Origin: Candidatus Nitrosopumilus sp. SW
GTDB taxonomy: Archaea; Thermoproteota; Nitrososphaeria; Nitrososphaerales; Nitrosopumilaceae
Length of the DNA: 64,000 nucleotides
Assembly: GCF_006740685.1 (NCBI RefSeq)
Contig: NZ_CP035425.1
Location: 659,687-723,686 of the forward strand
Direction: 5' to 3'
Under the pieces are notes generated by a model. The model made no database searches. It worked only from the letters and a program-made list of their open reading frames with translations, and had not been told where the DNA came from. Each line of letters begins with the position of its first letter. The stretch's first letter is position 1. This document shows positions 1-64,000 of the stretch, piece after piece. The translations under genes were made by a program, and so were the position numbers.

Positions 1-1
1 T

Positions 2-12
2 TAACTATATTA
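2..12 (+). promoter_or_regulatory. TATA box of first gene
   Basis: An AT-rich element (ttaactatatta) is centred about 27 bases before the ATG at 35. This is the usual distance from an archaeal TATA box to the transcription start, so the first gene is probably transcribed as a leaderless mRNA. No other element is visible. Confidence 0.45.
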
Positions 13-34
13 GATAAAACAATCTAGGAATTTC

Positions 35-274
35 ATGAGTCCTGGAATTGGATTAATGAAAAGAAGACTAGAAAAAGAGAAAGATGCCATTGCACTTGCA
101 ATGTCAGGTATTGCAAAAAAATACAATGTAGTTCCAGATACAATTGAAACTTTAGAAACAAAATATCATGATGATGCAGGAGATTGGTATGTGGCATTAG
201 GATGGGAAGATAAAAAAGCCATAATTCAGATGGATTCTGTTCAAGGAACAATAACTGAGATTAAAGAAATTTAA
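35..274 (+). CDS. small PepSY-like hypothetical protein
   Basis: A 79-residue protein of unknown function. The N-terminal third is a charged helix (RRLEKEKDAIALAMSGIAKK). The C-terminal part (GDWYVALGW, then a hydrophobic strand and VQGTITEIKEI) resembles the strand-turn-strand ending of PepSY-type domains. That similarity is my reading and is weak. There is no signal peptide or membrane segment. The ATG at 35 is preferred because a TATA box lies about 27 bases upstream. An internal ATG at 56 is possible. The next gene starts 25 bases downstream with its own TATA-like stretch (about 269-278), so co-transcription is not needed. No function is assigned. Confidence 0.75.
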   Translation: MSPGIGLMKRRLEKEKDAIALAMSGIAKKYNVVPDTIETLETKYHDDAGDWYVALGWEDKKAIIQMDSVQGTITEIKEI

Positions 275-299
275 TTATCAAAGAATATTTCAAAATATT

Positions 300-947
300 A
301 TGACTAGTGCAATTGTTTTAGGAGGATCTAGAGGCATAGGAAAAGCAATATCAGAATCACTAAAATCATTAGAAATTGATGTTTTTGCTGCATCAAAAAA
401 TGATATTGATACTTCAAATTTAGACAGCGTTAAAGAATTTGTCAAAAATCATAATCAAACAGATATTTTGGTTCTAAATACAGGAGGACCTGCTCCAAAG
501 CCATTTCCAACAATCACAGAAGAAGATTGGAAATTATATCACAATCAATTATTTTTAGGATTTGTCACAATTTTACAAAATATCAAAATTAATGATGGAG
601 GATACATTTTTCTGATCAGTTCTAATGTGATTAAAGAACCAAATTCAAAATTAATAATTTCATCAGCATATCGAGCAGCTTTTGCTGAAATTTTCAAAGT
701 GCTGAGCAAAGAATATGCTGAAAATCAAATTAGTTGTATCAATATTGCTCCAGGACCAATCAACACTGATAGGACTCAAAAATTAATAGAAAATGTTGAA
801 GAATACAAAAAATCATTACCTATGAAAAGATTAGGAGAGCCCGAAGAGATTGGAAATTTTGTAAAATCAATAATTCAAAATAAAATAAAGTATTTGTCAG
901 GGGTTACAATAAACTTTGATGGTGCAAACTCAAATTATGTTTTCTAA
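300..947 (+). CDS. SDR-family protein with degenerate catalytic site
   Basis: A 215-residue Rossmann-fold short-chain dehydrogenase/reductase-like protein, probably cytosolic. The dinucleotide-binding loop GGSRGIG is at residues 8-14 and the NTGG motif at 60-63. A Ser pair near 107 and Tyr124 follow. The canonical YxxxK active site reads YRAAF, so the catalytic Lys is replaced by Phe128. The later PGPINTDR motif matches the SDR subgroup related to FabG that lacks a full catalytic tetrad. It may bind NAD(P) without ordinary ketoreductase chemistry; the substrate is unknown. The ATG at 300 is preceded by a TATA-like tttaattatc at about 269-278. It converges on the next gene with a 2-base gap. 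Confidence 0.85.
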   Translation: MTSAIVLGGSRGIGKAISESLKSLEIDVFAASKNDIDTSNLDSVKEFVKNHNQTDILVLNTGGPAPKPFPTITEEDWKLYHNQLFLGFVTILQNIKINDGGYIFLISSNVIKEPNSKLIISSAYRAAFAEIFKVLSKEYAENQISCINIAPGPINTDRTQKLIENVEEYKKSLPMKRLGEPEEIGNFVKSIIQNKIKYLSGVTINFDGANSNYVF

Positions 948-949
948 AA

Positions 950-1588
950 TTATTTTTTAAATTCAACGTTTGGTGTGTCAGGTTGACCTGCAATTGCAAT
1001 TAATCCACCATCACGTAATTGTTGTAGTAATTGCATAACTTCTTTTTCAACTTGATTTCTTTGTAGTCCTGTTTGTTGTGCAAAAATTTCAACCAAGTCT
1101 GTAACTTTACGTTGTCCATTACAAGATTTCCAGAAATCAACAATTGCTTGATTAACCATGAAACCTTGATCATGTTCATTTGCCAATACCATAGAGCCAT
1201 CTTCTTGTTGAACTAGTTTTCCAACACCTTGAGGTAATGCAGTTTCATAATTAATTGGAGCGGGAGTGTTCATTCCAGCGCCCATGTTTTTGATTTTGAT
1301 TTTTGCCTCTTCAGACATTTTATCCATTGACCAAGGAGGATCCCATACAATGTCAATATTGACATTATTTACACCAGGAACTTTTTTCACAAATCTTGTT
1401 GCATCAGAAACTAGAGTTTCATGAAGGGGGCAACCCTGAGTAGTCATTGTCATTTTGATATTTACATCATTATTTTCTGCCACATCAATTCCATAGATTA
1501 ACCCCATCTCAACAATGTTTAGAGGGACTTCAGGATCCATACACTGTTTTAATGAATCTTCAATTGTTTGTGGAGAAATTGTACTCAT
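950..1588 (-). CDS. MIP18/DUF59 protein with PqqD-like C-terminal domain
   Basis: A 212-residue two-domain protein. Residues 1-100 form a MIP18 (DUF59/PaaD-SufT-like) domain, with the family signature DPEVPLNIVEMGLIYG at about 18-33 and a conserved Cys in TQGCPLHET at about 53. Such proteins act in Fe-S cluster assembly or transfer. After a Pro-rich linker, residues about 125-200 look like a PqqD-type winged-helix domain: a short strand (GSMVLAN), a helix ending FWKSCNG, then helices ending LRDGGLIAI. PqqD domains usually present peptides to radical SAM enzymes. The combination suggests a fused carrier/scaffold, but the partner is unknown. The ATG at 1588 is the only good start. Confidence 0.85.
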   Translation of the reverse strand: MSTISPQTIEDSLKQCMDPEVPLNIVEMGLIYGIDVAENNDVNIKMTMTTQGCPLHETLVSDATRFVKKVPGVNNVNIDIVWDPPWSMDKMSEEAKIKIKNMGAGMNTPAPINYETALPQGVGKLVQQEDGSMVLANEHDQGFMVNQAIVDFWKSCNGQRKVTDLVEIFAQQTGLQRNQVEKEVMQLLQQLRDGGLIAIAGQPDTPNVEFKK

Positions 1589-1627
1589 ATTTTTAGAAAC
1601 AATTTGAAAAACAATAAAAACTTTCTA

Positions 1628-2683
1628 TTAATTAGCTGCAAATAATTTTGGAATAGACTCTTCATAGGGTGCTGTAGCCACGCCTTTTTCAGTAATTATT
1701 CCAGAAATTAGTTCGGGAGGAGTCATATCGAATGCAGGATTTATCACTCCTATATCATCAGGAGCAGTTTTTTTATCACCAATTCCAGTTACTTCAGAAC
1801 CTTTACGCATTTCAATAATTACATCTTCAGCCTTTGTTTCTAGATCAATTGTGGATAATGGTGCTGCAACATAAAATGGAATACCATGTTGTTTGGCCAT
1901 TGTGGCTACTTGATAGGTTCCAATTTTGTTAAAGACATGACCTGTTTTTACAATTCTATCTGCTCCAACTACGACTTTGTTTACCAAACCATTTGCCATA
2001 GAATAACCTACTGCAGTATCAGGAACTAGACGTACATCAAAACCATCATGTTTTAACTCAAATGCAGTTAATCTTGATCCTTGTTGTATGGGTCTGGTTT
2101 CAGTTGCGATTACTTTGACATTTTTTCCGCTCTCCCTTGTAGCTCTGATTACACCTAATGCAGTTCCATATGCAACAGTTGCCAAAGCACCAGCATTACA
2201 ATGAGTCATTATGGTATCATTATCATCAAAAAGGACAGAACCATTTTTTCCCATAGTTTTGTTTATTTCGATATCTTCATCTGCCATTTTTTTTGCTTCA
2301 GAAATTACTAATTCACGTATTTGTTCAACAGAATCTCCGGTTTTTGCAACATTCATTATTTTTTCCAATCCCCAGCCAAGATTTACTGCAGTAGGTCTGG
2401 TTGCAAATAGAATATTTCTTGCTTTGTCTAGATCAGAAATAAGTTCATCTTTTGTGGTTGCTTTACTTTGTAATACTGCTAATGCCAAACCAAATGCACC
2501 TGAGACCCCAATAGCTGGTGCACCCCTAACGATCAAAGTTTTGATAGCATTAGCAACTTGATTAAAATCATCATATTCTACAAACACGAGTTGATTTGGT
2601 AATTTTGTCTGATCAATCATCACTACTTTGTTATCTCTCCATTCTACAGTTCTGAGAGAGGAATCCATTACATCTTCAGTCAT
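1628..2683 (-). CDS. mtnA: S-methyl-5-thioribose-1-phosphate isomerase family (MtnA/aIF2B-like)
   Basis: A sugar-phosphate isomerase of the MtnA/eIF2B-alpha-like family, about 351 residues from the chosen start, a normal family length. Visible motifs are RGAPAIGVSGAFG near the N-terminus, the Cys loop THCNAGALAT and the Asp loop VVGADRIV; the Cys and Asp are the family's catalytic pair. It likely interconverts 5-methylthioribose-1-phosphate and the ribulose form in methionine salvage. Archaeal relatives that isomerise ribose-1,5-bisphosphate for AMP salvage cannot be excluded. The reading frame runs further upstream to 2755. The ATG at 2683 is preferred because a clear TATA box (2703-2715) sits about 26 bases before it, implying a leaderless transcript. 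Confidence 0.9.
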   Translation of the reverse strand: MTEDVMDSSLRTVEWRDNKVVMIDQTKLPNQLVFVEYDDFNQVANAIKTLIVRGAPAIGVSGAFGLALAVLQSKATTKDELISDLDKARNILFATRPTAVNLGWGLEKIMNVAKTGDSVEQIRELVISEAKKMADEDIEINKTMGKNGSVLFDDNDTIMTHCNAGALATVAYGTALGVIRATRESGKNVKVIATETRPIQQGSRLTAFELKHDGFDVRLVPDTAVGYSMANGLVNKVVVGADRIVKTGHVFNKIGTYQVATMAKQHGIPFYVAAPLSTIDLETKAEDVIIEMRKGSEVTGIGDKKTAPDDIGVINPAFDMTPPELISGIITEKGVATAPYEESIPKLFAAN

Positions 2684-2702
2684 GTATAATCTCAAAAATA
2701 GG

Positions 2703-2715
2703 CTTTTTAAAAACC
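2703..2715 (-). promoter_or_regulatory. TATA box for mtnA
   Basis: On the minus strand the element reads ggtttttaaaaag. Its centre is about 26 bases from the ATG at 2683, and this sets that start over the longer in-frame extension. Confidence 0.6.
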
Positions 2716-2728
2716 AATTGTAATTAAT

Positions 2729-2739
2729 CATAAAATATA
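2729..2739 (+). promoter_or_regulatory. TATA box left in front of decayed epimerase gene
   Basis: ataaaatatag lies about 26 bases before the ATG at 2761, the start of a broken epimerase gene. The spacing matches a leaderless archaeal promoter, so the promoter seems to have outlived its gene. Confidence 0.45.
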
Positions 2740-2760
2740 GCCCATTTTCTTTCATAATTT

Positions 2761-2887
2761 ATGAAAGTTTTAGTTACTGGAGGACAGATTGTATAGGAAA
2801 TATCTTGTAGGTTGACTTTTAGCAAAAGTATACAATGTTGGATTCTCACCAAAGTTTGGTTTAGATAAAATAAGAGAAATGTTATAG
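2761..2887 (+). pseudogene. remnant of an NAD-dependent sugar epimerase/dehydratase
   Basis: This short stretch is what is left of an SDR-type sugar epimerase gene. From the ATG at 2761 it reads MKVLVTGG, the classic N-terminal nucleotide-binding strand, then an early stop. A frame change from 2787 gives DCIGNIL, which matches the rest of the GGxGxIG loop. From 2825, in the third frame, it reads KVYNVGFSPKFGLDKIREML followed by a stop. That is the usual C-terminal ending of these enzymes (a G-W/F-x-P-K segment and last helix). Most of the middle, roughly 270 residues, is deleted. It lies at the left edge of the glycan island and indicates past gene loss there. Confidence 0.7.
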
Positions 2888-2929
2888 AAGATAGACATTT
2901 TATTATTGATCATTTTATCAATTTATGTA

Positions 2930-3952
2930 ATGCTAAAACATTCTACACTAGAAAAATATGATTCTCTAAAAATGTATGAAGTTTATGACAAGTGGCCAGA
3001 AATTGCATTAAAATCATTTGAATCTGAACAAAATCCCATAAATTTTGATAAGATTAATCATATTGTTTTTGCTGGAATGGGAGGTTCAGGAGCTATAGGA
3101 GACTTGTTTGCAGCTATTTTATCTAAAACTAAAATTCACGTAAATGTTGTTAAAGGATATCACTTACCAAAAACTGTTGATCCTAATTCGCTTGTAATTA
3201 CTATAAGTGTTTCAGGAAATACAAAAGAAACTATTTCAGTATTAGATTCTGCTTTCAATCTTGGGAGTAAAATTATTGCTTTTTCTTCCGGAGGAGAAAT
3301 GGAAGAATATTGTAAAAAAAATAAAATAGAACATAGGAGAATTCCACAAAATCATTCTCCAAGAGCTTCATTTACTTCATTTTTATATTCTATTTTGAAA
3401 GTTTTACATTCTACTCTTGAAATTAAACAAGAAGATATTCTAGAATCAATTGCAGAAATGAAGAAAATGCAAAAGAAAATTAATTCAAGAAATTTGACAG
3501 AAAAAAATCCAGCACTTAATTTAGCAAAATGGATTGACAATGTTCCCATAATTTACTATCCTTTTGGACTAGAATCAGCTACAATTAGATTTAAGAATTC
3601 ACTTCAAGAAAATACAAAATTACATGTTATGACAGAAGATGTGATTGAAGCTTGTCATAATGGCATTGTTTCATGGGAAAGAAAGTCAAGTATTCAACCT
3701 ATTTTGATTGAAGGTCAAAATGATCATATCAAAACTAAAGAAAGATGGATTATTTTAAAAGAATTTTTTAAAAAACGCAATATAGAATACAAAGAAATCA
3801 AATCAATTAACGGAAGCATATTAACAAAATTAGTAAATTTAATTTATCTTTTAGATTATGCTTCAATATACCTAGCAGTTTTGAATAAAATTGATCCTTC
3901 ACCGGTCAAATCTATAGATTTTATTAAGGAAAGATTAGAAAAGCAGAATTAA
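2930..3952 (+). CDS. bifunctional phosphoglucose/phosphomannose isomerase
   Basis: About 340 residues with two SIS domains. It interconverts fructose-6-phosphate with glucose-6-phosphate and mannose-6-phosphate, supplying hexose phosphates for the nucleotide sugars made in the adjacent island. The first SIS domain shows FAGMGGSGAIGD and ISVSGNTKET. The family's active-site segment is RASFTSFLYS. The length fits archaeal PGI/PMI enzymes. A TTG at 2906 is in frame, but the ATG at 2930 is preferred because an AT-rich TATA element (about 2898-2908) is centred near -27 from it. It abuts the convergent gene at 3953 with no gap. Confidence 0.88.
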   Translation: MLKHSTLEKYDSLKMYEVYDKWPEIALKSFESEQNPINFDKINHIVFAGMGGSGAIGDLFAAILSKTKIHVNVVKGYHLPKTVDPNSLVITISVSGNTKETISVLDSAFNLGSKIIAFSSGGEMEEYCKKNKIEHRRIPQNHSPRASFTSFLYSILKVLHSTLEIKQEDILESIAEMKKMQKKINSRNLTEKNPALNLAKWIDNVPIIYYPFGLESATIRFKNSLQENTKLHVMTEDVIEACHNGIVSWERKSSIQPILIEGQNDHIKTKERWIILKEFFKKRNIEYKEIKSINGSILTKLVNLIYLLDYASIYLAVLNKIDPSPVKSIDFIKERLEKQN

Positions 3953-5854
3953 TCAATCTAAAATTAATTTATCAATTGAATTCGCAAGGAATTCAGATGC
4001 AGTGCCATGATTTGCAAGATATTGTTTCACAAATTCATTTCCTTTATTTATGAAATGTTCAGATGTTTCACGAACATAAAGAATTTGATGTAATGTTTTT
4101 TCAAATTTTTCTTGTTCATTAGAATTAAAAAACATAGTATTTCCAGAGCTTGAAGCACTCAGACGTTCTTGCGGATCTGATAAAATTGTCATAGTTGGTT
4201 TATTGAAAATATTTGCTTCTAAAAGAACAGTTGTTAAACCAACTGAAATAACGACAGAAGAGGATTGAATTAGTCTTGGAAGGTTTGCATCAACCATAAT
4301 TTGAACTTCAGGGTCATATTTGTTAATAAGTGGTTCAACCATTACCGATTTCCATTTCATATCACCTGGATGTAATTTTATGATTTTTTTTCTATCAGTT
4401 ATTTTTTTTAGGGTTTTACAAATTACTTTTATTGCTTCTTCATATTGAATATAGGTATTGGTTAACTGACTGCCAGCATTTTTTTTATCTAGTTGTCCCA
4501 GAACCACAAGAATTAATCCATCATCATCAGATTTTTGTTTTTTGAGATTAAAATATGAATCATGTCGAGGGCTTCCAGAAACTATTATGTTATTTTTTTG
4601 TATCCCATGTTCTATAGCATATTTTTCCATAATTGGTCCCCATACTGCAATTTTTTTGTCATTATAGATAGGAATAGTTCCATGAATCGAATTCATTTCA
4701 GAAAAATTTGGAAAGGATACATGTGGAGTTCCATGTTGAAGAACCATAGATAAAATATTTTGTTTTCGGGCATGATAGATCAGAATTTTTTCTTGTAATG
4801 CAACTTCATAAAAATGAATTATTAGTAAAGGTTTAATTTTTGAAAGGAATTTTTTTGAAGATATTATTTCATAAATTGCTTCAGAAAATCGATCCTTACA
4901 GAAATTTTTAAAATATTGAGAAAAATAGTTCCAAAATGAAATTCCATCTATAGAAAAAATTTTTGAGAACAATTGATCATTGGAAAATAATTTTTCTAAT
5001 TTTTTATTTATTAACACAGATTCGTTTTGGATGAATTCATGATCTGTTTTTTTAAGATATTGTTCATAAGAACCAAGAATGCATTCATTATTTTTTACAA
5101 TTTTAAAAGAATTAAAATTCCATACTGCAGCACGTTTTCTATTTAATAAGAAAATATTTCTTTTTTGAGAGGATATTTTTTTAAAAAACACATCATACAA
5201 AGAAGGATTAAAATCTACTAATAATACAGAATCATTTTTTTTATCAAATTTTGAAAAAATATTGTTAAAAAATGGAATAAAAAATTGTTCATAAAGTTTT
5301 CTAATTTTAAAAAATGCTTTTCTTGGTAAACGTAATGTAATAGGAATTGGTCCAAGATTATATTTTATGGGAAAGACATCAAAATTCCAATACTCTTTTT
5401 CAGATTTTTCATCTTCAATTATTGAAATGATAGAATTTGAAAATATTGTCAAAACTAGTTTTGATATAGAATTTGAAACTAAAATGGAATTAGGGTTTAA
5501 TTTTTTATGAATTTTAATTAACGAAAAAAATATGATCATTGTTTGAATTAATGATGGGTATAATTCTTGTTCAAGTAGCCAACCAAGATTTATGTTTTCA
5601 AATAATAATTCCTTTTCAATAGTAGGATCTGTGTACCAAGTAGTTGAAATATTCAAAATGGTTTTATTGAGTTGAGATAAATCAGATGTAGTTAGATATG
5701 AATCTAGAATTTCATGCTTAATTTCCATATCATCAAGTTGTTTATGAGAATAATAATCCAAAGCAAAAATAACGGAATTTGGATCATTGAGATTTTCAAG
5801 TAATTCATCATTTATGTGAAATCTTTCAAATAGCAATACAAGATTAGTACTCAT
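3953..5854 (-). CDS. GT-B-like glycosyltransferase / surface carbohydrate transferase
   Basis: A 633-residue soluble protein. The N-terminal half is poorly conserved and AT-rich in codon choice. The C-terminal half looks like a GT-B fold of the CDP-glycerol/sialyl-transferase-like group used for capsule building: LQHGTP at about 373-378, a linker ending VSGSPRHD at 425-432, KLHPGD at 493-498, then an SSVVISVGLTTVLLEA segment near 540 typical of nucleotide binding. It would add a sugar or polyol phosphate to a surface glycan. It is the last gene of the leftward CDP-deoxysugar operon, 7 bases after the GT2 gene. The acceptor and donor are not predictable; it is an unusually long member with an unexplained N-terminal half. 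Confidence 0.75.
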   Translation of the reverse strand: MSTNLVLLFERFHINDELLENLNDPNSVIFALDYYSHKQLDDMEIKHEILDSYLTTSDLSQLNKTILNISTTWYTDPTIEKELLFENINLGWLLEQELYPSLIQTMIIFFSLIKIHKKLNPNSILVSNSISKLVLTIFSNSIISIIEDEKSEKEYWNFDVFPIKYNLGPIPITLRLPRKAFFKIRKLYEQFFIPFFNNIFSKFDKKNDSVLLVDFNPSLYDVFFKKISSQKRNIFLLNRKRAAVWNFNSFKIVKNNECILGSYEQYLKKTDHEFIQNESVLINKKLEKLFSNDQLFSKIFSIDGISFWNYFSQYFKNFCKDRFSEAIYEIISSKKFLSKIKPLLIIHFYEVALQEKILIYHARKQNILSMVLQHGTPHVSFPNFSEMNSIHGTIPIYNDKKIAVWGPIMEKYAIEHGIQKNNIIVSGSPRHDSYFNLKKQKSDDDGLILVVLGQLDKKNAGSQLTNTYIQYEEAIKVICKTLKKITDRKKIIKLHPGDMKWKSVMVEPLINKYDPEVQIMVDANLPRLIQSSSVVISVGLTTVLLEANIFNKPTMTILSDPQERLSASSSGNTMFFNSNEQEKFEKTLHQILYVRETSEHFINKGNEFVKQYLANHGTASEFLANSIDKLILD

Positions 5855-5861
5855 AAAAATA

Positions 5862-6794
5862 TCAAATCCCAGACATATTAGAATTTAGTTTATTTCTGTT
5901 TGATTTGAAATGAAAAAAATCAATTAGTAATGAAACAAATCCTTCAATTTGTAATTGTAAGAAATAATCAAAATTTTTCAAAAATGATGTTAATCCTAGG
6001 TTTTTTAGACACCACCGTGTTAATGGAAACCATGGAAAAATAATACCAGTTTTACCTAGATTATATTGTTTTGATATTGCAATAATTCCTTTTCCACTTG
6101 CTCCTTGTTCATATTCATGCATCAAGATCTCGTCATTTACATACAGATCACCAAATTTTAACACATTTAGAAAAATTGCCCAGTCATTTCCAAGAAATGA
6201 ATCCCTGACAAGACTGTTTCTTAAAATGTCTGTTTTAAATATACTGTAAATAGATTGACATGAACATTTTTTGAGGTATAGACGTGTTTTAGTGTTAAAA
6301 TTACCAGTAATAGATATTATTTCTCTAGGTCTAAAAAAATTTCTTATTTTTTTCATCAGTTGAGAATATTGTAAATCATCTTTGTTTATTTGAGATTCTT
6401 TGTCTTTTGGTACATATGGTTCTATTTTACATATACTTGCAACACAATTAGTATTTTTTTCAAGGGTTTTTAGGTTTTTTTCAATAAATTGTGGGAAAAT
6501 AAAATCATCAACTGCTGTCCACATGAAGTATTCATAATTAGCTTTCTCTAAAACAAAATTGAAATTCCAGGTTATGCCATTATTCTGAGAGTGACGAAAA
6601 TATTTAATTCTGTCATCTTTTTGAACAAATTCTTTGCAAATTGATTCAGTGTTATCCGTAGAACCGTTATCAGAAATAATTAATTCAAAATGCCTATGAG
6701 ATTGATTAAGAATAGACTTTAGCTTAGATCTTAGAAATCTTTCTCCATTATACACAGGCAATCCAATACTAATTTTTGAAATTTTACTTTGCAT
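5862..6794 (-). CDS. GT2 family glycosyltransferase
   Basis: A 310-residue inverting GT-A fold transferase. The N-terminus SIGLPVYNGERFL and ISDNGSTDNT are the nucleotide-sugar-binding signature of family 2. The metal-binding acidic motif is seen as AVDDF near residue 93. The C-terminal third is hydrophobic and aromatic but without a clear transmembrane helix, so it is probably membrane-associated. The ATG at 6794 follows the stop of the RmlD-like gene with no real gap, showing co-transcription. It probably transfers the deoxysugar made by this operon onto a lipid- or protein-linked glycan. Confidence 0.85.
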   Translation of the reverse strand: MQSKISKISIGLPVYNGERFLRSKLKSILNQSHRHFELIISDNGSTDNTESICKEFVQKDDRIKYFRHSQNNGITWNFNFVLEKANYEYFMWTAVDDFIFPQFIEKNLKTLEKNTNCVASICKIEPYVPKDKESQINKDDLQYSQLMKKIRNFFRPREIISITGNFNTKTRLYLKKCSCQSIYSIFKTDILRNSLVRDSFLGNDWAIFLNVLKFGDLYVNDEILMHEYEQGASGKGIIAISKQYNLGKTGIIFPWFPLTRWCLKNLGLTSFLKNFDYFLQLQIEGFVSLLIDFFHFKSNRNKLNSNMSGI

Positions 6795-6795
6795 T

Positions 6796-7674
6796 TTAAA
6801 CAGGTTGGATTTTCCTCATTTTCTTTAAACCATCAATTGAATTAGACATTGCCATTCCTGTTTTCTCAAATGCTTTTTTATTTTCAAGTTTCACGTTTAC
6901 TCTTTTAGCAGGTAACTTTAGAACTGAAGAATTTATGGCTTTAATTTTATTTTTATCAAGTCCAAAAATATCTGCCACAATAAGAGCAAAATCAAATCTA
7001 TTTTTAAAATCGGAGCCAACAAGGTGAAAAATTCCAGTATGGTCATCATTTACTAATTTTTGTGTACAAGCCACAAAGTCCGGAACATATGTAGGAGTAT
7101 TGTACCAATCAGAAATCTCTAAATGTTCTTCATTAGAATTCAGGTGTTCAATTACTCTAAGAACAGAATTTGTATGGTGCCAGTTTTTTTTCCATGAATA
7201 GGGTTGATCAGTTCGAATTATCAAGTAGGGTAAATTGGAATTTAGAACTAATTCTTCACCCATAGATTTTGTCAAACCGTATGATGAGATTGGATTGGTT
7301 TTTTCTGCTTCAGAATAAGATTTTTTTGAACCATCAAATACTGCAGATGTTGAAATGTAGATAATTTTACTATGAAAAGAGGCAGCTGCATCTATAGTAA
7401 ATTTTAATCCAGTTACATTGATTGCTTTGGCCAAATTTTTATCTGTTTCACACAAGTCTACATTTGTAATGGCTGATGCATAAATGATTACATCAGGTTT
7501 GATTTTTTGAATTATGGTATGAATATTTTTTTTATCAGTTACATCAAGATAATGAAAATATTCTTCATTAATTCTATGTTTAAAATAAGTTGAATTTACT
7601 TTTTGTCCATTTTTGATAAAATTATGATGTAAGTAATATCCAAGAAATCCACTTCCTCCAATTATAAGAATCAT
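6796..7674 (-). CDS. RmlD-like NDP-4-keto-deoxysugar reductase
   Basis: A 292-residue extended SDR related to dTDP-4-dehydrorhamnose reductase. It shows GGSGFLGYY at 6-14, the ASAITNVDLCE segment typical of RmlD, and the intact catalytic YGLTK (Tyr and Lys). Because the operon starts with CDP-glucose enzymes, its substrate is probably the CDP-linked, C-methylated and epimerised 4-keto sugar from the upstream genes, which it would reduce to the final sugar. It is 34 bases after the CmcI-like gene and touches the downstream GT2 gene. A second RmlD-like protein at 26057 belongs to the dTDP genes. Confidence 0.85.
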   Translation of the reverse strand: MILIIGGSGFLGYYLHHNFIKNGQKVNSTYFKHRINEEYFHYLDVTDKKNIHTIIQKIKPDVIIYASAITNVDLCETDKNLAKAINVTGLKFTIDAAASFHSKIIYISTSAVFDGSKKSYSEAEKTNPISSYGLTKSMGEELVLNSNLPYLIIRTDQPYSWKKNWHHTNSVLRVIEHLNSNEEHLEISDWYNTPTYVPDFVACTQKLVNDDHTGIFHLVGSDFKNRFDFALIVADIFGLDKNKIKAINSSVLKLPAKRVNVKLENKKAFEKTGMAMSNSIDGLKKMRKIQPV

Positions 7675-7708
7675 ATCAATTGTTTATGGTATAGGTTTTT
7701 TGTTAAAT

Positions 7709-8440
7709 CTATTTCTTAACACATTTAAGATATCCATCAGGGGCAGCAGTGATTAGTAACTTATTAGTGATATTTTTATCAATTTTAAAGCGATTTGTTG
7801 TTTTTAAAAACTCACGAATTGCAGATTTTGGGTTTTTAGTTTTTGTCCAAGGGCGATTTTTGAAGAAATTATTTGGCAAGAATTCAATTAATGTATCAAA
7901 AACTATCAAATAACTTCCTTTAGTAATTAGCTGAGAATATGCTTTTAATTCAGACAAAACGTGTTTGTGAGTATGATTAGAATCAAGTATAACCATAATA
8001 CATTTTTTGTTTTTTGATAATTGGTTTATTTTATTGATGGTTTTTTTATTTATAGATGATCCTTCAATCAACGTTATTCTTTTGAACATTGGATGTTTTT
8101 CTATTGCTTTCTTATTTTGTTGATGAATTTTTATATCAATTCCAATGATTTCGCCTTTTCCAATTATTTCTAACATTGAAGCAAGAAAAGTTACTGAGCC
8201 TCCTCTAGCAACTCCAGTCTCAATAATAAGATCAGGTTTGAGTTTCCAGATGATTTCTTGCAATGCAATAATATCTTGAGGATATTGAATTATGGGCAAT
8301 CCAAGCCATTTAAAATGATAAGAATATTCATATTGATAACTATCAGAAATCCATTTTTTTGAAAGAGCATCAAGTGATGTATCTTCTTTCATCTGAAGGA
8401 TTTTTTTCTTATTTCTTTTTTCAAAAATAGAATTATCCAT
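7709..8440 (-). CDS. CmcI-like (cephalosporin hydroxylase family) methyltransferase
   Basis: About 243 residues of the CmcI family, which despite its name contains SAM-dependent O-methyltransferases often found in surface-polysaccharide loci. Seen: WLGLPIIQYPQD, the SAM-binding IIETGVARGGS, an acidic GIDI strand, and the metal/active-site segment ILDSNHTHKHV. It likely methylates a sugar hydroxyl. There are two nearby ATGs, at 8446 and 8440. The one at 8440 has an AGGTGA Shine-Dalgarno about 7 bases upstream, so it is chosen. Its start overlaps the end of rmlC by 8 bases, implying translational coupling. Confidence 0.85.
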   Translation of the reverse strand: MDNSIFEKRNKKKILQMKEDTSLDALSKKWISDSYQYEYSYHFKWLGLPIIQYPQDIIALQEIIWKLKPDLIIETGVARGGSVTFLASMLEIIGKGEIIGIDIKIHQQNKKAIEKHPMFKRITLIEGSSINKKTINKINQLSKNKKCIMVILDSNHTHKHVLSELKAYSQLITKGSYLIVFDTLIEFLPNNFFKNRPWTKTKNPKSAIREFLKTTNRFKIDKNITNKLLITAAPDGYLKCVKK

Positions 8441-8984
8441 TTTCATTCACCTTTTTTTCAGTAAAAAACTTGTACGATAAGTCTTTCTTTGATATAATTG
8501 AAATTTCTAAAGGAAGTTTTATCTTAAAAGAAGGATCATTCCATTTGAATCCACGTGAATAGTCAGGCATATAATCTTGAGAGATTTGATAAGTCACTTC
8601 AGTATTATCGACTAAAGTTTGAAATCCATGTGCAAAGCCTTTTGGTATATACAACATTTTATTATTCTCAGATGAAAGATCAAATCCCTCCCATTGTTTA
8701 TAAGTTGAAGAGGAAGGTCTAATGTCAACTATGATATCAAAAATTTTGCCTTTACTACATCTAATTAATTTATCCTCATCATAAGGAGGGATTTGATAAT
8801 GCATTCCACGAAAAGTTCCTTTTTTCAGATTAAATGAAATGCTTCCTTGAGAAATGTTTGGGTTTAATCCTTTTTCTTCAAAAAGGTTTTTGTCCCAAAT
8901 TCGTGCAAAAAAACCACGTTCATCTTGAAATTTTTCGAGTTCTACGATAAATGATCCTTTAAGTTTTGTTTCTGTAAAAATCAA
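8433..8984 (-). CDS. rmlC: dTDP-4-dehydrorhamnose 3,5-epimerase family protein
   Basis: A cupin-fold sugar epimerase of 183 residues, the usual RmlC length. The motifs are FQDERGFFAR, KGTFRGMHYQ with the catalytic His, and PKGFAHGF. It inverts C3 and/or C5 of a 4-keto-6-deoxy sugar. Its place after rfbF-rfbG and a C-methyltransferase argues for a CDP-linked substrate here. The frame stays open upstream to 9077. I place the start at TTG 8984 because a GGAGGT Shine-Dalgarno lies about 9 bases upstream and the start overlaps the stop of the preceding gene by 4 bases (TTGA). This is the clearest Shine-Dalgarno plus TTG start in the window. Confidence 0.9.
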   Translation of the reverse strand: MIFTETKLKGSFIVELEKFQDERGFFARIWDKNLFEEKGLNPNISQGSISFNLKKGTFRGMHYQIPPYDEDKLIRCSKGKIFDIIVDIRPSSSTYKQWEGFDLSSENNKMLYIPKGFAHGFQTLVDNTEVTYQISQDYMPDYSRGFKWNDPSFKIKLPLEISIISKKDLSYKFFTEKKVNENG

Positions 8985-9000
8985 AGTATTTTTACCTCCG
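8976..9000 (-). promoter_or_regulatory. Shine-Dalgarno with TTGA start/stop overlap for rmlC
   Basis: Reading leftward, GGAGGT (8993-8998 region) precedes TTG at 8984. The last bases of the upstream stop codon share TTGA with the start. This decides the rmlC start and shows that leadered, coupled translation exists beside leaderless starts. Confidence 0.6.
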
Positions 9001-10210
9001 GTATAGGAACCACAAATCTTCCTCCCCATTCTTTGATAAAATCCATTTGTTTGACAACCTCTTCTTGTAAATTCCAAGGCAAAATTATTACATAGTCAGG
9101 TTTAGTTTTTTGAATTTCATCAGGAGATTTTATTAAAATATGTGTACCTGGTAGGTATAATCCTTGTTTGTAGGGACTACGATCAACTACATAATCAATA
9201 TAATCTAATCCTATTTTACAATAATTTAACATAGTATTACCTTTTGCAGCAGCACCATAACAAACAATTTTTTTGTTTCTATTCTTTACAGAAGATACAA
9301 AATCTAATAATTGTTTTTTTATTTTTTCAATTTTTTTTTGAAAATTTGTATAGGTAGAAATTTTTGTGATGCCAAATTCTATTTCTTTGTCCAAAAGTTT
9401 TTTTACATTATTATTGATAATATGGTTTGAATTTTCAATATGGGTGGCATAAATTCTTAAGGACCCACCATGTGTATTTAATTCATCAACATCAAATATT
9501 TTCAAATTGTGTTTCTCAAAAATTTTGACTGCAGTATAAAGTGAAATATATGAAAAGTGTTCATGATAAATGGTATCAAATTGGTTTTTATCTATTAATT
9601 GCATTAAGTGTGGAAATTCCATAGTAATAATTCCATTTGGTTTAAGTAAGATTTTCATTCCTTCAACAAAATTATTAATATTTGGAACATGAGCTAAAAC
9701 ATTATTCCCAAGTAAAAGATCAGCTTTTTGATTTTTGGCAGATAATTCTTTTGCAACATCTATATCAAAGAATTTTACCATAGTTTGAATACCTTTTTGT
9801 TTTGCTATATTTGCAATATTTTCTGCAGGTTCTATTCCCATACAAGGAATATTTTTATTTTTAAAATTTTGAAGTAAATAGCCATCATTACTTGCAATTT
9901 CTATAACAAAACTATTCTCATCAAGTTCAAATCTATCTGTAATTTGCTCAACATATTCTAGTGCATGTTTCATCCAAGTTTCTGAATAAGATGAGAAATA
10001 TGCATAATCACTAAAAATTTTATCTGGACTGTTAAATTCCTCTAATTGTACTAAAAAACAATTTTTGCATACATATGCATGTAAAGGAAATATTGGTTCT
10101 TTCTCAGTTAATCTAGATTTCTTTAAAAAAGAATTTGAGAGTGGGGATGTACCAAGATCTGCAAAGGTTACTTCCAAATATTCATTACAAAATCTACATT
10201 TTTTTTCCAT
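8981..10210 (-). CDS. NDP-sugar C-methyltransferase (NovU/TylC3-like)
   Basis: A 409-residue three-part methyltransferase. The N-terminal zinc-binding domain shows CRFC at 5-8 and CKNC near 48. The central SAM-binding domain shows VIEIASNDGYLL and LLGNNVLAHVPN. The C-terminal domain shows IVCYGAAAKGNTMLNY and ends ILPWNLQEE. This is the architecture of sugar C-methyltransferases such as TylC3 and NovU. In this operon it would add a methyl branch, most likely at C3, to CDP-4-keto-6-deoxyglucose. A paralogue with the same architecture lies at 17314. It starts 5 bases after the rfbG stop; its own stop overlaps the rmlC start. Confidence 0.88.
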   Translation of the reverse strand: MEKKCRFCNEYLEVTFADLGTSPLSNSFLKKSRLTEKEPIFPLHAYVCKNCFLVQLEEFNSPDKIFSDYAYFSSYSETWMKHALEYVEQITDRFELDENSFVIEIASNDGYLLQNFKNKNIPCMGIEPAENIANIAKQKGIQTMVKFFDIDVAKELSAKNQKADLLLGNNVLAHVPNINNFVEGMKILLKPNGIITMEFPHLMQLIDKNQFDTIYHEHFSYISLYTAVKIFEKHNLKIFDVDELNTHGGSLRIYATHIENSNHIINNNVKKLLDKEIEFGITKISTYTNFQKKIEKIKKQLLDFVSSVKNRNKKIVCYGAAAKGNTMLNYCKIGLDYIDYVVDRSPYKQGLYLPGTHILIKSPDEIQKTKPDYVIILPWNLQEEVVKQMDFIKEWGGRFVVPIPEVKIL

Positions 10211-10215
10211 AATAA

Positions 10216-11271
10216 TTACATCGAATCAAAATCATCTATTTGTTTTTCTGAAATTTGTTTCATGTCACTTTGTTTTTTGTATTCTTTATACCAATCTACA
10301 GTCAATTGAAGCATTTTTTCTATGTCAATTTTTGGTTTCCAACCTAGAATTGTTTGTGATTTGGTACAATCTAATTTCAGAGTCTTTGCCTCATGAGGAT
10401 TCTCAGATTTTTCTAAAGATATCTTACATTTTTTTCCATATATTTCTGAGATTTTATCTATTATCCAAGAAACTTTTTTTCCTTGTTCATTTGGGCCAAA
10501 ATTCCAAGCTTGTGCAAACCTAGGACCATCCAACCACATTTTTTCAGCAAGTAAAAGATATCCACTTAAAGGTTCAAAAACATGTTGCCACGGTCTAACA
10601 GCATGAAGATTACGAATTTTTACTTCCTTGTTATTGAGAAGTGATTGCATTAGATCGGGAATTAATCGATCTTTTGCCCAATCACCTCCACCAATTACAT
10701 TACCTGCTCTAACTGATGCCAAAGCGATTTTATGATTATCTGATTGAAAAAAGGAATTCCTAAATGCTGTTGTAACTAGTTCTGAACATCCTTTACTACT
10801 GCTATATGGATCATACCCTCCTAAAGCATCTTCTTCTGTATAGCCTCTATCAAATTCTTTGTTGTCATAACATTTGTCACTGGTAACATTAATGATTAAT
10901 CGGGTTTTTTTATTCTCTCGTAGTGCATCGAACAAATTTACAGTTCCCATCACATTAGTTTCATACGTTTCTCTTGGATTTGTATATGACATTCTAACTA
11001 GAGACTGTGCTGCCATATGAAAAATGATCTCAGGATTTGTTTTTTTTATGACATTACTAACTTCGTCAAAATTTCTTATATCGCCTTCAATAGAATTTAT
11101 TCCATTTTTAACATCAGCTAATTCAAATAAGCTAGGGGTTGTTGGAATATCATTTGAAAATCCAGTTATTTTTGCACCCATTTTTTTTAGCCATAATGTT
11201 AACCAGCTACCCTTGAATCCTGTATGTCCTGTTAAAAGAACAGTTTTTTCTTTCCAAAATTCTTTATTCAT
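10216..11271 (-). CDS. rfbG: CDP-glucose 4,6-dehydratase
   Basis: About 351 residues of the extended SDR fold. It converts CDP-glucose to CDP-4-keto-6-deoxyglucose, the branch point for CDP-deoxysugars. Seen: EKTVLLTGHTGFKGSWL, where the GFKGSW sequence is distinctive for RfbG, then HMAAQSLVRMSY, and the catalytic YDPYSSSKG (Tyr-x3-Lys). A longer frame to 11307 exists, but the ATG at 11271 shares its A with the TAA stop of rfbF and starts directly with MNKEFWKEK, as in the family. It is coupled to rfbF. Confidence 0.93.
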   Translation of the reverse strand: MNKEFWKEKTVLLTGHTGFKGSWLTLWLKKMGAKITGFSNDIPTTPSLFELADVKNGINSIEGDIRNFDEVSNVIKKTNPEIIFHMAAQSLVRMSYTNPRETYETNVMGTVNLFDALRENKKTRLIINVTSDKCYDNKEFDRGYTEEDALGGYDPYSSSKGCSELVTTAFRNSFFQSDNHKIALASVRAGNVIGGGDWAKDRLIPDLMQSLLNNKEVKIRNLHAVRPWQHVFEPLSGYLLLAEKMWLDGPRFAQAWNFGPNEQGKKVSWIIDKISEIYGKKCKISLEKSENPHEAKTLKLDCTKSQTILGWKPKIDIEKMLQLTVDWYKEYKKQSDMKQISEKQIDDFDSM

Positions 11272-12038
11272 TACCAATTCTTCCAAGGAGCTTTTCCGGA
11301 ATTCCATAAATTTTCCAGATGAGTTTTATCACGTAAGGTATCAAGTGGTTGCCAAAATGTATTATGTCTATACGCAGATAATTGTCCTTCTTCTGCTAGT
11401 TTCTCTAAAGGTTGTCTTTCCCAAATGGTTAGATCATCATCAATATAATCAAAAATTTTAGGTTCTAAAACAAAAAATCCCCCATTAATCCAATTTCCAT
11501 CCCCAGCAGGTTTTTCTTTAAAATTAGTAATTTTATTTCCGCTAATATCTAAAGTTCCAAATCGTCCTGGTGGTTGTACAGCGGTCACAGTTGCAGAGGT
11601 TTTAGAATTATTATGAAAATCAATTAATTTTGAGAGATCAATATCACTTACTCCATCACCATAAGTGAAACAGAATGTTTCGTTATTTACAAAATCTTTT
11701 ACTCTTTTTAGACGGCCTCCTGTCATAGTTTCTAGACCAGTATCAACTAGAGTTACTAACCAAGGTTCTGCTGATTTACGATGTACCTCCATTTTATTAT
11801 TTTTCATATCAAAAGTAACATCAGAGGTATGCAAAAAATAATTGGCAAAATATTCTTTTACCATGTATCCTTTATAACCACAACAAATTACGAAATCATT
11901 CAGTCCATATGACGAATACATTTTCATTATATGCCATAGAATTGGTTTCCCTCCAATTTCGATCATGGGTTTTGGTTTTAAGTGAGTTTCTTCACTTATT
12001 CTTGTTCCCAAACCTCCAGCTAAAATTACTACTTTCAT
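11271..12038 (-). CDS. rfbF: glucose-1-phosphate cytidylyltransferase
   Basis: About 255 residues. It makes CDP-glucose from CTP and glucose-1-phosphate, the first step of the operon. The N-terminus MKVVILAGGLGTRI with ETHLKPKPMIEIGGKP is the nucleotidyltransferase signature; CCGYKGYMVKEYF and FTYGDGVSD are typical of RfbF. The length matches the family (about 257). An in-frame GTG exists 9 bases upstream (12047), but the ATG at 12038 fits the family N-terminus. The 80 bases upstream are very AT-rich and should hold the promoter of the leftward operon. Confidence 0.93.
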   Translation of the reverse strand: MKVVILAGGLGTRISEETHLKPKPMIEIGGKPILWHIMKMYSSYGLNDFVICCGYKGYMVKEYFANYFLHTSDVTFDMKNNKMEVHRKSAEPWLVTLVDTGLETMTGGRLKRVKDFVNNETFCFTYGDGVSDIDLSKLIDFHNNSKTSATVTAVQPPGRFGTLDISGNKITNFKEKPAGDGNWINGGFFVLEPKIFDYIDDDLTIWERQPLEKLAEEGQLSAYRHNTFWQPLDTLRDKTHLENLWNSGKAPWKNW

Positions 12039-12126
12039 AGAATACACTTTTGTAATTCTTTATGTATTAATTCATTTATTAAATTTAATAATTTATCAAG
12101 AATTTAAAAATAGATACAGGTATAAA

Positions 12127-13140
12127 TCAATTTTTTTCAGTAATTACTACTTTTTTGCCTTTTTTGCTACTTAATTCAATTGCATCTAAAACATTAAGAA
12201 TTTGAAGATCTTGTTCCAAACTAAATGGATATTTCTGTTTTCGTTTAACAGCTAACAAAAAATTTTTCATTTCTTTTTCATATATATTTTCAGGAGGAGT
12301 ATTTCCTAGATAACCAGAAGCTACTTTACCCGTATCTAATTTCTTTATGTTCCATTTTTTTCCAGTATTAACTTGAATAGTTCCTTTCTTGAAATCACAC
12401 AAAATTACACCTTTTTCACCTATTAATCTTGTTTCACGAAAACTTGGTTCTGATATCACATCGAAAATAAAATTTCCAATAATTCCATTTTTAAAATTTG
12501 CATGAATTTGATAGATATCATCAATATCAACATCCAAATTAGAAACTTTTTGTACACTAGATGACACAGAGATTATTTTAGAAAAAAGATAAAACAACCA
12601 ATTTAATTCAAATGGAACGAGTTCTTTTGCACCACCAGTTTCTTTTTTAGAAACAAAGAAATTTTTGTAATTTTCCCAAGGGTGCCAAGATTTTAAATTT
12701 TGACCATTATAGTGATGAATTTCAAATATTTTTCCAATTTTTTTCTTTTTCAAAAGTTTTTCTAATTCAGAAACTATTGGGTGATATCGCATTGTACATG
12801 ATGGTGCAGCAATAATTTTTTTTCCTTTAATTTTTTTGATAATTTGTTTGACATGAGATGATGAGTGATTCAATTCCATAAAAAAATCAATATTATTTTT
12901 TATTGCTAACAATGCATATTTCAAATGTAAATCGGGTGGTGTTGAAATTATTATGGCATTTGGATGTTGAGAAATAGCATGATCAATATTATCAAAAGTT
13001 TCAATTTTGTATTTTTTAAAAGATTCATCACGTCTAATTTTCTGTGGATCATAGCCTAATATGCCAAAATTACCTAATTTTTTTAAATTTCTGATTCTTC
13101 GTTTTCCCATAGAACCAAGACCAACGATTAGGATTTTCAA
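12127..13140 (-). CDS. Gfo/Idh/MocA family oxidoreductase
   Basis: A 337-residue NAD(P)-dependent sugar oxidoreductase. The Rossmann domain starts KILIVGLGSMGKRR. Other family marks are IISTPPDLHLKYALLAI and the EKP-equivalent region around MELNHSS, which is altered from the usual cEKP. So the usual catalytic Lys is not seen in its normal place, and the product is uncertain. The C-terminal alpha/beta domain begins near residue 125. It lies 1 base after the SpsF-like gene, so the two are co-transcribed. It may oxidise or reduce a sugar used in the nonulosonic-acid-like branch. Confidence 0.82.
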   Translation of the reverse strand: MKILIVGLGSMGKRRIRNLKKLGNFGILGYDPQKIRRDESFKKYKIETFDNIDHAISQHPNAIIISTPPDLHLKYALLAIKNNIDFFMELNHSSSHVKQIIKKIKGKKIIAAPSCTMRYHPIVSELEKLLKKKKIGKIFEIHHYNGQNLKSWHPWENYKNFFVSKKETGGAKELVPFELNWLFYLFSKIISVSSSVQKVSNLDVDIDDIYQIHANFKNGIIGNFIFDVISEPSFRETRLIGEKGVILCDFKKGTIQVNTGKKWNIKKLDTGKVASGYLGNTPPENIYEKEMKNFLLAVKRKQKYPFSLEQDLQILNVLDAIELSSKKGKKVVITEKN

Positions 13141-13141
13141 A

Positions 13142-13912
13142 TTATTTTTGCACTCCTGTTTGTTTTAATGTCAAATCAGTCATTTTGGCTCCAAAATTTT
13201 TTTTCCATCTTTCATCAACTCCATCAATAATTTTTATTAAATCTGGATGTTTCTCAAATAAAATCAGAATATCATTTAAATGAAAATCGTTTCCCAAATA
13301 ACCAAAAATTCTTTTGGCTAATTCATAATCTTCCTCATAGTCAAGAGTCAAACGAAGTTTTTTATTAAAAACCAAATTTTTGTCAGGTTGAAGATATCGA
13401 CAATTAAAAATATTAGTTTTGGTAAAAAATTCTCTATAACCAGTTTCAGTATTTTTAGAGATTTTTATTCTACAAATTTTTTCTAATGCATCTCTAGCAA
13501 CACCAACAGGAATGAATCCATGTGGAAATCCAGTATCAGTGATAAAATCAGCATTTGTTTTTTCAAATTCTTCAATCACCTTATCTACAAAATGAGGATC
13601 AGTGTAAATATCATCACCATCTACAACCACAGCAAAATCAGTTTCAAAAAAAATTGCAGCATCTCGTAAACGTATTAAAATATCGTGTTCACTACCTCTA
13701 AAATATTTGATATTTTTTTCATCTAAGAATGATACTAAAGGATCATCACTTTTTTTTTCAGTAGTACAAACAACTAGATTTTGTGTTTTTGTAGATTTTT
13801 GAAGACGATTCAATAGATATTGGATGATTGGTTGGTTGTCAATTAATTTCATAGCTTTTTTGGGTAATCGAGAACTATCTAATCTAACTAACAAAAATAT
13901 ACCGTAATTCAT
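13142..13912 (-). CDS. SpsF-like acylneuraminate-type cytidylyltransferase
   Basis: A 256-residue nucleotidyltransferase of the SpsF/NeuA/KdsB-like group. It probably transfers CMP to a keto-acid sugar or similar monosaccharide. Seen: LVRLDSSRLPKKAMKLI (the RxxSxRLPxK signature), VCTTEKKSDD and the metal-binding VVDGDD. SpsF proteins usually sit beside NeuB-type synthases, and one is found at 18583 in the same direction. Together they would make a CMP-activated nonulosonic-acid-like sugar. Its promoter is probably within 13913-13958. Confidence 0.82.
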   Translation of the reverse strand: MNYGIFLLVRLDSSRLPKKAMKLIDNQPIIQYLLNRLQKSTKTQNLVVCTTEKKSDDPLVSFLDEKNIKYFRGSEHDILIRLRDAAIFFETDFAVVVDGDDIYTDPHFVDKVIEEFEKTNADFITDTGFPHGFIPVGVARDALEKICRIKISKNTETGYREFFTKTNIFNCRYLQPDKNLVFNKKLRLTLDYEEDYELAKRIFGYLGNDFHLNDILILFEKHPDLIKIIDGVDERWKKNFGAKMTDLTLKQTGVQK

Positions 13913-13958
13913 TATTAATCATCATAAATAGTTAATAAAAAAATTATTCTTAAAAACC

Positions 13959-14933
13959 TCAAAACACATGTTCATTAATTAGTTTGATGTCACTATCAAC
14001 CATCATTTCGATTAGTTTTTTAAAAGTTATAGATGGTTTCCAGCCTAATTCTTTTTCAGCTTTAGTTGCATCTCCAACCAAATCATCAATATCCTGAGGT
14101 CTGAAATATTTTTTATCAATCTCAACAAAGTCTTTCCAATCACCTAAGCCAGAATAATCAAAGGCATAGTCTAAAAAATCTTTTACAGAATGAGATTCTC
14201 CTGTAGCAACTACATAATCAGATGATTTATCTTGTTGTAACATTTGCCACATAGCTTTGACATAATCACCTGCAAAACCCCAATCTCTTTTAGCATCAAT
14301 ATTGCCTAAAAATAATTTTTTGTCATACCCTAATTTGATTCGAGCAATGTTATGTGTAATCTTTCTTGTAACAAATTCTAATCCTCTTAATGGACTCTCA
14401 TGATTGAATAAAATTCCACAAGTAGCAAAAAGACCATATGCTTCTCTATAGTGTTGCGCAGTTTTATGAGCAAAGACTTTGGAAACACCATAAGGACTAG
14501 CAGGATTCATCCTTGAAAATTCATTTTTTATTTCATTAGAATTTCCAAACATTTCACTAGATGATGCTTGATATATCTTAGTATGATTACTTGATTCTTT
14601 AACAGTTTCAAAAACACTCAACGCACCAGTAGCATTTACATTTGTTGTAAGAATAGGTTGATCAAATGAAATTCCAACAAAGGATTGTGCAGCAAGATTA
14701 TACAATTCATCAGGTTGAGTTTCTTTAATTACTTTATTGATGGATATTGGATCTGTCAAATCTAATTTAACAAGATTGATTTTATCTAAAATATCAAAAT
14801 ATTCTAATCGTTCAAACAAGCGATGACTAGTTCGACGAAAACTTCCATATACATTATAGCCTTTTTTAAGTAAAAAATCTGCTAAATAACTTCCATCTTG
14901 TCCTGTTACTCCTAAAATAAGTGCAGATTTCAT
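13959..14933 (-). CDS. gmd: GDP-mannose 4,6-dehydratase family protein
   Basis: A 324-residue extended SDR. It converts GDP-mannose (or a related NDP-hexose) to the 4-keto-6-deoxy form. Strong marks are LGVTGQDGSYLADFLL, RRTSHRL, NLAAQSFVGISF, ASSSEMFGN, the catalytic YGVSK and the signature HESPLRGLEFVTRKI. The length is slightly below bacterial Gmd. The ATG at 14933 overlaps the TGA stop of the preceding gene by 4 bases. No typical GDP-fucose synthase follows, so the keto sugar may be handled by the Gfo/Idh proteins or by genes elsewhere. Confidence 0.88.
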   Translation of the reverse strand: MKSALILGVTGQDGSYLADFLLKKGYNVYGSFRRTSHRLFERLEYFDILDKINLVKLDLTDPISINKVIKETQPDELYNLAAQSFVGISFDQPILTTNVNATGALSVFETVKESSNHTKIYQASSSEMFGNSNEIKNEFSRMNPASPYGVSKVFAHKTAQHYREAYGLFATCGILFNHESPLRGLEFVTRKITHNIARIKLGYDKKLFLGNIDAKRDWGFAGDYVKAMWQMLQQDKSSDYVVATGESHSVKDFLDYAFDYSGLGDWKDFVEIDKKYFRPQDIDDLVGDATKAEKELGWKPSITFKKLIEMMVDSDIKLINEHVF

Positions 14934-15751
14934 TGTACTAACAATCCATTTTCAATTAGCTTATCTAAAAAGTATCTGAACCCTTTTCCACCTTGTTCAT
15001 GTCCTTTCCACACTTCTATAGCAAAACTTCTATTCTCAAGTTTATTCAGTATAGGAATTACTTTATCAAATGGTAAATCACCTTCACCAAATTGTAATCC
15101 TTCACCTTCAGGTCCCTCAGCATCTGAAAGATGATAATGCATTGCAAAATCCTTAATTTTGTTTAATTCATCTATTAAAGATAAACCCACTTTATTACAA
15201 TATAATTGAGAATGGCATAAATCGAAACAAACGTTAAGGTTTGTTTCAGTACAATATTTTATTAAATCTTCAGACTCTAAAAAGATATTACTATTCCATC
15301 TACCTCCATAAAACCATCCATATGGAGGCATATTTTCAAGTAGGAAATTTACTCCAGAGATTTCTAATTGCTTAACTGAATCAACAACCATATTTTTCAT
15401 TTTTTGAATATTATCTGTGGAAAGATTTTCAAGAGAATACCCACCAGGATGTACAATAATGCTTGGTTTACCTTTAAAATTTTCCCCTAACTGAATTGTT
15501 TTGTCAATCGCTTTTTGAACTAACTGAATACTAGTTTCTTTTGAATGAATTTGGTTTGTTTCCTCTAAAGCAACCAAATCAACAATTTTTCTATTAAAAT
15601 ATTCATAACAATGTACGATTAATTGTTGATCAAAATTTGAATCCAATTCAAGTTCTAAATCACTATCAGAAAAATGAAATTCCAATATTTTTGGATCGAA
15701 TTTTAACATATCCATAACATCATGTTTACGAACTTTCATGCCTAGAATCAT
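14930..15751 (-). CDS. sugar phosphate isomerase/epimerase (AP endonuclease 2 fold)
   Basis: A 273-residue TIM-barrel protein of the xylose-isomerase-like/AP endonuclease family 2 group. Metal-ligand candidates are LLENMPPYG (Glu), CFDLCHSQL (Asp, His), HYHLSDAEG (His, Asp) and FAIEVWKGHE (Glu). The substrate is unknown; in this setting a sugar epimerase or isomerase is more likely than a DNA-repair enzyme. Two starts are possible, at 15751 and 15739. The 4-base overlap with gmd shows that both are translated from one mRNA. Confidence 0.75.
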   Translation of the reverse strand: MILGMKVRKHDVMDMLKFDPKILEFHFSDSDLELELDSNFDQQLIVHCYEYFNRKIVDLVALEETNQIHSKETSIQLVQKAIDKTIQLGENFKGKPSIIVHPGGYSLENLSTDNIQKMKNMVVDSVKQLEISGVNFLLENMPPYGWFYGGRWNSNIFLESEDLIKYCTETNLNVCFDLCHSQLYCNKVGLSLIDELNKIKDFAMHYHLSDAEGPEGEGLQFGEGDLPFDKVIPILNKLENRSFAIEVWKGHEQGGKGFRYFLDKLIENGLLVQ

Positions 15752-15872
15752 TTTAACAAAAATACTTTAAACTACATTTTATTGAATGTTATCAAAAAAA
15801 TAACTAATGTTCAGAAATACATAGTTAAAATAGCGTAAAAAATTTTTATGAGGATAAATCAGGCAAATAAAC

Positions 15873-16265
15873 ATGGAAATTATAAAAATTAAACCAGCTT
15901 TTGAAGATGAACGGGGTTCAATTTGGGACTTTTTAACGGATGAAACTGTGCACCATATAGGATTTTTAATTAGTAAAAAAGGTTCAATTAGAGGAAAGCA
16001 TTTTCACAAAGAGCAAAAACAATACACACTTGTACAAAATGGAAAAATCAAAGTTACCATAAAAAATCTTCAAGACAATAATTCAGAGGTAGAAACAAAA
16101 GAATTGAATAAGATGGACATGGTTTTCTTTCCACCATACATGTACCATTCTATTGAAGCACTTGAAGATTCTGAATGTTTGATCTTTACATCTAAAAGTA
16201 GAAAAGGTTCTGGTTACGAAGAAGATACGTTTAGAATTGAAGATATCAATTCATTTAAGATTTAA
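15873..16265 (+). CDS. cupin-domain sugar isomerase/epimerase-like protein
   Basis: A 130-residue single cupin. Seen: FEDERGSIWDF near the N-terminus as in WxcM/RmlC-type sugar enzymes, then the metal-binding GSIRGKHFHKEQKQYT (two His and a Glu/Gln) and a second motif PPYMYHSIEAL. Members of this group act on keto intermediates of nucleotide sugars or bind metal. It faces away from the leftward genes and heads a short two-gene rightward unit with the Gfo/Idh gene at 16319. The reaction is unknown. Confidence 0.78.
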   Translation: MEIIKIKPAFEDERGSIWDFLTDETVHHIGFLISKKGSIRGKHFHKEQKQYTLVQNGKIKVTIKNLQDNNSEVETKELNKMDMVFFPPYMYHSIEALEDSECLIFTSKSRKGSGYEEDTFRIEDINSFKI

Positions 16266-16318
16266 TCAAATTGATTCAATTGATATAGTAATAATTCATA
16301 ACGGATTATGAAAGTAAA

Positions 16319-17317
16319 ATGAATTCTAAAATACGATTCGGAGTTATTGGATGCTCATCTATTGCAATGAAATCAGCCATTCCAGCAATTATTGATGGAA
16401 AAAATTCAACATTGAAAATGATTGGTAGTAGATCAATTACAAAAGCTAGAAAATTTGCAAAAAAATTTTCTTGTTCAGAATTTGGGAATTATGAAGATGT
16501 ATTAAAAAATGATAATGTTGATGCAGTATACATTTCATTACCAATGAATTTGCATGAAAAGTGGGCAATAAAAGCGGCCAAATCAGGAAAACATGTACTA
16601 TGCGAAAAATCAGCAGTTTTATCACATAATTCTGCTAAAAAAGTCATAGCTGAATGTAAAAAGAATAATGTTAGAATTATGGAAAATTTTATTTTTAAAT
16701 TTCATCCTCAACATAAAAAAATTTTAGAACTTATTGCAAAAAATACTATTGGTGATATTCATACTATTTCTGCAAAATATGGATTTAATTTTTCACATAT
16801 CACAAAAAATTTTAGATTTAATAAAAAACTTGGAGGGGGCTCATTAAATGATGTTGGATGTTATTTAATTTCAGCATGTATCTTTATCTTTAAAGATATT
16901 CCAGTATCAGTATGCTGTAATTTAGATATTGATAAAAAATCAAAAATCGATATTAGAGGTAACATATTGTTAACTTTTCCAAATAATAAAACTGGATTAT
17001 TATCATTTGGTTACGATAATTATTTTCAATCTACATATGAGATATGGGGAACAAAGGGAATCATAAAATCTGAACGGGCATTTAATGTTACAAAAAATAT
17101 GAAAACAGTAATTAATTTATTCCAAAATGACAAAATTAAAAAAATTACAATTCCTCCAGCAAATCAATTTCAGTTAGCAATTGAACATTTCTGTACTACA
17201 ATACAAAAGAATGTAATCACAGATAATTTTGAAAAGGATATTCTTGATCAGGCATTAATAATGGATGTAATTAGAAAAGCGTCAGCAAGAAATTCATTTA
17301 TGAAAATAAAAAGTTAA
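16319..17317 (+). CDS. Gfo/Idh/MocA family oxidoreductase
   Basis: A 332-residue NAD(P)-dependent oxidoreductase. The N-terminal Rossmann part is FGVIGCSSIAMKSAI. Catalytic-region motifs are YISLPMNLHEKWAIKAA and VLCEKSAVLS, with the conserved Glu-Lys of the family. The C-terminal domain carries GGSLNDVGCYLIS, like glucose-fructose oxidoreductases (GGGxLxDxGcY). It probably oxidises or reduces a free or nucleotide-linked sugar. It ends convergently with the methyltransferase at 17314, the two stop codons sharing TTAA. Confidence 0.88.
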   Translation: MNSKIRFGVIGCSSIAMKSAIPAIIDGKNSTLKMIGSRSITKARKFAKKFSCSEFGNYEDVLKNDNVDAVYISLPMNLHEKWAIKAAKSGKHVLCEKSAVLSHNSAKKVIAECKKNNVRIMENFIFKFHPQHKKILELIAKNTIGDIHTISAKYGFNFSHITKNFRFNKKLGGGSLNDVGCYLISACIFIFKDIPVSVCCNLDIDKKSKIDIRGNILLTFPNNKTGLLSFGYDNYFQSTYEIWGTKGIIKSERAFNVTKNMKTVINLFQNDKIKKITIPPANQFQLAIEHFCTTIQKNVITDNFEKDILDQALIMDVIRKASARNSFMKIKS

Positions 17318-18543
17318 ACAATTTTTGGTTCGGGTGTAGGAATGATAAATTTACCTCCATTTTCTTGAAAATTAGAATTATTTTTTATAATCTCATCTGA
17401 AAAATTCCAGGCTAAGATCAAAGCATAATCAGGTTGATCCTCCAATAATTTTTCATCAGAATATACAGGAATATGCATTCCTGGAGTAAATGTACCTATT
17501 TTGAGAGGATTTCTCTCAGTAACATAAGATAAAATTTCAGAATCTATTTTACAATAATTCAAGAGTGTATTTCCTTTAGCTGGTGCGCTAATTGCAACAA
17601 TTTTTTTCCCATCTTTTTTAAGATCATGTAATAATTCCATCAGTATTTTGCGATGATGTTTTACTGAATTTGCAAAATTTTCAAGTCTTTTTCTTGAGTA
17701 AATTTCCTTTTTAGTTTCAAGTTCTAGGTAATTAGAAACATTATTTGTAATCTTTCTTTTATTTTTTCTACCAATAAAATATCTCAAAGTACCACCATGA
17801 ATAGATTGTTCTTCAATATCAAAAATTTCAAAGTCAAATTTTTGACAAAATTTTATCATGGGTTTTACTGAAAGATATGAAAGATGTTCATGATAGATTG
17901 TATCATATTCTAAATTTTCTAATAAATTTACTAAATATGGTGCTTCAATCACAATTAATCCATCTTCAACTAAAAGTGAATCAGCAGTTTTCATAAAATC
18001 ATCAAGATCATCAATATGAGCAAAAACATTGGTACCAGTAATAACAGAAACTTTACCATATTCATTAAGAATTTTTTTTATCAATTTTCCTGAAAAGAAA
18101 TCTATGATACTATCTATCCCTTTTTTGATTGCAATATTTGCTAATTTGGAAGATGGTTCGATTCCTAAAACTCTCATTTTTTTTGATTTGAATGCATCTA
18201 AAAGGACTCCAGCATTACTCCCTACATCTATAATTAGTGAATTTTGCTCTAATTCAAATTTTTCACAAATTTCAATGCCCATTTTTGTAAAATGATCTCT
18301 ACCGGTTTTGGTGGTAGATGAATCATAAGGATAATCCTGATTAAACATAAGCTCGGGAGGAACTACATAACCAAGTTGGCACAAACCACAGTTTTGGCAG
18401 GTATTTACTGTTAATGGAAAAAATGTTTCAGATTCTTCTAATTGTTTAAGAGTTAGAAAATTATCAGCAAGAGCAGAAAAACCTAAATCTAAAAATTTTT
18501 GAATATTACTACTTTTACACATTCGACAATTAGTTTTTTTCAT
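17314..18543 (-). CDS. zinc-finger class I methyltransferase, paralogue of the 8981 enzyme
   Basis: 409 residues, exactly the length of the C-methyltransferase at 8981-10210 and of the same architecture. It has an N-terminal zinc site (CRMC at 6-9, CQNCGLC near 48), SAM-binding LIIDVGSNAGVLL, GTNVFAHIDD, the family's YDTIYHEHLSYLS segment, and a C-terminal domain with VAISAPAKGNTLLNY and LILAWNFSDE. It likely C-methylates another nucleotide-linked keto sugar. It is transcribed leftward, 40 bases after the NeuB-like gene, so it probably serves that branch. The stop overlaps the opposing gene's stop by 4 bases. Confidence 0.85.
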   Translation of the reverse strand: MKKTNCRMCKSSNIQKFLDLGFSALADNFLTLKQLEESETFFPLTVNTCQNCGLCQLGYVVPPELMFNQDYPYDSSTTKTGRDHFTKMGIEICEKFELEQNSLIIDVGSNAGVLLDAFKSKKMRVLGIEPSSKLANIAIKKGIDSIIDFFSGKLIKKILNEYGKVSVITGTNVFAHIDDLDDFMKTADSLLVEDGLIVIEAPYLVNLLENLEYDTIYHEHLSYLSVKPMIKFCQKFDFEIFDIEEQSIHGGTLRYFIGRKNKRKITNNVSNYLELETKKEIYSRKRLENFANSVKHHRKILMELLHDLKKDGKKIVAISAPAKGNTLLNYCKIDSEILSYVTERNPLKIGTFTPGMHIPVYSDEKLLEDQPDYALILAWNFSDEIIKNNSNFQENGGKFIIPTPEPKIV

Positions 18544-18582
18544 ATCTTTACACTTTTTTTGTACTTCCTAATCTTTTTTCAT

Positions 18583-19650
18583 TCATTTCATATCATCTTC
18601 CAACAAATATTCTCCAATCTGGATTTTTCTAGGGGATTTTTTCCCAATTATGTCGAAAAAATATTGTGCAGATAAGCCTTTTTCAGGTCCTTTTACCTCA
18701 ATATTTTCTTCTGAAAAAATTTCCCCCTCATCAATATCAGACATACAGACAATACTCTTAGATACCACCTCTCTCTGAAGAACTTCTGCTCGAGTCATTT
18801 TTTTTATTGGTTTACCTTTAGCTTTTTCAGATAACCTAATCATAGTTACTAATTCTTTGAATTCATTTGGTTCTAATGAAGATGAATGATCTAATCCTTT
18901 CATTTTTTTATCAAGTGTGATATGTCTTTCTATAACTACAGCACCAATATTTGCAGCAGTTAGACTACCTATAATTCCTATTTCGTGATCACTGAAGCCT
19001 ATTGGAACATTGAATTTTTTTGCATATTCTGGAATTAAACTTACATTCAAAGATTCTATAGGAGATGGATATGTACTATTTGCATGAAGCAAAATAAATG
19101 GAATTTCTAGTTTTTTGACAAAATTAACCATTTTTTCAATTTCTTCTATTTTGGACATACCTGTAGATATGATCATGGGTTTTCGTGTTTTTGAAATATA
19201 TTTGATAAGAGGAAAATTAGTCATGTCACCAGATGCAATTTTGTATGCGGGTGTGTTAATTTGTTCTAAAAAATCTACGCTAGGAATATCCCAGGGAGTA
19301 CACAAAAATGTAATTTTTTTTTCTTTACAATAATTTACAATATCAAAATAATCTTCTTTGCTTAATTCCACTTCTTTAAGTTCAGCAAGTAAAATTTCAA
19401 ATCCCTGACTTTCAATATTTGGATTTTCTAATGCTTCTTTTCTATACAAACTTTGAAGATTTCTTTTTTGAAATTTTACTGCATTCGCTCCTGCATCAAC
19501 TGCCACATCAATTAACTTTTTTGCAAGAGTTAAATCACCATTATGATTCACACCTATTTCTGCAATAATATAACATGGATAATCAGCACCAATTATTTTA
19601 TTTTCAATATTAATTTCACTTTGATGACTCAATTTTCTCCCTATGATCAC
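18583..19650 (-). CDS. NeuB-family nonulosonic acid synthase
   Basis: About 355 residues. It condenses phosphoenolpyruvate with a six-carbon sugar to form a nine-carbon acid such as sialic, legionaminic or a related acid. Seen: YIIAEIGVNHNGDLTLAKKLI, AVKFQKR, IISTGMS, HANSTYPSP and GFSDHEIG, all typical of the NeuB TIM barrel. The C-terminal SAF (antifreeze-like) domain runs from about 290 to 355. The GTG at 19650 is used as the outer limit. TTG at 19632, preceded by AGGGAG, is at least as likely. It lies 22 bases after the aminotransferase gene. The exact sugar is not predictable. Confidence 0.88.
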   Translation of the reverse strand: MIIGRKLSHQSEINIENKIIGADYPCYIIAEIGVNHNGDLTLAKKLIDVAVDAGANAVKFQKRNLQSLYRKEALENPNIESQGFEILLAELKEVELSKEDYFDIVNYCKEKKITFLCTPWDIPSVDFLEQINTPAYKIASGDMTNFPLIKYISKTRKPMIISTGMSKIEEIEKMVNFVKKLEIPFILLHANSTYPSPIESLNVSLIPEYAKKFNVPIGFSDHEIGIIGSLTAANIGAVVIERHITLDKKMKGLDHSSSLEPNEFKELVTMIRLSEKAKGKPIKKMTRAEVLQREVVSKSIVCMSDIDEGEIFSEENIEVKGPEKGLSAQYFFDIIGKKSPRKIQIGEYLLEDDMK

Positions 19651-19672
19651 TTAATTTTTAAGAATTTTTTGT

Positions 19673-21007
19673 TTAATTATGTTTTTTGATTGAAGGTAGT
19701 TTCATTGACCAAATTGTTTTAGGCAAAGAACCATCCATATGTTTTTGATAGTCATCATTTTCAATTTTTGTGTTAATTATGTCACATACATTTTCAAAGG
19801 ATTGAAGTGTTTTTTCAACATCTTGTTCTGAATGAGAATAACAAATGTATGATGCACCTAAAATAGACATGAAAACATTTTGTTTAACCATTTCTTGTAA
19901 AATAAAAGACTTCATAGATAAAGATTCACTACCAGAATTATTAAAACATCTAAGATCCATACGTATTGGATAACCTGTCATTTTTGCATTAATATTATTT
20001 TTTTCAGAAATTTTATTCCAACCATCAAACAAAATTTTTCCAATTTTCCAGCAATGTTGAATGGTGTTTTTTTCTTTCATTTCATTGATCACTGCTTTTG
20101 TTCCAGCCATAGACAATGTTTCACTATTATTTGTAGAAGAAACCCACAAGTCATCAAAAGTTTTCATAAATTCAGACGTACCTGTGACTGCAGAAAGAGG
20201 CAATCCATTTGACATTCCTTTTCCAAAGCATACTAAATCACCTTTAATTCCAAAGTATTTCTGTGCACCAGCCAAATCAAATCTAAAACCAGTAACTATT
20301 TCATCTAAAATTAATAATGAATCATTTTGATCTGCTAGTTTTCTTACTTTTTGCAAAAAATTATTTTTAGGTTCTTCAAATTGTGTAGGTTCTAACACTA
20401 TTGCTGCAATTTTATTTGGATTATCATCAAATATCTGTTCTAATCCATCTGAATCATTATAATCAAAAATTTTGATCAAGTCTTCATTAAATTTAGGAAC
20501 ACCTCCATCTCTGCTAACCATTGCAGCTTGCCAATCATGCCAGACGCCGCCAGTTCCACAATATGCAATCATATCTTTTTGTGTAAATGCTCTTGCAGCT
20601 CTAACTGCTGCAGTAACAGCATTAGAACCTGATTTTTCAAATTTTACCATGTCAGCAAATGGAATAGTCTTACAAACTAATTCTGATAATTCAACCTCAA
20701 TTGTATGAGGTAATGAAAATAAAATTCCTTTATCTAATTGATCTTTTATTGCTTGGTTTACAATACCATAGTTATAACCCAAGGTAATTGGTCCTAAAGC
20801 CATCAAATAGTCCAGATATTCATTTCCATCAACATCTGTAAAGTGAGAACCATTTCCAGATTGTATGTATAGGGGATAAACATTCTCTATGAATGAAGTT
20901 GCAGCTCGACTAAATGTACCGGTTAAATGCGGAATCACTTTTTCAGCACGTTTCTTGTATTGAGCAGAAATATTCAGATTTATTTTTTCATCAGTCAAAA
21001 AAGACAC
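19673..21007 (-). CDS. class III aminotransferase (GSA aminomutase-like)
   Basis: A 444-residue PLP enzyme of the glutamate-1-semialdehyde aminomutase-like group. Seen: EKSGSNAVTAAVRAARAFT, LLILDEIVTGFR (PLP-contact Asp) and CFGKGMSNGLPLSAV with the Schiff-base Lys. True heme HemL is normally elsewhere in the genome. Placement between a B12-radical SAM gene and NeuB suggests it aminates a sugar or sugar-acid aldehyde/ketone for the surface glycan. A GTG at 21007 starts the frame. TTG at 20998 has an AAGGTG Shine-Dalgarno 6 bases upstream and may be the true start. Confidence 0.82.
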   Translation of the reverse strand: MSFLTDEKINLNISAQYKKRAEKVIPHLTGTFSRAATSFIENVYPLYIQSGNGSHFTDVDGNEYLDYLMALGPITLGYNYGIVNQAIKDQLDKGILFSLPHTIEVELSELVCKTIPFADMVKFEKSGSNAVTAAVRAARAFTQKDMIAYCGTGGVWHDWQAAMVSRDGGVPKFNEDLIKIFDYNDSDGLEQIFDDNPNKIAAIVLEPTQFEEPKNNFLQKVRKLADQNDSLLILDEIVTGFRFDLAGAQKYFGIKGDLVCFGKGMSNGLPLSAVTGTSEFMKTFDDLWVSSTNNSETLSMAGTKAVINEMKEKNTIQHCWKIGKILFDGWNKISEKNNINAKMTGYPIRMDLRCFNNSGSESLSMKSFILQEMVKQNVFMSILGASYICYSHSEQDVEKTLQSFENVCDIINTKIENDDYQKHMDGSLPKTIWSMKLPSIKKHN

Positions 21008-21011
21008 CTTA

Positions 21012-22658
21012 TTAATTTGAAGAAATTTTTAGGGATACTTCATCCTTTGCAATACAAACTGGACAAATTTTATTCCATTGTTCATCATGATTCCATTGTT
21101 CAAGACCGGTTTGCTCATATCTCTGATGAGCCATTTGTAACATTCTTCGAGTATCATGTTTATACATAAAGCGTTTAAGTGCAATTAATTCAGGAATTGT
21201 GAAATATTTACTAATTGTGGCAGTATACAATGTTGCATCACCACATTCTTTCATAAATTTATCTAATGCATTGAATTTCCATTCATCGATAGTAGATTTT
21301 TCTATTGAGGGATTATTTTGAGCAAATTTCAATCTCTCATCGTATTGTTGTAAAACAAAATCTTTGTTGTTAAAATAGATAGGACTTCCAACATAAGGAG
21401 TGCAAATGAAGGGATCTACTTCAATATTATTTTTAATCCAAAAAGTTACTGTTTCTAATAAATCGTTTATGTCTTCATGAGGATTTCCTATCATAAAAGT
21501 TGTAAGAGGTCGTAAGTTTATTTTTTTAATTTCATCAATTGTTTTTTGGAGATGCATTTGTGTTTGACCTTTTTGAATATCAACTTTCAAAACTTTGTTT
21601 GAAGCAGATTCAAACCCAAATGAAATATAACTACATCCAGCATCTTTCATAGTTTTTAGTAGATCAGGATTAGTTGCTACACTTGGAGCATCACCAAGAG
21701 TTCCCCATTTAACAGATTCTGCTAAACCTTCTTTAATGTACAAATCACAGAATTCTTGAGTCCATTTTCTATTGCTAGTCATATTTTCATCTAAAATACT
21801 AAGAAAATCAATGTCAAATTTTTCTTTAAGGAGTTTAACATTATCTACAGCATATTTTGGGGAAGGCCATCTTGCTGGTAGTTGGAAAGTATCGTTTGCT
21901 TTATCAGTGATTCTAACAATTTTTTCACCTTCAATTCGATCACCTTTTCCATAGATATTTTGTAAATCAATACGAGACATTCCATTATGAGAACAAAATG
22001 TGCATCCTCTCGGACAACCTCTTTCCCAAACTGCAGTAGCTCTCTTTTTAGAATTAAAAGCTTCTTTTGAATAAGGATATGATGAATATCGAAAATAAAT
22101 ATCCATTTCAAATAAATCATAATTTGGGTAAGGAACTACATCTAAATTAGGAATTAATGCTCTTGGCTCAGTAAATTTGATTTCATTTTTATCTCTTAAA
22201 CATAATCCTTTGACATTTTCAAAATCTCGAGTTCCATTTTTAATTTGATCATAAACCTCTGAAAATGTTTCTTCACCTTCACCAATGCAAATCATATCAA
22301 TATCTGGAACTAACTTTAAAATTTCATCTGGATTGTAAGTAGCCCAACCACCACCAGTAATTATGGTAGAATTAGGACAAATTTTTCGTATAAATGGAAT
22401 TAATTGTTTTAATCTACTATACATTGTTGTCAATCCTCCAATGCCAATCAGATCCCAATCAGCCAAGAGAAGTTCTTTTTTTATAAAATTAGAAGAAAGA
22501 TAATTTCCACCATTATTCATTCTTAATGCATTAAGATCTAGTATTGCTACTTGTCCACCTTTTTGTTCAACAATTGATGCAAAAATTCCAGCCCAGAAAG
22601 GAAAATCAAATGGTTTATCATCTAAACGAATTTCTGGATGAATTAGAAGAACATTCAT
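21012..22658 (-). CDS. B12-binding radical SAM protein
   Basis: 548 residues. The N-terminal domain (about 1-150) is a cobalamin-binding Rossmann domain, with LLIHPEIRLD, then IGIGGLTTMYSRL and GGGWATYNP. The radical SAM core has the cluster motif CPRGCTFC at about 215-222, followed by a long insert, FGFESAS and GNPHEDIN. A C-terminal Cys pair (CPVC) near residue 530 may bind metal. B12-radical SAM enzymes of such clusters methylate unactivated carbons or rearrange sugars. It is co-directional with the aminotransferase and NeuB genes, 4 bases before the former. Specific chemistry unknown. Confidence 0.85.
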   Translation of the reverse strand: MNVLLIHPEIRLDDKPFDFPFWAGIFASIVEQKGGQVAILDLNALRMNNGGNYLSSNFIKKELLLADWDLIGIGGLTTMYSRLKQLIPFIRKICPNSTIITGGGWATYNPDEILKLVPDIDMICIGEGEETFSEVYDQIKNGTRDFENVKGLCLRDKNEIKFTEPRALIPNLDVVPYPNYDLFEMDIYFRYSSYPYSKEAFNSKKRATAVWERGCPRGCTFCSHNGMSRIDLQNIYGKGDRIEGEKIVRITDKANDTFQLPARWPSPKYAVDNVKLLKEKFDIDFLSILDENMTSNRKWTQEFCDLYIKEGLAESVKWGTLGDAPSVATNPDLLKTMKDAGCSYISFGFESASNKVLKVDIQKGQTQMHLQKTIDEIKKINLRPLTTFMIGNPHEDINDLLETVTFWIKNNIEVDPFICTPYVGSPIYFNNKDFVLQQYDERLKFAQNNPSIEKSTIDEWKFNALDKFMKECGDATLYTATISKYFTIPELIALKRFMYKHDTRRMLQMAHQRYEQTGLEQWNHDEQWNKICPVCIAKDEVSLKISSN

Positions 22659-22718
22659 TTGAAATAAGATTAGAAGTCTTTAGTTAAATACATTTGTAGA
22701 ATTTAAAATTTTTTTATA

Positions 22719-23822
22719 TTATTGATCAAAATTTTTTAAAAAATCTGTGAATGGCATACAATGAATTTTTTCACCAAATAAAGAACCACCCTCTGTTGCG
22801 TTAATTGTTCTAATCTCAGAAGGTGCACGGGAAATGAATTCCTTAAGTGCAGAACTGTAATATTGGAAAATAGGGTCTAAGATACATGTTGAATTAAATT
22901 CAGGATTATGAACTTTAGGAAATAATTTTTTAAAAAGTTCACTTTGTTTGTCGATTTTTGGAGCTTCAAACATCTGACCATGAGACATAATTGTTTCAAT
23001 TGGATCATCTTCTTCCCACCCATGATTCATACCAATCAATGAAATTGTTGAACATCCAAGAATTTTCCAACCAACAAACCAACAAGAAGTACCAACATTA
23101 CCACCAGTTTGAATAGCAGGTAAGCCTTTGTTTTTTTTAGTTCTAACCATTAATGAGGTAATATTATTAATTGATTTTTTTCCTTCATTATAATCAAATA
23201 ATGTATGCAACCAATGAATTTTAATTCCATTTTTTCTAGCTTTAGAAACTGCATCTGGATGTGTTAATGTTGAAAATATTCCTTTAATTTTAGTACCAAA
23301 TTTTTCAATAATTGGATCATCATATAATGTAGCTTGAATTTTATAAGGTTCAATTGTAACAACGAAAAAATTAGGAAACAGATCAGGGGTTACACCAGAT
23401 TTTAAGACATTAATTAATGCACCATCTGTACAAATAATTGTTCCAGAATAATTACTTTCAATTAATTTTTGTAAATGATTGTTCTTTTTTAATGATGGAC
23501 CTTTACCGATAACAATTGCAGAATGATTTGTCATGTCATAAGATTCATCATTAGTAGGATCTAAATCACGTGCAGAAGGTTCATTCCAAATATCATTTAG
23601 ATTTAATGCAAAATTTCCAATCCATTCATCAAAGTCATTTTTATGAAAGAAATCATAGACAACTTTTTCCATGATTTGTTGCGAATCAGTTTTTGATTTT
23701 GAGCCAAAAACCCATCCAAGCCATTCATCCCAGCTTTTATTCTCAAATCCAGAATTCTTTTTTTCTTCAAGCAATTTGAGTAATGTAGATTCATTTATTG
23801 AGAATTCATTATTTTTTGACAT
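22719..23822 (-). CDS. DUF115 (Maf/MptE-like) protein
   Basis: 367 residues. The central DUF115 domain shows AIVIGKGPSLKKN (the GxGPSL motif), then CTDGALINVL and PDLFPNFFVVTIEP, then GGNVGTSCWFVGWKILG and GMNHGWEE. DUF115 occurs in Maf proteins, which put pseudaminic or legionaminic acid on flagellins, and in archaeal MptE pterin kinases. The long N-terminal part before residue 90 and the NeuB neighbourhood favour the Maf-like, protein-glycosylating role. If so, the nonulosonic-acid-like sugar may end on a protein such as archaellin or the S-layer. This is inference. Confidence 0.78.
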   Translation of the reverse strand: MSKNNEFSINESTLLKLLEEKKNSGFENKSWDEWLGWVFGSKSKTDSQQIMEKVVYDFFHKNDFDEWIGNFALNLNDIWNEPSARDLDPTNDESYDMTNHSAIVIGKGPSLKKNNHLQKLIESNYSGTIICTDGALINVLKSGVTPDLFPNFFVVTIEPYKIQATLYDDPIIEKFGTKIKGIFSTLTHPDAVSKARKNGIKIHWLHTLFDYNEGKKSINNITSLMVRTKKNKGLPAIQTGGNVGTSCWFVGWKILGCSTISLIGMNHGWEEDDPIETIMSHGQMFEAPKIDKQSELFKKLFPKVHNPEFNSTCILDPIFQYYSSALKEFISRAPSEIRTINATEGGSLFGEKIHCMPFTDFLKNFDQ

Positions 23823-23852
23823 AGAAAACCACGCATAATTAACAAAACGAAA

Positions 23853-24047
23853 TCAAAGCTCATCAAATCCTAATTCATCGTCTTTTTTAGAGGATCTGAA
23901 TACCATGAAAGAGCCTGCAGCACCTGCTTTTACAATAAAATCTTCAAATTCTTCTTCGGTAATTTCTTTATTTGATGAAGAGTCATCAGGTTGGTTTATT
24001 TTATTTTCCGAGTCATTGTTTTTTTCAATTTTAAAATTAGCTTTCAA
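23853..24047 (-). CDS. small acidic protein B, paralogue of the 24093 gene
   Basis: 64 residues with a TTG start. It begins MKANFKIEKNND, has a Ser/Asp/Glu-rich middle and ends with AGSFMVFRSSKKDDELGFDEL. The N-terminal KANF-x-I and C-terminal R-S-S-K are shared with the neighbouring 50-residue protein, so the two arose by duplication. A TATA-like ttttatatag is centred about 27 bases before the TTG, supporting the start. There is no membrane segment or Cys. Function unknown. Confidence 0.65.
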   Translation of the reverse strand: MKANFKIEKNNDSENKINQPDDSSSNKEITEEEFEDFIVKAGAAGSFMVFRSSKKDDELGFDEL

Positions 24048-24069
24048 CTAAAAATAACATGTATTATTT

Positions 24070-24080
24070 CTATATAAAAT
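24070..24080 (-). promoter_or_regulatory. TATA box for small gene B
   Basis: attttatata on the minus strand, centred about 27 bases before the TTG at 24047. The tiny gene thus seems to have its own leaderless promoter. Confidence 0.45.
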
Positions 24081-24092
24081 TATTTTACTAAA

Positions 24093-24245
24093 TTAATTGT
24101 GAAGGTTTTTTGAAGAACGGATAGACCACAAATTCCATCCTTTGGGAAGTGATTCTAATTTATCTTCATATGATGAAGTAGCGTTTTCAATTTCTAAATC
24201 TTTTTTAATTGAATCATCATCTTTAATAGAAAAATTTGCTTTCAC
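24093..24245 (-). CDS. small protein A (50 residues), GTG start
   Basis: The start is GTG, giving MKANFSIKDDDS at the N-terminus, an acidic helix-prone middle and the ending LPKGWNLWSIRSSKNLHN. It shares KANF-x-I and R-S-S-K with the next gene at 23853. A TATA-like stretch (24261-24275) lies about 25 bases before the GTG. Two linked paralogues, each with the same end motifs and own promoter, argue that this is a real gene in spite of its size. Function unknown. Confidence 0.6.
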   Translation of the reverse strand: MKANFSIKDDDSIKKDLEIENATSSYEDKLESLPKGWNLWSIRSSKNLHN

Positions 24246-24260
24246 AATAAGAAAATTGTA

Positions 24261-24275
24261 TTTTTATATTTAAAG
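24261..24275 (-). promoter_or_regulatory. TATA box for small gene A
   Basis: An extended run reading tttaaatataaaaa on the minus strand, centred about 24-26 bases before the GTG at 24245. It is one of the best TATA matches in the island. Confidence 0.5.
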
Positions 24276-24281
24276 ATTGAT

Positions 24282-25277
24282 TTAGAGTTTTCTAAATATT
24301 GCGTTTAATTTTATACCCATTCCTAATTCACAGATTTTCTTTGGATCAAATAATTCAAACATTAGTTTGGCGTTTCCAAATTCCGGATTTTGAAAATTTA
24401 GCCAGTTTGAAATCCAGTTTAATTCTGATACGTAAGATTCGCTTTCTAATGGTTCATAACCAATCATTAATCTTTTCAGTTGTTCAATTCCATAGTGCAT
24501 TGTATGATGAGGGCCTATGAAAATAGGTGAGCTGCCATGCATTATTCTAGCTGATAAACAATCACGATTATTAATTGCGAAGAAAAAAAGTCCACCTTTT
24601 TTTAGATATTTACTGAGATTGTCAATCACTTTTCGTGGCTCTAAAACATGATCAATGTAATCCCAACATGTTATAAGATCAAATTCACCTTCAAGTTTTA
24701 TCGATTCTAAATTATCATCTAATACTTTATGGCCTTTTTTTTCTGCAAGTTTTCTTAGGGGGGTATGATATTCATGCCCAACACAATCATATTTTTCACT
24801 TGCCCAATCTAGAAATGTTCCTGATTGACTTCCAAAGTCAAAAATTCTTTTAATTTCAGAATGTTTGGATAAAGATTCAAAAACTATTTCGAATTTCTTT
24901 CTATCCATTTCATTGACTTGAATGTTTTCTTTATACTCACCGTATTGATCTCCTTCACCACCTTCTTCTAAATGTCCAAGTTTGTCATTATCTAAAATTT
25001 GAAGAGTAAAAATAAGATTACAAGAATTACATAACATGTGATCAAAACCATGTTTAAGAAACAAAAACTCAAAATTTTCAGAATCACATAAAGGGCATTT
25101 TTTTCTGAAAATAGTATATTCAGATTGGGCTTTACCAGTAAATGGATCAATGTATTTATTCAGCTCTAAAACTAATTTTCGATTTGCGTCTGCAGAGCCA
25201 GGCATAGAATCCCACATTTCTTTGCAAGTAAGCTTGCTAGAAAGTGAATAAATTTCATCCAATCTGGATCGTTGCAT
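24282..25277 (-). CDS. class I SAM methyltransferase with zinc-ribbon N-terminus
   Basis: 331 residues. After about 55 residues there is a zinc-ribbon-like CPLC ... CNSC pair, then a UbiE/Coq5-like methyltransferase domain: IFDFGSQSGTFLDWA (SAM loop), GHEYHTPLRKLAEKKG, DLITCWDYIDHV, and LKKGGLFFFAINNRD. It probably methylates a sugar, or a sugar acid, of the surface glycan. It is the first gene of the leftward series that continues with small genes A and B and the DUF115 gene. Substrate unknown. Confidence 0.82.
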   Translation of the reverse strand: MQRSRLDEIYSLSSKLTCKEMWDSMPGSADANRKLVLELNKYIDPFTGKAQSEYTIFRKKCPLCDSENFEFLFLKHGFDHMLCNSCNLIFTLQILDNDKLGHLEEGGEGDQYGEYKENIQVNEMDRKKFEIVFESLSKHSEIKRIFDFGSQSGTFLDWASEKYDCVGHEYHTPLRKLAEKKGHKVLDDNLESIKLEGEFDLITCWDYIDHVLEPRKVIDNLSKYLKKGGLFFFAINNRDCLSARIMHGSSPIFIGPHHTMHYGIEQLKRLMIGYEPLESESYVSELNWISNWLNFQNPEFGNAKLMFELFDPKKICELGMGIKLNAIFRKL

Positions 25278-25333
25278 AAGGTTTAGTTCTACAAGGGTTT
25301 ATTTAATTATAAATGTAAATTTCAAAAATAGAA

Positions 25334-26011
25334 ATGGTTCAATTTGAGAAAATTCCATTAGAAAAAAGATACATAATAAAAGCACTGAAATTTGCTTTTA
25401 GACATCCTAAAACAGCATTTTTCTCGGCAATTTTAGGTATCGGTCCATATATGACACTAAATGAATATAAAATTGCAAAGACATGTTTTTCACCTAAAAA
25501 TCCAGTTGAGGAAAGAATGATATCGTATAGTGATACATGGCAACACTTACCTACACTGTATCTCCTTTGTACATTAAAAAAACCAAAAGTTGTTTTAGAA
25601 TTAGGATGTAGAACAGGAAATACAACATTGCCTTTGCTATATGCTGCAAGTCAATATGGGGGACATGTGCATAGTATAGATATTGAAACATGGCCTGAGT
25701 TAAAGTATTTTTTAGAAAATAACAAAGAATTGAAAAAGTTTTGGACCTTCATTGAATCTGACGATATCAGCCTCGAATGGAAACAAAATATTGATTTTTT
25801 GTATATAGATACTTCTCATACATATGAACACACATTAAATGAATTAGAAAAATATGAGCCGCTAGTAAATTCTGGAGGAACAATAGTTTTTCATGATATC
25901 TTTGAAGAAGATGTGAGTAAAGCAATATCTGATTATTTTAAAGACAGAAAAGATTTTAGATATATCAGATATTTTAATAATAATAGTTTGGGGATAATTC
26001 TTAAAGAATGA
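25334..26011 (+). CDS. class I SAM methyltransferase (Methyltransf_24-like)
   Basis: 225 residues. After a basic, hydrophobic N-terminal segment (about 1-60) comes VVLELGCRTGNTTLPLLYAA, the SAM-binding loop; then HSIDIETW, the metal-site-like FLYIDTSHTYEHTLNEL and GGTIVFHDIF. This is the pattern of the O-methyltransferase group related to CmcI. The ATG at 25334 has an AT-rich TATA region about 26 bases upstream. It is divergent from the methyltransferase at 24282. Confidence 0.8.
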   Translation: MVQFEKIPLEKRYIIKALKFAFRHPKTAFFSAILGIGPYMTLNEYKIAKTCFSPKNPVEERMISYSDTWQHLPTLYLLCTLKKPKVVLELGCRTGNTTLPLLYAASQYGGHVHSIDIETWPELKYFLENNKELKKFWTFIESDDISLEWKQNIDFLYIDTSHTYEHTLNELEKYEPLVNSGGTIVFHDIFEEDVSKAISDYFKDRKDFRYIRYFNNNSLGIILKE

Positions 26012-26056
26012 AATTCTTAAAAAATAATAAAATTTTATGTCTGTTTGAAGAGTAAG

Positions 26057-26980
26057 ATGAAAAAATTATTTATTTTTGGTATGGGTGGCTTAGTTGGTTA
26101 CAGAATTTCCATATTGGCAAAAAATAAATTTGAAATCTATGGAAGTTATAATGAACGTAATCCTCAATTTACTTTTGCGAGTGCTCAAAAAATAAACATA
26201 CTCGAAGAAAATAAAGTAAAAAAAGCACTAAATTCCATTAATCCGGATTATGTAGTAATTACCTCTGCTTTAACTAATGTAGATTATTGTGAATCTCATA
26301 GTAAAGAAGCAAAAAAAGTTAATGTTGATGCAGTAAAAAACATTTTTGAAATATGTGAACAATTGAATTGCAAGGTAATTTACATATCATCGGATTCTGT
26401 ATTTGATGGTACAAAAAAGTCACCATATCTAGAAAATGATAAACCTGAACCAATTAATTATTATGGAAAAACAAAATTAGATAGTGAAAAAATTATTTTG
26501 AAAAATCCAAATAATCTAGTCGTTAGAGCTAGTGTACTTTATGGTTGGCTCCCAAGTTATTTGTCAAATATTCCATCAAGTTCAATGAAAGACAAAAATT
26601 TTGCTCAGTGGCTTATACAAAAATTAATGAATGAAGAGAGTGTAAATATTATTACTGATGAAATTAGCTCACCAATATTAGCTGATGATTTGGCAAAATC
26701 TATTATTCATTTAATTCGTGAAGGACATCAAGGATTATTTCATTCTGCACCATCTATTCAAATCTCTAGATTTGATTTTAGTATAAAAATGGCAAAACAT
26801 TTGAGTTTGAATGAAAACCTTATTCATCCTGTTTCAAATAAAGAATTGGGAAGAGATGTAACAACAGGAAACAACAAGTGTTTAGACTCAAAAAAAATTC
26901 AAAAAGAAACAGGTTTTACATTTTTAGATCTTGATGAATCATTTAATAAATTAAAAAATAACATTGAACAAGATTTTTAA
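26057..26980 (+). CDS. RmlD-like dTDP-4-dehydrorhamnose reductase
   Basis: 307 residues, an extended SDR. It has GMGGLVGYRIS at the N-terminus, TSALTNVDYCES, the Ser-rich ISSDSVFDGTK and catalytic YYGKTK (Tyr, Lys). It reduces the 4-keto group of a nucleotide-linked deoxysugar. It belongs with rmlB, rmlA and the cupin gene just downstream, so dTDP is the likely carrier. A TTG at 26045 is in frame, but the ATG at 26057 has a TATA element (about 26024-26037) at the right distance. Confidence 0.85.
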   Translation: MKKLFIFGMGGLVGYRISILAKNKFEIYGSYNERNPQFTFASAQKINILEENKVKKALNSINPDYVVITSALTNVDYCESHSKEAKKVNVDAVKNIFEICEQLNCKVIYISSDSVFDGTKKSPYLENDKPEPINYYGKTKLDSEKIILKNPNNLVVRASVLYGWLPSYLSNIPSSSMKDKNFAQWLIQKLMNEESVNIITDEISSPILADDLAKSIIHLIREGHQGLFHSAPSIQISRFDFSIKMAKHLSLNENLIHPVSNKELGRDVTTGNNKCLDSKKIQKETGFTFLDLDESFNKLKNNIEQDF

Positions 26981-26989
26981 AAATAAAAA

Positions 26990-27451
26990 TTAAGAATTAG
27001 ATTTTTCCCATTTTTTCCAGTCATAGTCATCAAAGGAAATATTTTTCATTTCATTGTCATTAGGTCTCCATGCGACATCAGCTAAAACAAGTACAGATGA
27101 AGTATTTGAACTCAAATTAATGTGAGCAGATGCAATATTTTTCGGAACCTGAACTAGTATTGGATTATCTTCTCCAGATTCTATTTCTTGATATGTGCCA
27201 TCATTTTTTCTAATGATAAATGCTATTTTTCCCTTAATACACACAAAATATGTTGTTCTTTTTGTATGTAAGTGAGGACCTTTAATTTCTCCTGGTTCTA
27301 CATTAGTCACATATATCATCTTAGGCTCATATGGGATAATTTTGTCCCAATCTCTCCAAATTACCATTAAGGAACCATTTACATGACTGTCTTGTATGTC
27401 ACGAGTTTTGTATTCTTCCAATTTTATACTATCAATATTCTCAGGATTCAT
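26990..27451 (-). CDS. WxcM-like cupin (sugar epimerase/isomerase)
   Basis: 153 residues, a single cupin. Seen: RDIQDSHVNGSLMVI and the metal-binding GPHLHTKRTTYFVCIKGKIAF, as in WxcM/FdtA-type proteins and the degenerate RmlC group. WxcM-like enzymes isomerise or epimerise dTDP-4-keto-6-deoxyglucose. The window has no other epimerase beside rmlA and rmlB, so it may replace RmlC in that pathway. It faces opposite to both neighbours and has its own promoter region in 27452-27588. Confidence 0.8.
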   Translation of the reverse strand: MNPENIDSIKLEEYKTRDIQDSHVNGSLMVIWRDWDKIIPYEPKMIYVTNVEPGEIKGPHLHTKRTTYFVCIKGKIAFIIRKNDGTYQEIESGEDNPILVQVPKNIASAHINLSSNTSSVLVLADVAWRPNDNEMKNISFDDYDWKKWEKSNS

Positions 27452-27558
27452 CTATCAAAATACAGACATTAGTCATATTTAGTTTTGGTAAATTTAGTAT
27501 ATCAAGAATAGAAAATTAGTTACGAATTTTAACATAAAACAATTCTTTTAAATTCATT

Positions 27559-27570
27559 GAATTTTAAAAT
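27559..27570 (+). promoter_or_regulatory. TATA box for rmlB
   Basis: gaattttaaaat is centred about 26 bases before the ATG at 27589. It supports a leaderless rmlB-rmlA mRNA. Confidence 0.5.
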
Positions 27571-27588
27571 AGAATCAACAGAAAGAGA

Positions 27589-28524
27589 ATGAGACTATTA
27601 GTAACTGGAGGATTAGGTTTTATTGGAAGTAACTTTATTTTATATACATTAAACAAATATCCAGATTTTAAAATAATTAATTTAGATGCAGAATTAGTAG
27701 GATCAAACAAAAGAAATTTAGAAAGTGTAAAAAAACTAAAAAATTATCATTTTGTTAAAGGTAATATTAATGACATACAAGTAATGAATAGATTAGTAAA
27801 AAAATGTGATAATGTAATTAATTTTGCAGCAGAATCACATGTTGATAGAAGTATCTCAGGTCCAAAGCCATTTCTTGATTCTAATGTTATGGGATTACAG
27901 ACTTTGTTAGAATCAATACGCAAATATGATAAAAAATTAATTCAAATTTCGACTGATGAAGTATTTGGAAGTTTAAAGAAAGGTAGTGCAAAAGAATATG
28001 ATTCGTTTAATCCTGCAAGTCCATATGCTGCATCAAAAGCTGCAGCAGAGATGTTAGCAAAATCATATGTTAAAACATATGGTTGTGACATAATGATTAC
28101 TAGATGTACAAATAACTATGGACCACGTCAATTTGAAGAAAAACTAATTCCAAAAGTAATACTTTATGCTAAAAAAAATAAAAAAATTCCAATCTATGGA
28201 AATGGTAAGAATATCAGGGATTGGATTTATGTTGATGATCATTGTAATGCTCTGCTTAAAGTATTTTTTAAGGGGAAGAAAGGAGAATCATATAATATTT
28301 CAGCATCAAATGAATTATCAAATATCCAAATTATCAAGAGAATTTTACGAATTATGAAAAAATCAACAGATTTAATGAAATTTGTGCCGGATAGATTAGG
28401 TCATGATTTTAGATATAGTTTAGATTCAACGAAAACTAGACAAAAATTAAAGTGGGTACCTAAAGTAAGTTTTGATATAGGTTTAGAAAATACAATTAAA
28501 TGGTATTTGAACAGAAAATGGTGA
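27589..28524 (+). CDS. rmlB: dTDP-glucose 4,6-dehydratase
   Basis: 311 residues. It makes dTDP-4-keto-6-deoxyglucose from dTDP-glucose. Seen: LLVTGGLGFIGSNFI, NFAAESHVDRSISGP, the ISTDEVFGSL segment (the Asp-Glu used in dehydration) and the catalytic YAASKAAAE, then RCTNNYGPRQF. The length is a little short for the family. It is followed 1 base later by rmlA, so both are translated from one message. Confidence 0.93.
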   Translation: MRLLVTGGLGFIGSNFILYTLNKYPDFKIINLDAELVGSNKRNLESVKKLKNYHFVKGNINDIQVMNRLVKKCDNVINFAAESHVDRSISGPKPFLDSNVMGLQTLLESIRKYDKKLIQISTDEVFGSLKKGSAKEYDSFNPASPYAASKAAAEMLAKSYVKTYGCDIMITRCTNNYGPRQFEEKLIPKVILYAKKNKKIPIYGNGKNIRDWIYVDDHCNALLKVFFKGKKGESYNISASNELSNIQIIKRILRIMKKSTDLMKFVPDRLGHDFRYSLDSTKTRQKLKWVPKVSFDIGLENTIKWYLNRKW

Positions 28525-28525
28525 A

Positions 28526-29581
28526 TTGAAAGGGATAATTTTACATGGCGGATATGGAACAAGATTAGGACCACTAACGCTTTCGGGACCAAAACAGCTT
28601 TTAAAAATTGCAAACAAACCAATGTCGCAATTTGCTCTTGAGGATATTAAAAATTCAGGAATTAATGAAATTGCAATTGTAATTGGAGATGTATATCCAG
28701 AAAAAGTCAAAAAGTATTATGGAGATGGAACTAACTTTGGAGTAAAGATAACATATGTATTTCAAGATAAGCCAAGAGGCATTTCACATGCAGTAGGATT
28801 ATGTAAAGAATTCGTAGGAGATGAAAAATTTGTTGTGTATTTGGGAGATAATATTATGAGAAAAAATCTAAATGAATTTGTTAATAAATTTTCTAGTTCA
28901 TCTCACGATTGTATGATATTATTATCAGAAGTTGATGATCCATCTAGATTTGGTATTGCTGAATTCAAAGATAATAAAATTCATAAAATTATTGAAAAAC
29001 CCAAAAATACTGATTCAAATTTTGCAGTGATTGGAGTATATTTTTTTACAAAAAAAATTTTTGATATTATCGAAAAACTGAAACCATCATGGAGAGGAGA
29101 GTTAGAAATAACAGATGCAATACAACGATTGTTAGAAGAAGGATACAGTATTGATTATGAAAGAGTTACAGGATGGTGGAAGGACACAGGCACTCCAAAA
29201 GATATAATTCATGCAAATAAATTAATTTTAGAAAATCAAGAAAAACAGAATCAAACAGAGATAAACAAAAATTTTCATGGAAATGTAGTAGTTGGAGAGA
29301 ATTCATCATTAAGTAAAGATTCTTTAATTTTTGGTCCAGTGAAAATTGGAGAAGGTTGTGAAATTGGACCAGATGTTATTTTAGGTCCAAATACAAGTAT
29401 TGGAAATAACGTAATTCTAAAAAAATGTAGAGTTGAGAATTCAATAATTATGGATGATTGTAAAATTGATGGAAAAATTTCATTGATAGACAGTATAATT
29501 GCACAAAATTGTGAAATTATTAAAGACAATAAACAAGAAAGGCAGTTATTATTAGGAGAATTTTCTAAATTAAAGTTATAA
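28526..29581 (+). CDS. rmlA: glucose-1-phosphate thymidylyltransferase (long archaeal form)
   Basis: 351 residues with a TTG start immediately after rmlB. It makes dTDP-glucose from dTTP and glucose-1-phosphate. Seen: IILHGGYGTRLGPLT and SGPKQLLKIANKPM (nucleotidyltransferase signature, with H for the usual A), YLGDNIM and GWWKDTGTP. Residues 245-350 are a left-handed beta-helix with hexapeptide repeats (VVGENSS, IGEGCEIG, NTSIGNNV), which marks the RmlA_long group. No other start is available near the correct N-terminus, so TTG is confident. Confidence 0.92.
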   Translation: MKGIILHGGYGTRLGPLTLSGPKQLLKIANKPMSQFALEDIKNSGINEIAIVIGDVYPEKVKKYYGDGTNFGVKITYVFQDKPRGISHAVGLCKEFVGDEKFVVYLGDNIMRKNLNEFVNKFSSSSHDCMILLSEVDDPSRFGIAEFKDNKIHKIIEKPKNTDSNFAVIGVYFFTKKIFDIIEKLKPSWRGELEITDAIQRLLEEGYSIDYERVTGWWKDTGTPKDIIHANKLILENQEKQNQTEINKNFHGNVVVGENSSLSKDSLIFGPVKIGEGCEIGPDVILGPNTSIGNNVILKKCRVENSIIMDDCKIDGKISLIDSIIAQNCEIIKDNKQERQLLLGEFSKLKL

Positions 29582-29641
29582 TGAGAAGTATAATTAATGA
29601 CATTAATTTTTACATATTCAAAAATTTTCTAAGATGGTAAA

Positions 29642-30667
29642 ATGAATCTAACAAGTATTATTATTTTAAACTATAATGGAGGGGAACATCTTTTAGAATG
29701 TGTAGAATCGGTTTTTAAAACTAAAGATATCCCATTAGAAATAATTCTAGTAGATAATAATTCTCAGGATGGAAGCCAGATGGAATGTAAAAAAAAATTT
29801 CCAGAAATAGAATTAATCCAAAATCAAACTAATGAAGGGTTATCAGCAAGGAATTTGGGCATAGAAAAATCAAGAGGAGAATTTATAGTCTTTTTAGATT
29901 CAGATACAATTGTAGATACAAATTGGTTGAATATTTTATTTGATAGTTATAAAAAAAATGGTCCAGGGTTTTACCAACCAAAATTATTGTATAAGACTAA
30001 AAAAAACGTAATTAACAGTGCTGGAAATATGATAAATATTTTCGGATTAGGATATTCAAGAGGCAAGGATGAAACAGACAGAGGGCAGTATGAAGAATTC
30101 GAAATGGTAAGTTATACATCAGGTGCATGTACTTTTTCATCTTCAGAAATTATTAAAAAAGTTGGCAAGATTGATGAAATATTTTTTGCTTACCATGATG
30201 ATTTAGATTATGGATGGAGAGGGTGGCTTTTAGGAATTCCATCCTATTATGAACCAAAATCAACAGTATATCATTTAGGGAGCCCAACCTTGAAATGGTC
30301 TGGGAAAAAATTTTTTTATTTAGAACGTAATAGATGGATTTGTATTTTAACATTATATTCAATTAAAACACAGCTCAAAATTTTTCCATTTTTAATAGTT
30401 TTAGAAATTGGAATATTTTTTTATTTGTTATCAAAAGGTCTTGGAAAAAGTAAGATATCATCATTTATTTCGTTAATCAAGCTATGGAATAAAATCAGAA
30501 AAAGAAGAGAAAAATTTTCAAAGATAAGAAGAAAAGATGACAATTATGTAATAGAAAAATTTGTAAGTGATTATCAAATACCAACAACAATACAAAACAA
30601 TGAATCACAAAACATGCAAAGAAAAATGATCAATGGGTTAAGTAATCTAGCAAAAAAAATTATTTAA
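29642..30667 (+). CDS. GT2 family glycosyltransferase (rhamnosyltransferase-like)
   Basis: 341 residues. The GT-A fold carries SIIILNYNGGEHLL, VDNNSQDGS, RNLGIEKSRGEFIVFLDSDT (DxD region) and the YHDDLDYGWRGWL acceptor motif, as in WcaE/rhamnosyltransferase-like GT2 enzymes. A hydrophobic segment near 245-265 (IFPFLIVLEIGIFFYLL) is a likely membrane anchor. The basic C-terminal tail (RKRREK...) should stay in the cytoplasm. It probably uses the dTDP-sugar made by the two preceding genes. Confidence 0.85.
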   Translation: MNLTSIIILNYNGGEHLLECVESVFKTKDIPLEIILVDNNSQDGSQMECKKKFPEIELIQNQTNEGLSARNLGIEKSRGEFIVFLDSDTIVDTNWLNILFDSYKKNGPGFYQPKLLYKTKKNVINSAGNMINIFGLGYSRGKDETDRGQYEEFEMVSYTSGACTFSSSEIIKKVGKIDEIFFAYHDDLDYGWRGWLLGIPSYYEPKSTVYHLGSPTLKWSGKKFFYLERNRWICILTLYSIKTQLKIFPFLIVLEIGIFFYLLSKGLGKSKISSFISLIKLWNKIRKRREKFSKIRRKDDNYVIEKFVSDYQIPTTIQNNESQNMQRKMINGLSNLAKKII

Positions 30668-30729
30668 TTAAAAATTAAATTAATATAATTAAAAATCGTT
30701 TATATGTTAAATTTTACATCAACGATTAG

Positions 30730-32112
30730 ATGAAACCCAATATTTTGTTTTTTGTTATTGATTCATTTAGAGCAGACAAATGCTTTGGATCACGAAAAAA
30801 TTCTAAGATACCAAACATTGAACATCTAATAAAGAATGGAGTTTATTTTAAAAATGCAATTTCTTCCTCAAATAGTAGTAGTCCAGCATGGCTAAGTTGG
30901 TTTACTGGCTTATATCCATTTAATACTAAAAAAAACGAAACTTATCAAAAAATTTCTGAATCAACTCATAGTTACATAAAGGATTTAAAAAAATCAGGAT
31001 ATCATGTTTATTCTACCATGCCAAAACCAGCTGAATATTTAGGATTTACAAAAGATTTTGAAAATGATGATTCATCATTTCCCATACATTCAAGATTACA
31101 TAATGGTCTTGGAGATTTGATTTTTGGAAAAATTCATAAAAAAGAAATACAAGAACCATGGTTTTATTTTGTTCATATTTTAGATTTACATTCACCCATA
31201 AATCCACCAAAAGAATTTGATGATGATAAATTTGGAAGAGATTCGTATGAACGTACAATTTCATCAATTGATTCATGGATTGGAAAAATTATCAAACATA
31301 TTGATTTGGAAAAAACTCTAGTGATTGTTACAGCTGATCATGGAAATTTCATTCCAATAAATGCTAATGTGAATAATTTAGAAATTAATAGAAATGAAAT
31401 GGATGTTAAACTATGGCAATTAGAAGACAAAATTCCTAAATCATTAAGAAGTGTAACTAGAAATTTTGCGAGATTTATTGAAAAAAGAAGACAGATAAAA
31501 CGTCAATCAAAAATAAAAAATTTAGATATGAAACCATTTGAAAAAAGAAACTTGTTGTATTCAGATTTATTTACAATGTTTAATCCCAATTCAGAACACA
31601 ATTTTCTATTTGATGATATTGTAAAAGTTCCACTGATAATGGCAGGATATGGGATCAAAGATCATAAACAAGTAGATGTACAAATTAGAAATAGTTTAGA
31701 TATTTTTCCTACTATTTTTGAACTAATAGGAATAAAACTAAATGAAAAAGTAGATGGAAATAGCCTTATTCCAATTATAGATGGAACAGAAGTAAAAGAA
31801 AATCCAGTATATATCGAGGGACATACAAATGCAAAAGATAATTCAAAAAATGTGATTGGTGTAAGGACTTCTAGATACAAATATTTTAGAATAAGAGATG
31901 AAACGTTGGAAGATGCATATTTGTATGATTTAGAGTCAGATCCATTAGAAGAAACAAATGTAATTAACACTAGTAGAAATATTGCAGAAAAAATGGAAGA
32001 AGTTTTAGTACAAATACAAAAAAATTCAAGTGACATTATAGAATTTGAAGAAATTAGTGATCAAGAAGCTAAGGATGTTGAAGACGAGTTAAAGAAGCTA
32101 GGATATCTTTAA
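30730..32112 (+). CDS. alkaline phosphatase superfamily (sulfatase-like) enzyme A
   Basis: 460 residues with the sulfatase/alkaline phosphatase fold. Metal-site motifs are FFVIDSFRAD at the N-terminus and VTADHG near 200. The place for the nucleophile reads NSSSPAWLSWFTG: a Ser, without the C/S-x-P-x-R needed to make formylglycine. So it is not a canonical sulfatase and more likely a phosphatase, phosphodiesterase or phosphotransferase. No signal peptide is visible, suggesting a cytoplasmic role. The C-terminal part shows YDLESDPLEETN, usual in the family. It heads the run of phosphoramidate-cassette genes; a TATA-like element lies at about 30699-30709. Confidence 0.82.
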   Translation: MKPNILFFVIDSFRADKCFGSRKNSKIPNIEHLIKNGVYFKNAISSSNSSSPAWLSWFTGLYPFNTKKNETYQKISESTHSYIKDLKKSGYHVYSTMPKPAEYLGFTKDFENDDSSFPIHSRLHNGLGDLIFGKIHKKEIQEPWFYFVHILDLHSPINPPKEFDDDKFGRDSYERTISSIDSWIGKIIKHIDLEKTLVIVTADHGNFIPINANVNNLEINRNEMDVKLWQLEDKIPKSLRSVTRNFARFIEKRRQIKRQSKIKNLDMKPFEKRNLLYSDLFTMFNPNSEHNFLFDDIVKVPLIMAGYGIKDHKQVDVQIRNSLDIFPTIFELIGIKLNEKVDGNSLIPIIDGTEVKENPVYIEGHTNAKDNSKNVIGVRTSRYKYFRIRDETLEDAYLYDLESDPLEETNVINTSRNIAEKMEEVLVQIQKNSSDIIEFEEISDQEAKDVEDELKKLGYL

Positions 32113-32202
32113 GAAAATTTGAAATAACAAAAATCAGTTATCATAGTTGATTAATACTAATTCATACAATGAAATAAAAGGTTCCATACTCTAGATAATT
32201 TA

Positions 32203-32850
32203 TTGGTTAAAAAAAGTGTAAGAGTTGGAATTTCATTAAGAGTTGTTGATGCACCAAATTACAATGAAAAGAGAGATGCACTAAGTCAGGACTGGATTTT
32301 TTTTCTTGAAAAATTAGGTGTAATTCCTGTTTTTATTCCAAATAACATGTCGGATGTAAAGGATTTTCTTAAGGAAATGAATATTGATGGATTAATTCTC
32401 TCCGGTGGAGATAATATCGGGGATCATCCAGAGCGTGACAAAACAGAAAGAAATGTTATTGAGTTTGCCATAGAATCAAAAACGCCTCTCTTGGGAATAT
32501 GTAGAGGAATGCAAGTCATAAACAAATTTTTTGATGGAAATGTTGTCAAAAATAAAAATTCTAAACACGTTGGTAATGTTCATCAAATAAAAATTTTAAA
32601 TCTAATTTCAAAATTGTTTGATGGTGAAAAAATTCTGGTGAATTCTTTTCATAATAATATAATTCCAAAAGATATGCTTGGTAGTGAACTTAATTCGTTT
32701 GCAATCTCTACAGAGGATAACACAGTAGAAGGTTTCTTTCATAAAAAATTACCATTTAGTGGAATTATGTGGCATCCCGAAAGAGATCAGAATGAAAATA
32801 ATTTGTTAATAGTAAAACAACTTCTAAAACTTCAATCAAACAAATCATGA
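32203..32850 (+). CDS. class I glutamine amidotransferase-like hydrolase (Cj1417-like)
   Basis: 215 residues, the gamma-glutamyl-GABA hydrolase/peptidase C26 group, with TTG start. Catalytic triad: Cys in LLGICRGMQVI and His-Glu in IMWHPERD. In Campylobacter jejuni the homologue Cj1417 cleaves gamma-glutamyl-CDP-amidate to Glu plus cytidine diphosphoramidate. The next gene, overlapping by 4 bases, is a Cj1416-like cytidylyltransferase, and a Cj1418-like glutamine kinase is at 36049. That company makes the same role likely here, rather than polyamine or GABA metabolism. The function is inferred from family and context, not proven. Confidence 0.85.
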   Translation: MVKKSVRVGISLRVVDAPNYNEKRDALSQDWIFFLEKLGVIPVFIPNNMSDVKDFLKEMNIDGLILSGGDNIGDHPERDKTERNVIEFAIESKTPLLGICRGMQVINKFFDGNVVKNKNSKHVGNVHQIKILNLISKLFDGEKILVNSFHNNIIPKDMLGSELNSFAISTEDNTVEGFFHKKLPFSGIMWHPERDQNENNLLIVKQLLKLQSNKS

Positions 32851-33641
32851 AATCTATTATTCTAGCGGCAGGAGAGGGGAAAAGACTTAGACCGTTAACT
32901 GAAAATATTCCAAAATGCTTAGTGAAACTTTTTGGTAAAAGTTTGTTAGAACAGCAAATTGATACTTTTAAGAAATGTAATATTTTTGATATATCTGTAG
33001 TTACGGGTTACAAAGCTGATTCAATAAAAATTCCTGGCTTGAAAATTTACAAAAATAGTGATTATTCATCTACAAATATGGTAGAGACTTTATTTTGTGC
33101 AAAAAATGAGATGGTGAGTGAAGTAATTGTATCATATGGAGATATAATTTTTGAGTCTAGAGTATTGGAAAAGTTGATCGATTCTGAAGATGATGTTTCT
33201 ATAATAATTGATAAAGAATGGGAAAAATATTGGAAAATTAGATTTGATGATCCTCTCGAAGATGTAGAAACATTACTACTTGACAAAAATAACTATATTC
33301 TAGACTTGGGGCAAAAACCAAAATCACTTGATGAAATTCAAGGTCAATATATAGGGTTGATGAAGTTCCAAGGCAAAGGACTTGAATTTATGCTAAAGTA
33401 CTATGATGATGTAAAAGGAGAATTTGAGAATACAGGAAAAAATTGTCTTAATCCTAATTTAGAATTTAGAAAATCTTACATGACAGATTTTTTGCGTGGG
33501 ATGATTTCTGAAGGATGTAAAATAAAAGGAATTCCAATCAATAATGGTTGGCTTGAAGTTGATTCAGTTAAAGATTTTCAAACGTACTCAAGAATGTATG
33601 ATGACAAAACATTAAACCCGTTTTTTTCTATAAATTCTTGA
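32847..33641 (+). CDS. LicC-like cytidylyltransferase, probable CTP:phosphoglutamine type (Cj1416-like)
   Basis: 264 residues, a sugar-nucleotidyltransferase-like fold. Seen: SIILAAGEGKRLRPLTENIPKCLVKLFGKSLL (signature), KNSDYSSTNMVETL as in LicC and PntC, VSYGDIIF for metal, and NNGWLEVDSVKDF near the end. It transfers CMP from CTP to a phosphorylated small molecule. With the glutamine kinase and Cj1417-like genes near, phosphoglutamine is the best guess; phosphocholine or an aminoalkylphosphonate are alternatives. Its ATG is inside the ATGA overlap with the preceding gene. Confidence 0.85.
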   Translation: MKSIILAAGEGKRLRPLTENIPKCLVKLFGKSLLEQQIDTFKKCNIFDISVVTGYKADSIKIPGLKIYKNSDYSSTNMVETLFCAKNEMVSEVIVSYGDIIFESRVLEKLIDSEDDVSIIIDKEWEKYWKIRFDDPLEDVETLLLDKNNYILDLGQKPKSLDEIQGQYIGLMKFQGKGLEFMLKYYDDVKGEFENTGKNCLNPNLEFRKSYMTDFLRGMISEGCKIKGIPINNGWLEVDSVKDFQTYSRMYDDKTLNPFFSINS

Positions 33642-33642
33642 T

Positions 33643-34755
33643 TTGAAGCCAAACATTATCTTTGTACTTTTGGATGGTTCCAGATGGGATCGCTTTCATA
33701 TTAGTCCCGAATTAACGGAACTACAAAAAAGAGGGACTTTACTAAATAATGTAATTACAGCAATTCCTTATACGTTTGGTTCTATGAATGTAATATTCAC
33801 AGGACTATATGGAAAAGAAAATGGTGTTGATGCTTATTACAAAATGTTTAAGCTTAAAGATTCTGTTGACTTTTTACCCGAATTACTAAAAAAAAATGGA
33901 TACTATACATGCTGTGATGTTATTACCGATAAAGTAATTTCAAAACGTGGATTTGATGTTCATCAAGCACATGATGAATACAATGACGATCTTACAAAGA
34001 AACATCCGGATCTCATTCGAGAAGCATTTAATTCTTCCAAGGGAAAACCTGTTTTTTGCTTTTTACAATTTAGTCGTATACATACTATTACAGTATCAGA
34101 AATTCTCAAAAAATACAAGTGGGATAACAAAGAATTCTACGAAAAAAAATCTGAAAACATAAAAACATATGATAATGTTTTTACTGAAGCAGGAATATAT
34201 GCAAAAAAAATCTATGAAACAGTAGATGATTTGGGTAAACTAAATGAAACAATTTTGATATTTTTTGCTGATCATGGAACTGGTGTCGGGGAACGATTTG
34301 GAGAGAGAAATTATGGTGTTTTTACATATGAAGAAACAATAAGAACACCTTACTTGTTTATTGGTCCTCATATTCCCAAAAACCGAATTTCTGAAGGTCT
34401 TGTAAGTACCATTAACATTTTTCCCACATTGTTAGAATTAGCTAGTATTAATTATAATTCCACTAATATTGGAAAAAGTTTTGCATCCTATCTCCTTGGA
34501 AAAAATGATTTGGAAGAAGATGAATTTGCTTTTTCTGAAACTGGAGGACTTCAAGGTCCATTTCCTTCCCCAAAAGAACCAAATGTATTTTGTGTAAAAA
34601 CAAAAAGAAACAAGTTAATTTTCTTTAAAGCAACTAACGAATGGAAACTTTTTGATCTACAAAATGATCCTTTAGAACAAAATGATGTTTTTGAAAAAGA
34701 AATTCAAACTTCTCAAAAATTAAAGAATACTCTATTAAAATGGATTCAAAGATAG
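33643..34755 (+). CDS. alkaline phosphatase superfamily (sulfatase-like) enzyme B
   Basis: 370 residues; TTG start just 1 base after the cytidylyltransferase stop. Metal motifs are IIFVLLDGSRWD and FFADHG. The nucleophile region reads AIPYTFGSMNVIFTG, so Thr sits where FGly-sulfatases have Cys/Ser, as in phosphotransferases of this superfamily. It is shorter than enzyme A and not closely alike except at motifs. In operon with two CDP-amidate genes, it may transfer or hydrolyse the phosphoramidate group. That is a proposal only. The C-terminus carries FDLQNDPLEQND, as in sulfatases. Confidence 0.82.
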   Translation: MKPNIIFVLLDGSRWDRFHISPELTELQKRGTLLNNVITAIPYTFGSMNVIFTGLYGKENGVDAYYKMFKLKDSVDFLPELLKKNGYYTCCDVITDKVISKRGFDVHQAHDEYNDDLTKKHPDLIREAFNSSKGKPVFCFLQFSRIHTITVSEILKKYKWDNKEFYEKKSENIKTYDNVFTEAGIYAKKIYETVDDLGKLNETILIFFADHGTGVGERFGERNYGVFTYEETIRTPYLFIGPHIPKNRISEGLVSTINIFPTLLELASINYNSTNIGKSFASYLLGKNDLEEDEFAFSETGGLQGPFPSPKEPNVFCVKTKRNKLIFFKATNEWKLFDLQNDPLEQNDVFEKEIQTSQKLKNTLLKWIQR

Positions 34756-34774
34756 AAATTTTTCAAGTTTTGAA

Positions 34775-35464
34775 TTAATTTTTAATACATCTTAAAATTG
34801 CAATATGCTTTAAAACAGGGTGAATGATGTGAAACGTTTCACCATCATCAGGATTTTGTTTTCTAATTTCACCTTTTTGAATCAAATTATTTTGTAAGAC
34901 TTTAACAAGTGTTTCAGATCTTATGTGCGCATCATATACTTCATCAATAAATGGATAGTCGGGTTTTGAAAATTTTTTTTGGAAAATTATGTTTCCAGTA
35001 TCTATATTTTTATCCATAAAATATGCTGTAACTCCTGCAGAGTCTTCATTGATTATGCTATAGTAAAAACACGTACTACCCCTATAATTTGGCACAATTC
35101 CAGGATGCAGATGAACAAACTTTGGACCCGATTTTAGAATGTCTTCCCTTAAAATGCCCCCTCCTGTAAAAATAAAAACATCCGTATTTGATTTTGACAA
35201 GTATTCTACAAGAAGAGGATGGTTGATATCAACAAAATTAAATTCATAAAAATTTAGATTATGCTTTTTCAATGTGGATTTTACTGATTTGGAGATATCA
35301 AATCCTAATTCTTTTGATTTGGTAACAATTTCACTAGAAAAGTGAGGTTCAATTCTATCATCATTCATAAATAAAATTTCATCAATAAAAATTTGATTTT
35401 TTAAAATTTTTTGTAGATATGCCTTTGATCTTTCATCAGGAGTCAAAATAATTCCTAACTTCAT
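34775..35464 (-). CDS. formyltransferase-family protein
   Basis: 229 residues, related to methionyl-tRNA and sugar N-formyltransferases. Seen: HLHPGIVPNYRGSTCFYYSI and GVTAYFMDKNIDTGNII, with the Asp of the fold. The Asn two residues before the active-site His in the usual N-x-H-P-G is replaced by His (HLHPG), so folate-dependent formylation must be tested. It lacks the tRNA-binding C-terminal domain of Fmt, so it is not the initiator formylase. It overlaps the next gene's start by 4 bases and ends 20 bases from enzyme B. Confidence 0.8.
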   Translation of the reverse strand: MKLGIILTPDERSKAYLQKILKNQIFIDEILFMNDDRIEPHFSSEIVTKSKELGFDISKSVKSTLKKHNLNFYEFNFVDINHPLLVEYLSKSNTDVFIFTGGGILREDILKSGPKFVHLHPGIVPNYRGSTCFYYSIINEDSAGVTAYFMDKNIDTGNIIFQKKFSKPDYPFIDEVYDAHIRSETLVKVLQNNLIQKGEIRKQNPDDGETFHIIHPVLKHIAILRCIKN

Positions 35465-36039
35465 ATGTTTATTCCTCTCCCTTTACAAAGTTTATCAATG
35501 TATTCTATTTCTTTTGTAATAAGATAACAAAAGAGATTTTGATCTTCCTCTAGAATTTTTGATACTTGTGAACATAAAATGTCATTAATTTTCAAAAAAG
35601 TATTAAGATATTTTAATGAATAATTTTTTTCATAATGATCTATGCAGAGCAATCCGAATAACATATAATTTTTTAAATTTTGAAAATTTTCTGATAATTC
35701 TTTAAATTCTGAATTATACTCAGTGTACAACTTCTTTTTAATTTCAAATTTCTTTAATAATCTATCAAACTGAATTTTTTGATCATCTTTATTTGATTGG
35801 GATAAGAGAACAGACAGAAAGTCAAACAGTTTAAATTTTTTAGGATTTGGCCATTCTAAATTTTTAAAATCTATAAAAAAATCATTAAGCTTAAAATCCT
35901 CAAAATTTTCTTTTTCTAACAAATCCAATCTACTTTTTTTGTAAACCTTGAGAAATTCTATTCCTTCAAAAGGGGTTTTTTGATATTTTTGTGGTTTACT
36001 CAAAAGATCATTTTTTGAGTAAACATATTCTGTAATCAT
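35461..36039 (-). CDS. unknown protein of the phosphoramidate cassette
   Basis: 192 residues, not recognised. It is rich in Lys, Glu, Leu and Phe, predicted largely helical, without signal peptide, membrane segment or Cys pair motif (three single Cys near the C-terminal half). It lies between the glutamine-kinase-like gene (9 bases upstream) and the formyltransferase gene (4-base overlap), so it is certainly co-expressed with them. It could be an accessory transferase subunit or acceptor-binding protein, but nothing in the sequence shows this. Confidence 0.7.
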   Translation of the reverse strand: MITEYVYSKNDLLSKPQKYQKTPFEGIEFLKVYKKSRLDLLEKENFEDFKLNDFFIDFKNLEWPNPKKFKLFDFLSVLLSQSNKDDQKIQFDRLLKKFEIKKKLYTEYNSEFKELSENFQNLKNYMLFGLLCIDHYEKNYSLKYLNTFLKINDILCSQVSKILEEDQNLFCYLITKEIEYIDKLCKGRGINI

Positions 36040-36048
36040 ATTTCTAGA

Positions 36049-38481
36049 CTATTTGATATATCCTAATGATTTTAGAACTTTTTTTTCTTCTAAAAATTCG
36101 TTATTATTCTTGGTTTTTATAATGATAATCTGTTTTTGATCACAATCAAGTATTATTTTGCTACTTTCAAGAAGGGTCTCATACAAAATTTCTCCACATC
36201 CTATAGCTGCAGGAATTCCTAATTCTGCACACCTAATTGCCATATGGGATGCAACACCACCATATTTTGTTATCAGACCTGTAATGTCATTCATAAATAT
36301 CCAATCAAAACCTGGATCTGCATTTTCAATTACAACAATTTTTTTTGAGACATCATAAGATGAAATTTTTTTATCTAAAACAATAATGTTTGAGGTAATC
36401 TTTTTTCTTGTAATAAAATTTGGCTTTGAAGCAAAATAAGAAAACATTTCAAAATTCTCATCAGAATTAATAATTGGCGGAAGTTGTATAAAATCTGTTA
36501 TAGTTTTGTTATTTTTTTGAATAAGTATTTTCTCTTTCCATTTTTTTTCTAATTCACGCTTTGTTAATTTTTTATAAGACAGTATTGATTCAAAATTTAA
36601 ATTAGAAATATCTTCTCTTGAGAATCCTAAAATTTGTCCAGATTTTGCAATTAATTCTAATGCATCACTTAGATTACGTGTGAATTCAAATTTGATGTGT
36701 TCTCTCATTGAGATAGAAGATTTTGCAAAAGAAAAAAATTCTGAAGGGTTGAACTTTAATCCATGTTTTGAAAATGTTTTTGACAATTTAGGTTCAATAA
36801 ATTTTTTATTTGAATTTGGATATTTTATGAAGTGAAAATTTGAAATTAATTCAGGATTCTCATCATATCTTGGTGCAGTAATATCATATGTTCCTGATCT
36901 CAAATGACCATATTTTTCCATAAGTTGCTTTAATGAGATTTTTTCTCGAGAGTAAAGCGAAAAATCTTTTCGTAAATTTGTTAATGGTGATTGGATCGAC
37001 TCCAAGAAAATTTCATATTCTGAAGATGAAATTGATCCATTTTTTACCAGACTTTTTAACAAGATGGATGCAATAAAGGCGGTTCTGGCAATAGATGAAA
37101 AATGCGCGGTGCCATATAATCTACAATCTCTCAATAGTCTAACTGCTGCATCCAACAGTTTACCATAATCCTTAGAATTGTTTACCGTTTTGAGAATTTC
37201 TGTTCTATTTTGAATCATTGTAGAATAATCTAGTTCTGCTTTTTTCTTTATTTTTGAAAAATTGATTATAATATCATTTGTAAAATCTATCAATTTATTT
37301 TTTATTTGTTCAATCTCTTTTTGTTCAAATTTAGAATTTTTTAATTCTGATAATCTCTTTGAAAGTGAAAAATCATAACAAGTAAACAAAATTTCGAATT
37401 CAACTTTATCATGTAGTTCTGGATGAAGTTGTAATTTTGATATGTAAAAATTCATCAATTTCTTTCTGAGCTTTTTTGGGATATTATCTGGAATTAGTGA
37501 ATTGAAACTTGCTTGTATATCGACATAGGGTTTGTTTCCAAATTTTTTCATAAGTGGGCATGGATTGACATCTTGATATCCCAATAGTTTTCGTCCCTGA
37601 TGCCATGATTTTTTCATTATAAGATAATCATAAAGAGAATAATCTAATAGATTTGGATTAGGTCCAATAATTTCTGAAGGATTCCAATCTGCCATGTCTG
37701 AAAAAATCATCTTTTTTCCAGCAATATTTTTTGAAAATTTCATAGTTGAAAACTGTTTTTTACATTTTAAAATGGCTTTTCCAACCAATCTTTCAATATT
37801 AGGAATGGAAGTTTTTTCAATAAATGTAATTGGTCTAACTTGAAAAATTATTATTTTATCATTTTTATCAATTCCAAATTCGATATCAAGTTGTGAAGAT
37901 TTGGTAATTGTTTCAATTTCTTTTATTGCAGTTAGTAAATTTTTCCAAGTTTTGGGTAATGAATTTAAGGGTTTTTTTCTGAAAATTGCTATACTTTTTG
38001 TATGTTTACCTGAAGTTACAGATGTTGTTGAAGAACCTAAATCATAATTTATCAAATAATATGGGGAGCCTTTATTACCTGTTTTTGTAAAAATGACTCC
38101 ACTTAATTTAATATTTGTTGTTTGCTTTTGTGCAAAAATTTGATTTGTTTCTTTAGAATTGTTTTTTTCCAGATATGAACGAATTACTGAGTTTATTGCA
38201 TTTTTAACATTATTTTTATCAGTTGGAAAAACATCTAATATGCTGAGAAAACTTCCTGCTTCAGATTTTTCAAAAGAATCTTCTCCTTCAGCAGAACTTC
38301 TAATAATTATTTTTTTGTTTTTAAATTTTGTAGAAATATAATCAAGTAGTTTATTTTGATTATTAGTCCAATCTGAAATTGTAAAATCAACAAATGGTTC
38401 AATTCTAGATTTAGATAATTTGTTTTGTAGAAATTTTAAGGTGTTAACTTTGGTTGTAAAAAGTGGAGATGTTTTGTTCAT
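36049..38481 (-). CDS. PEP-synthase-like kinase, probable L-glutamine kinase (Cj1418-like)
   Basis: 810 residues in three parts, like Cj1418. The N-terminal ATP-grasp part has KVNTLKFLQNKL, then IIIRSSAEGEDSFEKSEAGSF and FQVRPITF near 220. The middle part has the group's DMADWNPSEIIGPNP and a PYVDIQASFNSLIP segment. The C-terminal phospho-His domain has TKYGGVASHMAIRCAELGIPAAIGCG, with the swinging His. Glutamine kinase phosphorylates the amide N of L-Gln with ATP, forming a P-N bond via phospho-His. It lacks the PEP-binding TIM barrel of true PEP synthase and PPDK. An AAGGAA lies just before its ATG. It is the first gene of the leftward arm of the cassette. Confidence 0.85.
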   Translation of the reverse strand: MNKTSPLFTTKVNTLKFLQNKLSKSRIEPFVDFTISDWTNNQNKLLDYISTKFKNKKIIIRSSAEGEDSFEKSEAGSFLSILDVFPTDKNNVKNAINSVIRSYLEKNNSKETNQIFAQKQTTNIKLSGVIFTKTGNKGSPYYLINYDLGSSTTSVTSGKHTKSIAIFRKKPLNSLPKTWKNLLTAIKEIETITKSSQLDIEFGIDKNDKIIIFQVRPITFIEKTSIPNIERLVGKAILKCKKQFSTMKFSKNIAGKKMIFSDMADWNPSEIIGPNPNLLDYSLYDYLIMKKSWHQGRKLLGYQDVNPCPLMKKFGNKPYVDIQASFNSLIPDNIPKKLRKKLMNFYISKLQLHPELHDKVEFEILFTCYDFSLSKRLSELKNSKFEQKEIEQIKNKLIDFTNDIIINFSKIKKKAELDYSTMIQNRTEILKTVNNSKDYGKLLDAAVRLLRDCRLYGTAHFSSIARTAFIASILLKSLVKNGSISSSEYEIFLESIQSPLTNLRKDFSLYSREKISLKQLMEKYGHLRSGTYDITAPRYDENPELISNFHFIKYPNSNKKFIEPKLSKTFSKHGLKFNPSEFFSFAKSSISMREHIKFEFTRNLSDALELIAKSGQILGFSREDISNLNFESILSYKKLTKRELEKKWKEKILIQKNNKTITDFIQLPPIINSDENFEMFSYFASKPNFITRKKITSNIIVLDKKISSYDVSKKIVVIENADPGFDWIFMNDITGLITKYGGVASHMAIRCAELGIPAAIGCGEILYETLLESSKIILDCDQKQIIIIKTKNNNEFLEEKKVLKSLGYIK

Positions 38482-38668
38482 AAAAATTCCTTATTCAATT
38501 ATTAGAAAATTTTTTACATTTAAAACTGTTTGAACCCAACTTTGAAAGTTTTTGATTAGAATCTTCATTAAGTGGTTTTATATTATAAATTGAAATTTTT
38601 AGGAATAAGAATTTGGCAACAATTGCTGAAAATGGATATTTTAATGTCAAATAAACTGAATTTTCAAA
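38482..38668. other. intergenic region, no gene seen
   Basis: 187 very AT-rich bases between two leftward genes. No convincing small reading frame or RNA is visible. It should contain the promoter of the glutamine-kinase arm, with an AT-rich stretch before 38481. Confidence 0.4.
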
Positions 38669-39826
38669 TTAATTATTTTCATAATTGCCTTGAATTCTAT
38701 TAATTGACAGGAAAAATCCTGCTTGGATAGTTTCTGCGATAACTAGAGCAGCAGCAATACCATAGACGCTAAAAAGATCTCCTAAAAGGAAAATCAATGG
38801 TATTTGAGTAGCAAGATAAAGGATTATACCTATAATTACAAATTTGCTTTTTTCAATTCCTAAAAATTTTGAAATAAACATTGAACTAATAGATCTAGGA
38901 ATTATGGCAATACTAATTATCTGAATTATTATTACAGCCTCAACATATTGTGGGAAGAAATATGGTACAATTATTGGAGAAAGAATAATTCCAATGACTC
39001 CAAATATTACACTAATTAATACAGTAATTTTTTTTAATTGTGGTTTAAAGGATCCACTAGCGTCTTGAGGCAATGTATATTGAAGAACGATACTTGGAAG
39101 TATTGATAACAACATCAAAAATTGAAGTCCTAATTGATAATTTCCTAATATTGCAAATCCCAACATAGGTGCAATAATTAATTTATCAATATTTCCTGCA
39201 AGTGATTTTGTTATATCTACACCATAACTATTCATCATAAATCCAATTCTAGGTTTTATTACTGAAAAGTCAACTTTGTTTTGCTGTATTTTTTGAATTA
39301 AAATAAAAAGAAATGGGAAAAAGGATAATGCTAATCCTAGAATAATTCCAAATGTATCCATTACAAAATAAATCGGTATTGCAAACGATACAAGAAGGAA
39401 TTTTTGTAAAATTGCAATTTTAGAATATTTTTGATATTTTTTTTCACCAAGCAATTCTGCCTGAACGATATTAAAAATTACATAGCCTATAACATAAAGA
39501 CTTACTGCAATATTTTCTAGAATTAAATAAATAACAACTGCACTAACTAAACTGATTGTAATGGAAAGAACAGATAATACAGGAACTATGTTTACTTTCT
39601 TGGCAGTATAAACGGTGGTTGTATAACCAGAACCAATTGAAGAGAAAACTCCAGCAATAATTCCAATTGCTAGTAAATAACTCACTTCTCCGTATTTTTC
39701 TTCACCTAATAATGAAGCAACATAAAACCAAAAAATTGCTGAAATGCCACTTCCTATTACATTTGCTGCACCTAAGGATGAAAGATCTTTTAGTCCTGAA
39801 AAATTTTTAATTTTATCAAATACCAT
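38669..39826 (-). CDS. Wzx-like polysaccharide flippase
   Basis: 385 residues, almost all hydrophobic, with about 11-12 membrane helices. The N-terminus SSLGAANVIGSGISAIFWFYVASLLGEEKYGEVSYLLA is typical of the MOP/Wzx exporter family (it is split here only for reference). It would flip lipid-linked oligosaccharides across the membrane. It is short for the family (usually 410-480), mainly at the C-terminus, but the frame is intact. As the only flippase in the island it probably serves all the glycans assembled here. Confidence 0.85.
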   Translation of the reverse strand: MVFDKIKNFSGLKDLSSLGAANVIGSGISAIFWFYVASLLGEEKYGEVSYLLAIGIIAGVFSSIGSGYTTTVYTAKKVNIVPVLSVLSITISLVSAVVIYLILENIAVSLYVIGYVIFNIVQAELLGEKKYQKYSKIAILQKFLLVSFAIPIYFVMDTFGIILGLALSFFPFLFILIQKIQQNKVDFSVIKPRIGFMMNSYGVDITKSLAGNIDKLIIAPMLGFAILGNYQLGLQFLMLLSILPSIVLQYTLPQDASGSFKPQLKKITVLISVIFGVIGIILSPIIVPYFFPQYVEAVIIIQIISIAIIPRSISSMFISKFLGIEKSKFVIIGIILYLATQIPLIFLLGDLFSVYGIAAALVIAETIQAGFFLSINRIQGNYENN

Positions 39827-39960
39827 ATGTAACTAAAAGGAATATTTGTTATTGATAAAGTTCTAGATTCCATTATATGACAAATTTGATAATTTTTCCT
39901 AGATAGTTTTAATTTAGTATTCAATAGTAACTTCATTAACAATTTAAAATACTACAATTA

Positions 39961-40019
39961 GGGTTCTGTCAACTTGGCATCATATATTCTAAGTGTCAAA
40001 ATTTGTCGGGTGAAAAATT
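39961..40019 (+). repeat. left imperfect inverted repeat around TylF-like gene
   Basis: Contains ggttctgtcaa (from 39962) and tgtcaaaatttgtcgggtgaaa (39994-40016). Both resemble, in opposite orientation, the sequence at 41066-41099. The arms are imperfect, with several mismatches and small gaps. The pair could be ends of an old mobile element. Confidence 0.35.
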
Positions 40020-40032
40020 AGGCAGCACCGTA

Positions 40033-40836
40033 CTAAATTTTTCTTATATGTGGAATTAAAGTCATATCTATTTTCAAGTCATGTTCCTCACAAAATTCAT
40101 TGGTCGCTATTGTTTCACCGGAGTAAGGATTATTCGTATCTTCATACTCATCAAATAACACCAATCCATTATTACTTAATCTTGGATATGAAAACTCTAA
40201 ACTGATCTTTGTACTTTTGTATATATTACAATCAATAAAGACAATCGAAAATTTTCTATCTGACAATTTTTGGTTAAGTGTATCTTCAAACTTTCCTTGA
40301 ATTAATTCAACCTTGTCAACAACATCATATTTTTTTATTCTATTTTGTACGTCCTCAAAGTTAAGATCCTTGTATCTACCAACTCTTTTTTCTCCAACAG
40401 TTGCCTTTAGTTCTATATCTTCATATGGATAACCGTAAAAAGTATCACATGATATTACTTTCCGTTTTGATTTTATTTGTTTTAAAAAATGCCCCAACAC
40501 TGTACTAAATCCACCATATTCTGCACCAAGTTCTAAAATATCCCCCTCAATATCTTCAGTATCTAAAATGAATTTACAAAAACATGCAACATCAATTGCC
40601 TCCTGTGAGTCCCTCAAATCATAATGATTCAGGTTGTACCATTCCAACAGTTTTTGAATTTCAGGATCAAAATTTGACGCTATTACTTTTGTTTTGAGTC
40701 GGAACAGTTGTTTTTTGATTAACGGTACTGATCCTAGTGGGCTTGTGGGAAGAAATTTGAAGTATTTTTTTCTTAGAGAATGGTAAATGGGTTCAGATTT
40801 TTTTAATATGATAATAACTAGTTTGGAAATCACCAT
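40033..40836 (-). CDS. TylF/macrocin O-methyltransferase family protein
   Basis: 267 residues. The SAM site shows GDILELGAEYGGFSTVL; CDTFYGYP and the family signature IVFIDCNIYKSTKISLEF, then GLVLFDEYED, match the TylF sugar O-methyltransferases. The usual acidic D-D of metal binding reads D-E-Y-E-D. The gene is slightly less AT-rich than its neighbours and lies between imperfect inverted repeats, hinting at acquisition. It probably O-methylates a sugar of the surface glycan. Confidence 0.8.
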   Translation of the reverse strand: MVISKLVIIILKKSEPIYHSLRKKYFKFLPTSPLGSVPLIKKQLFRLKTKVIASNFDPEIQKLLEWYNLNHYDLRDSQEAIDVACFCKFILDTEDIEGDILELGAEYGGFSTVLGHFLKQIKSKRKVISCDTFYGYPYEDIELKATVGEKRVGRYKDLNFEDVQNRIKKYDVVDKVELIQGKFEDTLNQKLSDRKFSIVFIDCNIYKSTKISLEFSYPRLSNNGLVLFDEYEDTNNPYSGETIATNEFCEEHDLKIDMTLIPHIRKI

Positions 40837-41065
40837 CAGTTTTCTTACCTTATCTAATTCTTATTTTAATAATAATATTTTCTAACATCATATTAAATTA
40901 AATCAGATAATCCACTACTGTTAGGACTACTTTGACTCCGTCAGAGCAATTTGCACCAATAATTAGTATTATTTTCCTATTTGTCCTCTTTCGTAGGGGG
41001 CAATTAAATATGAGCTTGGGTATTTTTTGTACATTTAGATACCATGATCAACGTTTTTTGACGTT

Positions 41066-41099
41066 GAAAATTTCTGACGAAAATTTGACAGTTCCACAA
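41066..41099 (-). repeat. right imperfect inverted repeat around TylF-like gene
   Basis: Read on the minus strand it gives ggaactgtcaaattttcgtc, then agaaattttc. Compare ggttctgtcaa and tgtcaaaatttgtcgggtgaaa on the left. The identity is partial; the alignment was made by eye. Confidence 0.35.
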
Positions 41100-41103
41100 C
41101 TAG

Positions 41104-41113
41104 TAATATTTAT
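41104..41113 (+). promoter_or_regulatory. TATA box for GT2 gene at 41136
   Basis: taatatttat is centred about 27 bases before the ATG at 41136. It argues against the much longer frame that opens at 40932. Confidence 0.45.
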
Positions 41114-41135
41114 TCACCCATGTGTTAGTACTGAT

Positions 41136-42023
41136 ATGAATTTGAAAATTGCTATAGGAATACCAGCATTTAATGAGGAAAAAAATATTGGGAGAATAAT
41201 TTCAGCATTGGAAGAATTTGATTATGAAATAATAGTTTGTGATGATGGATCTTTGGATCAAACAGGAAATATCGCTGAAAAGATGGGCGCAATTGTAGTA
41301 AAACATGAAAAAAATAAAGGATATGGTGCGGCCATAAGAAGTATCTTCACTAAAGCAAAAACAATTGATAGTGATATCTTGATTACATTTGATGGAGACG
41401 GACAACATAATGTATCAGAAATTAAAGATGTGTTAGAACCATTAATTTCAAAAAAAGCTGACATTGTGATTGGCTCAAGATTTTTGGGCGAAGGAGAAAA
41501 TAAAATTCCAAAATATAGAAAAATTGGAATAAAAGCTATAACGAAAGTTTCGTCATTATCACAAAATTTAAACATTAAAGATACTCAAAGTGGGTTCCGT
41601 GGGTATAACAGAAAAGCTTTAGATGAAATTAACGTTACAGAAAATGGAATGGGAATTTCAACTGAAATTCTTATGAAAGCATCGAAAAAAGATCTTAAAA
41701 TTATTGAGGTTCCAATTATTATAAATTATGAAGGAGAAACATCTACACACAATCCTGCAAGTCATGGCATATCAGTAATTATTAGCACAATGAAATTTAC
41801 AGCACTAGATCATCCTCTAAAATTTTATGGGATTCCAGGAACAATTTTTTTGATTATAGGTTTATTTTTTATAGTTTGGACATTACATGAATTTTCATTA
41901 CATAGAGTGATTATCACAAACATAGCACTAATTGCAGCTGGGACAACAATTATAGGCATAATTTTCTTGTTGACATCGATAATTTTGTATTCAATGGTTA
42001 GTTTGATAAGAGAGCAGAAATGA
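41136..42023 (+). CDS. GT2 polyprenyl/dolichyl-phosphate sugar transferase
   Basis: 295 residues from the chosen ATG. The catalytic domain is of the dolichyl-phosphate mannose/glucose synthase type: IAIGIPAFNEEKNIG, CDDGSLDQTG, KGYGAAIRSIF, FDGDGQHN and DTQSGFRGYN. Two C-terminal membrane helices (about 225-250 and 262-290) anchor it. It loads a sugar from a nucleotide donor onto a lipid phosphate carrier, for use on the outer face. The next gene is a polytopic GT-C-like transferase which could use that donor. Confidence 0.88.
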   Translation: MNLKIAIGIPAFNEEKNIGRIISALEEFDYEIIVCDDGSLDQTGNIAEKMGAIVVKHEKNKGYGAAIRSIFTKAKTIDSDILITFDGDGQHNVSEIKDVLEPLISKKADIVIGSRFLGEGENKIPKYRKIGIKAITKVSSLSQNLNIKDTQSGFRGYNRKALDEINVTENGMGISTEILMKASKKDLKIIEVPIIINYEGETSTHNPASHGISVIISTMKFTALDHPLKFYGIPGTIFLIIGLFFIVWTLHEFSLHRVIITNIALIAAGTTIIGIIFLLTSIILYSMVSLIREQK

Positions 42024-42083
42024 AAATCTTTTTCGATATTATTTTAATAAAAATTTAGAAAAATCAGAAATGTGATGTAAAAG

Positions 42084-43685
42084 TTGTCTAAAAAAAATAA
42101 TTCAGAAAATGGAATAGCACAAGATTTTAAAAAAAATAATTTTACAAAATATCAGTGGGCTGTGGTCATAACAGCTATATCTATAACAGGATTTTTTCTC
42201 AGAATGTATTATTCACCATTTGAAATTCCAATTATATTAGATGGGCTTTTATTTTTTTGGTATGCAAATGATATTTCAATTTTAGGAACATTACCATTAG
42301 ACTATTCTCCAGCAAATAATGGATGGCCAATATTTTTATCATTATTTTTCCATGTATTAGATTCAAATAATTTTATGGATTATATGGTAATACAAAGACT
42401 TGTTAGTATAATATTATCAGTTTTAACAATAATTCCAATTTATTACCTTGGAAGAAAATTTTTTTCACAAAAATATGCTTTTGTAGGTTCTGCAATATTT
42501 GCATTTGAACCTAGAATTATTCAAAATTCATTTCTAGGAGTTTCAGAGTCATTATTCATTCTTTTAGTAACTGTATCAATTGTATGTTTTTTATCTAAAC
42601 GAAAAGAGATAGTTTTTCTTTCTTTTCCAATCATATCACTTGCTACAATAGTACGTTCCGAAGCAATTGTCATGATAATTCCTTTTACAGTTATGTATAT
42701 CATTAAATTCAAAAATTCAAAAAAAGCAGTATTACAGACTCCCATTCTGATATTTGTTTTTATTTTGATAATATTGCCTATTTCAACCTACAAAGTAGAA
42801 GTAAATGGCAGTGATGGAATATTATCAAGAATTCCAGATTTGAATTTAGATGCAAGTAAATCAATAACAATACAAAAAGAATCTCAAACAGAAGAACTAC
42901 AAAATATCTTTACTTTAATTGGATTGGCATCTATTCCAATTTTTATATTTCTTGTACCATATGGATTTTTTAGAATTTTTCAAAAGAAAAAATTTGAGAG
43001 TGTTGAAATCATGGTAATTTTGTTTTTTCTCTCGATCCCTGCAATTTATTCAATTTCATTTTTACCAGATACAAAATATTTGTACGTACTTTATCCTATT
43101 TTATGTATAATTTCAATATTTTCGATCAAGAAATTTTCTCAATATTTTTCACACAAAAATTTAGTGATAGTAGTTATTCTAAGTCTTATTTTAATTTCTT
43201 CAATTTCTTTTCTAGAAATAAAAAAGACGGATAAACAACATATAGTAGAAGTTTTAGAAATTGCAGAAATTATTTCAGGAAATACAAAAATAACTAATCA
43301 GTTTCCTCCAGAATCAGGATATTTACCAATTTTAGGTATGAAAGAATTAGAAGAATTTCCAATTTTAAGAAGTGAGTTTGTAAATAGCGGAGACAATATG
43401 AAATATTGTTTTAATATTCATAATTGTGACTATTTTGTCGGAATAATGCAGGATGAAAAGCTTGGAATAAAAGAATTTTTAATTAAATATGAACAACAGG
43501 GAATAAGTCACCTTGTAGTTGACGATAAAGAGGAAAGAAGGGCAAAATTCATAGAAAAAATTTTTCAAAATGAGAATGAATTTAAATATTTAACAAAAAT
43601 TTATGATTCTAAAGAACATAATTTTGAATATAATGTAAAAATTTTTGAGATAGATTATGAAGAATTCAAAGAGGGTTTAAGATAG
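42084..43685 (+). CDS. GT-C family membrane glycosyltransferase (PMT/GT39-like)
   Basis: 533 residues, TTG start (AAG TTG TCT). There are about 10 transmembrane helices after a 24-residue polar N-terminus. The first outer loop after helix 1 has an acidic residue (PIILDGLLFFWYA), at the position of the catalytic Asp of GT-C enzymes; then NNGWPIFLSL. The C-terminal 150 residues are soluble and outside or cytosolic, unassigned. It likely transfers sugar from a lipid-phosphate donor, made by the preceding DPM-like enzyme, to protein or lipid-linked glycan. Confidence 0.78.
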   Translation: MSKKNNSENGIAQDFKKNNFTKYQWAVVITAISITGFFLRMYYSPFEIPIILDGLLFFWYANDISILGTLPLDYSPANNGWPIFLSLFFHVLDSNNFMDYMVIQRLVSIILSVLTIIPIYYLGRKFFSQKYAFVGSAIFAFEPRIIQNSFLGVSESLFILLVTVSIVCFLSKRKEIVFLSFPIISLATIVRSEAIVMIIPFTVMYIIKFKNSKKAVLQTPILIFVFILIILPISTYKVEVNGSDGILSRIPDLNLDASKSITIQKESQTEELQNIFTLIGLASIPIFIFLVPYGFFRIFQKKKFESVEIMVILFFLSIPAIYSISFLPDTKYLYVLYPILCIISIFSIKKFSQYFSHKNLVIVVILSLILISSISFLEIKKTDKQHIVEVLEIAEIISGNTKITNQFPPESGYLPILGMKELEEFPILRSEFVNSGDNMKYCFNIHNCDYFVGIMQDEKLGIKEFLIKYEQQGISHLVVDDKEERRAKFIEKIFQNENEFKYLTKIYDSKEHNFEYNVKIFEIDYEEFKEGLR

Positions 43686-43721
43686 TTTAAGACTTAAACA
43701 TATAACATATGAAAAGAATTT

Positions 43722-44636
43722 ATGAAATATCTTGTTACTGGGGGATTAGGTTTCATAGGTAGCAATATTGTAAAATTACTTGTAAAAAAGGGAAATAATG
43801 TAGATGTTATAGATAATTTACACACGGGGAAACGAGATAATATCAAAGAAGTTTTTGATAAAGTCAAATTTGTTAAAATGGATATAAGAGATAAAGAGAG
43901 TCTAGACAGAATTGATAAAGATTATGATGGAGTTTTTCATGAAGCAGCATTGACTGCAGTTCCAGAATCATTTGAGAAACCTAAAGAGTATTATGAAGTA
44001 AATGTAATTGGAACAAAAAATATTTTTGAATTTGCAAAAAAAGAAAATATTCGTGTGGTTTTTGCAAGTAGTTCAAGCATATATGGTAATCCAAAAAATA
44101 TTTCCATAAAAGAAGATACAGTAAAAAAACCAATTAACCCATATGGACAAACAAAAGCAGAAGTTGAAAATCTTGCAACAAAATTTTCGAAAGAAAATCT
44201 ACCAATAATTGGTTTACGATACTTTAATGTATATGGAATTGGTCAAACAGGTTCTTATGCAGGAGTAATTACCAAATTTCTTGAAAATATTAAAAATAAA
44301 AAACAATTTGTAATTAATGGAAATGGAGAACAAATAAGAGATTTTATTCATGTTAATGATGTTGCTAAGATAAATTTAGTTGCAATGGAGAGTAGGGTTA
44401 AACATGGATTTTTTAATGTAGGGACAGAAATTCCAACATCCATTAATGATTTAGCTGAATTAATGATTGAATTATCTGGTCACGACCAAGGAATTATACA
44501 TGGGCCCACACTTGAGGGAGATGTTAATTTTAGTCAAGCAAATATGGAATTAACTAAAACGTTACTTAATTGGAATCATGAAATAAATCTTAGAGATGGA
44601 TTAAAAAAATTAATTCAGAGTTACTTATCAAAATAA
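43722..44636 (+). CDS. NAD-dependent sugar epimerase (GalE/WbpP-like)
   Basis: 304 residues. Seen: YLVTGGLGFIGSNIV, DNLHTGKRDNI, HEAALTAVPESFEKP, the Ser-rich SSSSIYGN and catalytic YGQTK; RYFNVYGIGQ follows. It probably epimerises C4 of a UDP-hexose or UDP-HexNAc. An AT-rich stretch (aaacatataacat, about 43697-43708) in front is a likely TATA box. Nothing in the sequence decides between glucose and N-acetylhexosamine substrate. Confidence 0.87.
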   Translation: MKYLVTGGLGFIGSNIVKLLVKKGNNVDVIDNLHTGKRDNIKEVFDKVKFVKMDIRDKESLDRIDKDYDGVFHEAALTAVPESFEKPKEYYEVNVIGTKNIFEFAKKENIRVVFASSSSIYGNPKNISIKEDTVKKPINPYGQTKAEVENLATKFSKENLPIIGLRYFNVYGIGQTGSYAGVITKFLENIKNKKQFVINGNGEQIRDFIHVNDVAKINLVAMESRVKHGFFNVGTEIPTSINDLAELMIELSGHDQGIIHGPTLEGDVNFSQANMELTKTLLNWNHEINLRDGLKKLIQSYLSK

Positions 44637-44640
44637 AAAA

Positions 44641-45648
44641 CTAGTATACAGTTTTTAAAAATTTAATTATTTCTTGCTTAGAAATGGGTTTTTGGTTTTT
44701 AAAGTATGTTGAAATATTTTTTGGTTTTTTAGAACCAACATATTTTTTCGGATCTATTGATTCAAACATTTTAGGAATTATAAAGAAATTTTTTGTTTCT
44801 AACGCATGATTCATTTCAAAATCTGTGAGAAGGTACTCAGTTAATTTTTCTCCAGGTCTAATTCCTATTTTTTTAGTTTTAATTTGATTAGGTTTGAATC
44901 CATATTTTGGACCTACAATTTCTTTCATAGCATCAAAAAGATCATTTAGCCTTAAAAGAGGCATTTTAAGAACAAAAGTTTCTCCACCCCTAGCTATTTT
45001 TGTTGCATTAATAATCAAATTTACAGCATCTTCTTTAGTCATGAAATATCTATTCATATGTTCATCCGTTAATGTTAGCGGTCCACCTTTTTGGATTTGT
45101 TTTTCTATTCGTGGTAAAATAGAGCCTCTAGTATGAAAAACATTTCCAAATCTAACAGATGCAAAAATGGTTTTTGATTGCGAATGAAAAGATTCAGCAG
45201 AAAATAATTTTTCAGATAGTAATTTTGTTGCGCCCATTACGCCTATAGGATTTACAGCCTTATCAGTACTAATACATATTACATTTTTCACATTTTCATG
45301 AATAGCTGCTTTAGCAACATTGTTTGTTCCTAAAATATTTACAGTTATAGTTTCTAACGGATGAAGTTCACATCTATCTACATGTTTAAGTGCAGCTGCA
45401 TGGAAAATTATATCACAATTTTTTACTATATTATTGATTTTTTCACTGTCTCTAATATCACCAATTATGTATTCAATATTCTTGAATTTTTCAAATTCTA
45501 ACTCCATTTCATATAATGCATTTTCATCATTACTGAATACTTTGATATGCTTTGCACCATCAGAAATAGATCTCTTAACTAGAGCCTGTCCTATAGAACC
45601 TGTTCCACCAGTTACAAGAATATTTTTTTTATTTAGAATTGATTGCAA
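44641..45648 (-). CDS. UDP-GlcNAc 4,6-dehydratase-like (CapD/PseB family)
   Basis: 335 residues, TTG start. Extended SDR of the FlaA1/CapD group: ILVTGGTGSIGQALV, FSNDENALYEME, HAAALKHVDRCE, ISTDKAVNPIGVMGATK and RFGNVFHTRGS. The usual Tyr of YxxxK is Met (MGATK), which is the normal state in the CapD/WbpM branch. It removes water from a UDP-HexNAc, often the first step to bacillosamine-, FucNAc- or pseudaminic-type sugars. A TATA-like element (about 45670-45680) lies at -26 from the TTG. Confidence 0.87.
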   Translation of the reverse strand: MQSILNKKNILVTGGTGSIGQALVKRSISDGAKHIKVFSNDENALYEMELEFEKFKNIEYIIGDIRDSEKINNIVKNCDIIFHAAALKHVDRCELHPLETITVNILGTNNVAKAAIHENVKNVICISTDKAVNPIGVMGATKLLSEKLFSAESFHSQSKTIFASVRFGNVFHTRGSILPRIEKQIQKGGPLTLTDEHMNRYFMTKEDAVNLIINATKIARGGETFVLKMPLLRLNDLFDAMKEIVGPKYGFKPNQIKTKKIGIRPGEKLTEYLLTDFEMNHALETKNFFIIPKMFESIDPKKYVGSKKPKNISTYFKNQKPISKQEIIKFLKTVY

Positions 45649-45698
45649 TTATTTTTTACAATAATTTTGAATTAATAACTATTGTTCTTTTTTGGTTT

Positions 45699-46724
45699 TT
45701 ATGAAGAAAGTAATTTTTCATAAATTTCTACATATTTTGGCCCTACAACTGACCAATCATGATTTTTAATTTCATCTAAAGCATTATTCTTCAGTTCTTC
45801 CCTTTGTTTTGGATTATTCATTAATTGAATAATAGCATTCTCTAATTCTTTGGAATTTTCAGGTTTTATAATAAATGCATTTTTCATATGAGATAAAGTA
45901 TCTTTAGCACCACCAACATTAGTACATATAATCGGAGTTCCACATGCCATAGATTCCAACAGAGTATAACTTAATCCACCTTCCATTCTAGATGGTTGTA
46001 TTAACAAGTCAGAGCCACGAATTATAGATAAGGTGTTTTCTCTGTTTTGATATCCCAAAAAATGGATGTTTTTTTGTCGCCTTGATAATTCTTTTACTTT
46101 ATTCTCTTCCACACCTGATCCTAAAATTAAAAGATGAATGTCTTGAGGTAATTTTTCTGCCATCTCCAATACTTCAAGAATACCTTTTTCTTTTGATAAT
46201 CTAGCAGCGTAAACAATTTGCCTCTCAAATTTTCGATTAGATGTTTTTGAGATTGCTTGCAAATCCAATGCATTCGGAAGAAAAAATGTATCTATTCCTT
46301 TTTGGGAATAATAATCAAGCATTTCTTTAGAAGAAACTGTTATTGCATCAACCCAGTTTAATGCTTTTCCTTCATAATCTTTTGCTGCATCTCCAGCAGT
46401 TTTTCCATGAAGAACATTTACTTGTTCATGATGAATTCCGTGTATTGCCAATAATTTTTTTCCTGAGACATTTTTCATTGCAAACGCAGATACAACATTT
46501 TGAGCATGTACTAGATCATATTTTTTAGAAAATTTTGTTTTTAAAAAAGAAGATATCATAAAGCTAGGATTTTTTAATTTTCGTATAGGAATGGTAAATG
46601 TATTTTCAGAAGATATTATGTCTACTTCATGTCCATGATTTTTTAAAAATTTTGTAAGACCTTGCACATGTCTGGCAACACCACCAATCCCTTCTTGAGT
46701 TGGAGAAATGATCAGAATTTTCAT
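45699..46724 (-). CDS. GT4 family glycosyltransferase
   Basis: 341 residues, GT-B fold. N-terminal ISPTQEGIGGVARHVQGL (donor/acceptor loop), VSSKEMLDYYSQKGI linker, then VYAARLSKEKGILEVLEMA and the acidic EGGLSYTLLESMACGTPIICTNVGGAKD motif (E-x7-E). It is a retaining transferase of the WaaG/PimB type that joins sugars in the cytosol. It is the right-hand end of the glycan island; beyond are core genes. Confidence 0.9.
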   Translation of the reverse strand: MKILIISPTQEGIGGVARHVQGLTKFLKNHGHEVDIISSENTFTIPIRKLKNPSFMISSFLKTKFSKKYDLVHAQNVVSAFAMKNVSGKKLLAIHGIHHEQVNVLHGKTAGDAAKDYEGKALNWVDAITVSSKEMLDYYSQKGIDTFFLPNALDLQAISKTSNRKFERQIVYAARLSKEKGILEVLEMAEKLPQDIHLLILGSGVEENKVKELSRRQKNIHFLGYQNRENTLSIIRGSDLLIQPSRMEGGLSYTLLESMACGTPIICTNVGGAKDTLSHMKNAFIIKPENSKELENAIIQLMNNPKQREELKNNALDEIKNHDWSVVGPKYVEIYEKLLSS

Positions 46725-46775
46725 TGTTCAAAAATTAAGTTTGAACTTATTAAGGTCTTGGATTAAAAAATTCTA

Positions 46776-48440
46776 TTACATTGTAGCTTGTGCTGCTTGG
46801 TGGAACATCTCACTCTTAGCACACCCTGCTGCAAGTTCATCACCTGCACCACGTCTCATAAGACCTCTGTATAGACCATCTTCGAGTTTTACGCCTTCTC
46901 TCTCTTCCCATTCTTCAACAGTAATAGAGTACTTCTTTTGAATTCTATCTCTATACCATTCAGGAATTACATTAAATGCACAAAATGGTACAATTCTAAG
47001 ATCAGGAGTAACATAGTGAATATCACATCTTTGTAGTCTTTCTAGATCTTCATTGTATTTATCTTGGAAGTGCATCATACCAAGGAACAATCCTTTGACG
47101 TGCCAGGAACCAACTGAATCAAATGATCTCTTCATCAAAATGTTACCAAACATCTTTGCCAAGTCTAATCCTGCTGGTTGCTTCTTTGAATCAACAAATC
47201 CTTTGAGTTTTCTTACAACTTCAAGCATTGTAAAGTACTTGTTTTTACCAGAACGAATTTCTTCGGCTTTATCTTCAAATAATTCTAACATTCCTTGAAT
47301 ATCACAGAATTTTGTTAATGGAACAAACTTCTTGGTCTCTTCATCTTCAAAGATGTATGTTCCTGCACCACAAGCAAAGTGAATTGATAATTCGTATTTT
47401 GGTTTGCTTGAGAATGCTTCAATTACATTTGTTAATGGCATGCAACTTGGTACTGGGAACCAATCATCAACAGTTACCTCACCATTTGTTTGCTCTTCAA
47501 TTCTTTGAATACAATCAGGAACTGTGATTCTATATTTTTCACGTTCACTTTTACCCATTCTACCAGTTAATGATACTGGTTGGAAGTTTACAGCATGAAC
47601 TACATCCATGTTCTTTTGAGCATATCTAATAATTCCACCTAATTCGTGATCATTGATTGATTTGATTACTGTTGGAACAAATACGACAGTTGTTCCTGTC
47701 TTTCTACAACTATCAAGTGCATATGGGATTTCCCAGTGATTCTTTGGGTTTGTTCTTGCAGTTACACCATCAAATGAAAGATACAAGTTGTTACATCCTG
47801 CAAGTCTTACTTCACGTGCTGCTTCTGGATCCATTGCATGTCTAATTCCATTGGTGTTCATCTGAATATGATCAACACCTTCTTCTTTCATAATTTTGAT
47901 AACATCAGCAATATCTTCTCTAAGCATTGGTTCACCACCAGTAATTTGCATAGAATTTCCTGGAATTGGTCTTTCTGCTCTTAGAGTTTTCATCATACCT
48001 CTGATTTGAGTATGATCTGGTTCGTACATGTAAGCACCTTCTAGACCTTTCTTTACATAAAAGAAACAATACCAACATGTCAAATCACATCTGTTAGTTA
48101 CGATCATGTTTGCTAGTCCACTGTGAGACAAGTGATTTGAACACAATCCACAGTTATTTGGACAAGAACATTTGTCAATCATTACGTTTGGAGCATGAGC
48201 ACCTTTGCCATCCATCCAGTATGTACTAAATTTTTTGTATAATTCGTAAGAGCCAAAGTATAATTCCTCACATTCGCCGTGAGTTGGACAAACTTTAGAC
48301 ATGAAAACTTTGTTATCTCTCTCAAAGACCTCTGCATCCAAAATCATGTTACAGTCAGGGCATATACTTTGAGTGAATCGAATTGTAGATTTTTTACCTA
48401 AATTCTTGGTAGTTTGATTAGATATTTGAATCAGAGCCAT
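46776..48440 (-). CDS. radical SAM tetraether lipid synthase-like (Tes)
   Basis: About 554 residues. The N-terminus has rubredoxin-like Cys pairs (CPDC near 27, CPTHG near 51), then SYELYKKF, KCSCPNNCGLC and the radical SAM motif CDLTCWYC; ITGGEP follows. C-terminal Cys are in ACGAGTYIF, FCDIQG, and PFCAFN. This many-cluster layout is that of the MJ0619/Tes group, which couples two archaeol tails into tetraether lipids; thaumarchaea are rich in these. The frame opens at 48485, but the ATG at 48440 follows a TATA element at about 48469-48474. It diverges from a TrmB regulator. Confidence 0.82.
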   Translation of the reverse strand: MALIQISNQTTKNLGKKSTIRFTQSICPDCNMILDAEVFERDNKVFMSKVCPTHGECEELYFGSYELYKKFSTYWMDGKGAHAPNVMIDKCSCPNNCGLCSNHLSHSGLANMIVTNRCDLTCWYCFFYVKKGLEGAYMYEPDHTQIRGMMKTLRAERPIPGNSMQITGGEPMLREDIADVIKIMKEEGVDHIQMNTNGIRHAMDPEAAREVRLAGCNNLYLSFDGVTARTNPKNHWEIPYALDSCRKTGTTVVFVPTVIKSINDHELGGIIRYAQKNMDVVHAVNFQPVSLTGRMGKSEREKYRITVPDCIQRIEEQTNGEVTVDDWFPVPSCMPLTNVIEAFSSKPKYELSIHFACGAGTYIFEDEETKKFVPLTKFCDIQGMLELFEDKAEEIRSGKNKYFTMLEVVRKLKGFVDSKKQPAGLDLAKMFGNILMKRSFDSVGSWHVKGLFLGMMHFQDKYNEDLERLQRCDIHYVTPDLRIVPFCAFNVIPEWYRDRIQKKYSITVEEWEEREGVKLEDGLYRGLMRRGAGDELAAGCAKSEMFHQAAQATM

Positions 48441-48468
48441 GTCTACTATGGGCATTTTTCTGAAATGG

Positions 48469-48474
48469 TATATA
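48469..48474 (-). promoter_or_regulatory. TATA box of the tes-like gene
   Basis: tatata on the minus strand, about 29-34 bases before the ATG at 48440. It predicts a leader of only a few bases. Confidence 0.4.
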
Positions 48475-48524
48475 ATGCATTTCATACTTGGCCTCGGGTG
48501 GAATTTAGGAAGCAGGCATACGTG

Positions 48525-48534
48525 ATTTAAATAT
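48525..48534 (+). promoter_or_regulatory. TATA box of the TrmB gene
   Basis: atttaaatat centred about 27 bases before the ATG at 48557. Between it and the start is GATCgattaGATC (about 48542-48554), a short repeat that could be an operator. That function is only a guess. Confidence 0.45.
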
Positions 48535-48556
48535 CAAAACTGATCGATTAGATCGG

Positions 48557-49324
48557 ATGAGCATATCAGATAAGACTAGAAAAGCATTAGAAAAAATAGG
48601 TCTGACAAGTTATGAGATTAGAACATTTTCTGCATTACTAAAATCAGGAGAATTAACAGCATCAGAGCTCAGTCAAAAATCAGGAGTGCCATATTCAAAA
48701 ATTTATGAAGTTCTAGGAACTCTAGAAGAAAAAGGTTGGATTGGAACAGACGATTCAAGACCAACTAAATATTTTGCAAAATCACCATCAACAGGATTAG
48801 AAACTACAAAGCAAAAAATGGAAAATGATTTTTCAGAGAATCAAAGTGTTATTCTAAATGAACTAGTTCCATTGTATGAGAAAAGCGGAACCAGTGAGAA
48901 ACCAGATATTTGGGTATTATCAGGTGCAATAAACATTGCAGCAAAAATTCTAGAGATGGTTGAAACGTGTAGAAACGAGGTGATGATTGCATTACCTGAA
49001 GCTGGTGAAGAACTGGTAAAGCAAGCATTACCAAAATTAAGATCACTACATGACAAGGGAGTAGAAATCACAATTCTTACATCAGATAAGATGGACAAAG
49101 AATACATCAAAGCAATAAAACGAGTTGCAACAGTAAAAATCAAGAAAGGTTTGTTTGGCGGAGGAATAATTTCAGATAAAAAATATGTTGTAATATTATT
49201 GGGTCCAGCAGTTGCTGCTGAAAATTCTTCAGATGTGGTTGCAATTTGGGCAGATCATGCAGGATTAGCAGGATTTGCACGTCAATATTTCGAATATTTA
49301 TTAAAAGATTCAAAGAAGGTATGA
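48557..49324 (+). CDS. TrmB-type transcriptional regulator
   Basis: 255 residues. The N-terminal winged helix (about 10-75) has LTSYEIRTFSALLKSGELTASELSQKSGVPYSKIYEVL and EEKGWI, the TrmB family DNA-binding part, given here in pieces of one domain. The C-terminal half (from 120) is a PLD-like effector-binding domain (IALPEAGEEL, ITILTSD). It is divergent from the Tes-like gene and overlaps the DtxR gene by 4 bases, so it may control either or itself. The effector is unknown. Confidence 0.88.
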   Translation: MSISDKTRKALEKIGLTSYEIRTFSALLKSGELTASELSQKSGVPYSKIYEVLGTLEEKGWIGTDDSRPTKYFAKSPSTGLETTKQKMENDFSENQSVILNELVPLYEKSGTSEKPDIWVLSGAINIAAKILEMVETCRNEVMIALPEAGEELVKQALPKLRSLHDKGVEITILTSDKMDKEYIKAIKRVATVKIKKGLFGGGIISDKKYVVILLGPAVAAENSSDVVAIWADHAGLAGFARQYFEYLLKDSKKV

Positions 49325-49788
49325 ATATGGATACATTAAATGATGAAGAGACTCTATTTGTAGGAACAGCAGAAGCTGAACACGTAGAGATGTATCTCAA
49401 AGCAATTTGGCACATCAAAGAAAGAGGTGAAGATGTCAAAATTAGCACCATTGCAAAAATGCTCAATGTCAGACAACCAAGTGTAGTCCAAATGCTAAAA
49501 AAACTAAACAGTAAGAATTTGGTAACTTACAATAAAGCAGGAGTCAAACTTACAAATGAAGGTCAAGCAATTGGTTCTAGCATGATGAGAAACAGCAGAT
49601 TATTAGAAGTTCTAATGGATAGTGCACTAAAAGTGGATATTGATGAGGAAATGGTATGCGGTATTGAACACCATATGAATAAACAATTCACAGATGCATT
49701 ATGTACAATGTTAAAGCATCCAAGAAAATGCCCTCATGATCATGATATTCCAGTTGGAGAATGTTGTAAATCAGCTTCTTCACAGTAA
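49321..49788 (+). CDS. DtxR/MntR-family metal-dependent regulator
   Basis: About 155 residues from the ATG inside the ATGA overlap with TrmB. The winged helix has VEMYLKAIWHIKERGEDVKIS and LNVRQPSVVQMLKKLNSKNLV. The metal-binding dimer domain follows: EEMVCGIEHHMNKQ with C, E, H, H at the expected places and Cys/His-rich CPHDHD, CC at the end. It likely senses iron or manganese. Its pairing with TrmB in one mRNA is notable. Confidence 0.87.
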   Translation: MNMDTLNDEETLFVGTAEAEHVEMYLKAIWHIKERGEDVKISTIAKMLNVRQPSVVQMLKKLNSKNLVTYNKAGVKLTNEGQAIGSSMMRNSRLLEVLMDSALKVDIDEEMVCGIEHHMNKQFTDALCTMLKHPRKCPHDHDIPVGECCKSASSQ

Positions 49789-49827
49789 CATCCCAAAAGA
49801 TATATCATCTTAGGAATTAGATTAAAC

Positions 49828-49992
49828 ATGGCATGTTTTTGTGGATGTGAAACATATGAAAAAAATGATAATGGATTCAAAATTGCATGTGTAAAGTGTG
49901 GACATGGACCTCAAAATCATGATGAGGAATTTAGAGCCGCAGCAAGAAAGAATGAATCACAAAGTCAGAAACGTGATGCAGATTTCGGATAG
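49828..49992 (+). CDS. small Cys-rich zinc-ribbon-like protein
   Basis: 54 residues: MACFCGCETYEKND, then KIACVKCGHGPQNHDEE and a charged tail. The C-x-C ... C-x-x-C pattern with a His-Asn-His after can bind zinc. The ATG at 49828 follows an AT-rich stretch with ttagattaaac. It ends 4 bases before the convergent YjbQ gene. No family is assigned; a nucleic-acid- or protein-binding role is possible. Confidence 0.6.
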   Translation: MACFCGCETYEKNDNGFKIACVKCGHGPQNHDEEFRAAARKNESQSQKRDADFG

Positions 49993-49996
49993 AAAA

Positions 49997-50416
49997 TTAT
50001 TCACCGATTATTTTTACTAAAACTCTTTTTGGTCGTTTTCCATCAAATTCTCCATAGAAAATTTGCTCCCACGGACCAAAATCTAGTTCACCATTTGTAA
50101 TTGCAACAACTACCTCTCTTCCCATGACTTGTCTTTTTAGATGAGCATCTGCATTATCTTCTCCAGTATCATTGTGTCTGTATTGATCAACTGGAGTATG
50201 CGGTGCTAGTTCTTCAAGCCATTTTTCATAGTCATGAAGTAATCCACCTTCATTGTCATTGATAAAAACACTAGCAGTAATATGCATCGCATTGACAAGG
50301 CACAAACCTTCTTTGACCTTGCTTTTGTTTACTAGTTCTCTAATTTCAGGGGTAATATTGAGAAATCCTCTACGAGATTGTACATTAAAGGTAAGATATT
50401 CAGTTAGTGAGTTCAT
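49997..50416 (-). CDS. YjbQ/UPF0047 family protein
   Basis: 139 residues, the usual length for the family. Seen: [29 protein letters not shown], and a C-terminal [11 protein letters not shown] with [13 protein letters not shown]. The conserved His and Glu/Asp bind a metal. Members show weak thiamine-phosphate synthase activity in some bacteria; the real role is unclear. It diverges from the unknown gene at 50522. Confidence 0.9.
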
Positions 50417-50521
50417 AATTTACCTAAGTGAAGCACCAATTAAAATCATAGGCAGGCTCAGAACTCAAGATCCTCATCATCATTTCAAAGGGATAGGTTC
50501 ATCACCACCTGCAAGTCATAT

Positions 50522-51001
50522 TTGAGGCAGATTCCTATTGAGTCTTTCAAGAAGCTTGATAAATGGCCAATAGATCATTCATTCAAAATGGTTGCAATTG
50601 ACACTCCAGCATCAGTAGAAAGTTTTAGAAGATTTATCATCTCTAGCACATGCAAATCTTATGCTCCAAGAAGTTATTTGGATGATTCAGAAGTATTTGC
50701 TGAAAGAGAAGACAGTTTAGGTGCAATTTATGTCGAAGCAGCTGATAAAGTAACATTGAAAAAAATTAGAGATATCACATTTGTTAATGCAAGAGATATT
50801 CTAGGAATTATTTATAATTCAAAAAGTGGTAATACATCTCTCAAATGGCGTCAATTAAAAAGAAACCATGGTAAAGTAACCGGAGAAGCATCTGCAAACT
50901 CTTTAACAAATTTAGCAGAATCAGGAGTTCTTACTTTGGATTGGGTTGAAAGTTATCTAAAGAAAAAATCTGAAGAAAAAACTAACGAAGTAGCAAACTA
51001 A
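50522..51001 (+). CDS. conserved-looking hypothetical protein
   Basis: 159 residues with a TTG start, or 137 from the ATG at 50588. The segment before the ATG (PIESFKKLDKWPIDHSFK) looks protein-like, so the long form is kept. Seen: VAIDTPASVESFRRFIISSTC, then EDSLGAIYVEAADK, a possible small alpha/beta domain, and a Lys/Glu-rich tail. No motif is recognised. It is 30 bases before pelota in the same direction, so a translation-related role is a mild guess. Confidence 0.65.
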   Translation: MRQIPIESFKKLDKWPIDHSFKMVAIDTPASVESFRRFIISSTCKSYAPRSYLDDSEVFAEREDSLGAIYVEAADKVTLKKIRDITFVNARDILGIIYNSKSGNTSLKWRQLKRNHGKVTGEASANSLTNLAESGVLTLDWVESYLKKKSEEKTNEVAN

Positions 51002-51031
51002 ACTGTTTTCTCTTTAGACTGGAATAACAAT

Positions 51032-52081
51032 ATGATTACAAAGAATATTGATGAGAATTTAATTTCTGTCATCCCAGAAGATTCAGATGATCTTTTGAAT
51101 TTACGTAGAATAATTAAACAAAATGATAAAGTGATTGGAGATACAACGAGAGTACTAAAACAGGATAAAGACTATTCAAGACCAGATAAAGGAGAACGAG
51201 TTAAAGTCAGAATTGCATTAACTGTAGAAAAAATTTCACTTGATGATGTGTTAGATAGATTAAGAATCGGAGGAATAATTACTGAATCAAGTAATGAATC
51301 AGTACCACATGGTTCTCATCATTCATTTATCTTAAAAATTAATGATGGAATTACAATCTCAAAGAAAAAATGGTTACCATTTGAAAAAAATCTTTTAGAA
51401 TCAAGTAACAACCAAGTTGGATTTGTGTTAGTAGCAATAGACACAGGAGATAGTGGAATCGCAAGATTACGAGGAACACATTTAGAATTTATGCCAAATA
51501 TCTATTCAGGCTCTGGTGGAAAGAGATACAAAACTAATTTTAACATTGAAAAATTCTTTGAACAAGTACAACAAGCAGTTTCAACTATTCTCAAAGAAGG
51601 AGACACAATAGTAATTTTTGGTCCAGGAGAAACAAAAAAGCGATTTGCTAATTTTATTCAAAAATCTCAAAATTTACAAAAATTCAAAATTCAAGTGGTT
51701 GAAGGAATAGATTCTGGAGGCGAAGATGGAATTTACACGTTTACAAAATCAAATACAATGAAAGAGATAATGTCAGACAGTAAATTGGCAAAAGTATCAT
51801 CAATTATTGACGAAGTAATGCTTCTTGCAAACAAAAAAAGCAAGAAATTCACAATGGGTTTTGATGAGACATTTAATGCAAATCAAATGGGTGCAGTTGA
51901 ATCTCTCATTTTTTCAGATAAAGCAATTCAAGATGACGAACAAAAAATGATAGATTTTCTAAATGATGTTGAGAGTAAAGGAGTGAAGATGTATGGTGTT
52001 GACTCTTCTACAGACATAGGTTTGAGAGTAACAGGTTTGGGCGGAATTGTTTCCTTGTTACGATATTCAATAGAATCCTAA
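51032..52081 (+). CDS. pelA: Pelota (Dom34) mRNA surveillance protein
   Basis: 349 residues in three domains: an N-terminal Sm-like part (RRIIKQNDKVIGDTTR, KVRIALTVEKISLD), a central eRF1-like domain with VAIDTGDSG and the KRFANFIQ helix, and a C-terminal domain ending GLRVTGLGGIVSLLRY. It splits stalled ribosomes with aIF1A/EF1A-like factors and ABCE1. It lacks the GGQ loop of release factors. It converges with cutA, sharing the bases CTAA as the two stops. Confidence 0.93.
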   Translation: MITKNIDENLISVIPEDSDDLLNLRRIIKQNDKVIGDTTRVLKQDKDYSRPDKGERVKVRIALTVEKISLDDVLDRLRIGGIITESSNESVPHGSHHSFILKINDGITISKKKWLPFEKNLLESSNNQVGFVLVAIDTGDSGIARLRGTHLEFMPNIYSGSGGKRYKTNFNIEKFFEQVQQAVSTILKEGDTIVIFGPGETKKRFANFIQKSQNLQKFKIQVVEGIDSGGEDGIYTFTKSNTMKEIMSDSKLAKVSSIIDEVMLLANKKSKKFTMGFDETFNANQMGAVESLIFSDKAIQDDEQKMIDFLNDVESKGVKMYGVDSSTDIGLRVTGLGGIVSLLRYSIES

Positions 52082-52389
52082 GTTGTAGAGTCTATTAACC
52101 AATCAAGATAGGGTTTGTTAATTGAAGTCACATCTATTTCAGCAATTTCTGGAACATCATATGGATGAGTTTCCTTAATTTTTTCTTTAAGTAATTTCTT
52201 ATTTTTTGATGTTGTTTTAAAGATGGCAATGTATTCAGAGGTATTTTCTATTTTTTTATTCCAAGAATAGATTGAAGATATTTTAGAAATATTTACACAT
52301 GCAACTGTCTTATTTTTTACAAACATTTTTGCAATTTTTGTAATTGATTTTTTATCAGGATAAGTTGAGATGATTACTGTTGGTTTCAT
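52078..52389 (-). CDS. cutA: CutA1 divalent-cation tolerance-like protein
   Basis: 103 residues, the usual CutA1 length. Seen: VIISTYPDKKSITKIAKMFVKNKTVACVNI (given as one strand-helix-strand), SIYSWNKKIENTSEY and ETHPYDVPEIAEIDV, all hallmarks. It forms trimers; copper-tolerance function is uncertain and often a signalling role is proposed. The start overlaps the reverse-strand S2P frame by about 20 bases, which suggests that the protease begins further in. Confidence 0.93.
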   Translation of the reverse strand: MKPTVIISTYPDKKSITKIAKMFVKNKTVACVNISKISSIYSWNKKIENTSEYIAIFKTTSKNKKLLKEKIKETHPYDVPEIAEIDVTSINKPYLDWLIDSTT

Positions 52390-53629
52390 AGTAACCGATA
52401 AATGTCCGTACCTTAAAAAAATTACAATTAATTTGGAACTTGATTTTATTACTCAAAATTCGATTATCTATGTATTAATGGCATGGGTAATTATCGTCAT
52501 TGTTGCCAAGGGATTAAAGTTAGAAAAACATGGTTTTGAAATAAAGGCATATAGTCTAACTTACAAAAATAAACAAGTCAATTCAGTATTGTTAAAACTT
52601 CTTAGTCGGACAAGAAGAGGAATTAGAGTTTTTGCAGATGTAAGTGTAATTTCAGGTTTCATTATGATGGGTTTTGCATTTTGGTTTTTGCTAAATAATG
52701 TTGCAAATTTTTTTGTTGCACAAACAGAATTTTCAGAATTAACTGTTCTTATTCCAGGAGTTACATTAACTTCAGCAGCATCAATTACATACTTTTTACT
52801 ATCAATTCCAGTTGTACTAGTAATACATGAAGGAGCACATGGTATTGTTGCAGCATTAGAAAAAATTAAGATCAAAACAGGAGGCTTTGCAATATTTATT
52901 GCAATGTTTGCAGGTTTTGTTGAACCTGATGAAGAAGAATTTAACAAAGCAAAAAAGATTTCAAAACTTAGAGTTATTGGAGCAGGGGCAACATCAAATG
53001 TAATTTTTGCATTTGTTTTAGGAGCAATTTTACTTACAAATCCATTTTTTGCAATGGTTTTACCTGAACCACTCTTGAGTGTATTTTATGAATTACCGGA
53101 AGGAGTTCTAATTCTCTCAATCATTGAAAATTCAGGAGCAGAACAAGCAGGACTACTTGCAAATGACATCATTACGTCAATCAATGATAAACCGATTCTG
53201 AGTCCGGTTGATTTCCCCAGTTTGAATCCAGGAGATACAGCAAGTGTTTCCATACTTAGAGAAGGTCAACCATTAGAATTTAGTCTTGAAGTAATGCCAG
53301 CACCAGACGATCCAGAAAGAGGATTAATTGGAATTATGAGAGACAATTCATTTGCATACAAACCAGTAATGAATTTCATTGAATGGAACGACCCAAATGT
53401 TTCAATGTTCCTTCTATGGCTTTGGATGATATCATTTTTCATCGGAATAATCAACATGCTACCACTACCTATCTTAGATGGTGGAAAATTCATTCATACA
53501 ATTATTGATAAAAGAATTTCAGAAAAAGCAGTTAATGGTGTAATGTGGGGAATCTATGCATTCACTTTTGCATTATTTGGTCTGAATATTGCCCTGTCAT
53601 ATGTAAAATCTGGTTGGTTCACAATATAG
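52370..53629 (+). CDS. site-2 protease family M50 with PDZ domain
   Basis: Up to 419 residues. Membrane helices occur near 34-48, 92-115 and later. The zinc site is VIHEGAHGIVAAL (HExxH) with the distal NMLPLPILDGGKFIH Asp. A PDZ-like part (SIIENSGAEQAGLL ... NDIITSINDKP) lies at about 240-330. It cuts transmembrane substrates inside the membrane. The start is uncertain: ATG-like frame at 52370 overlaps cutA, TTG 52433 or ATG 52475 would clear it. Confidence 0.88.
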   Translation: MITVGFIVTDKCPYLKKITINLELDFITQNSIIYVLMAWVIIVIVAKGLKLEKHGFEIKAYSLTYKNKQVNSVLLKLLSRTRRGIRVFADVSVISGFIMMGFAFWFLLNNVANFFVAQTEFSELTVLIPGVTLTSAASITYFLLSIPVVLVIHEGAHGIVAALEKIKIKTGGFAIFIAMFAGFVEPDEEEFNKAKKISKLRVIGAGATSNVIFAFVLGAILLTNPFFAMVLPEPLLSVFYELPEGVLILSIIENSGAEQAGLLANDIITSINDKPILSPVDFPSLNPGDTASVSILREGQPLEFSLEVMPAPDDPERGLIGIMRDNSFAYKPVMNFIEWNDPNVSMFLLWLWMISFFIGIINMLPLPILDGGKFIHTIIDKRISEKAVNGVMWGIYAFTFALFGLNIALSYVKSGWFTI

Positions 53630-53672
53630 AAAATACCTAAAGAATCATTAATGAAAAAAATTATCCAAACTC

Positions 53673-54587
53673 ATGAAATGTGATGGATGTGAAAATTCAG
53701 CAGTTTATACTAGAAAATATTCTGGGCAAAAACTCTGTTCAGAATGTTTCTCAAATTCCATTGTAAGAAAGACTGCAAAAACCATTTCCAAACACAAAAT
53801 GATCAAAAATAATGAATTAGTAGCTGTTGCCGTGTCTGGAGGAAAAGATTCTCTTGCACTATTGAAAATAATTCACGAAATGTCATCGACTCATAATTTT
53901 AGAATTAAAGCAATTACTATTGATGAAGGCATTCCAGGATATAGAAATGAAGCATTAGAAATTGTTGAAAAATTTTGTGGAGAGTTAGGTGTTGAACACA
54001 AAGTTTACTCTTACAAAGATCTCTTTGAATTAACACTTGATGAAGCATTGGATTTGAGAGAAAATGAAAAAACATCATCATGTTCAATTTGCGGAACTTT
54101 AAGAAGAAGAGCAATCGATCATGCTGCAAAAAATATTGGTGCAGATGTTATTGCAACGGGACACAATCTAGATGACACATTACAAACATTTGTCATAAAC
54201 ATGCTTTCAGGAGATACTAATAAAATTGGATGGATGGATCCTGATACATCTTCAAATTCGTTAAGAAAAATCAAACCATTTTGCGAGATATATGAATCTG
54301 AGATAGTGTTTTATGCATTTACAAATGATATTCCATTCCAATCAGAACCTTGTCCTCACATGAATGAAGGAATAAGAACAGAGATTCGTGAATTTCTAAA
54401 TTCGTTAGAAAAACAACACAGTGGAATTAAAAATAATTTGTATCAATCAATTCTCAGAGTATCAAGTATAGTAAAAGAAACAAACTACAAAGAAAAAACG
54501 ATTTGTGAGAAATGTGGTAGTGACTGTACAGGAAATGTATGCTCAGTTTGCAACATGGTGTTGAAGTTAAAAGAGAATCAAACCTAA
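53673..54587 (+). CDS. tRNA 2-thiolation PP-loop ATPase (Ncs6/TtuA family)
   Basis: 304 residues. N-terminal zinc finger CDGC ... CSEC, PP-loop AVAVSGGKDSLALL near 50-63, Cys pairs SCSICGTLRRR and TGHNLDD, and a C-terminal zinc finger CEKCGSDC...CSVC. It adds sulfur to U34 (or U54) of tRNA via adenylation. The two zinc ribbons match the archaeal TIGR00269-like group. It precedes SRP RNA in the same direction. Confidence 0.92.
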   Translation: MKCDGCENSAVYTRKYSGQKLCSECFSNSIVRKTAKTISKHKMIKNNELVAVAVSGGKDSLALLKIIHEMSSTHNFRIKAITIDEGIPGYRNEALEIVEKFCGELGVEHKVYSYKDLFELTLDEALDLRENEKTSSCSICGTLRRRAIDHAAKNIGADVIATGHNLDDTLQTFVINMLSGDTNKIGWMDPDTSSNSLRKIKPFCEIYESEIVFYAFTNDIPFQSEPCPHMNEGIRTEIREFLNSLEKQHSGIKNNLYQSILRVSSIVKETNYKEKTICEKCGSDCTGNVCSVCNMVLKLKENQT

Positions 54588-54590
54588 TGC

Positions 54591-54600
54591 AAATATAACA
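54591..54600 (+). promoter_or_regulatory. TATA box of SRP RNA
   Basis: aaatataaca, centred about 25 bases before the proposed 5' end at 54620. Confidence 0.55.
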
Positions 54601-54619
54601 TACTTTGTTTTAGAAAAAT

Positions 54620-54937
54620 TGGTAGTAGGTAGGATCAGGGTGCCAGCCGTGCCCTATTCTGAAACCGGCTATATGCAGAGATCAGTAACTGTTGGGTAAA
54701 TCTCTAGATGGGTAATTCCCGCTTGGTGTGCGGAAATGAAATCACGCCGAGGCGGGTGGTTGCAGGACTAGAATTATCCGAAGGGATGACTTCTAAGACC
54801 GAACCATCGAAAGGGATGAGGTCCGGGAGGGAGCAATCCTAAGGTGGAGCATCCACGCTTCCTCGTCAACGTGGCGGATCTTGTACGCCTTGAAATGGGG
54901 CTATTCGTCTAGACTGGAACCAACAGATCTGCTACCA
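54620..54937 (+). ncRNA. SRP RNA (archaeal 7S RNA)
   Basis: About 318 nt. The 5' end tggtagtag...gatc pairs with the 3' end gatctgctacca, closing helix 1 as in archaeal 7S RNA. The SRP54-binding helix 8 has GAGGTCCGGGAGGGAGCAATCC (loop GGGA and the AGGGAGCA asymmetric bulge), the most diagnostic element. GC content rises sharply here against the AT-rich flanks, as expected for a structured RNA. The Alu part with cagggtgccagccgtgccc is at the start. It helps target membrane proteins. Ends are set by the helix and the TATA distance. Confidence 0.88.
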
Positions 54938-54966
54938 TTTATTATTAAACACAAATTTACAAGATC

Positions 54967-55299
54967 ATGGAAGGAATAATTTCATTTGGAAACAAAAGAA
55001 GTTATGAGGATTTTAAAAAGCAAATTCCTCCTCAAGTAATACCATTGTTTAATTCAATTCGAGAATTTTGTTTTGATTTAGGAGAAAATGTGGTTGAAGA
55101 TGTTAGAATGCACAGAGTTGTTTTTTGTAAATCCATAACATTTCGATGGTTTACAGATGTAGAACCCCAAAAAGAAGGAGTTGTGATAAAAATTCAAAAA
55201 AACAGAAAAGACCCTATAGAAATTATTCAAATCAATAAAAACCAGCAAATTTCTGAATTTGGAGATTTAATTAAAGAAGCATATGAGCAAATTCGCTAA
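54967..55299 (+). CDS. DUF5655-like hypothetical protein
   Basis: 110 residues. Seen: GNKRSYEDFKKQIPPQVIPLFNSI and FRWFTDVEPQKEGVVIKIQKN. The length and pattern suggest the DUF5655 family, whose role is not known and which also occurs near restriction enzymes. No membrane part. It is convergent with acylphosphatase, both stops sharing CTAA. Family assignment moderate. Confidence 0.65.
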   Translation: MEGIISFGNKRSYEDFKKQIPPQVIPLFNSIREFCFDLGENVVEDVRMHRVVFCKSITFRWFTDVEPQKEGVVIKIQKNRKDPIEIIQINKNQQISEFGDLIKEAYEQIR

Positions 55300-55574
55300 T
55301 ACAAAACATCAAACTTTGAGAATTCGCCAGAAAATTTTTCATTTCGGATTTCTACATCCCCAACTATTGCATTTGCAGGTCCAGCATGAGCCCATTCAAC
55401 TAATCGACTAACATTTTCTTCATTACCTTCTAAAACGGCTTCAACACGACCATCTTTGAGATTTTTTACCCATCCAAAAACATCGTTTTGTATTGCTTTT
55501 GTTTTTAAGGTCTGGCGAAAAAAAACACCCTGAACTCTACCTGTTACAAAAAGCCTAATTCGTTGATTTGACAT
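55296..55574 (-). CDS. acyP: acylphosphatase
   Basis: 92 residues, a normal length. It cleaves acyl phosphates. The active-site loop VTGRVQGVFFRQT has the phosphate-binding Arg and WVKNLKDGRVEAVLEG has the catalytic Asn. Single-domain, cytosolic. Starts at ATG 55574 with MSNQRIRLF. Confidence 0.93.
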   Translation of the reverse strand: MSNQRIRLFVTGRVQGVFFRQTLKTKAIQNDVFGWVKNLKDGRVEAVLEGNEENVSRLVEWAHAGPANAIVGDVEIRNEKFSGEFSKFDVLY

Positions 55575-55624
55575 TCAACAAAGATTTCAGAGAGCTATTA
55601 ATCAATTTTAGGTTAAAGAAAAAA

Positions 55625-56359
55625 CTACTTTCTTTCTTTAATTCTAGCTCTACCAGTTTTTCTTGCAGCAATACTTCCGACTTTAGCTCCTGGAGGAGCG
55701 TCTCTAGAAACAGTAGAACTTTGTCCAACATGTTGATGACGACCACCACCGTGTGGGTGAACATAAGCTGCTTGAGCAACACCTCTGACTATTGGGTATT
55801 TCTTTCCTTTAGCTTTGAAGTTTCTCCATTTTCCACCTGCACTCATAAATGGTCTTTCACTAGCTCCACCACCAGCAAGAGTTCCAATCATGGCTCTATT
55901 TTTTGGATTTAGAGTAGTAAATTTTCCAGAAGGAAGTTTAACAGTAACGCCCTCATCACCGTGAGAAAAAACAGTTGCATCAGTTCCGGCAGATTTTACA
56001 ATTGCACCGCCATCACCAAAGTGTTTTTCAATATTACATACAATAGTTCCATCAGGAATATTTTGAATACTAATTACATTTCCTTTTTCAATTTTTGATT
56101 TTAATCCAAATTGTAAAGTTTCACCAACTTTTGCACCAAGAACTGCCGGAACAAAAGATACCGAACCATCTTCAAATCTAACTTTAGCTAAAGGTGCTTC
56201 TCTGCCACGTTCATGAACAAGGTCAATAATCTTGCCTTCATGTTGTTCAGATAGTGGGAAACGAGGATAGTTTGCTTTAACACCTACTTTACCAGTAGAA
56301 GTAGATCTGAATTGATTGCCTCCACGGCCACGTCTTCTTACTAATGGTCTCTTACCCAA
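55625..56359 (-). CDS. rpl2: large-subunit ribosomal protein uL2
   Basis: 244 residues. It begins GKRPLVRRRGRGGNQF as in archaeal L2, has the RALIGTLAGGGA-like segment (NRAMIGTLAGGGASERP) and the conserved peptidyl-transferase-side loop with HPHGGGRHQHVG near residue 195. It starts with TTG at 56359; there is no ATG to replace it, and an AT-rich cttaaaatcc (56384-56393) sits at about -29. It is isolated from other ribosomal genes, as usual in some archaea. Confidence 0.95.
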   Translation of the reverse strand: MGKRPLVRRRGRGGNQFRSTSTGKVGVKANYPRFPLSEQHEGKIIDLVHERGREAPLAKVRFEDGSVSFVPAVLGAKVGETLQFGLKSKIEKGNVISIQNIPDGTIVCNIEKHFGDGGAIVKSAGTDATVFSHGDEGVTVKLPSGKFTTLNPKNRAMIGTLAGGGASERPFMSAGGKWRNFKAKGKKYPIVRGVAQAAYVHPHGGGRHQHVGQSSTVSRDAPPGAKVGSIAARKTGRARIKERK

Positions 56360-56383
56360 AGTTGATCGTTTCCTACGTAAAGA

Positions 56384-56393
56384 GGATTTTAAG
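56384..56393 (-). promoter_or_regulatory. TATA box of rpl2
   Basis: cttaaaatcc on the minus strand, centred near -29 from the TTG start at 56359. Confidence 0.4.
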
Positions 56394-56435
56394 CTTGTGA
56401 TTTTTACCTGTCATTTGAAGAAATTACCACAAAGG

Positions 56436-56443
56436 TATAAAAA
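56436..56443 (+). promoter_or_regulatory. TATA box of cdc48
   Basis: tataaaaa, centred 26 bases before the ATG at 56465, so the gene is probably leaderless and starts there and not at TTG 56459. Confidence 0.55.
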
Positions 56444-56464
56444 TTAGACAGAGGGCATTTGTGT

Positions 56465-58633
56465 ATGAGTCAAAATGCTCTTTCTCTCAAAGTTCTAGAG
56501 GCATATACTAGAGATGTTGGAAGAGGAGTAGCAAGAATTGATTATGATTCAATGGACACATTAAATGCATCAACAGGTGATGTTATAGAAATTAAGGGTA
56601 AAAGACGAACAGTTGCAAAATGTCTTCCATTATATCCATCTGATGAAGGAAAGGGAATTATCAGAATTGATGGGCTAGGAAGAAATAATTCAGGAATTGC
56701 AATTGGAGATACAATTTCAGTAAGAAAAATCAAAGCAGTTGCTGCAGAAAAGGTTGTAGTTGCTCCATTAGAAGCAATTCCTCCAATTGATGAAAGATAT
56801 CTTGCAGATGCTTTAGAAAGTGTTCCTTTGATAAAAGGAGATAATGTTATGGTTCCATACTTTGGGGGACGTTTAACTTTCCAAGTAATTGGCGTTACCC
56901 CAGCTGCTGATGCAGTTTTGATTACTCAAAAAACAGTTTTCCATATTGCAGAAAAAGGAGAGACATTACGTGGAGTTCCACAAGTAACCTATGAAGACAT
57001 TGGAGGTTTAACTGATGAAATAAAGAAAGTAAGAGAAATGATTGAACTTCCATTAAGACATCCTGAAATTTTTGAAAAATTAGGAATTGAAGCTCCAAAG
57101 GGTGTTTTATTGTATGGTCCACCGGGAACAGGTAAAACATTGCTTGCAAAAGCTGTTGCAAATGAAAGTAATGCACATTTTATCAGCATTTCAGGTCCAG
57201 AAATTATGAGTAAGTTTTATGGTGAAAGTGAAGCTAGGTTAAGAGAAATTTTCAAAGAAGCAAGAGAAAAAGCTCCTTCAATTATCTTCGTTGATGAAAT
57301 TGATTCTATTGCACCAAAAAGAGAAGAAGTTACTGGAGAAGTTGAAAGAAGAGTTGTATCTCAAATGTTATCATTAATGGACGGATTAGAAGCCAGAGGC
57401 AAAGTAATTGTAATTTCTGCAACAAACAGACCAAACGCAATCGATCCTGCTCTTAGACGACCTGGTAGATTTGATAGAGAAATTGAAATCAAAGTGCCAG
57501 ATAAAAAAGGAAGAAAAGACATTCTTGCAATTCACAGTAGAAACATGCCGTTATCAGATGATGTCAACATAGATAAAATTTCATCAGTTAGTCACGGATA
57601 TGTCGGTGCAGATTTGGAATATCTATGTAAAGAAGCAGCAATGAAATGTTTGAGAAGATTATTACCCATTCTAAATCTTGAAGAAGAAAAGATTCCACCT
57701 GAGACATTAGATAAATTAATTGTAAATCATGAAGACTTTACCAAAGCTTTGATTGAGGTAACACCATCTGGAATGAGAGAAGTATTCATTGAAAATCCAG
57801 ATGTGAAATGGGATGAAGTTGGTGGTTTAGAAGATGTTAAACGAGAATTACAAGAAGCAGTTGAATGGCCAATGAAATATCCAGGTCTTTATGATAAATT
57901 AGGACACAGTATGCCTAGAGGAATATTACTTCACGGTCCAAGTGGTACAGGTAAAACATTGCTTGCAAAAGCTGTTGCAACACAAAGCGAAGCAAACTTT
58001 GTTTCTGTTAGAGGTCCTGAATTATTATCTAAATGGGTAGGGGAATCAGAAAGAGGAATTAGAGAAATTTTCAAAAGAGCAAGACAGTCTGCACCATGTG
58101 TAGTTTTCTTTGACGAAATAGACTCTATCGCACCAATTAGAGGAGCAGGTGGTGAAACTGCAGTAACTGAAAGAGTTGTCAGTCAATTACTTACAGAGTT
58201 AGATGGAATGGAGAATATGCATGGAGTTGTTGTTTTAGCTGCAACAAACAGAGCAGATATGATTGATCCAGCATTATTGAGACCAGGCAGATTTGATAAA
58301 ATTATTCAAGTACCAAATCCAGATAAAGATAGTAGAAAGCGTATTCTGGAAATTAATGCCGAAAAGATTCCTATGGGAGATGACGTAGATTTAGATAAGA
58401 TTGCAGAAGCTACAGATGGAATGAGTGGAGCTGATACTTCATCTATTGCAAATACAGCAGTTTCATTAGTTATTCATGAATATCTAGACAAACACCCAGA
58501 TGTCAAAGATGTTGAAAAAAGTAGTATTGATGCCAAAGTTACCATGAAACACTTTGAAGAAGCAGTAAAGAAAGTAAGAGAACAAAAAGACCTCAAGATG
58601 GGCGAAAAACTGGTAGCATCTTACTACAGATAG
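56465..58633 (+). CDS. Cdc48/VCP-type AAA ATPase
   Basis: About 722 residues. N-domain (1-180) of double-psi barrel type, then two AAA modules. D1 has [19 protein letters not shown] and [16 protein letters not shown]2 has [17 protein letters not shown] with a Ser in place of the second Pro in the P-loop, and [13 protein letters not shown]. Both have the R-finger SRH-type RPGRFD. It unfolds proteins for the proteasome. Divergent from rpl2 by about 105 bases. The C-terminus ends in a basic tail without the eukaryotic motif. Confidence 0.95.
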
Positions 58634-58697
58634 AACTAAAAATCACATAATAATAACAGATATTTTTAAAAAATATCATAATTGAGTAGATAAAATA

Positions 58698-60101
58698 ATG
58701 AAAGTCACATCTTTGAACTCTGCATCAGTTTTGATAGAAGATGAAAATGTCAAAATTCTTTGTGATCCATGGCTAATTGGAGAAGAATATTTTGGGTCCT
58801 GGGGTATCTACCCACCATATGAATTCAAATCAGATATGTTTGAAGGTGTTGATTTTATCTACATTAGCCACATACATCCTGACCATTGTAGCAAAAAAAC
58901 TCTTCAGAATCTTGACAAGAAAATTCCAGTTTTAATTCACAGATTTGTTGAAAAATCATTAAAATTCAAAATTGAAGAATTAGGATTCAAAGTAATTGAG
59001 CTTGAACATAATCTTAGAATTAGATTAAAAAATAACGTTTTCATAAATATTCTAGCAGCAGATAATTGCGATCCAAACATTTGTGGAAAATTAATGGGTT
59101 GTGGCTTATTAGAAACAAAATTTGGCACCACCCAAATTGACACGATGTCAATTATTGATAATGAAAAAGAAGTGATAGTAAATACAAATGATTGTCCATT
59201 ACAAATTGCAAAAAATACAGCCAAATTAGTAAAAACACTATATCCAAAAATTGATCTGTTACTTGTAGGTTATGTTAAAGCATCTTCATACCCACAAACA
59301 TTTGAACTTGAAATTGAAGATAAGGTGATAGAATCAGAAAAGAAGCAAGAGCAAAAATTGGAAACTACAAAAGATTTTATTAATTTGTTTGAGCCTAAAT
59401 TCTACATCCCATTTGCAGGAAGATATACACTAACAGGTAAATTTAGTGAATTAAATAAATACAGAGGAGAACCAGAATTAGAATATGCATTTGAATGGTT
59501 AAGAAAAAATATTCCAGAAGAAAAACATAAAGGAATTATTTTAAATCATAATGAATTTTTTGATATTAGTAAAAATCAAATTTCAAAAAAATACGAACCA
59601 ATAAACATAAAAGAAAAAGAAAATTTTGTAAAACATAATTTTTTGAAAAAATCATTTGATTACGAACAAGAACAAATTCCAGATATATCAGAATTATTAG
59701 AATTAATTCCAAAAGCTTATGAAAATTTTGAATTAGTTAGAAAAAAGATCGGGTGGATATCAAATACTGTGATTATTTTGCGATTGGATGTAAATAACAG
59801 TAGAAAAGATAATGATCCTATTGCCGTTGCCATATCATGTAACGGGGATGGAATTCAAACAATAAAGGATGAGAAAGATATTTTAAAATTTGAAAAATAT
59901 TTACAAATGTCACTTGATTTAAGATTACTAAAATGGTTATTGTTAGGTCCAAAAAAAGCACATTGGAGTTTAGTAGATATTGGTTGTCATATAAAATACA
60001 AAAGAGTTCCAAATACATATGAGCGTGCATTGTACTATTGTTGGAATAGATTTTTTGTGTCTAAAAATGAGAAAAAGGCAGAGATAGCTAGTTTTAATTA
60101 A
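58698..60101 (+). CDS. MBL-fold metallohydrolase (CMAH/UlaG-like)
   Basis: 467 residues. N-terminal metallo-beta-lactamase fold with YISHIHPDHCSKKTL (HxHxDH), CDPWLIGEEYFGSW and a later NTNDCPLQIA (Asn-Thr-Asn-Asp). This arrangement resembles the MBL half of CMP-N-acetylneuraminate hydroxylase. The Rieske domain of that enzyme is missing. The C-terminal ~200 residues are unassigned. The substrate is unknown; the nonulosonic-acid genes in the same window make a link tempting but unproven. TATA-like sequence lies in 58665-58685. Confidence 0.78.
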   Translation: MKVTSLNSASVLIEDENVKILCDPWLIGEEYFGSWGIYPPYEFKSDMFEGVDFIYISHIHPDHCSKKTLQNLDKKIPVLIHRFVEKSLKFKIEELGFKVIELEHNLRIRLKNNVFINILAADNCDPNICGKLMGCGLLETKFGTTQIDTMSIIDNEKEVIVNTNDCPLQIAKNTAKLVKTLYPKIDLLLVGYVKASSYPQTFELEIEDKVIESEKKQEQKLETTKDFINLFEPKFYIPFAGRYTLTGKFSELNKYRGEPELEYAFEWLRKNIPEEKHKGIILNHNEFFDISKNQISKKYEPINIKEKENFVKHNFLKKSFDYEQEQIPDISELLELIPKAYENFELVRKKIGWISNTVIILRLDVNNSRKDNDPIAVAISCNGDGIQTIKDEKDILKFEKYLQMSLDLRLLKWLLLGPKKAHWSLVDIGCHIKYKRVPNTYERALYYCWNRFFVSKNEKKAEIASFN

Positions 60102-60123
60102 ATAACAAATCTAATTCTCGTAA

Positions 60124-61413
60124 ATGTCAGAATACAGGGGATATGAAGGAAATTCATTAGAATTTCTAAAGAAAAATCAAGTAATAGTTGGAGATTTTGT
60201 AAAAATTCTATCAGATATTACATATTCAGGCATAATTATGCCTAGATATGAGCATAGTGACGATAAACATATTGTTTTGAAATTAAAAAGCGGATATAAT
60301 GTTGGATTAGAAATTGAAAAGATAGAAAAGATAGAGAAAATTCAATCTTCAGAAAATACTGTTGATGAACCTAAAAAAATAAACAAAGTTGAAGGATTGC
60401 CAAAAGTATTACTGCTTTCAACTGGAGGAACAATTGCAAGTAAAATAGACTATAGAACAGGGGCAGTCACACCAGTATTAACCGCTGAAGAATTAAACTC
60501 ATCAGTTCCAGAACTTTCTAAAATTGCAAATATTGATGCAGAAGTTTTGTTGTCAGAATATTCTGAAAATATAATGCCAGAAAATTGGTTAGAGATCGCA
60601 AAAAAAATTAGTAATTATTCAGATTCAGATTACTCAGGAATCATTATTGCTCATGGAACTGATACAATGCATTACACATCATCGTTTCTTTCATTTGCAT
60701 TAGCAGGGTTTCCAATTCCTATTGTTTTAGTTGGATCACAAAGATCATCAGACAGAGCATCATCGGATGCAGCACTAAATTTGATAGGAGCAACAAGATT
60801 CATCACAGAAAGCAAAACAAAAGGAGTGTACATTGTTATGCATAATGATGAAAATGATAACACAGTTGCATGTCATATTGGAACAAGAGTTAGAAAAAAT
60901 CATACAAGTAAACGAGGGGCATTTCAAACAATAGGGGATAATCCAGCATTCATAATTGTAGAAGAAAAAATTCAAAAAAATATTTCTAAAGAATTCTATA
61001 AAACTCAAAAATTCCAACCAAAAATTAATCTAGATACAAAAATTGCTTTAGTAAAATATTATCCAGGATACGATCCTAAACTAATTGAACATATTATCGA
61101 TGGCGGATACAAAGGAATAATCTTTGAAGGAACAGGATTAGGACATGTTGGAAGAGTAATGTATGATTCTATAAAAAAAGCTAATGAAAAAGGGATGTTT
61201 CTAGGTATGACATCACAATGCATTGATGGAAGAGTAAGAATGACAGTGTATGAAAGTGGCAGAGATCTTCTAAATTTAGGCATAATTCCACTAGAAAATA
61301 TGCTTCCAGAGGTGGCTCTAGTAAAAGCAATGTGGGCACTTGGAAATACTCAGAATATAGAAGAGGTAAAAGAAATTATGCTTGATAACATTGCATCAGA
61401 AATGTCAATCTAG
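60124..61413 (+). CDS. gatD: Glu-tRNA(Gln) amidotransferase subunit D
   Basis: 429 residues. N-terminal barrel (1-80), then an asparaginase-like domain: LLSTGGTIASKIDYRTGAV with the nucleophile Thr, AHGTDTMHYTSS, and QRSSDRASSDAALN. It frees ammonia from Gln for GatE, which then makes Gln-tRNA from Glu-tRNA. It is 8 bases before gatE. The archaea-specific GatDE pair confirms the domain of life. Confidence 0.95.
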   Translation: MSEYRGYEGNSLEFLKKNQVIVGDFVKILSDITYSGIIMPRYEHSDDKHIVLKLKSGYNVGLEIEKIEKIEKIQSSENTVDEPKKINKVEGLPKVLLLSTGGTIASKIDYRTGAVTPVLTAEELNSSVPELSKIANIDAEVLLSEYSENIMPENWLEIAKKISNYSDSDYSGIIIAHGTDTMHYTSSFLSFALAGFPIPIVLVGSQRSSDRASSDAALNLIGATRFITESKTKGVYIVMHNDENDNTVACHIGTRVRKNHTSKRGAFQTIGDNPAFIIVEEKIQKNISKEFYKTQKFQPKINLDTKIALVKYYPGYDPKLIEHIIDGGYKGIIFEGTGLGHVGRVMYDSIKKANEKGMFLGMTSQCIDGRVRMTVYESGRDLLNLGIIPLENMLPEVALVKAMWALGNTQNIEEVKEIMLDNIASEMSI

Positions 61414-61421
61414 GAGAAAAA

Positions 61422-63326
61422 ATGTCAGAATTTTCAATAGATGAGTTAGGAGTTAAAGTAGGACTGGAAATTCATCAGCAACTAGCTACAAATAAAAAAT
61501 TATTTTGTAATTGTCCACCTATTGATACAGATGAATATTCTATAAAATTTCAAAGAAAGTTACGTGCTGCTAAGAGTGAATTAGGAGAATATGATCCTGC
61601 GGCATTATTTGAAAAATCAAAATCAAAAACTATAATGTATTTTGCAAATCCAGAAAGTAGTTGTCTTGTTGAACAAGATGAAGAACCACCACATGAGTTA
61701 GATGAAGATGCAAAGAAAATTTCTTTGGTAATCGCATCAGCACTACAATCAAAGATATTTAGAGAAATATATCCAATGAGAAAAACAGTGGTGGATGGAT
61801 CAAATACTACAGGATTTCAACGAACAATGTTAATTTCACAAGGGGGTTCTTTTAATGTAGATAATAAAAAAATTGGAATTCAATCCATTTGTTTAGAAGA
61901 AGATGCAGCAAAGATTTTGGGAGAAGAGGGTTCAATTAAAAAATACGGTTTAGAACGCTTAGGAGTTCCTCTAGTTGAAATTGCTACTGAACCATTTGAA
62001 GTAAAACCACATGAAATTAAAAAAATTGCATTAGCATTAGGGAGAATTTTAAGGAGTACTAAAAAAGTAAAAAGAGGATTAGGTTCAATTCGACAAGATG
62101 TTAATGTTTCAATTAAAGATGGAAATGTTGTAATTGAGGTCAAAGGAGTTCAGCAGCTTGATCAATTAGAAAAAGTGGTAGAATATGAGGCTAAAAGACA
62201 ACACGGATTACTAAAAATCTCAAAAAAATTACAGGGTATTGATTGGACTCATGATAATAAAGATCGTAAAGATGTAACAGATCTATTCAAAAAATGTAAA
62301 TCAAAAATTATCCAAAATGCTATAAATAAAAATCAGAAAATATTTGGAATTTCATTTAGAAATATGGCAGACATGTTTGGATATTCACCATATGAAGGAA
62401 TTAGATTAGGAAAAGAAGTAGCAGAACTAGTACGATTTTTTGGAATAGGAGGAGTTTTTCATTCTGATGAGTTACCAAATTACGGTGTTGAAAATAAAGA
62501 CATTAATGATTTGAAAGAAACGTTGGAAATTAACGATAATGATGGATTTTTAATTTTGGCAGCTCCAGACGAGAAAATGGAGGTAGTTATAGATCAGATA
62601 GTTTTGAGAATTGAATACATCAGAAATGAAGGAATCCCAATCGACACACGATTAGCAACTCAAAGTGGAGAGACTAAATTTCTGAGACCAAGACCAGGTG
62701 CAGCAAGAATGTATCCTGAAACAGACATTCCCCCAATAATAATTTCAAAAACAGAATTAAGTAATGCAATAGAAAACATTCCCAAATCATGGGACGATTC
62801 AATTAAAGAATTACAAACAAAATATCAACTAAATCTTCAATTATCAGAACAACTTTTTGATTCAAATTATTTTGAGTTATTTGAAAATGTAGTTGTAAAA
62901 ACCAAAGTGAATCCAACGTTTGTTGCATCAGTATTATGTTCAACTATAACAAATTTAGAGAGAAATGGATTAGATTCAAAATTATTAAAAGATGAAGAAA
63001 TAACAAAAACATTTCAATTTTTAGAGGAAGGAAAAATTACTAAAGAATCAGTTGAAATTATTTTTGAGAATATTATGAATGGAAAGTCTCAAACAATAGA
63101 AGAGGCAATGAAAAATGCTTCAATTGAGGCGGTAGATGAATCAGAATTAGAGAGAATCTGTTACCAAGTTGTTGAAAATAACCAGGAAATTATAAAAAAT
63201 CAAAAAGAAAGAGCAATCGGACCTCTAATGGGAATTGCAATGAAGGAGTTAAGAGGCAAAGCATCTGGAGAAACGATCAACAAACTTCTTTTAAAAAATA
63301 TCAAAAATAAATTAGAAAATAACTAA
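61422..63326 (+). CDS. gatE: Glu-tRNA(Gln) amidotransferase subunit E
   Basis: 634 residues, a usual length. The GatB-like catalytic part starts VKVGLEIHQQLATNKKLFCNC, with the YFANPESSCLVEQDEEPP and SIRQDVNVSIKDG segments. A GAD-like insert is around 290-400 and a YqeY-like tail at the end (GPLMGIAMKELRGKASGE). It binds Glu-tRNA(Gln) and uses GatD's ammonia. Coupled to gatD. Confidence 0.95.
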   Translation: MSEFSIDELGVKVGLEIHQQLATNKKLFCNCPPIDTDEYSIKFQRKLRAAKSELGEYDPAALFEKSKSKTIMYFANPESSCLVEQDEEPPHELDEDAKKISLVIASALQSKIFREIYPMRKTVVDGSNTTGFQRTMLISQGGSFNVDNKKIGIQSICLEEDAAKILGEEGSIKKYGLERLGVPLVEIATEPFEVKPHEIKKIALALGRILRSTKKVKRGLGSIRQDVNVSIKDGNVVIEVKGVQQLDQLEKVVEYEAKRQHGLLKISKKLQGIDWTHDNKDRKDVTDLFKKCKSKIIQNAINKNQKIFGISFRNMADMFGYSPYEGIRLGKEVAELVRFFGIGGVFHSDELPNYGVENKDINDLKETLEINDNDGFLILAAPDEKMEVVIDQIVLRIEYIRNEGIPIDTRLATQSGETKFLRPRPGAARMYPETDIPPIIISKTELSNAIENIPKSWDDSIKELQTKYQLNLQLSEQLFDSNYFELFENVVVKTKVNPTFVASVLCSTITNLERNGLDSKLLKDEEITKTFQFLEEGKITKESVEIIFENIMNGKSQTIEEAMKNASIEAVDESELERICYQVVENNQEIIKNQKERAIGPLMGIAMKELRGKASGETINKLLLKNIKNKLENN

Positions 63327-63329
63327 TTA

Positions 63330-63414
63330 TGCGGGAAGTGGGATTTGAACCCACGAACTCCTAAAAGATAAGGATCTGAACCTTACGCCGTTGACCAGGC
63401 TGGGCGACTCCCGC
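63330..63414 (-). tRNA. tRNA-Leu (CAG)
   Basis: 85 nt on the minus strand. Acceptor arm GCGGGAG pairs with TTCCCGC, discriminator A (63330). Anticodon stem TAAGG/CCTTA encloses the loop TTCAGAT, anticodon CAG. T-arm GTGGGTTCAAATCCCAC is canonical, and a long variable arm marks a type II Leu tRNA. CCA is not encoded. An acttattctag stretch (63434-63444) could be the TATA box. Confidence 0.95.
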
Positions 63415-63483
63415 ATTGTAAATTTTTGAAATCTAGAATAAGTTTCTTTATTATACTGAAAGTGTAACATCTATCAATCCAAA

Positions 63484-63654
63484 ATGAAAACTGAATTCAA
63501 AGAAGTTTATTGTATGAATTGTAAAAAAGTGTTAGGACGTTATAATGTTAAATTTTATGATGATGATAAAATTTCAGAGTTGTTTAAGACAACTCATTCT
63601 ACTCATGTCAGAAAGGGGCATCAGATAAATATCAAAAAATTTGTAAAAGATTAA
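63484..63654 (+). CDS. small zinc-finger-like protein
   Basis: 56 residues: MKTEFKEVYCMNCKKVLGRY, then a short beta part and THSTHVRKGHQINIKKF. The CxxC pair and two or three His could form a single zinc finger. The ATG at 63484 is preceded by a tttattatact element (about 63447-63457). Its stop overlaps that of the HAD gene (TTAA). Family unknown. Confidence 0.6.
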   Translation: MKTEFKEVYCMNCKKVLGRYNVKFYDDDKISELFKTTHSTHVRKGHQINIKKFVKD

Positions 63655-64000
63655 TTTAGTTTTTGAATTACTTCTGAAAGATTTGAAATTCGGTAAATAT
63701 TATTTTCAGTAAGGTGTTGATTCCAGGGTTGAGAGTATAGAATTACACTTTTGTTATTTTCTAGAAATTTTAATGCATTTAAAGGCGAATCGTCAATAAA
63801 AACATCATAATCTAAATCAGCTTTCATAGGACCATCAATTACTGAAACATAATTATCATAAGAGATATCGTGATATTCCAACCAATTCTTTACAAAAGAA
63901 TCAGTGGAACGTTCTCTTGCAGTTACAATATCTACTTGACCAATATCAGAGAGATTTTTTGTAACTGATGATAGGTTTTCTTCAGTAGGAGGGATTGAAG
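63651..64000 (-). CDS. HAD-superfamily phosphatase, partial at window end
   Basis: The C-terminal 115 or so residues of a protein cut by the window edge. The frame is open up to base 64000; an internal TTG at 63881 is not the start. Seen: VDIVTARERSTDSFVKNWLE, then DVFIDDSPLNALKFLENN and VILYSQPWNQH. This is the motif II to IV region of a HAD hydrolase like 5'(3')-deoxyribonucleotidases. The N-terminal DxD nucleophile is beyond the window. Confidence 0.75.
   Translation of the reverse strand, partial: SIPPTEENLSSVTKNLSDIGQVDIVTARERSTDSFVKNWLEYHDISYDNYVSVIDGPMKADLDYDVFIDDSPLNALKFLENNKSVILYSQPWNQHLTENNIYRISNLSEVIQKLN

Follow-up and report, generated by a model that had tools for sequence, protein, structure and literature searches.

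A locus of Candidatus Nitrosopumilus sp. SW, contained in the 64,000-nucleotide stretch of DNA analysed here (the window), is likely to be a phosphoramidate cassette serving to decorate a glycan of the cell surface, as judged from sequence comparisons. Production of a rare group with a P-N bond is very probably directed by the genes of this archaeon, and the group is probably attached to surface sugars by enzymes of a kind that its relatives appear to use on phosphonates. We conclude that the locus would encode a patchily distributed and swappable phosphoramidate pathway of the MpnABC type whose transfer module is a different one. The cassette extends further than described in an earlier note on this DNA: two genes of the alkaline-phosphatase (AP) superfamily, a formyltransferase-like gene and a gene for a 192-aa protein also appear to belong to it. 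The genes are as follows.

30730..32112, + strand: second soluble enzyme of the AP superfamily (ap2), proposed as a partner or an alternative transferase (Sulfatase family; co-occurs with such gene sets, here called kits, and with phosphonate cassettes).
32203..32850, + strand: predicted gamma-glutamyl-CDP-amidate hydrolase (MpnB/Cj1417-type), 215 aa (best family NF045546).
32847..33641, + strand: predicted CTP:phosphoglutamine cytidylyltransferase (MpnC/Cj1416-type; NTase), 264 aa (LicC-like family, synteny, kinase fusions).
33643..34755, + strand: soluble enzyme of the AP superfamily ("sulfatase-like"), proposed to transfer phosphoramidate from CDP-amidate (kit position, active site, fold, homologues in PepM cassettes).
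34775..35464, - strand: putative formyltransferase-like accessory tailoring enzyme with HxH replacing NxH (PF00551; 4-base overlap with the 192-aa gene).
35461..36039, - strand: 192-aa helical protein, accessory (9-base gap to the kinase gene; recurs in kits).
36049..38481, - strand: predicted L-glutamine kinase (MpnA/Cj1418-type), 810 aa (PRK05849 score, conserved motifs, tree).
38669..39826, - strand: membrane protein resembling polysaccharide flippases, which probably exports the decorated glycan (weak Polysacc_synt match).

The kinase, hydrolase and NTase genes described in the earlier note are all intact, and the 4-base overlap claimed for the latter two is present at 32847-32850. The kinase has the proposed architecture, in which a PPDK_N domain of the ATP-grasp type is combined with the DWNPSEIIG stretch and an intact catalytic phospho-His domain of the PEP-utilisers type (GGVASHMAIR), and a domain search found no PEP-utilizers_C barrel in it. 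It scores 851.7 bits against NF004508/PRK05849 (cutoff 501), a family to which Cj1418 itself presumably belongs, compared with 48.7 bits for PEP synthase and 23.8 bits for RPH. Family scores ruled out identification as a PEP synthase, RPH or prodigiosin ligase; thus, both alternatives named in the earlier note as a check on the kinase, PEP synthase and rifampin phosphotransferase, are rejected. Alignment with nine kit kinases showed that the GG-x-x-SH-x-x-IR motif and the M-x-D-x-NP-x-E-x-I stretch are kept, and the kinase tree places the window protein in a clade of ammonia-oxidising archaea.

The hydrolase is a class-I GATase in which C100, H191 and E193 do not vary across a 49-row alignment. 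Its best family is NF045546, gamma-glutamyl-CDP-amidate hydrolase, at 124.7 bits, which is half the equivalog cutoff of 250 and exceeds the next family (57 bits) by 67 bits; GMP-synthase models score far below. The same model matches every one of the 49 kit hydrolases scanned. The NTase is LicC-like, with LicC itself (1jyk) as its nearest PDB relative; in a scan of family models it fitted no specific family, and none of the models separates it from LicC-like enzymes. Its predicted role as a CTP:phosphoglutamine cytidylyltransferase is consequently assigned from synteny and from kinase fusions, 25 of 89 kit kinases carrying a fused NTase-like domain.

Relatives of the kinase are encoded in more than 560 genome stretches from bacteria and archaea. 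Among the 66 loci that were assessable, having enough flank around the kinase gene, the kinase, hydrolase and NTase genes share one strand in 60, drawn from many phyla of both domains, and lie on opposite strands in none; such clustering exceeds chance. The usual order is mpnA-mpnB-mpnC, found directly in the Nitrosopumilus kits G012, G013, G034 and G079. In all four other carriers of the genus, the kinase-hydrolase-NTase series is followed by a homologue of the 33643-34755 enzyme, so that the four-gene set is present in 5/5 Nitrosopumilus carriers and contiguous in four; this homologue also follows the NTase in a Woesearchaeota locus (L046). Family scores, the uniform hydrolase match and the mpnABC order make the core proposed in the earlier note, in which a kinase, a cytidylyltransferase and a hydrolase supply CDP-amidate to a surface glycan, the best-supported reading.

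In the window, the three genes lie within 7 kb, with the kinase gene inverted relative to the other two. Being on the opposite strand, it stands outside any single operon with them, which counts against the best explanation.

The earlier note also held that a Cj1415-like CDP-amidate kinase is missing from the window, and this is the case; such a kinase is no part of the gene set. Elsewhere in the genome, the sole strong match was canonical apsK, a gene present in most of the genus (49/57 genomes searched), and this candidate was rejected. Searches with families taken from other kits detected neither the methyltransferase mtA nor sulfotransferase-like proteins in the window, and the methyltransferase mtB gave only 23.8 bits, to 8981-10210. 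Thus, the Cj1415-like kinase and the sulfotransferase-like and methyltransferase genes of kits are all absent from the window; in other kits, the latter two accompany the former, in a comparison that ignores kinship of loci.

The AP-superfamily enzymes are the proposed transfer module. The 33643-34755 protein has an AP/sulfatase fold, and residues D11, T44, D210 and H211 are invariant in the kit alignment and are conserved in phosphonate-cassette homologues as well. It shows the LtaS/EptA-like hallmarks (an acidic residue, a Thr nucleophile and an Asp-His metal site), and it is not placed in these subfamilies because their membrane anchor is absent. Identification of the two enzymes as sulfatases was rejected on nucleophile-motif evidence: the formylglycine motif of PF00884 sulfatases (CxPxR or C/S-x-P-x-R) was found in neither, and the nucleophile position reads PYTFGSM, with Thr, in 33643-34755 and SSPAW in 30730-32112. 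A hydrophobicity check revealed no hydrophobic signal or anchor in either enzyme, nor any strongly hydrophobic stretch in 30730-32112, and both are predicted to be cytosolic. The notion that AP genes are kit-specific was also rejected, as a search of relatives found them in kit-less genomes; it was this result that led to recognition of the parallel with phosphonate cassettes, which the earlier note had not drawn. Among 150 relatives, all 16 full-length AP genes sit either with a kit (5) or with a PepM cassette (11). Homologues of ap2 occur in kits G012, L035 and L037, and most of the phosphonate cassettes examined have ap2 close to the gene for the first AP enzyme. Since its relatives in kit-less Nitrosopumilus lie in PepM phosphonate cassettes, the 33643-34755 enzyme is probably a transferase that moves CMP-activated phosphorus groups onto sugars.

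The two enzymes could, however, be hydrolases, and their gene neighbourhoods could be explained by a common glycan acceptor rather than a common donor type. Under this rather unlikely alternative, the core would still make CDP-amidate, the AP enzymes would hydrolyse or remodel the glycan as sulfatases or phosphodiesterases, and another gene of the island would encode the transferase. Their closest solved structures are indeed sulfatases, and other kits contain alternative candidate transferases of the CDP-glycerol type (10 loci, without the 3'-kinase), the CDP-alcohol type and the sulfotransferase-like type. No member of these families was found in the window, however, and the AP enzymes lack the sulfatase motif and any hydrophobic signal or anchor, keep the Thr nucleophile, are encoded beside the NTase in archaeal kits and, in relatives, always accompany cassettes that CMP-activate phosphorus groups. 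These observations argue for transfer.

In the proposed phosphoramidate pathway, the glutamine kinase (36049-38481) would form phosphoglutamine, which the cytidylyltransferase would couple to CTP, yielding gamma-glutamyl-CDP-amidate, and the hydrolase would cleave off glutamate to give CDP-amidate. We infer these three steps from family membership and from conserved synteny with biochemically characterised enzymes. One or both AP enzymes (33643-34755 and 30730-32112) would then accept the P(O)(NH2)O- group on a Thr or Ser nucleophile, with release of CMP, and hand it on to a hydroxyl of the sugar. This fourth step, suggested by synteny, active-site residues and cassette swapping, would stand in for the CDP-amidate 3'-kinase, methylation and dedicated transferase of C. 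jejuni, and it parallels phosphonate cassettes, in which we propose that the same family moves the CMP-activated phosphonate. Finally, as a guess, the formyltransferase-like protein and the 192-aa protein may tailor the group or the sugar before the glycan is flipped outward. Their genes (34775-35464 and 35461-36039) are found together again in other kits, with the 192-aa gene directly before its partner; the 192-aa protein is fused to a formyltransferase in L047, L078 and L107 and to an APS-kinase-like domain in L093, and among 150 relatives it occurs in genome G000 only. Its structural model (pLDDT 86) found no PDB match at E<=0.001 (best E 0.01). HxH is shared by the formyltransferase-like protein and 20 cassette homologues, and two ordinary formyltransferases have NxH. 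The flippase-like protein passes the cutoff for PF13440 only, and in G012 and G034 a homologue is encoded close to the kit.

The O-methyl phosphoramidate pathway of C. jejuni reportedly comprises MpnA-D, that is, Cj1418-Cj1415 (Taylor, Raushel and colleagues, 2017-2018). Compared by family models, sizes and order, the window shares with it the predicted kinase, hydrolase and LicC-like NTase, the same gene order, similar protein sizes (mpnA, mpnB and mpnC encode 779, 200 and 253 aa; PMC7901785) and a surface-glycan setting. The MeOPN group of C. jejuni gives a 31P NMR signal near 14 ppm (PMC7901785). Unlike that system, it lacks MpnD (the CDP-amidate 3'-kinase) and a kit-type methyltransferase, has AP-superfamily enzymes in place of MpnD and the dedicated MeOPN transferases, adds the formyltransferase-like/192-aa pair and belongs to an archaeal host. 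The tie to the C. jejuni enzymes thus runs through family models, sizes and gene order; kinases of distant kits are only ~30% identical, and the hydrolase falls under its equivalog cutoff. It is therefore conceivable, though quite unlikely, that the kinase acts on an amide or amine other than free glutamine and that the trio makes another CMP-activated P-N compound; the retained Cys-His-Glu class-I amidotransferase triad, which suits a gamma-glutamyl bond, and the fit of the gamma-glutamyl-CDP-amidate hydrolase model to all kit hydrolases speak against this. That the trio is merely a set of unrelated glycan-island neighbours (a dikinase resembling PEP synthase, a nucleotidyltransferase for sugar-1-phosphate or phosphocholine, and a generic glutaminase), as generic Pfam names, the LicC match and the inverted kinase gene might suggest, is highly improbable and already largely refuted by its same-strand conservation across phyla and domains, with PEP synthase, RPH and GMP-synthase models scoring far lower and the PEP-binding domain absent from the kinase.

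The methylphosphonate cassette of N. maritimus is said to contain PepM, Ppd, MpnS, NTase and sulfatase-like genes (Metcalf, 2012). Its AP enzymes and NTase are ~35% and ~31% identical to those of the window, respectively, and the two cassette types share an insertion site in relatives, kit and phosphonate cassette occupying the same genomic site in G013 and G053. Phosphorus esters on exopolysaccharide are reported there: the N. maritimus polymer bears methylphosphonate esters, and arylsulfatase-like genes occur in phosphonate neighbourhoods (PMC3840354, PMC9381506). The supply differs, with a glutamine kinase and hydrolase providing P-N here and PepM, Ppd and MpnS providing C-P there. PntC and LicC, which activate phosphonates and phosphocholine by nucleotidyl transfer (PMC6697681), likewise serve the tailoring of surfaces by CMP-activating a small phosphorus group; however, their substrates are AEP or phosphocholine, and their systems have no glutamine kinase or hydrolase. 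By its published description, a gene cluster for O-methyl phosphoramidate found by structure prediction in the Cobalt Borg (PMC12660748, 2025) is also a predicted phosphoramidate cluster on an archaeal genetic element, though an extrachromosomal one of methane-oxidising archaea, and archaeal clusters of this kind are thus not wholly unreported.

A 2022 review calls glutamine kinase C. jejuni-specific (PMC9561416). With even chances of being right, it can be proposed that marine ammonia-oxidising archaea have an interchangeable slot for phosphorus decoration, in which a module for CMP-activation and AP-superfamily transfer is fed either phosphonate (by PepM) or phosphoramidate (by glutamine kinase). 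To our knowledge, a P-N surface group has so far been proven only on Campylobacter capsules. If the slot exists, both P-N and C-P groups would be carried by the exopolysaccharide of N. maritimus-like cells, and the soluble AP enzymes would form a novel class of transferase that draws on CMP-linked donors to move phosphoramidate or phosphonate. N. maritimus SCM1 probably has the kit too, and a cultured strain probably carries both kit and phosphonate cassette, which makes the reading testable. The methylphosphonate polysaccharide of N. maritimus underlies the ocean methane paradox as its source material, and the AP enzymes would be candidates for the step that loads methylphosphonate onto it. 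More broadly, P-N bonds would be a widespread surface chemistry, extending to highly abundant archaea of the ocean about whose glycans very little is known; phosphoramidate would join phosphonates in marine dissolved organic phosphorus, and the P-N mark would be a likely phage receptor or evasion mark.

The window very probably encodes a CDP-amidate core, formed by the kinase, hydrolase and cytidylyltransferase (NTase) of the following cassette:

30730-32112, + strand, second alkaline-phosphatase-superfamily (AP) protein
32203-32850, + strand, hydrolase
32847-33641, + strand, NTase
33643-34755, + strand, AP enzyme
34775-35464, - strand, formyltransferase-like protein
35461-36039, - strand, 192-aa protein
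36049-38481, - strand, kinase

The three core genes lie where the earlier note had placed them and are all intact, and the 4-base overlap that it described between the hydrolase and NTase genes is real. The kinase consists of ATP-grasp and PEP-utilisers phospho-His domains without the PEP-binding barrel, and NCBIfam NF004508/PRK05849 matches it with 851.7 bits (cutoff, 501). Identity as a PEP synthase or rifamycin phosphotransferase can be dismissed, as these models score far lower (48.7 and 23.8 bits, respectively). The hydrolase is best matched by NF045546 (gamma-glutamyl-CDP-amidate hydrolase), whose 124.7 bits fall short of the equivalog cutoff of 250, with the runner-up family at 57; the NTase is LicC-like and matches no specific family model. 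The characterised enzymes of this pathway are established to make N-phosphoglutamine, gamma-glutamyl-CDP-amidate and CDP-amidate (Taylor, Raushel and colleagues, cited in PMC6429109).

Glutamine kinase was described in a 2022 review as specific to C. jejuni (PMC9561416). A scan of GTDB genomes yielded at least 566 stretches encoding a kinase relative, of which the best 80 were retained. In the 66 loci whose sequence extends 3.5 kb or more past the kinase on its downstream side, both the hydrolase and the NTase lie within 6 kb of it in 60, the hydrolase directly follows it in 49, and neither partner is found on the opposite strand in any. NF045546 is matched by all 49 kit hydrolases scanned. 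Gene order and sizes agree with those of C. jejuni mpnA-mpnB-mpnC (779, 200 and 253 aa) and, in several loci, mpnD (Cj1415; 170 aa; PMC7901785). In 25 of 89 kinases, the N-terminus carries a fused NTase-like domain; such fusions, which are bacterial and in some cases haloarchaeal (L025, L029, L059, L063, L065, L068, L079 and others), coexist with a separate NTase gene. Kinase relatives are also encoded on 14 bacterial plasmid records, and the kinase-hydrolase-cytidylyltransferase row was found in four of five plasmids inspected (Vibrio alfacsensis, Azospirillum lipoferum, Deltaproteobacteria Smac51 and Pseudohalocynthiibacter), with an APS-kinase-like gene and a methyltransferase added in Azospirillum and Smac51. 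In the fifth, from Cupriavidus taiwanensis (L028), the kinase has no annotated partners. Neither hydrolase nor NTase was found near the kinase relatives of L028, L103 and L096, which may have another job.

Among 150 relatives, window genome included, the kinase exceeds its cutoff in five, all of one genus. In the other four genomes, the operon comprises kinase, hydrolase, NTase and then a homologue of 33643-34755, and the kit of G012 also holds a homologue of 30730-32112; the window has the same genes, but its kinase is inverted. The 192-aa and formyltransferase-like genes share the kinase strand of the window, and the two are again found side by side in kits from Altiarchaeales, Woesearchaeota, Bacteroidota, Bacillota and Pseudomonadota. 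They form a single fusion protein in L047, L078 and L107, an APS-kinase-like domain is fused to the 192-aa domain in L093, and in Woesearchaeota L046 the same strand encodes the kinase, hydrolase and NTase together with the AP enzyme, the 192-aa protein and the formyltransferase. The 192-aa protein, absent from the 149 other relatives searched, is modelled as a confident helical domain, for which a good PDB match was not found. In the formyltransferases of the cassettes (window and 20 others), His replaces the catalytic Asn of NxH, giving HxH, whereas two ordinary formyltransferases keep NxH. These HxH proteins (34775-35464 and homologues) constitute a subfamily found in phosphoramidate kits.

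The earlier note had reported a Cj1415-like kinase to be missing, and indeed no kit-type APS kinase was found within the 64-kb window; nor was a kit methyltransferase (mtA) or sulfotransferase-like gene. The APS kinase encoded elsewhere in the genome is ruled out as a Cj1415-type enzyme because it is canonical and 49 of 57 genomes searched in the genus have one. As far as CDP-amidate, the locus resembles the Mpn pathway of C. jejuni; it is not a full member of that pathway, as MpnD and the methylation/transfer arm were sought and not found. A Cj1415-like (APS-kinase-like) gene occurs in 35 of 87 loci (e.g., L043, L056, L109). Counted over these loci with kinship ignored, sulfotransferase-like genes accompany it in 10/35 loci versus 0/52 without it, mtA methyltransferases in 15/35 versus 1/52, and CDP-glycerol-type transferases in 0/35 versus 10/52. 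These associations suggest two pathway arms, one proceeding through 3'-phospho-CDP-amidate and the other using CDP-amidate directly; Nitrosopumilus kits would belong to the latter. Since sulfotransferase-like proteins are found only beside the CDP-amidate-3'-kinase-like gene, it is suggested that they are 3'-phospho-CDP-amidate transferases.

Transfer of the group from CDP-amidate is probably the task of an AP-superfamily enzyme. The AP enzyme has a sulfatase/alkaline-phosphatase fold and a Thr nucleophile; D11, T44, D210 and H211 are invariant in the kit alignment, and the C/S-x-P-x-R motif is absent. The LtaS and EptA phosphotransferases have an arrangement of Thr, an acidic residue and Asp-His. 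Neither AP protein contains a strongly hydrophobic stretch (a possible signal peptide or membrane anchor), which fits a cytosolic nucleotide donor. Outside the five kits, full-length AP homologues occur in kit-less Nitrosopumilus, in G099 and as a second copy in G079, and PepM lies beside all 11 (ten inspected; G021 contig 97 judged from coordinates). This result is the strongest clue to the transfer step. The usual neighbours in PepM cassettes are a split phosphonopyruvate decarboxylase, Fe-ADH and an NTase 25-34% identical to that of the window; four cassettes also encode a cupin/HTH protein, which we take to be MpnS. In the AP tree, kit copies stand apart from phosphonate copies, with one distant genome, G099, as the sole exception. 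Arylsulfatase-like genes have been noted among phosphonate neighbourhoods (PMC9381506), and it is established that phosphonates are activated with CMP (PMC6697681).

The genome is a single contig of 1.5 Mb (window, G000:C1:659687-723686), and the cassette is surrounded by a glycan island with many glycosyltransferase and nucleotide-sugar genes (GC 0.28 vs 0.33 to its right). At 18583-21007, a NeuB-like synthase adjoins a PLP-dependent aminomutase/aminotransferase-like gene; as read from sequence, the pair suggests a possible nonulosonic-acid-type sugar in the island. The earlier note knew of no such decoration in ammonia-oxidising archaea (AOA), and the word phosphoramidate is absent among the AOA literature matches listed. 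An O-methyl phosphoramidate cluster was reported in a Borg in 2025 (PMC12660748). The N-glycan reported for AOA in 2025 belongs to Nitrososphaera, and Np. piranensis showed no apparent N-glycosylation (PMC12153357); hence, an exopolysaccharide may serve as the acceptor here instead of an N-glycan. An exopolysaccharide carrying methylphosphonate esters has been reported in N. maritimus (PMC3840354). G079, probably N. maritimus SCM1, has both a phosphonate cassette (C1:142688-149316, L124; PepM, Ppd, MpnS-like, NTase and two AP enzymes) and a phosphoramidate kit (C1:600159-605183).

The kit of G013 lies between homologues of 52370-53629 and 53673-54587, two conserved genes that are direct neighbours in the window; the flanks are 86-90% identical, versus 39-55% for the kit proteins. 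G053 has a phosphonate cassette at the same site. The junction (window 52370-54587, L033:5963-11066, L130:1950-11134) is thus empty in the window, occupied by the kit in G013 and by the phosphonate cassette in G053, and is a putative exchange hotspot for phosphorus decorations. In the kinase tree, AOA form a single supported clade beside DPANN archaea, with a possibly mis-binned Nitrospina MAG nested inside it. Given this tree, the site occupancy and the unequal identities of flanks and kit, the kit looks like an exchangeable surface locus. Both cassette types have an NTase and AP enzymes in common, consistent with one module for activation and transfer that is shared between them and whose supply is exchangeable.
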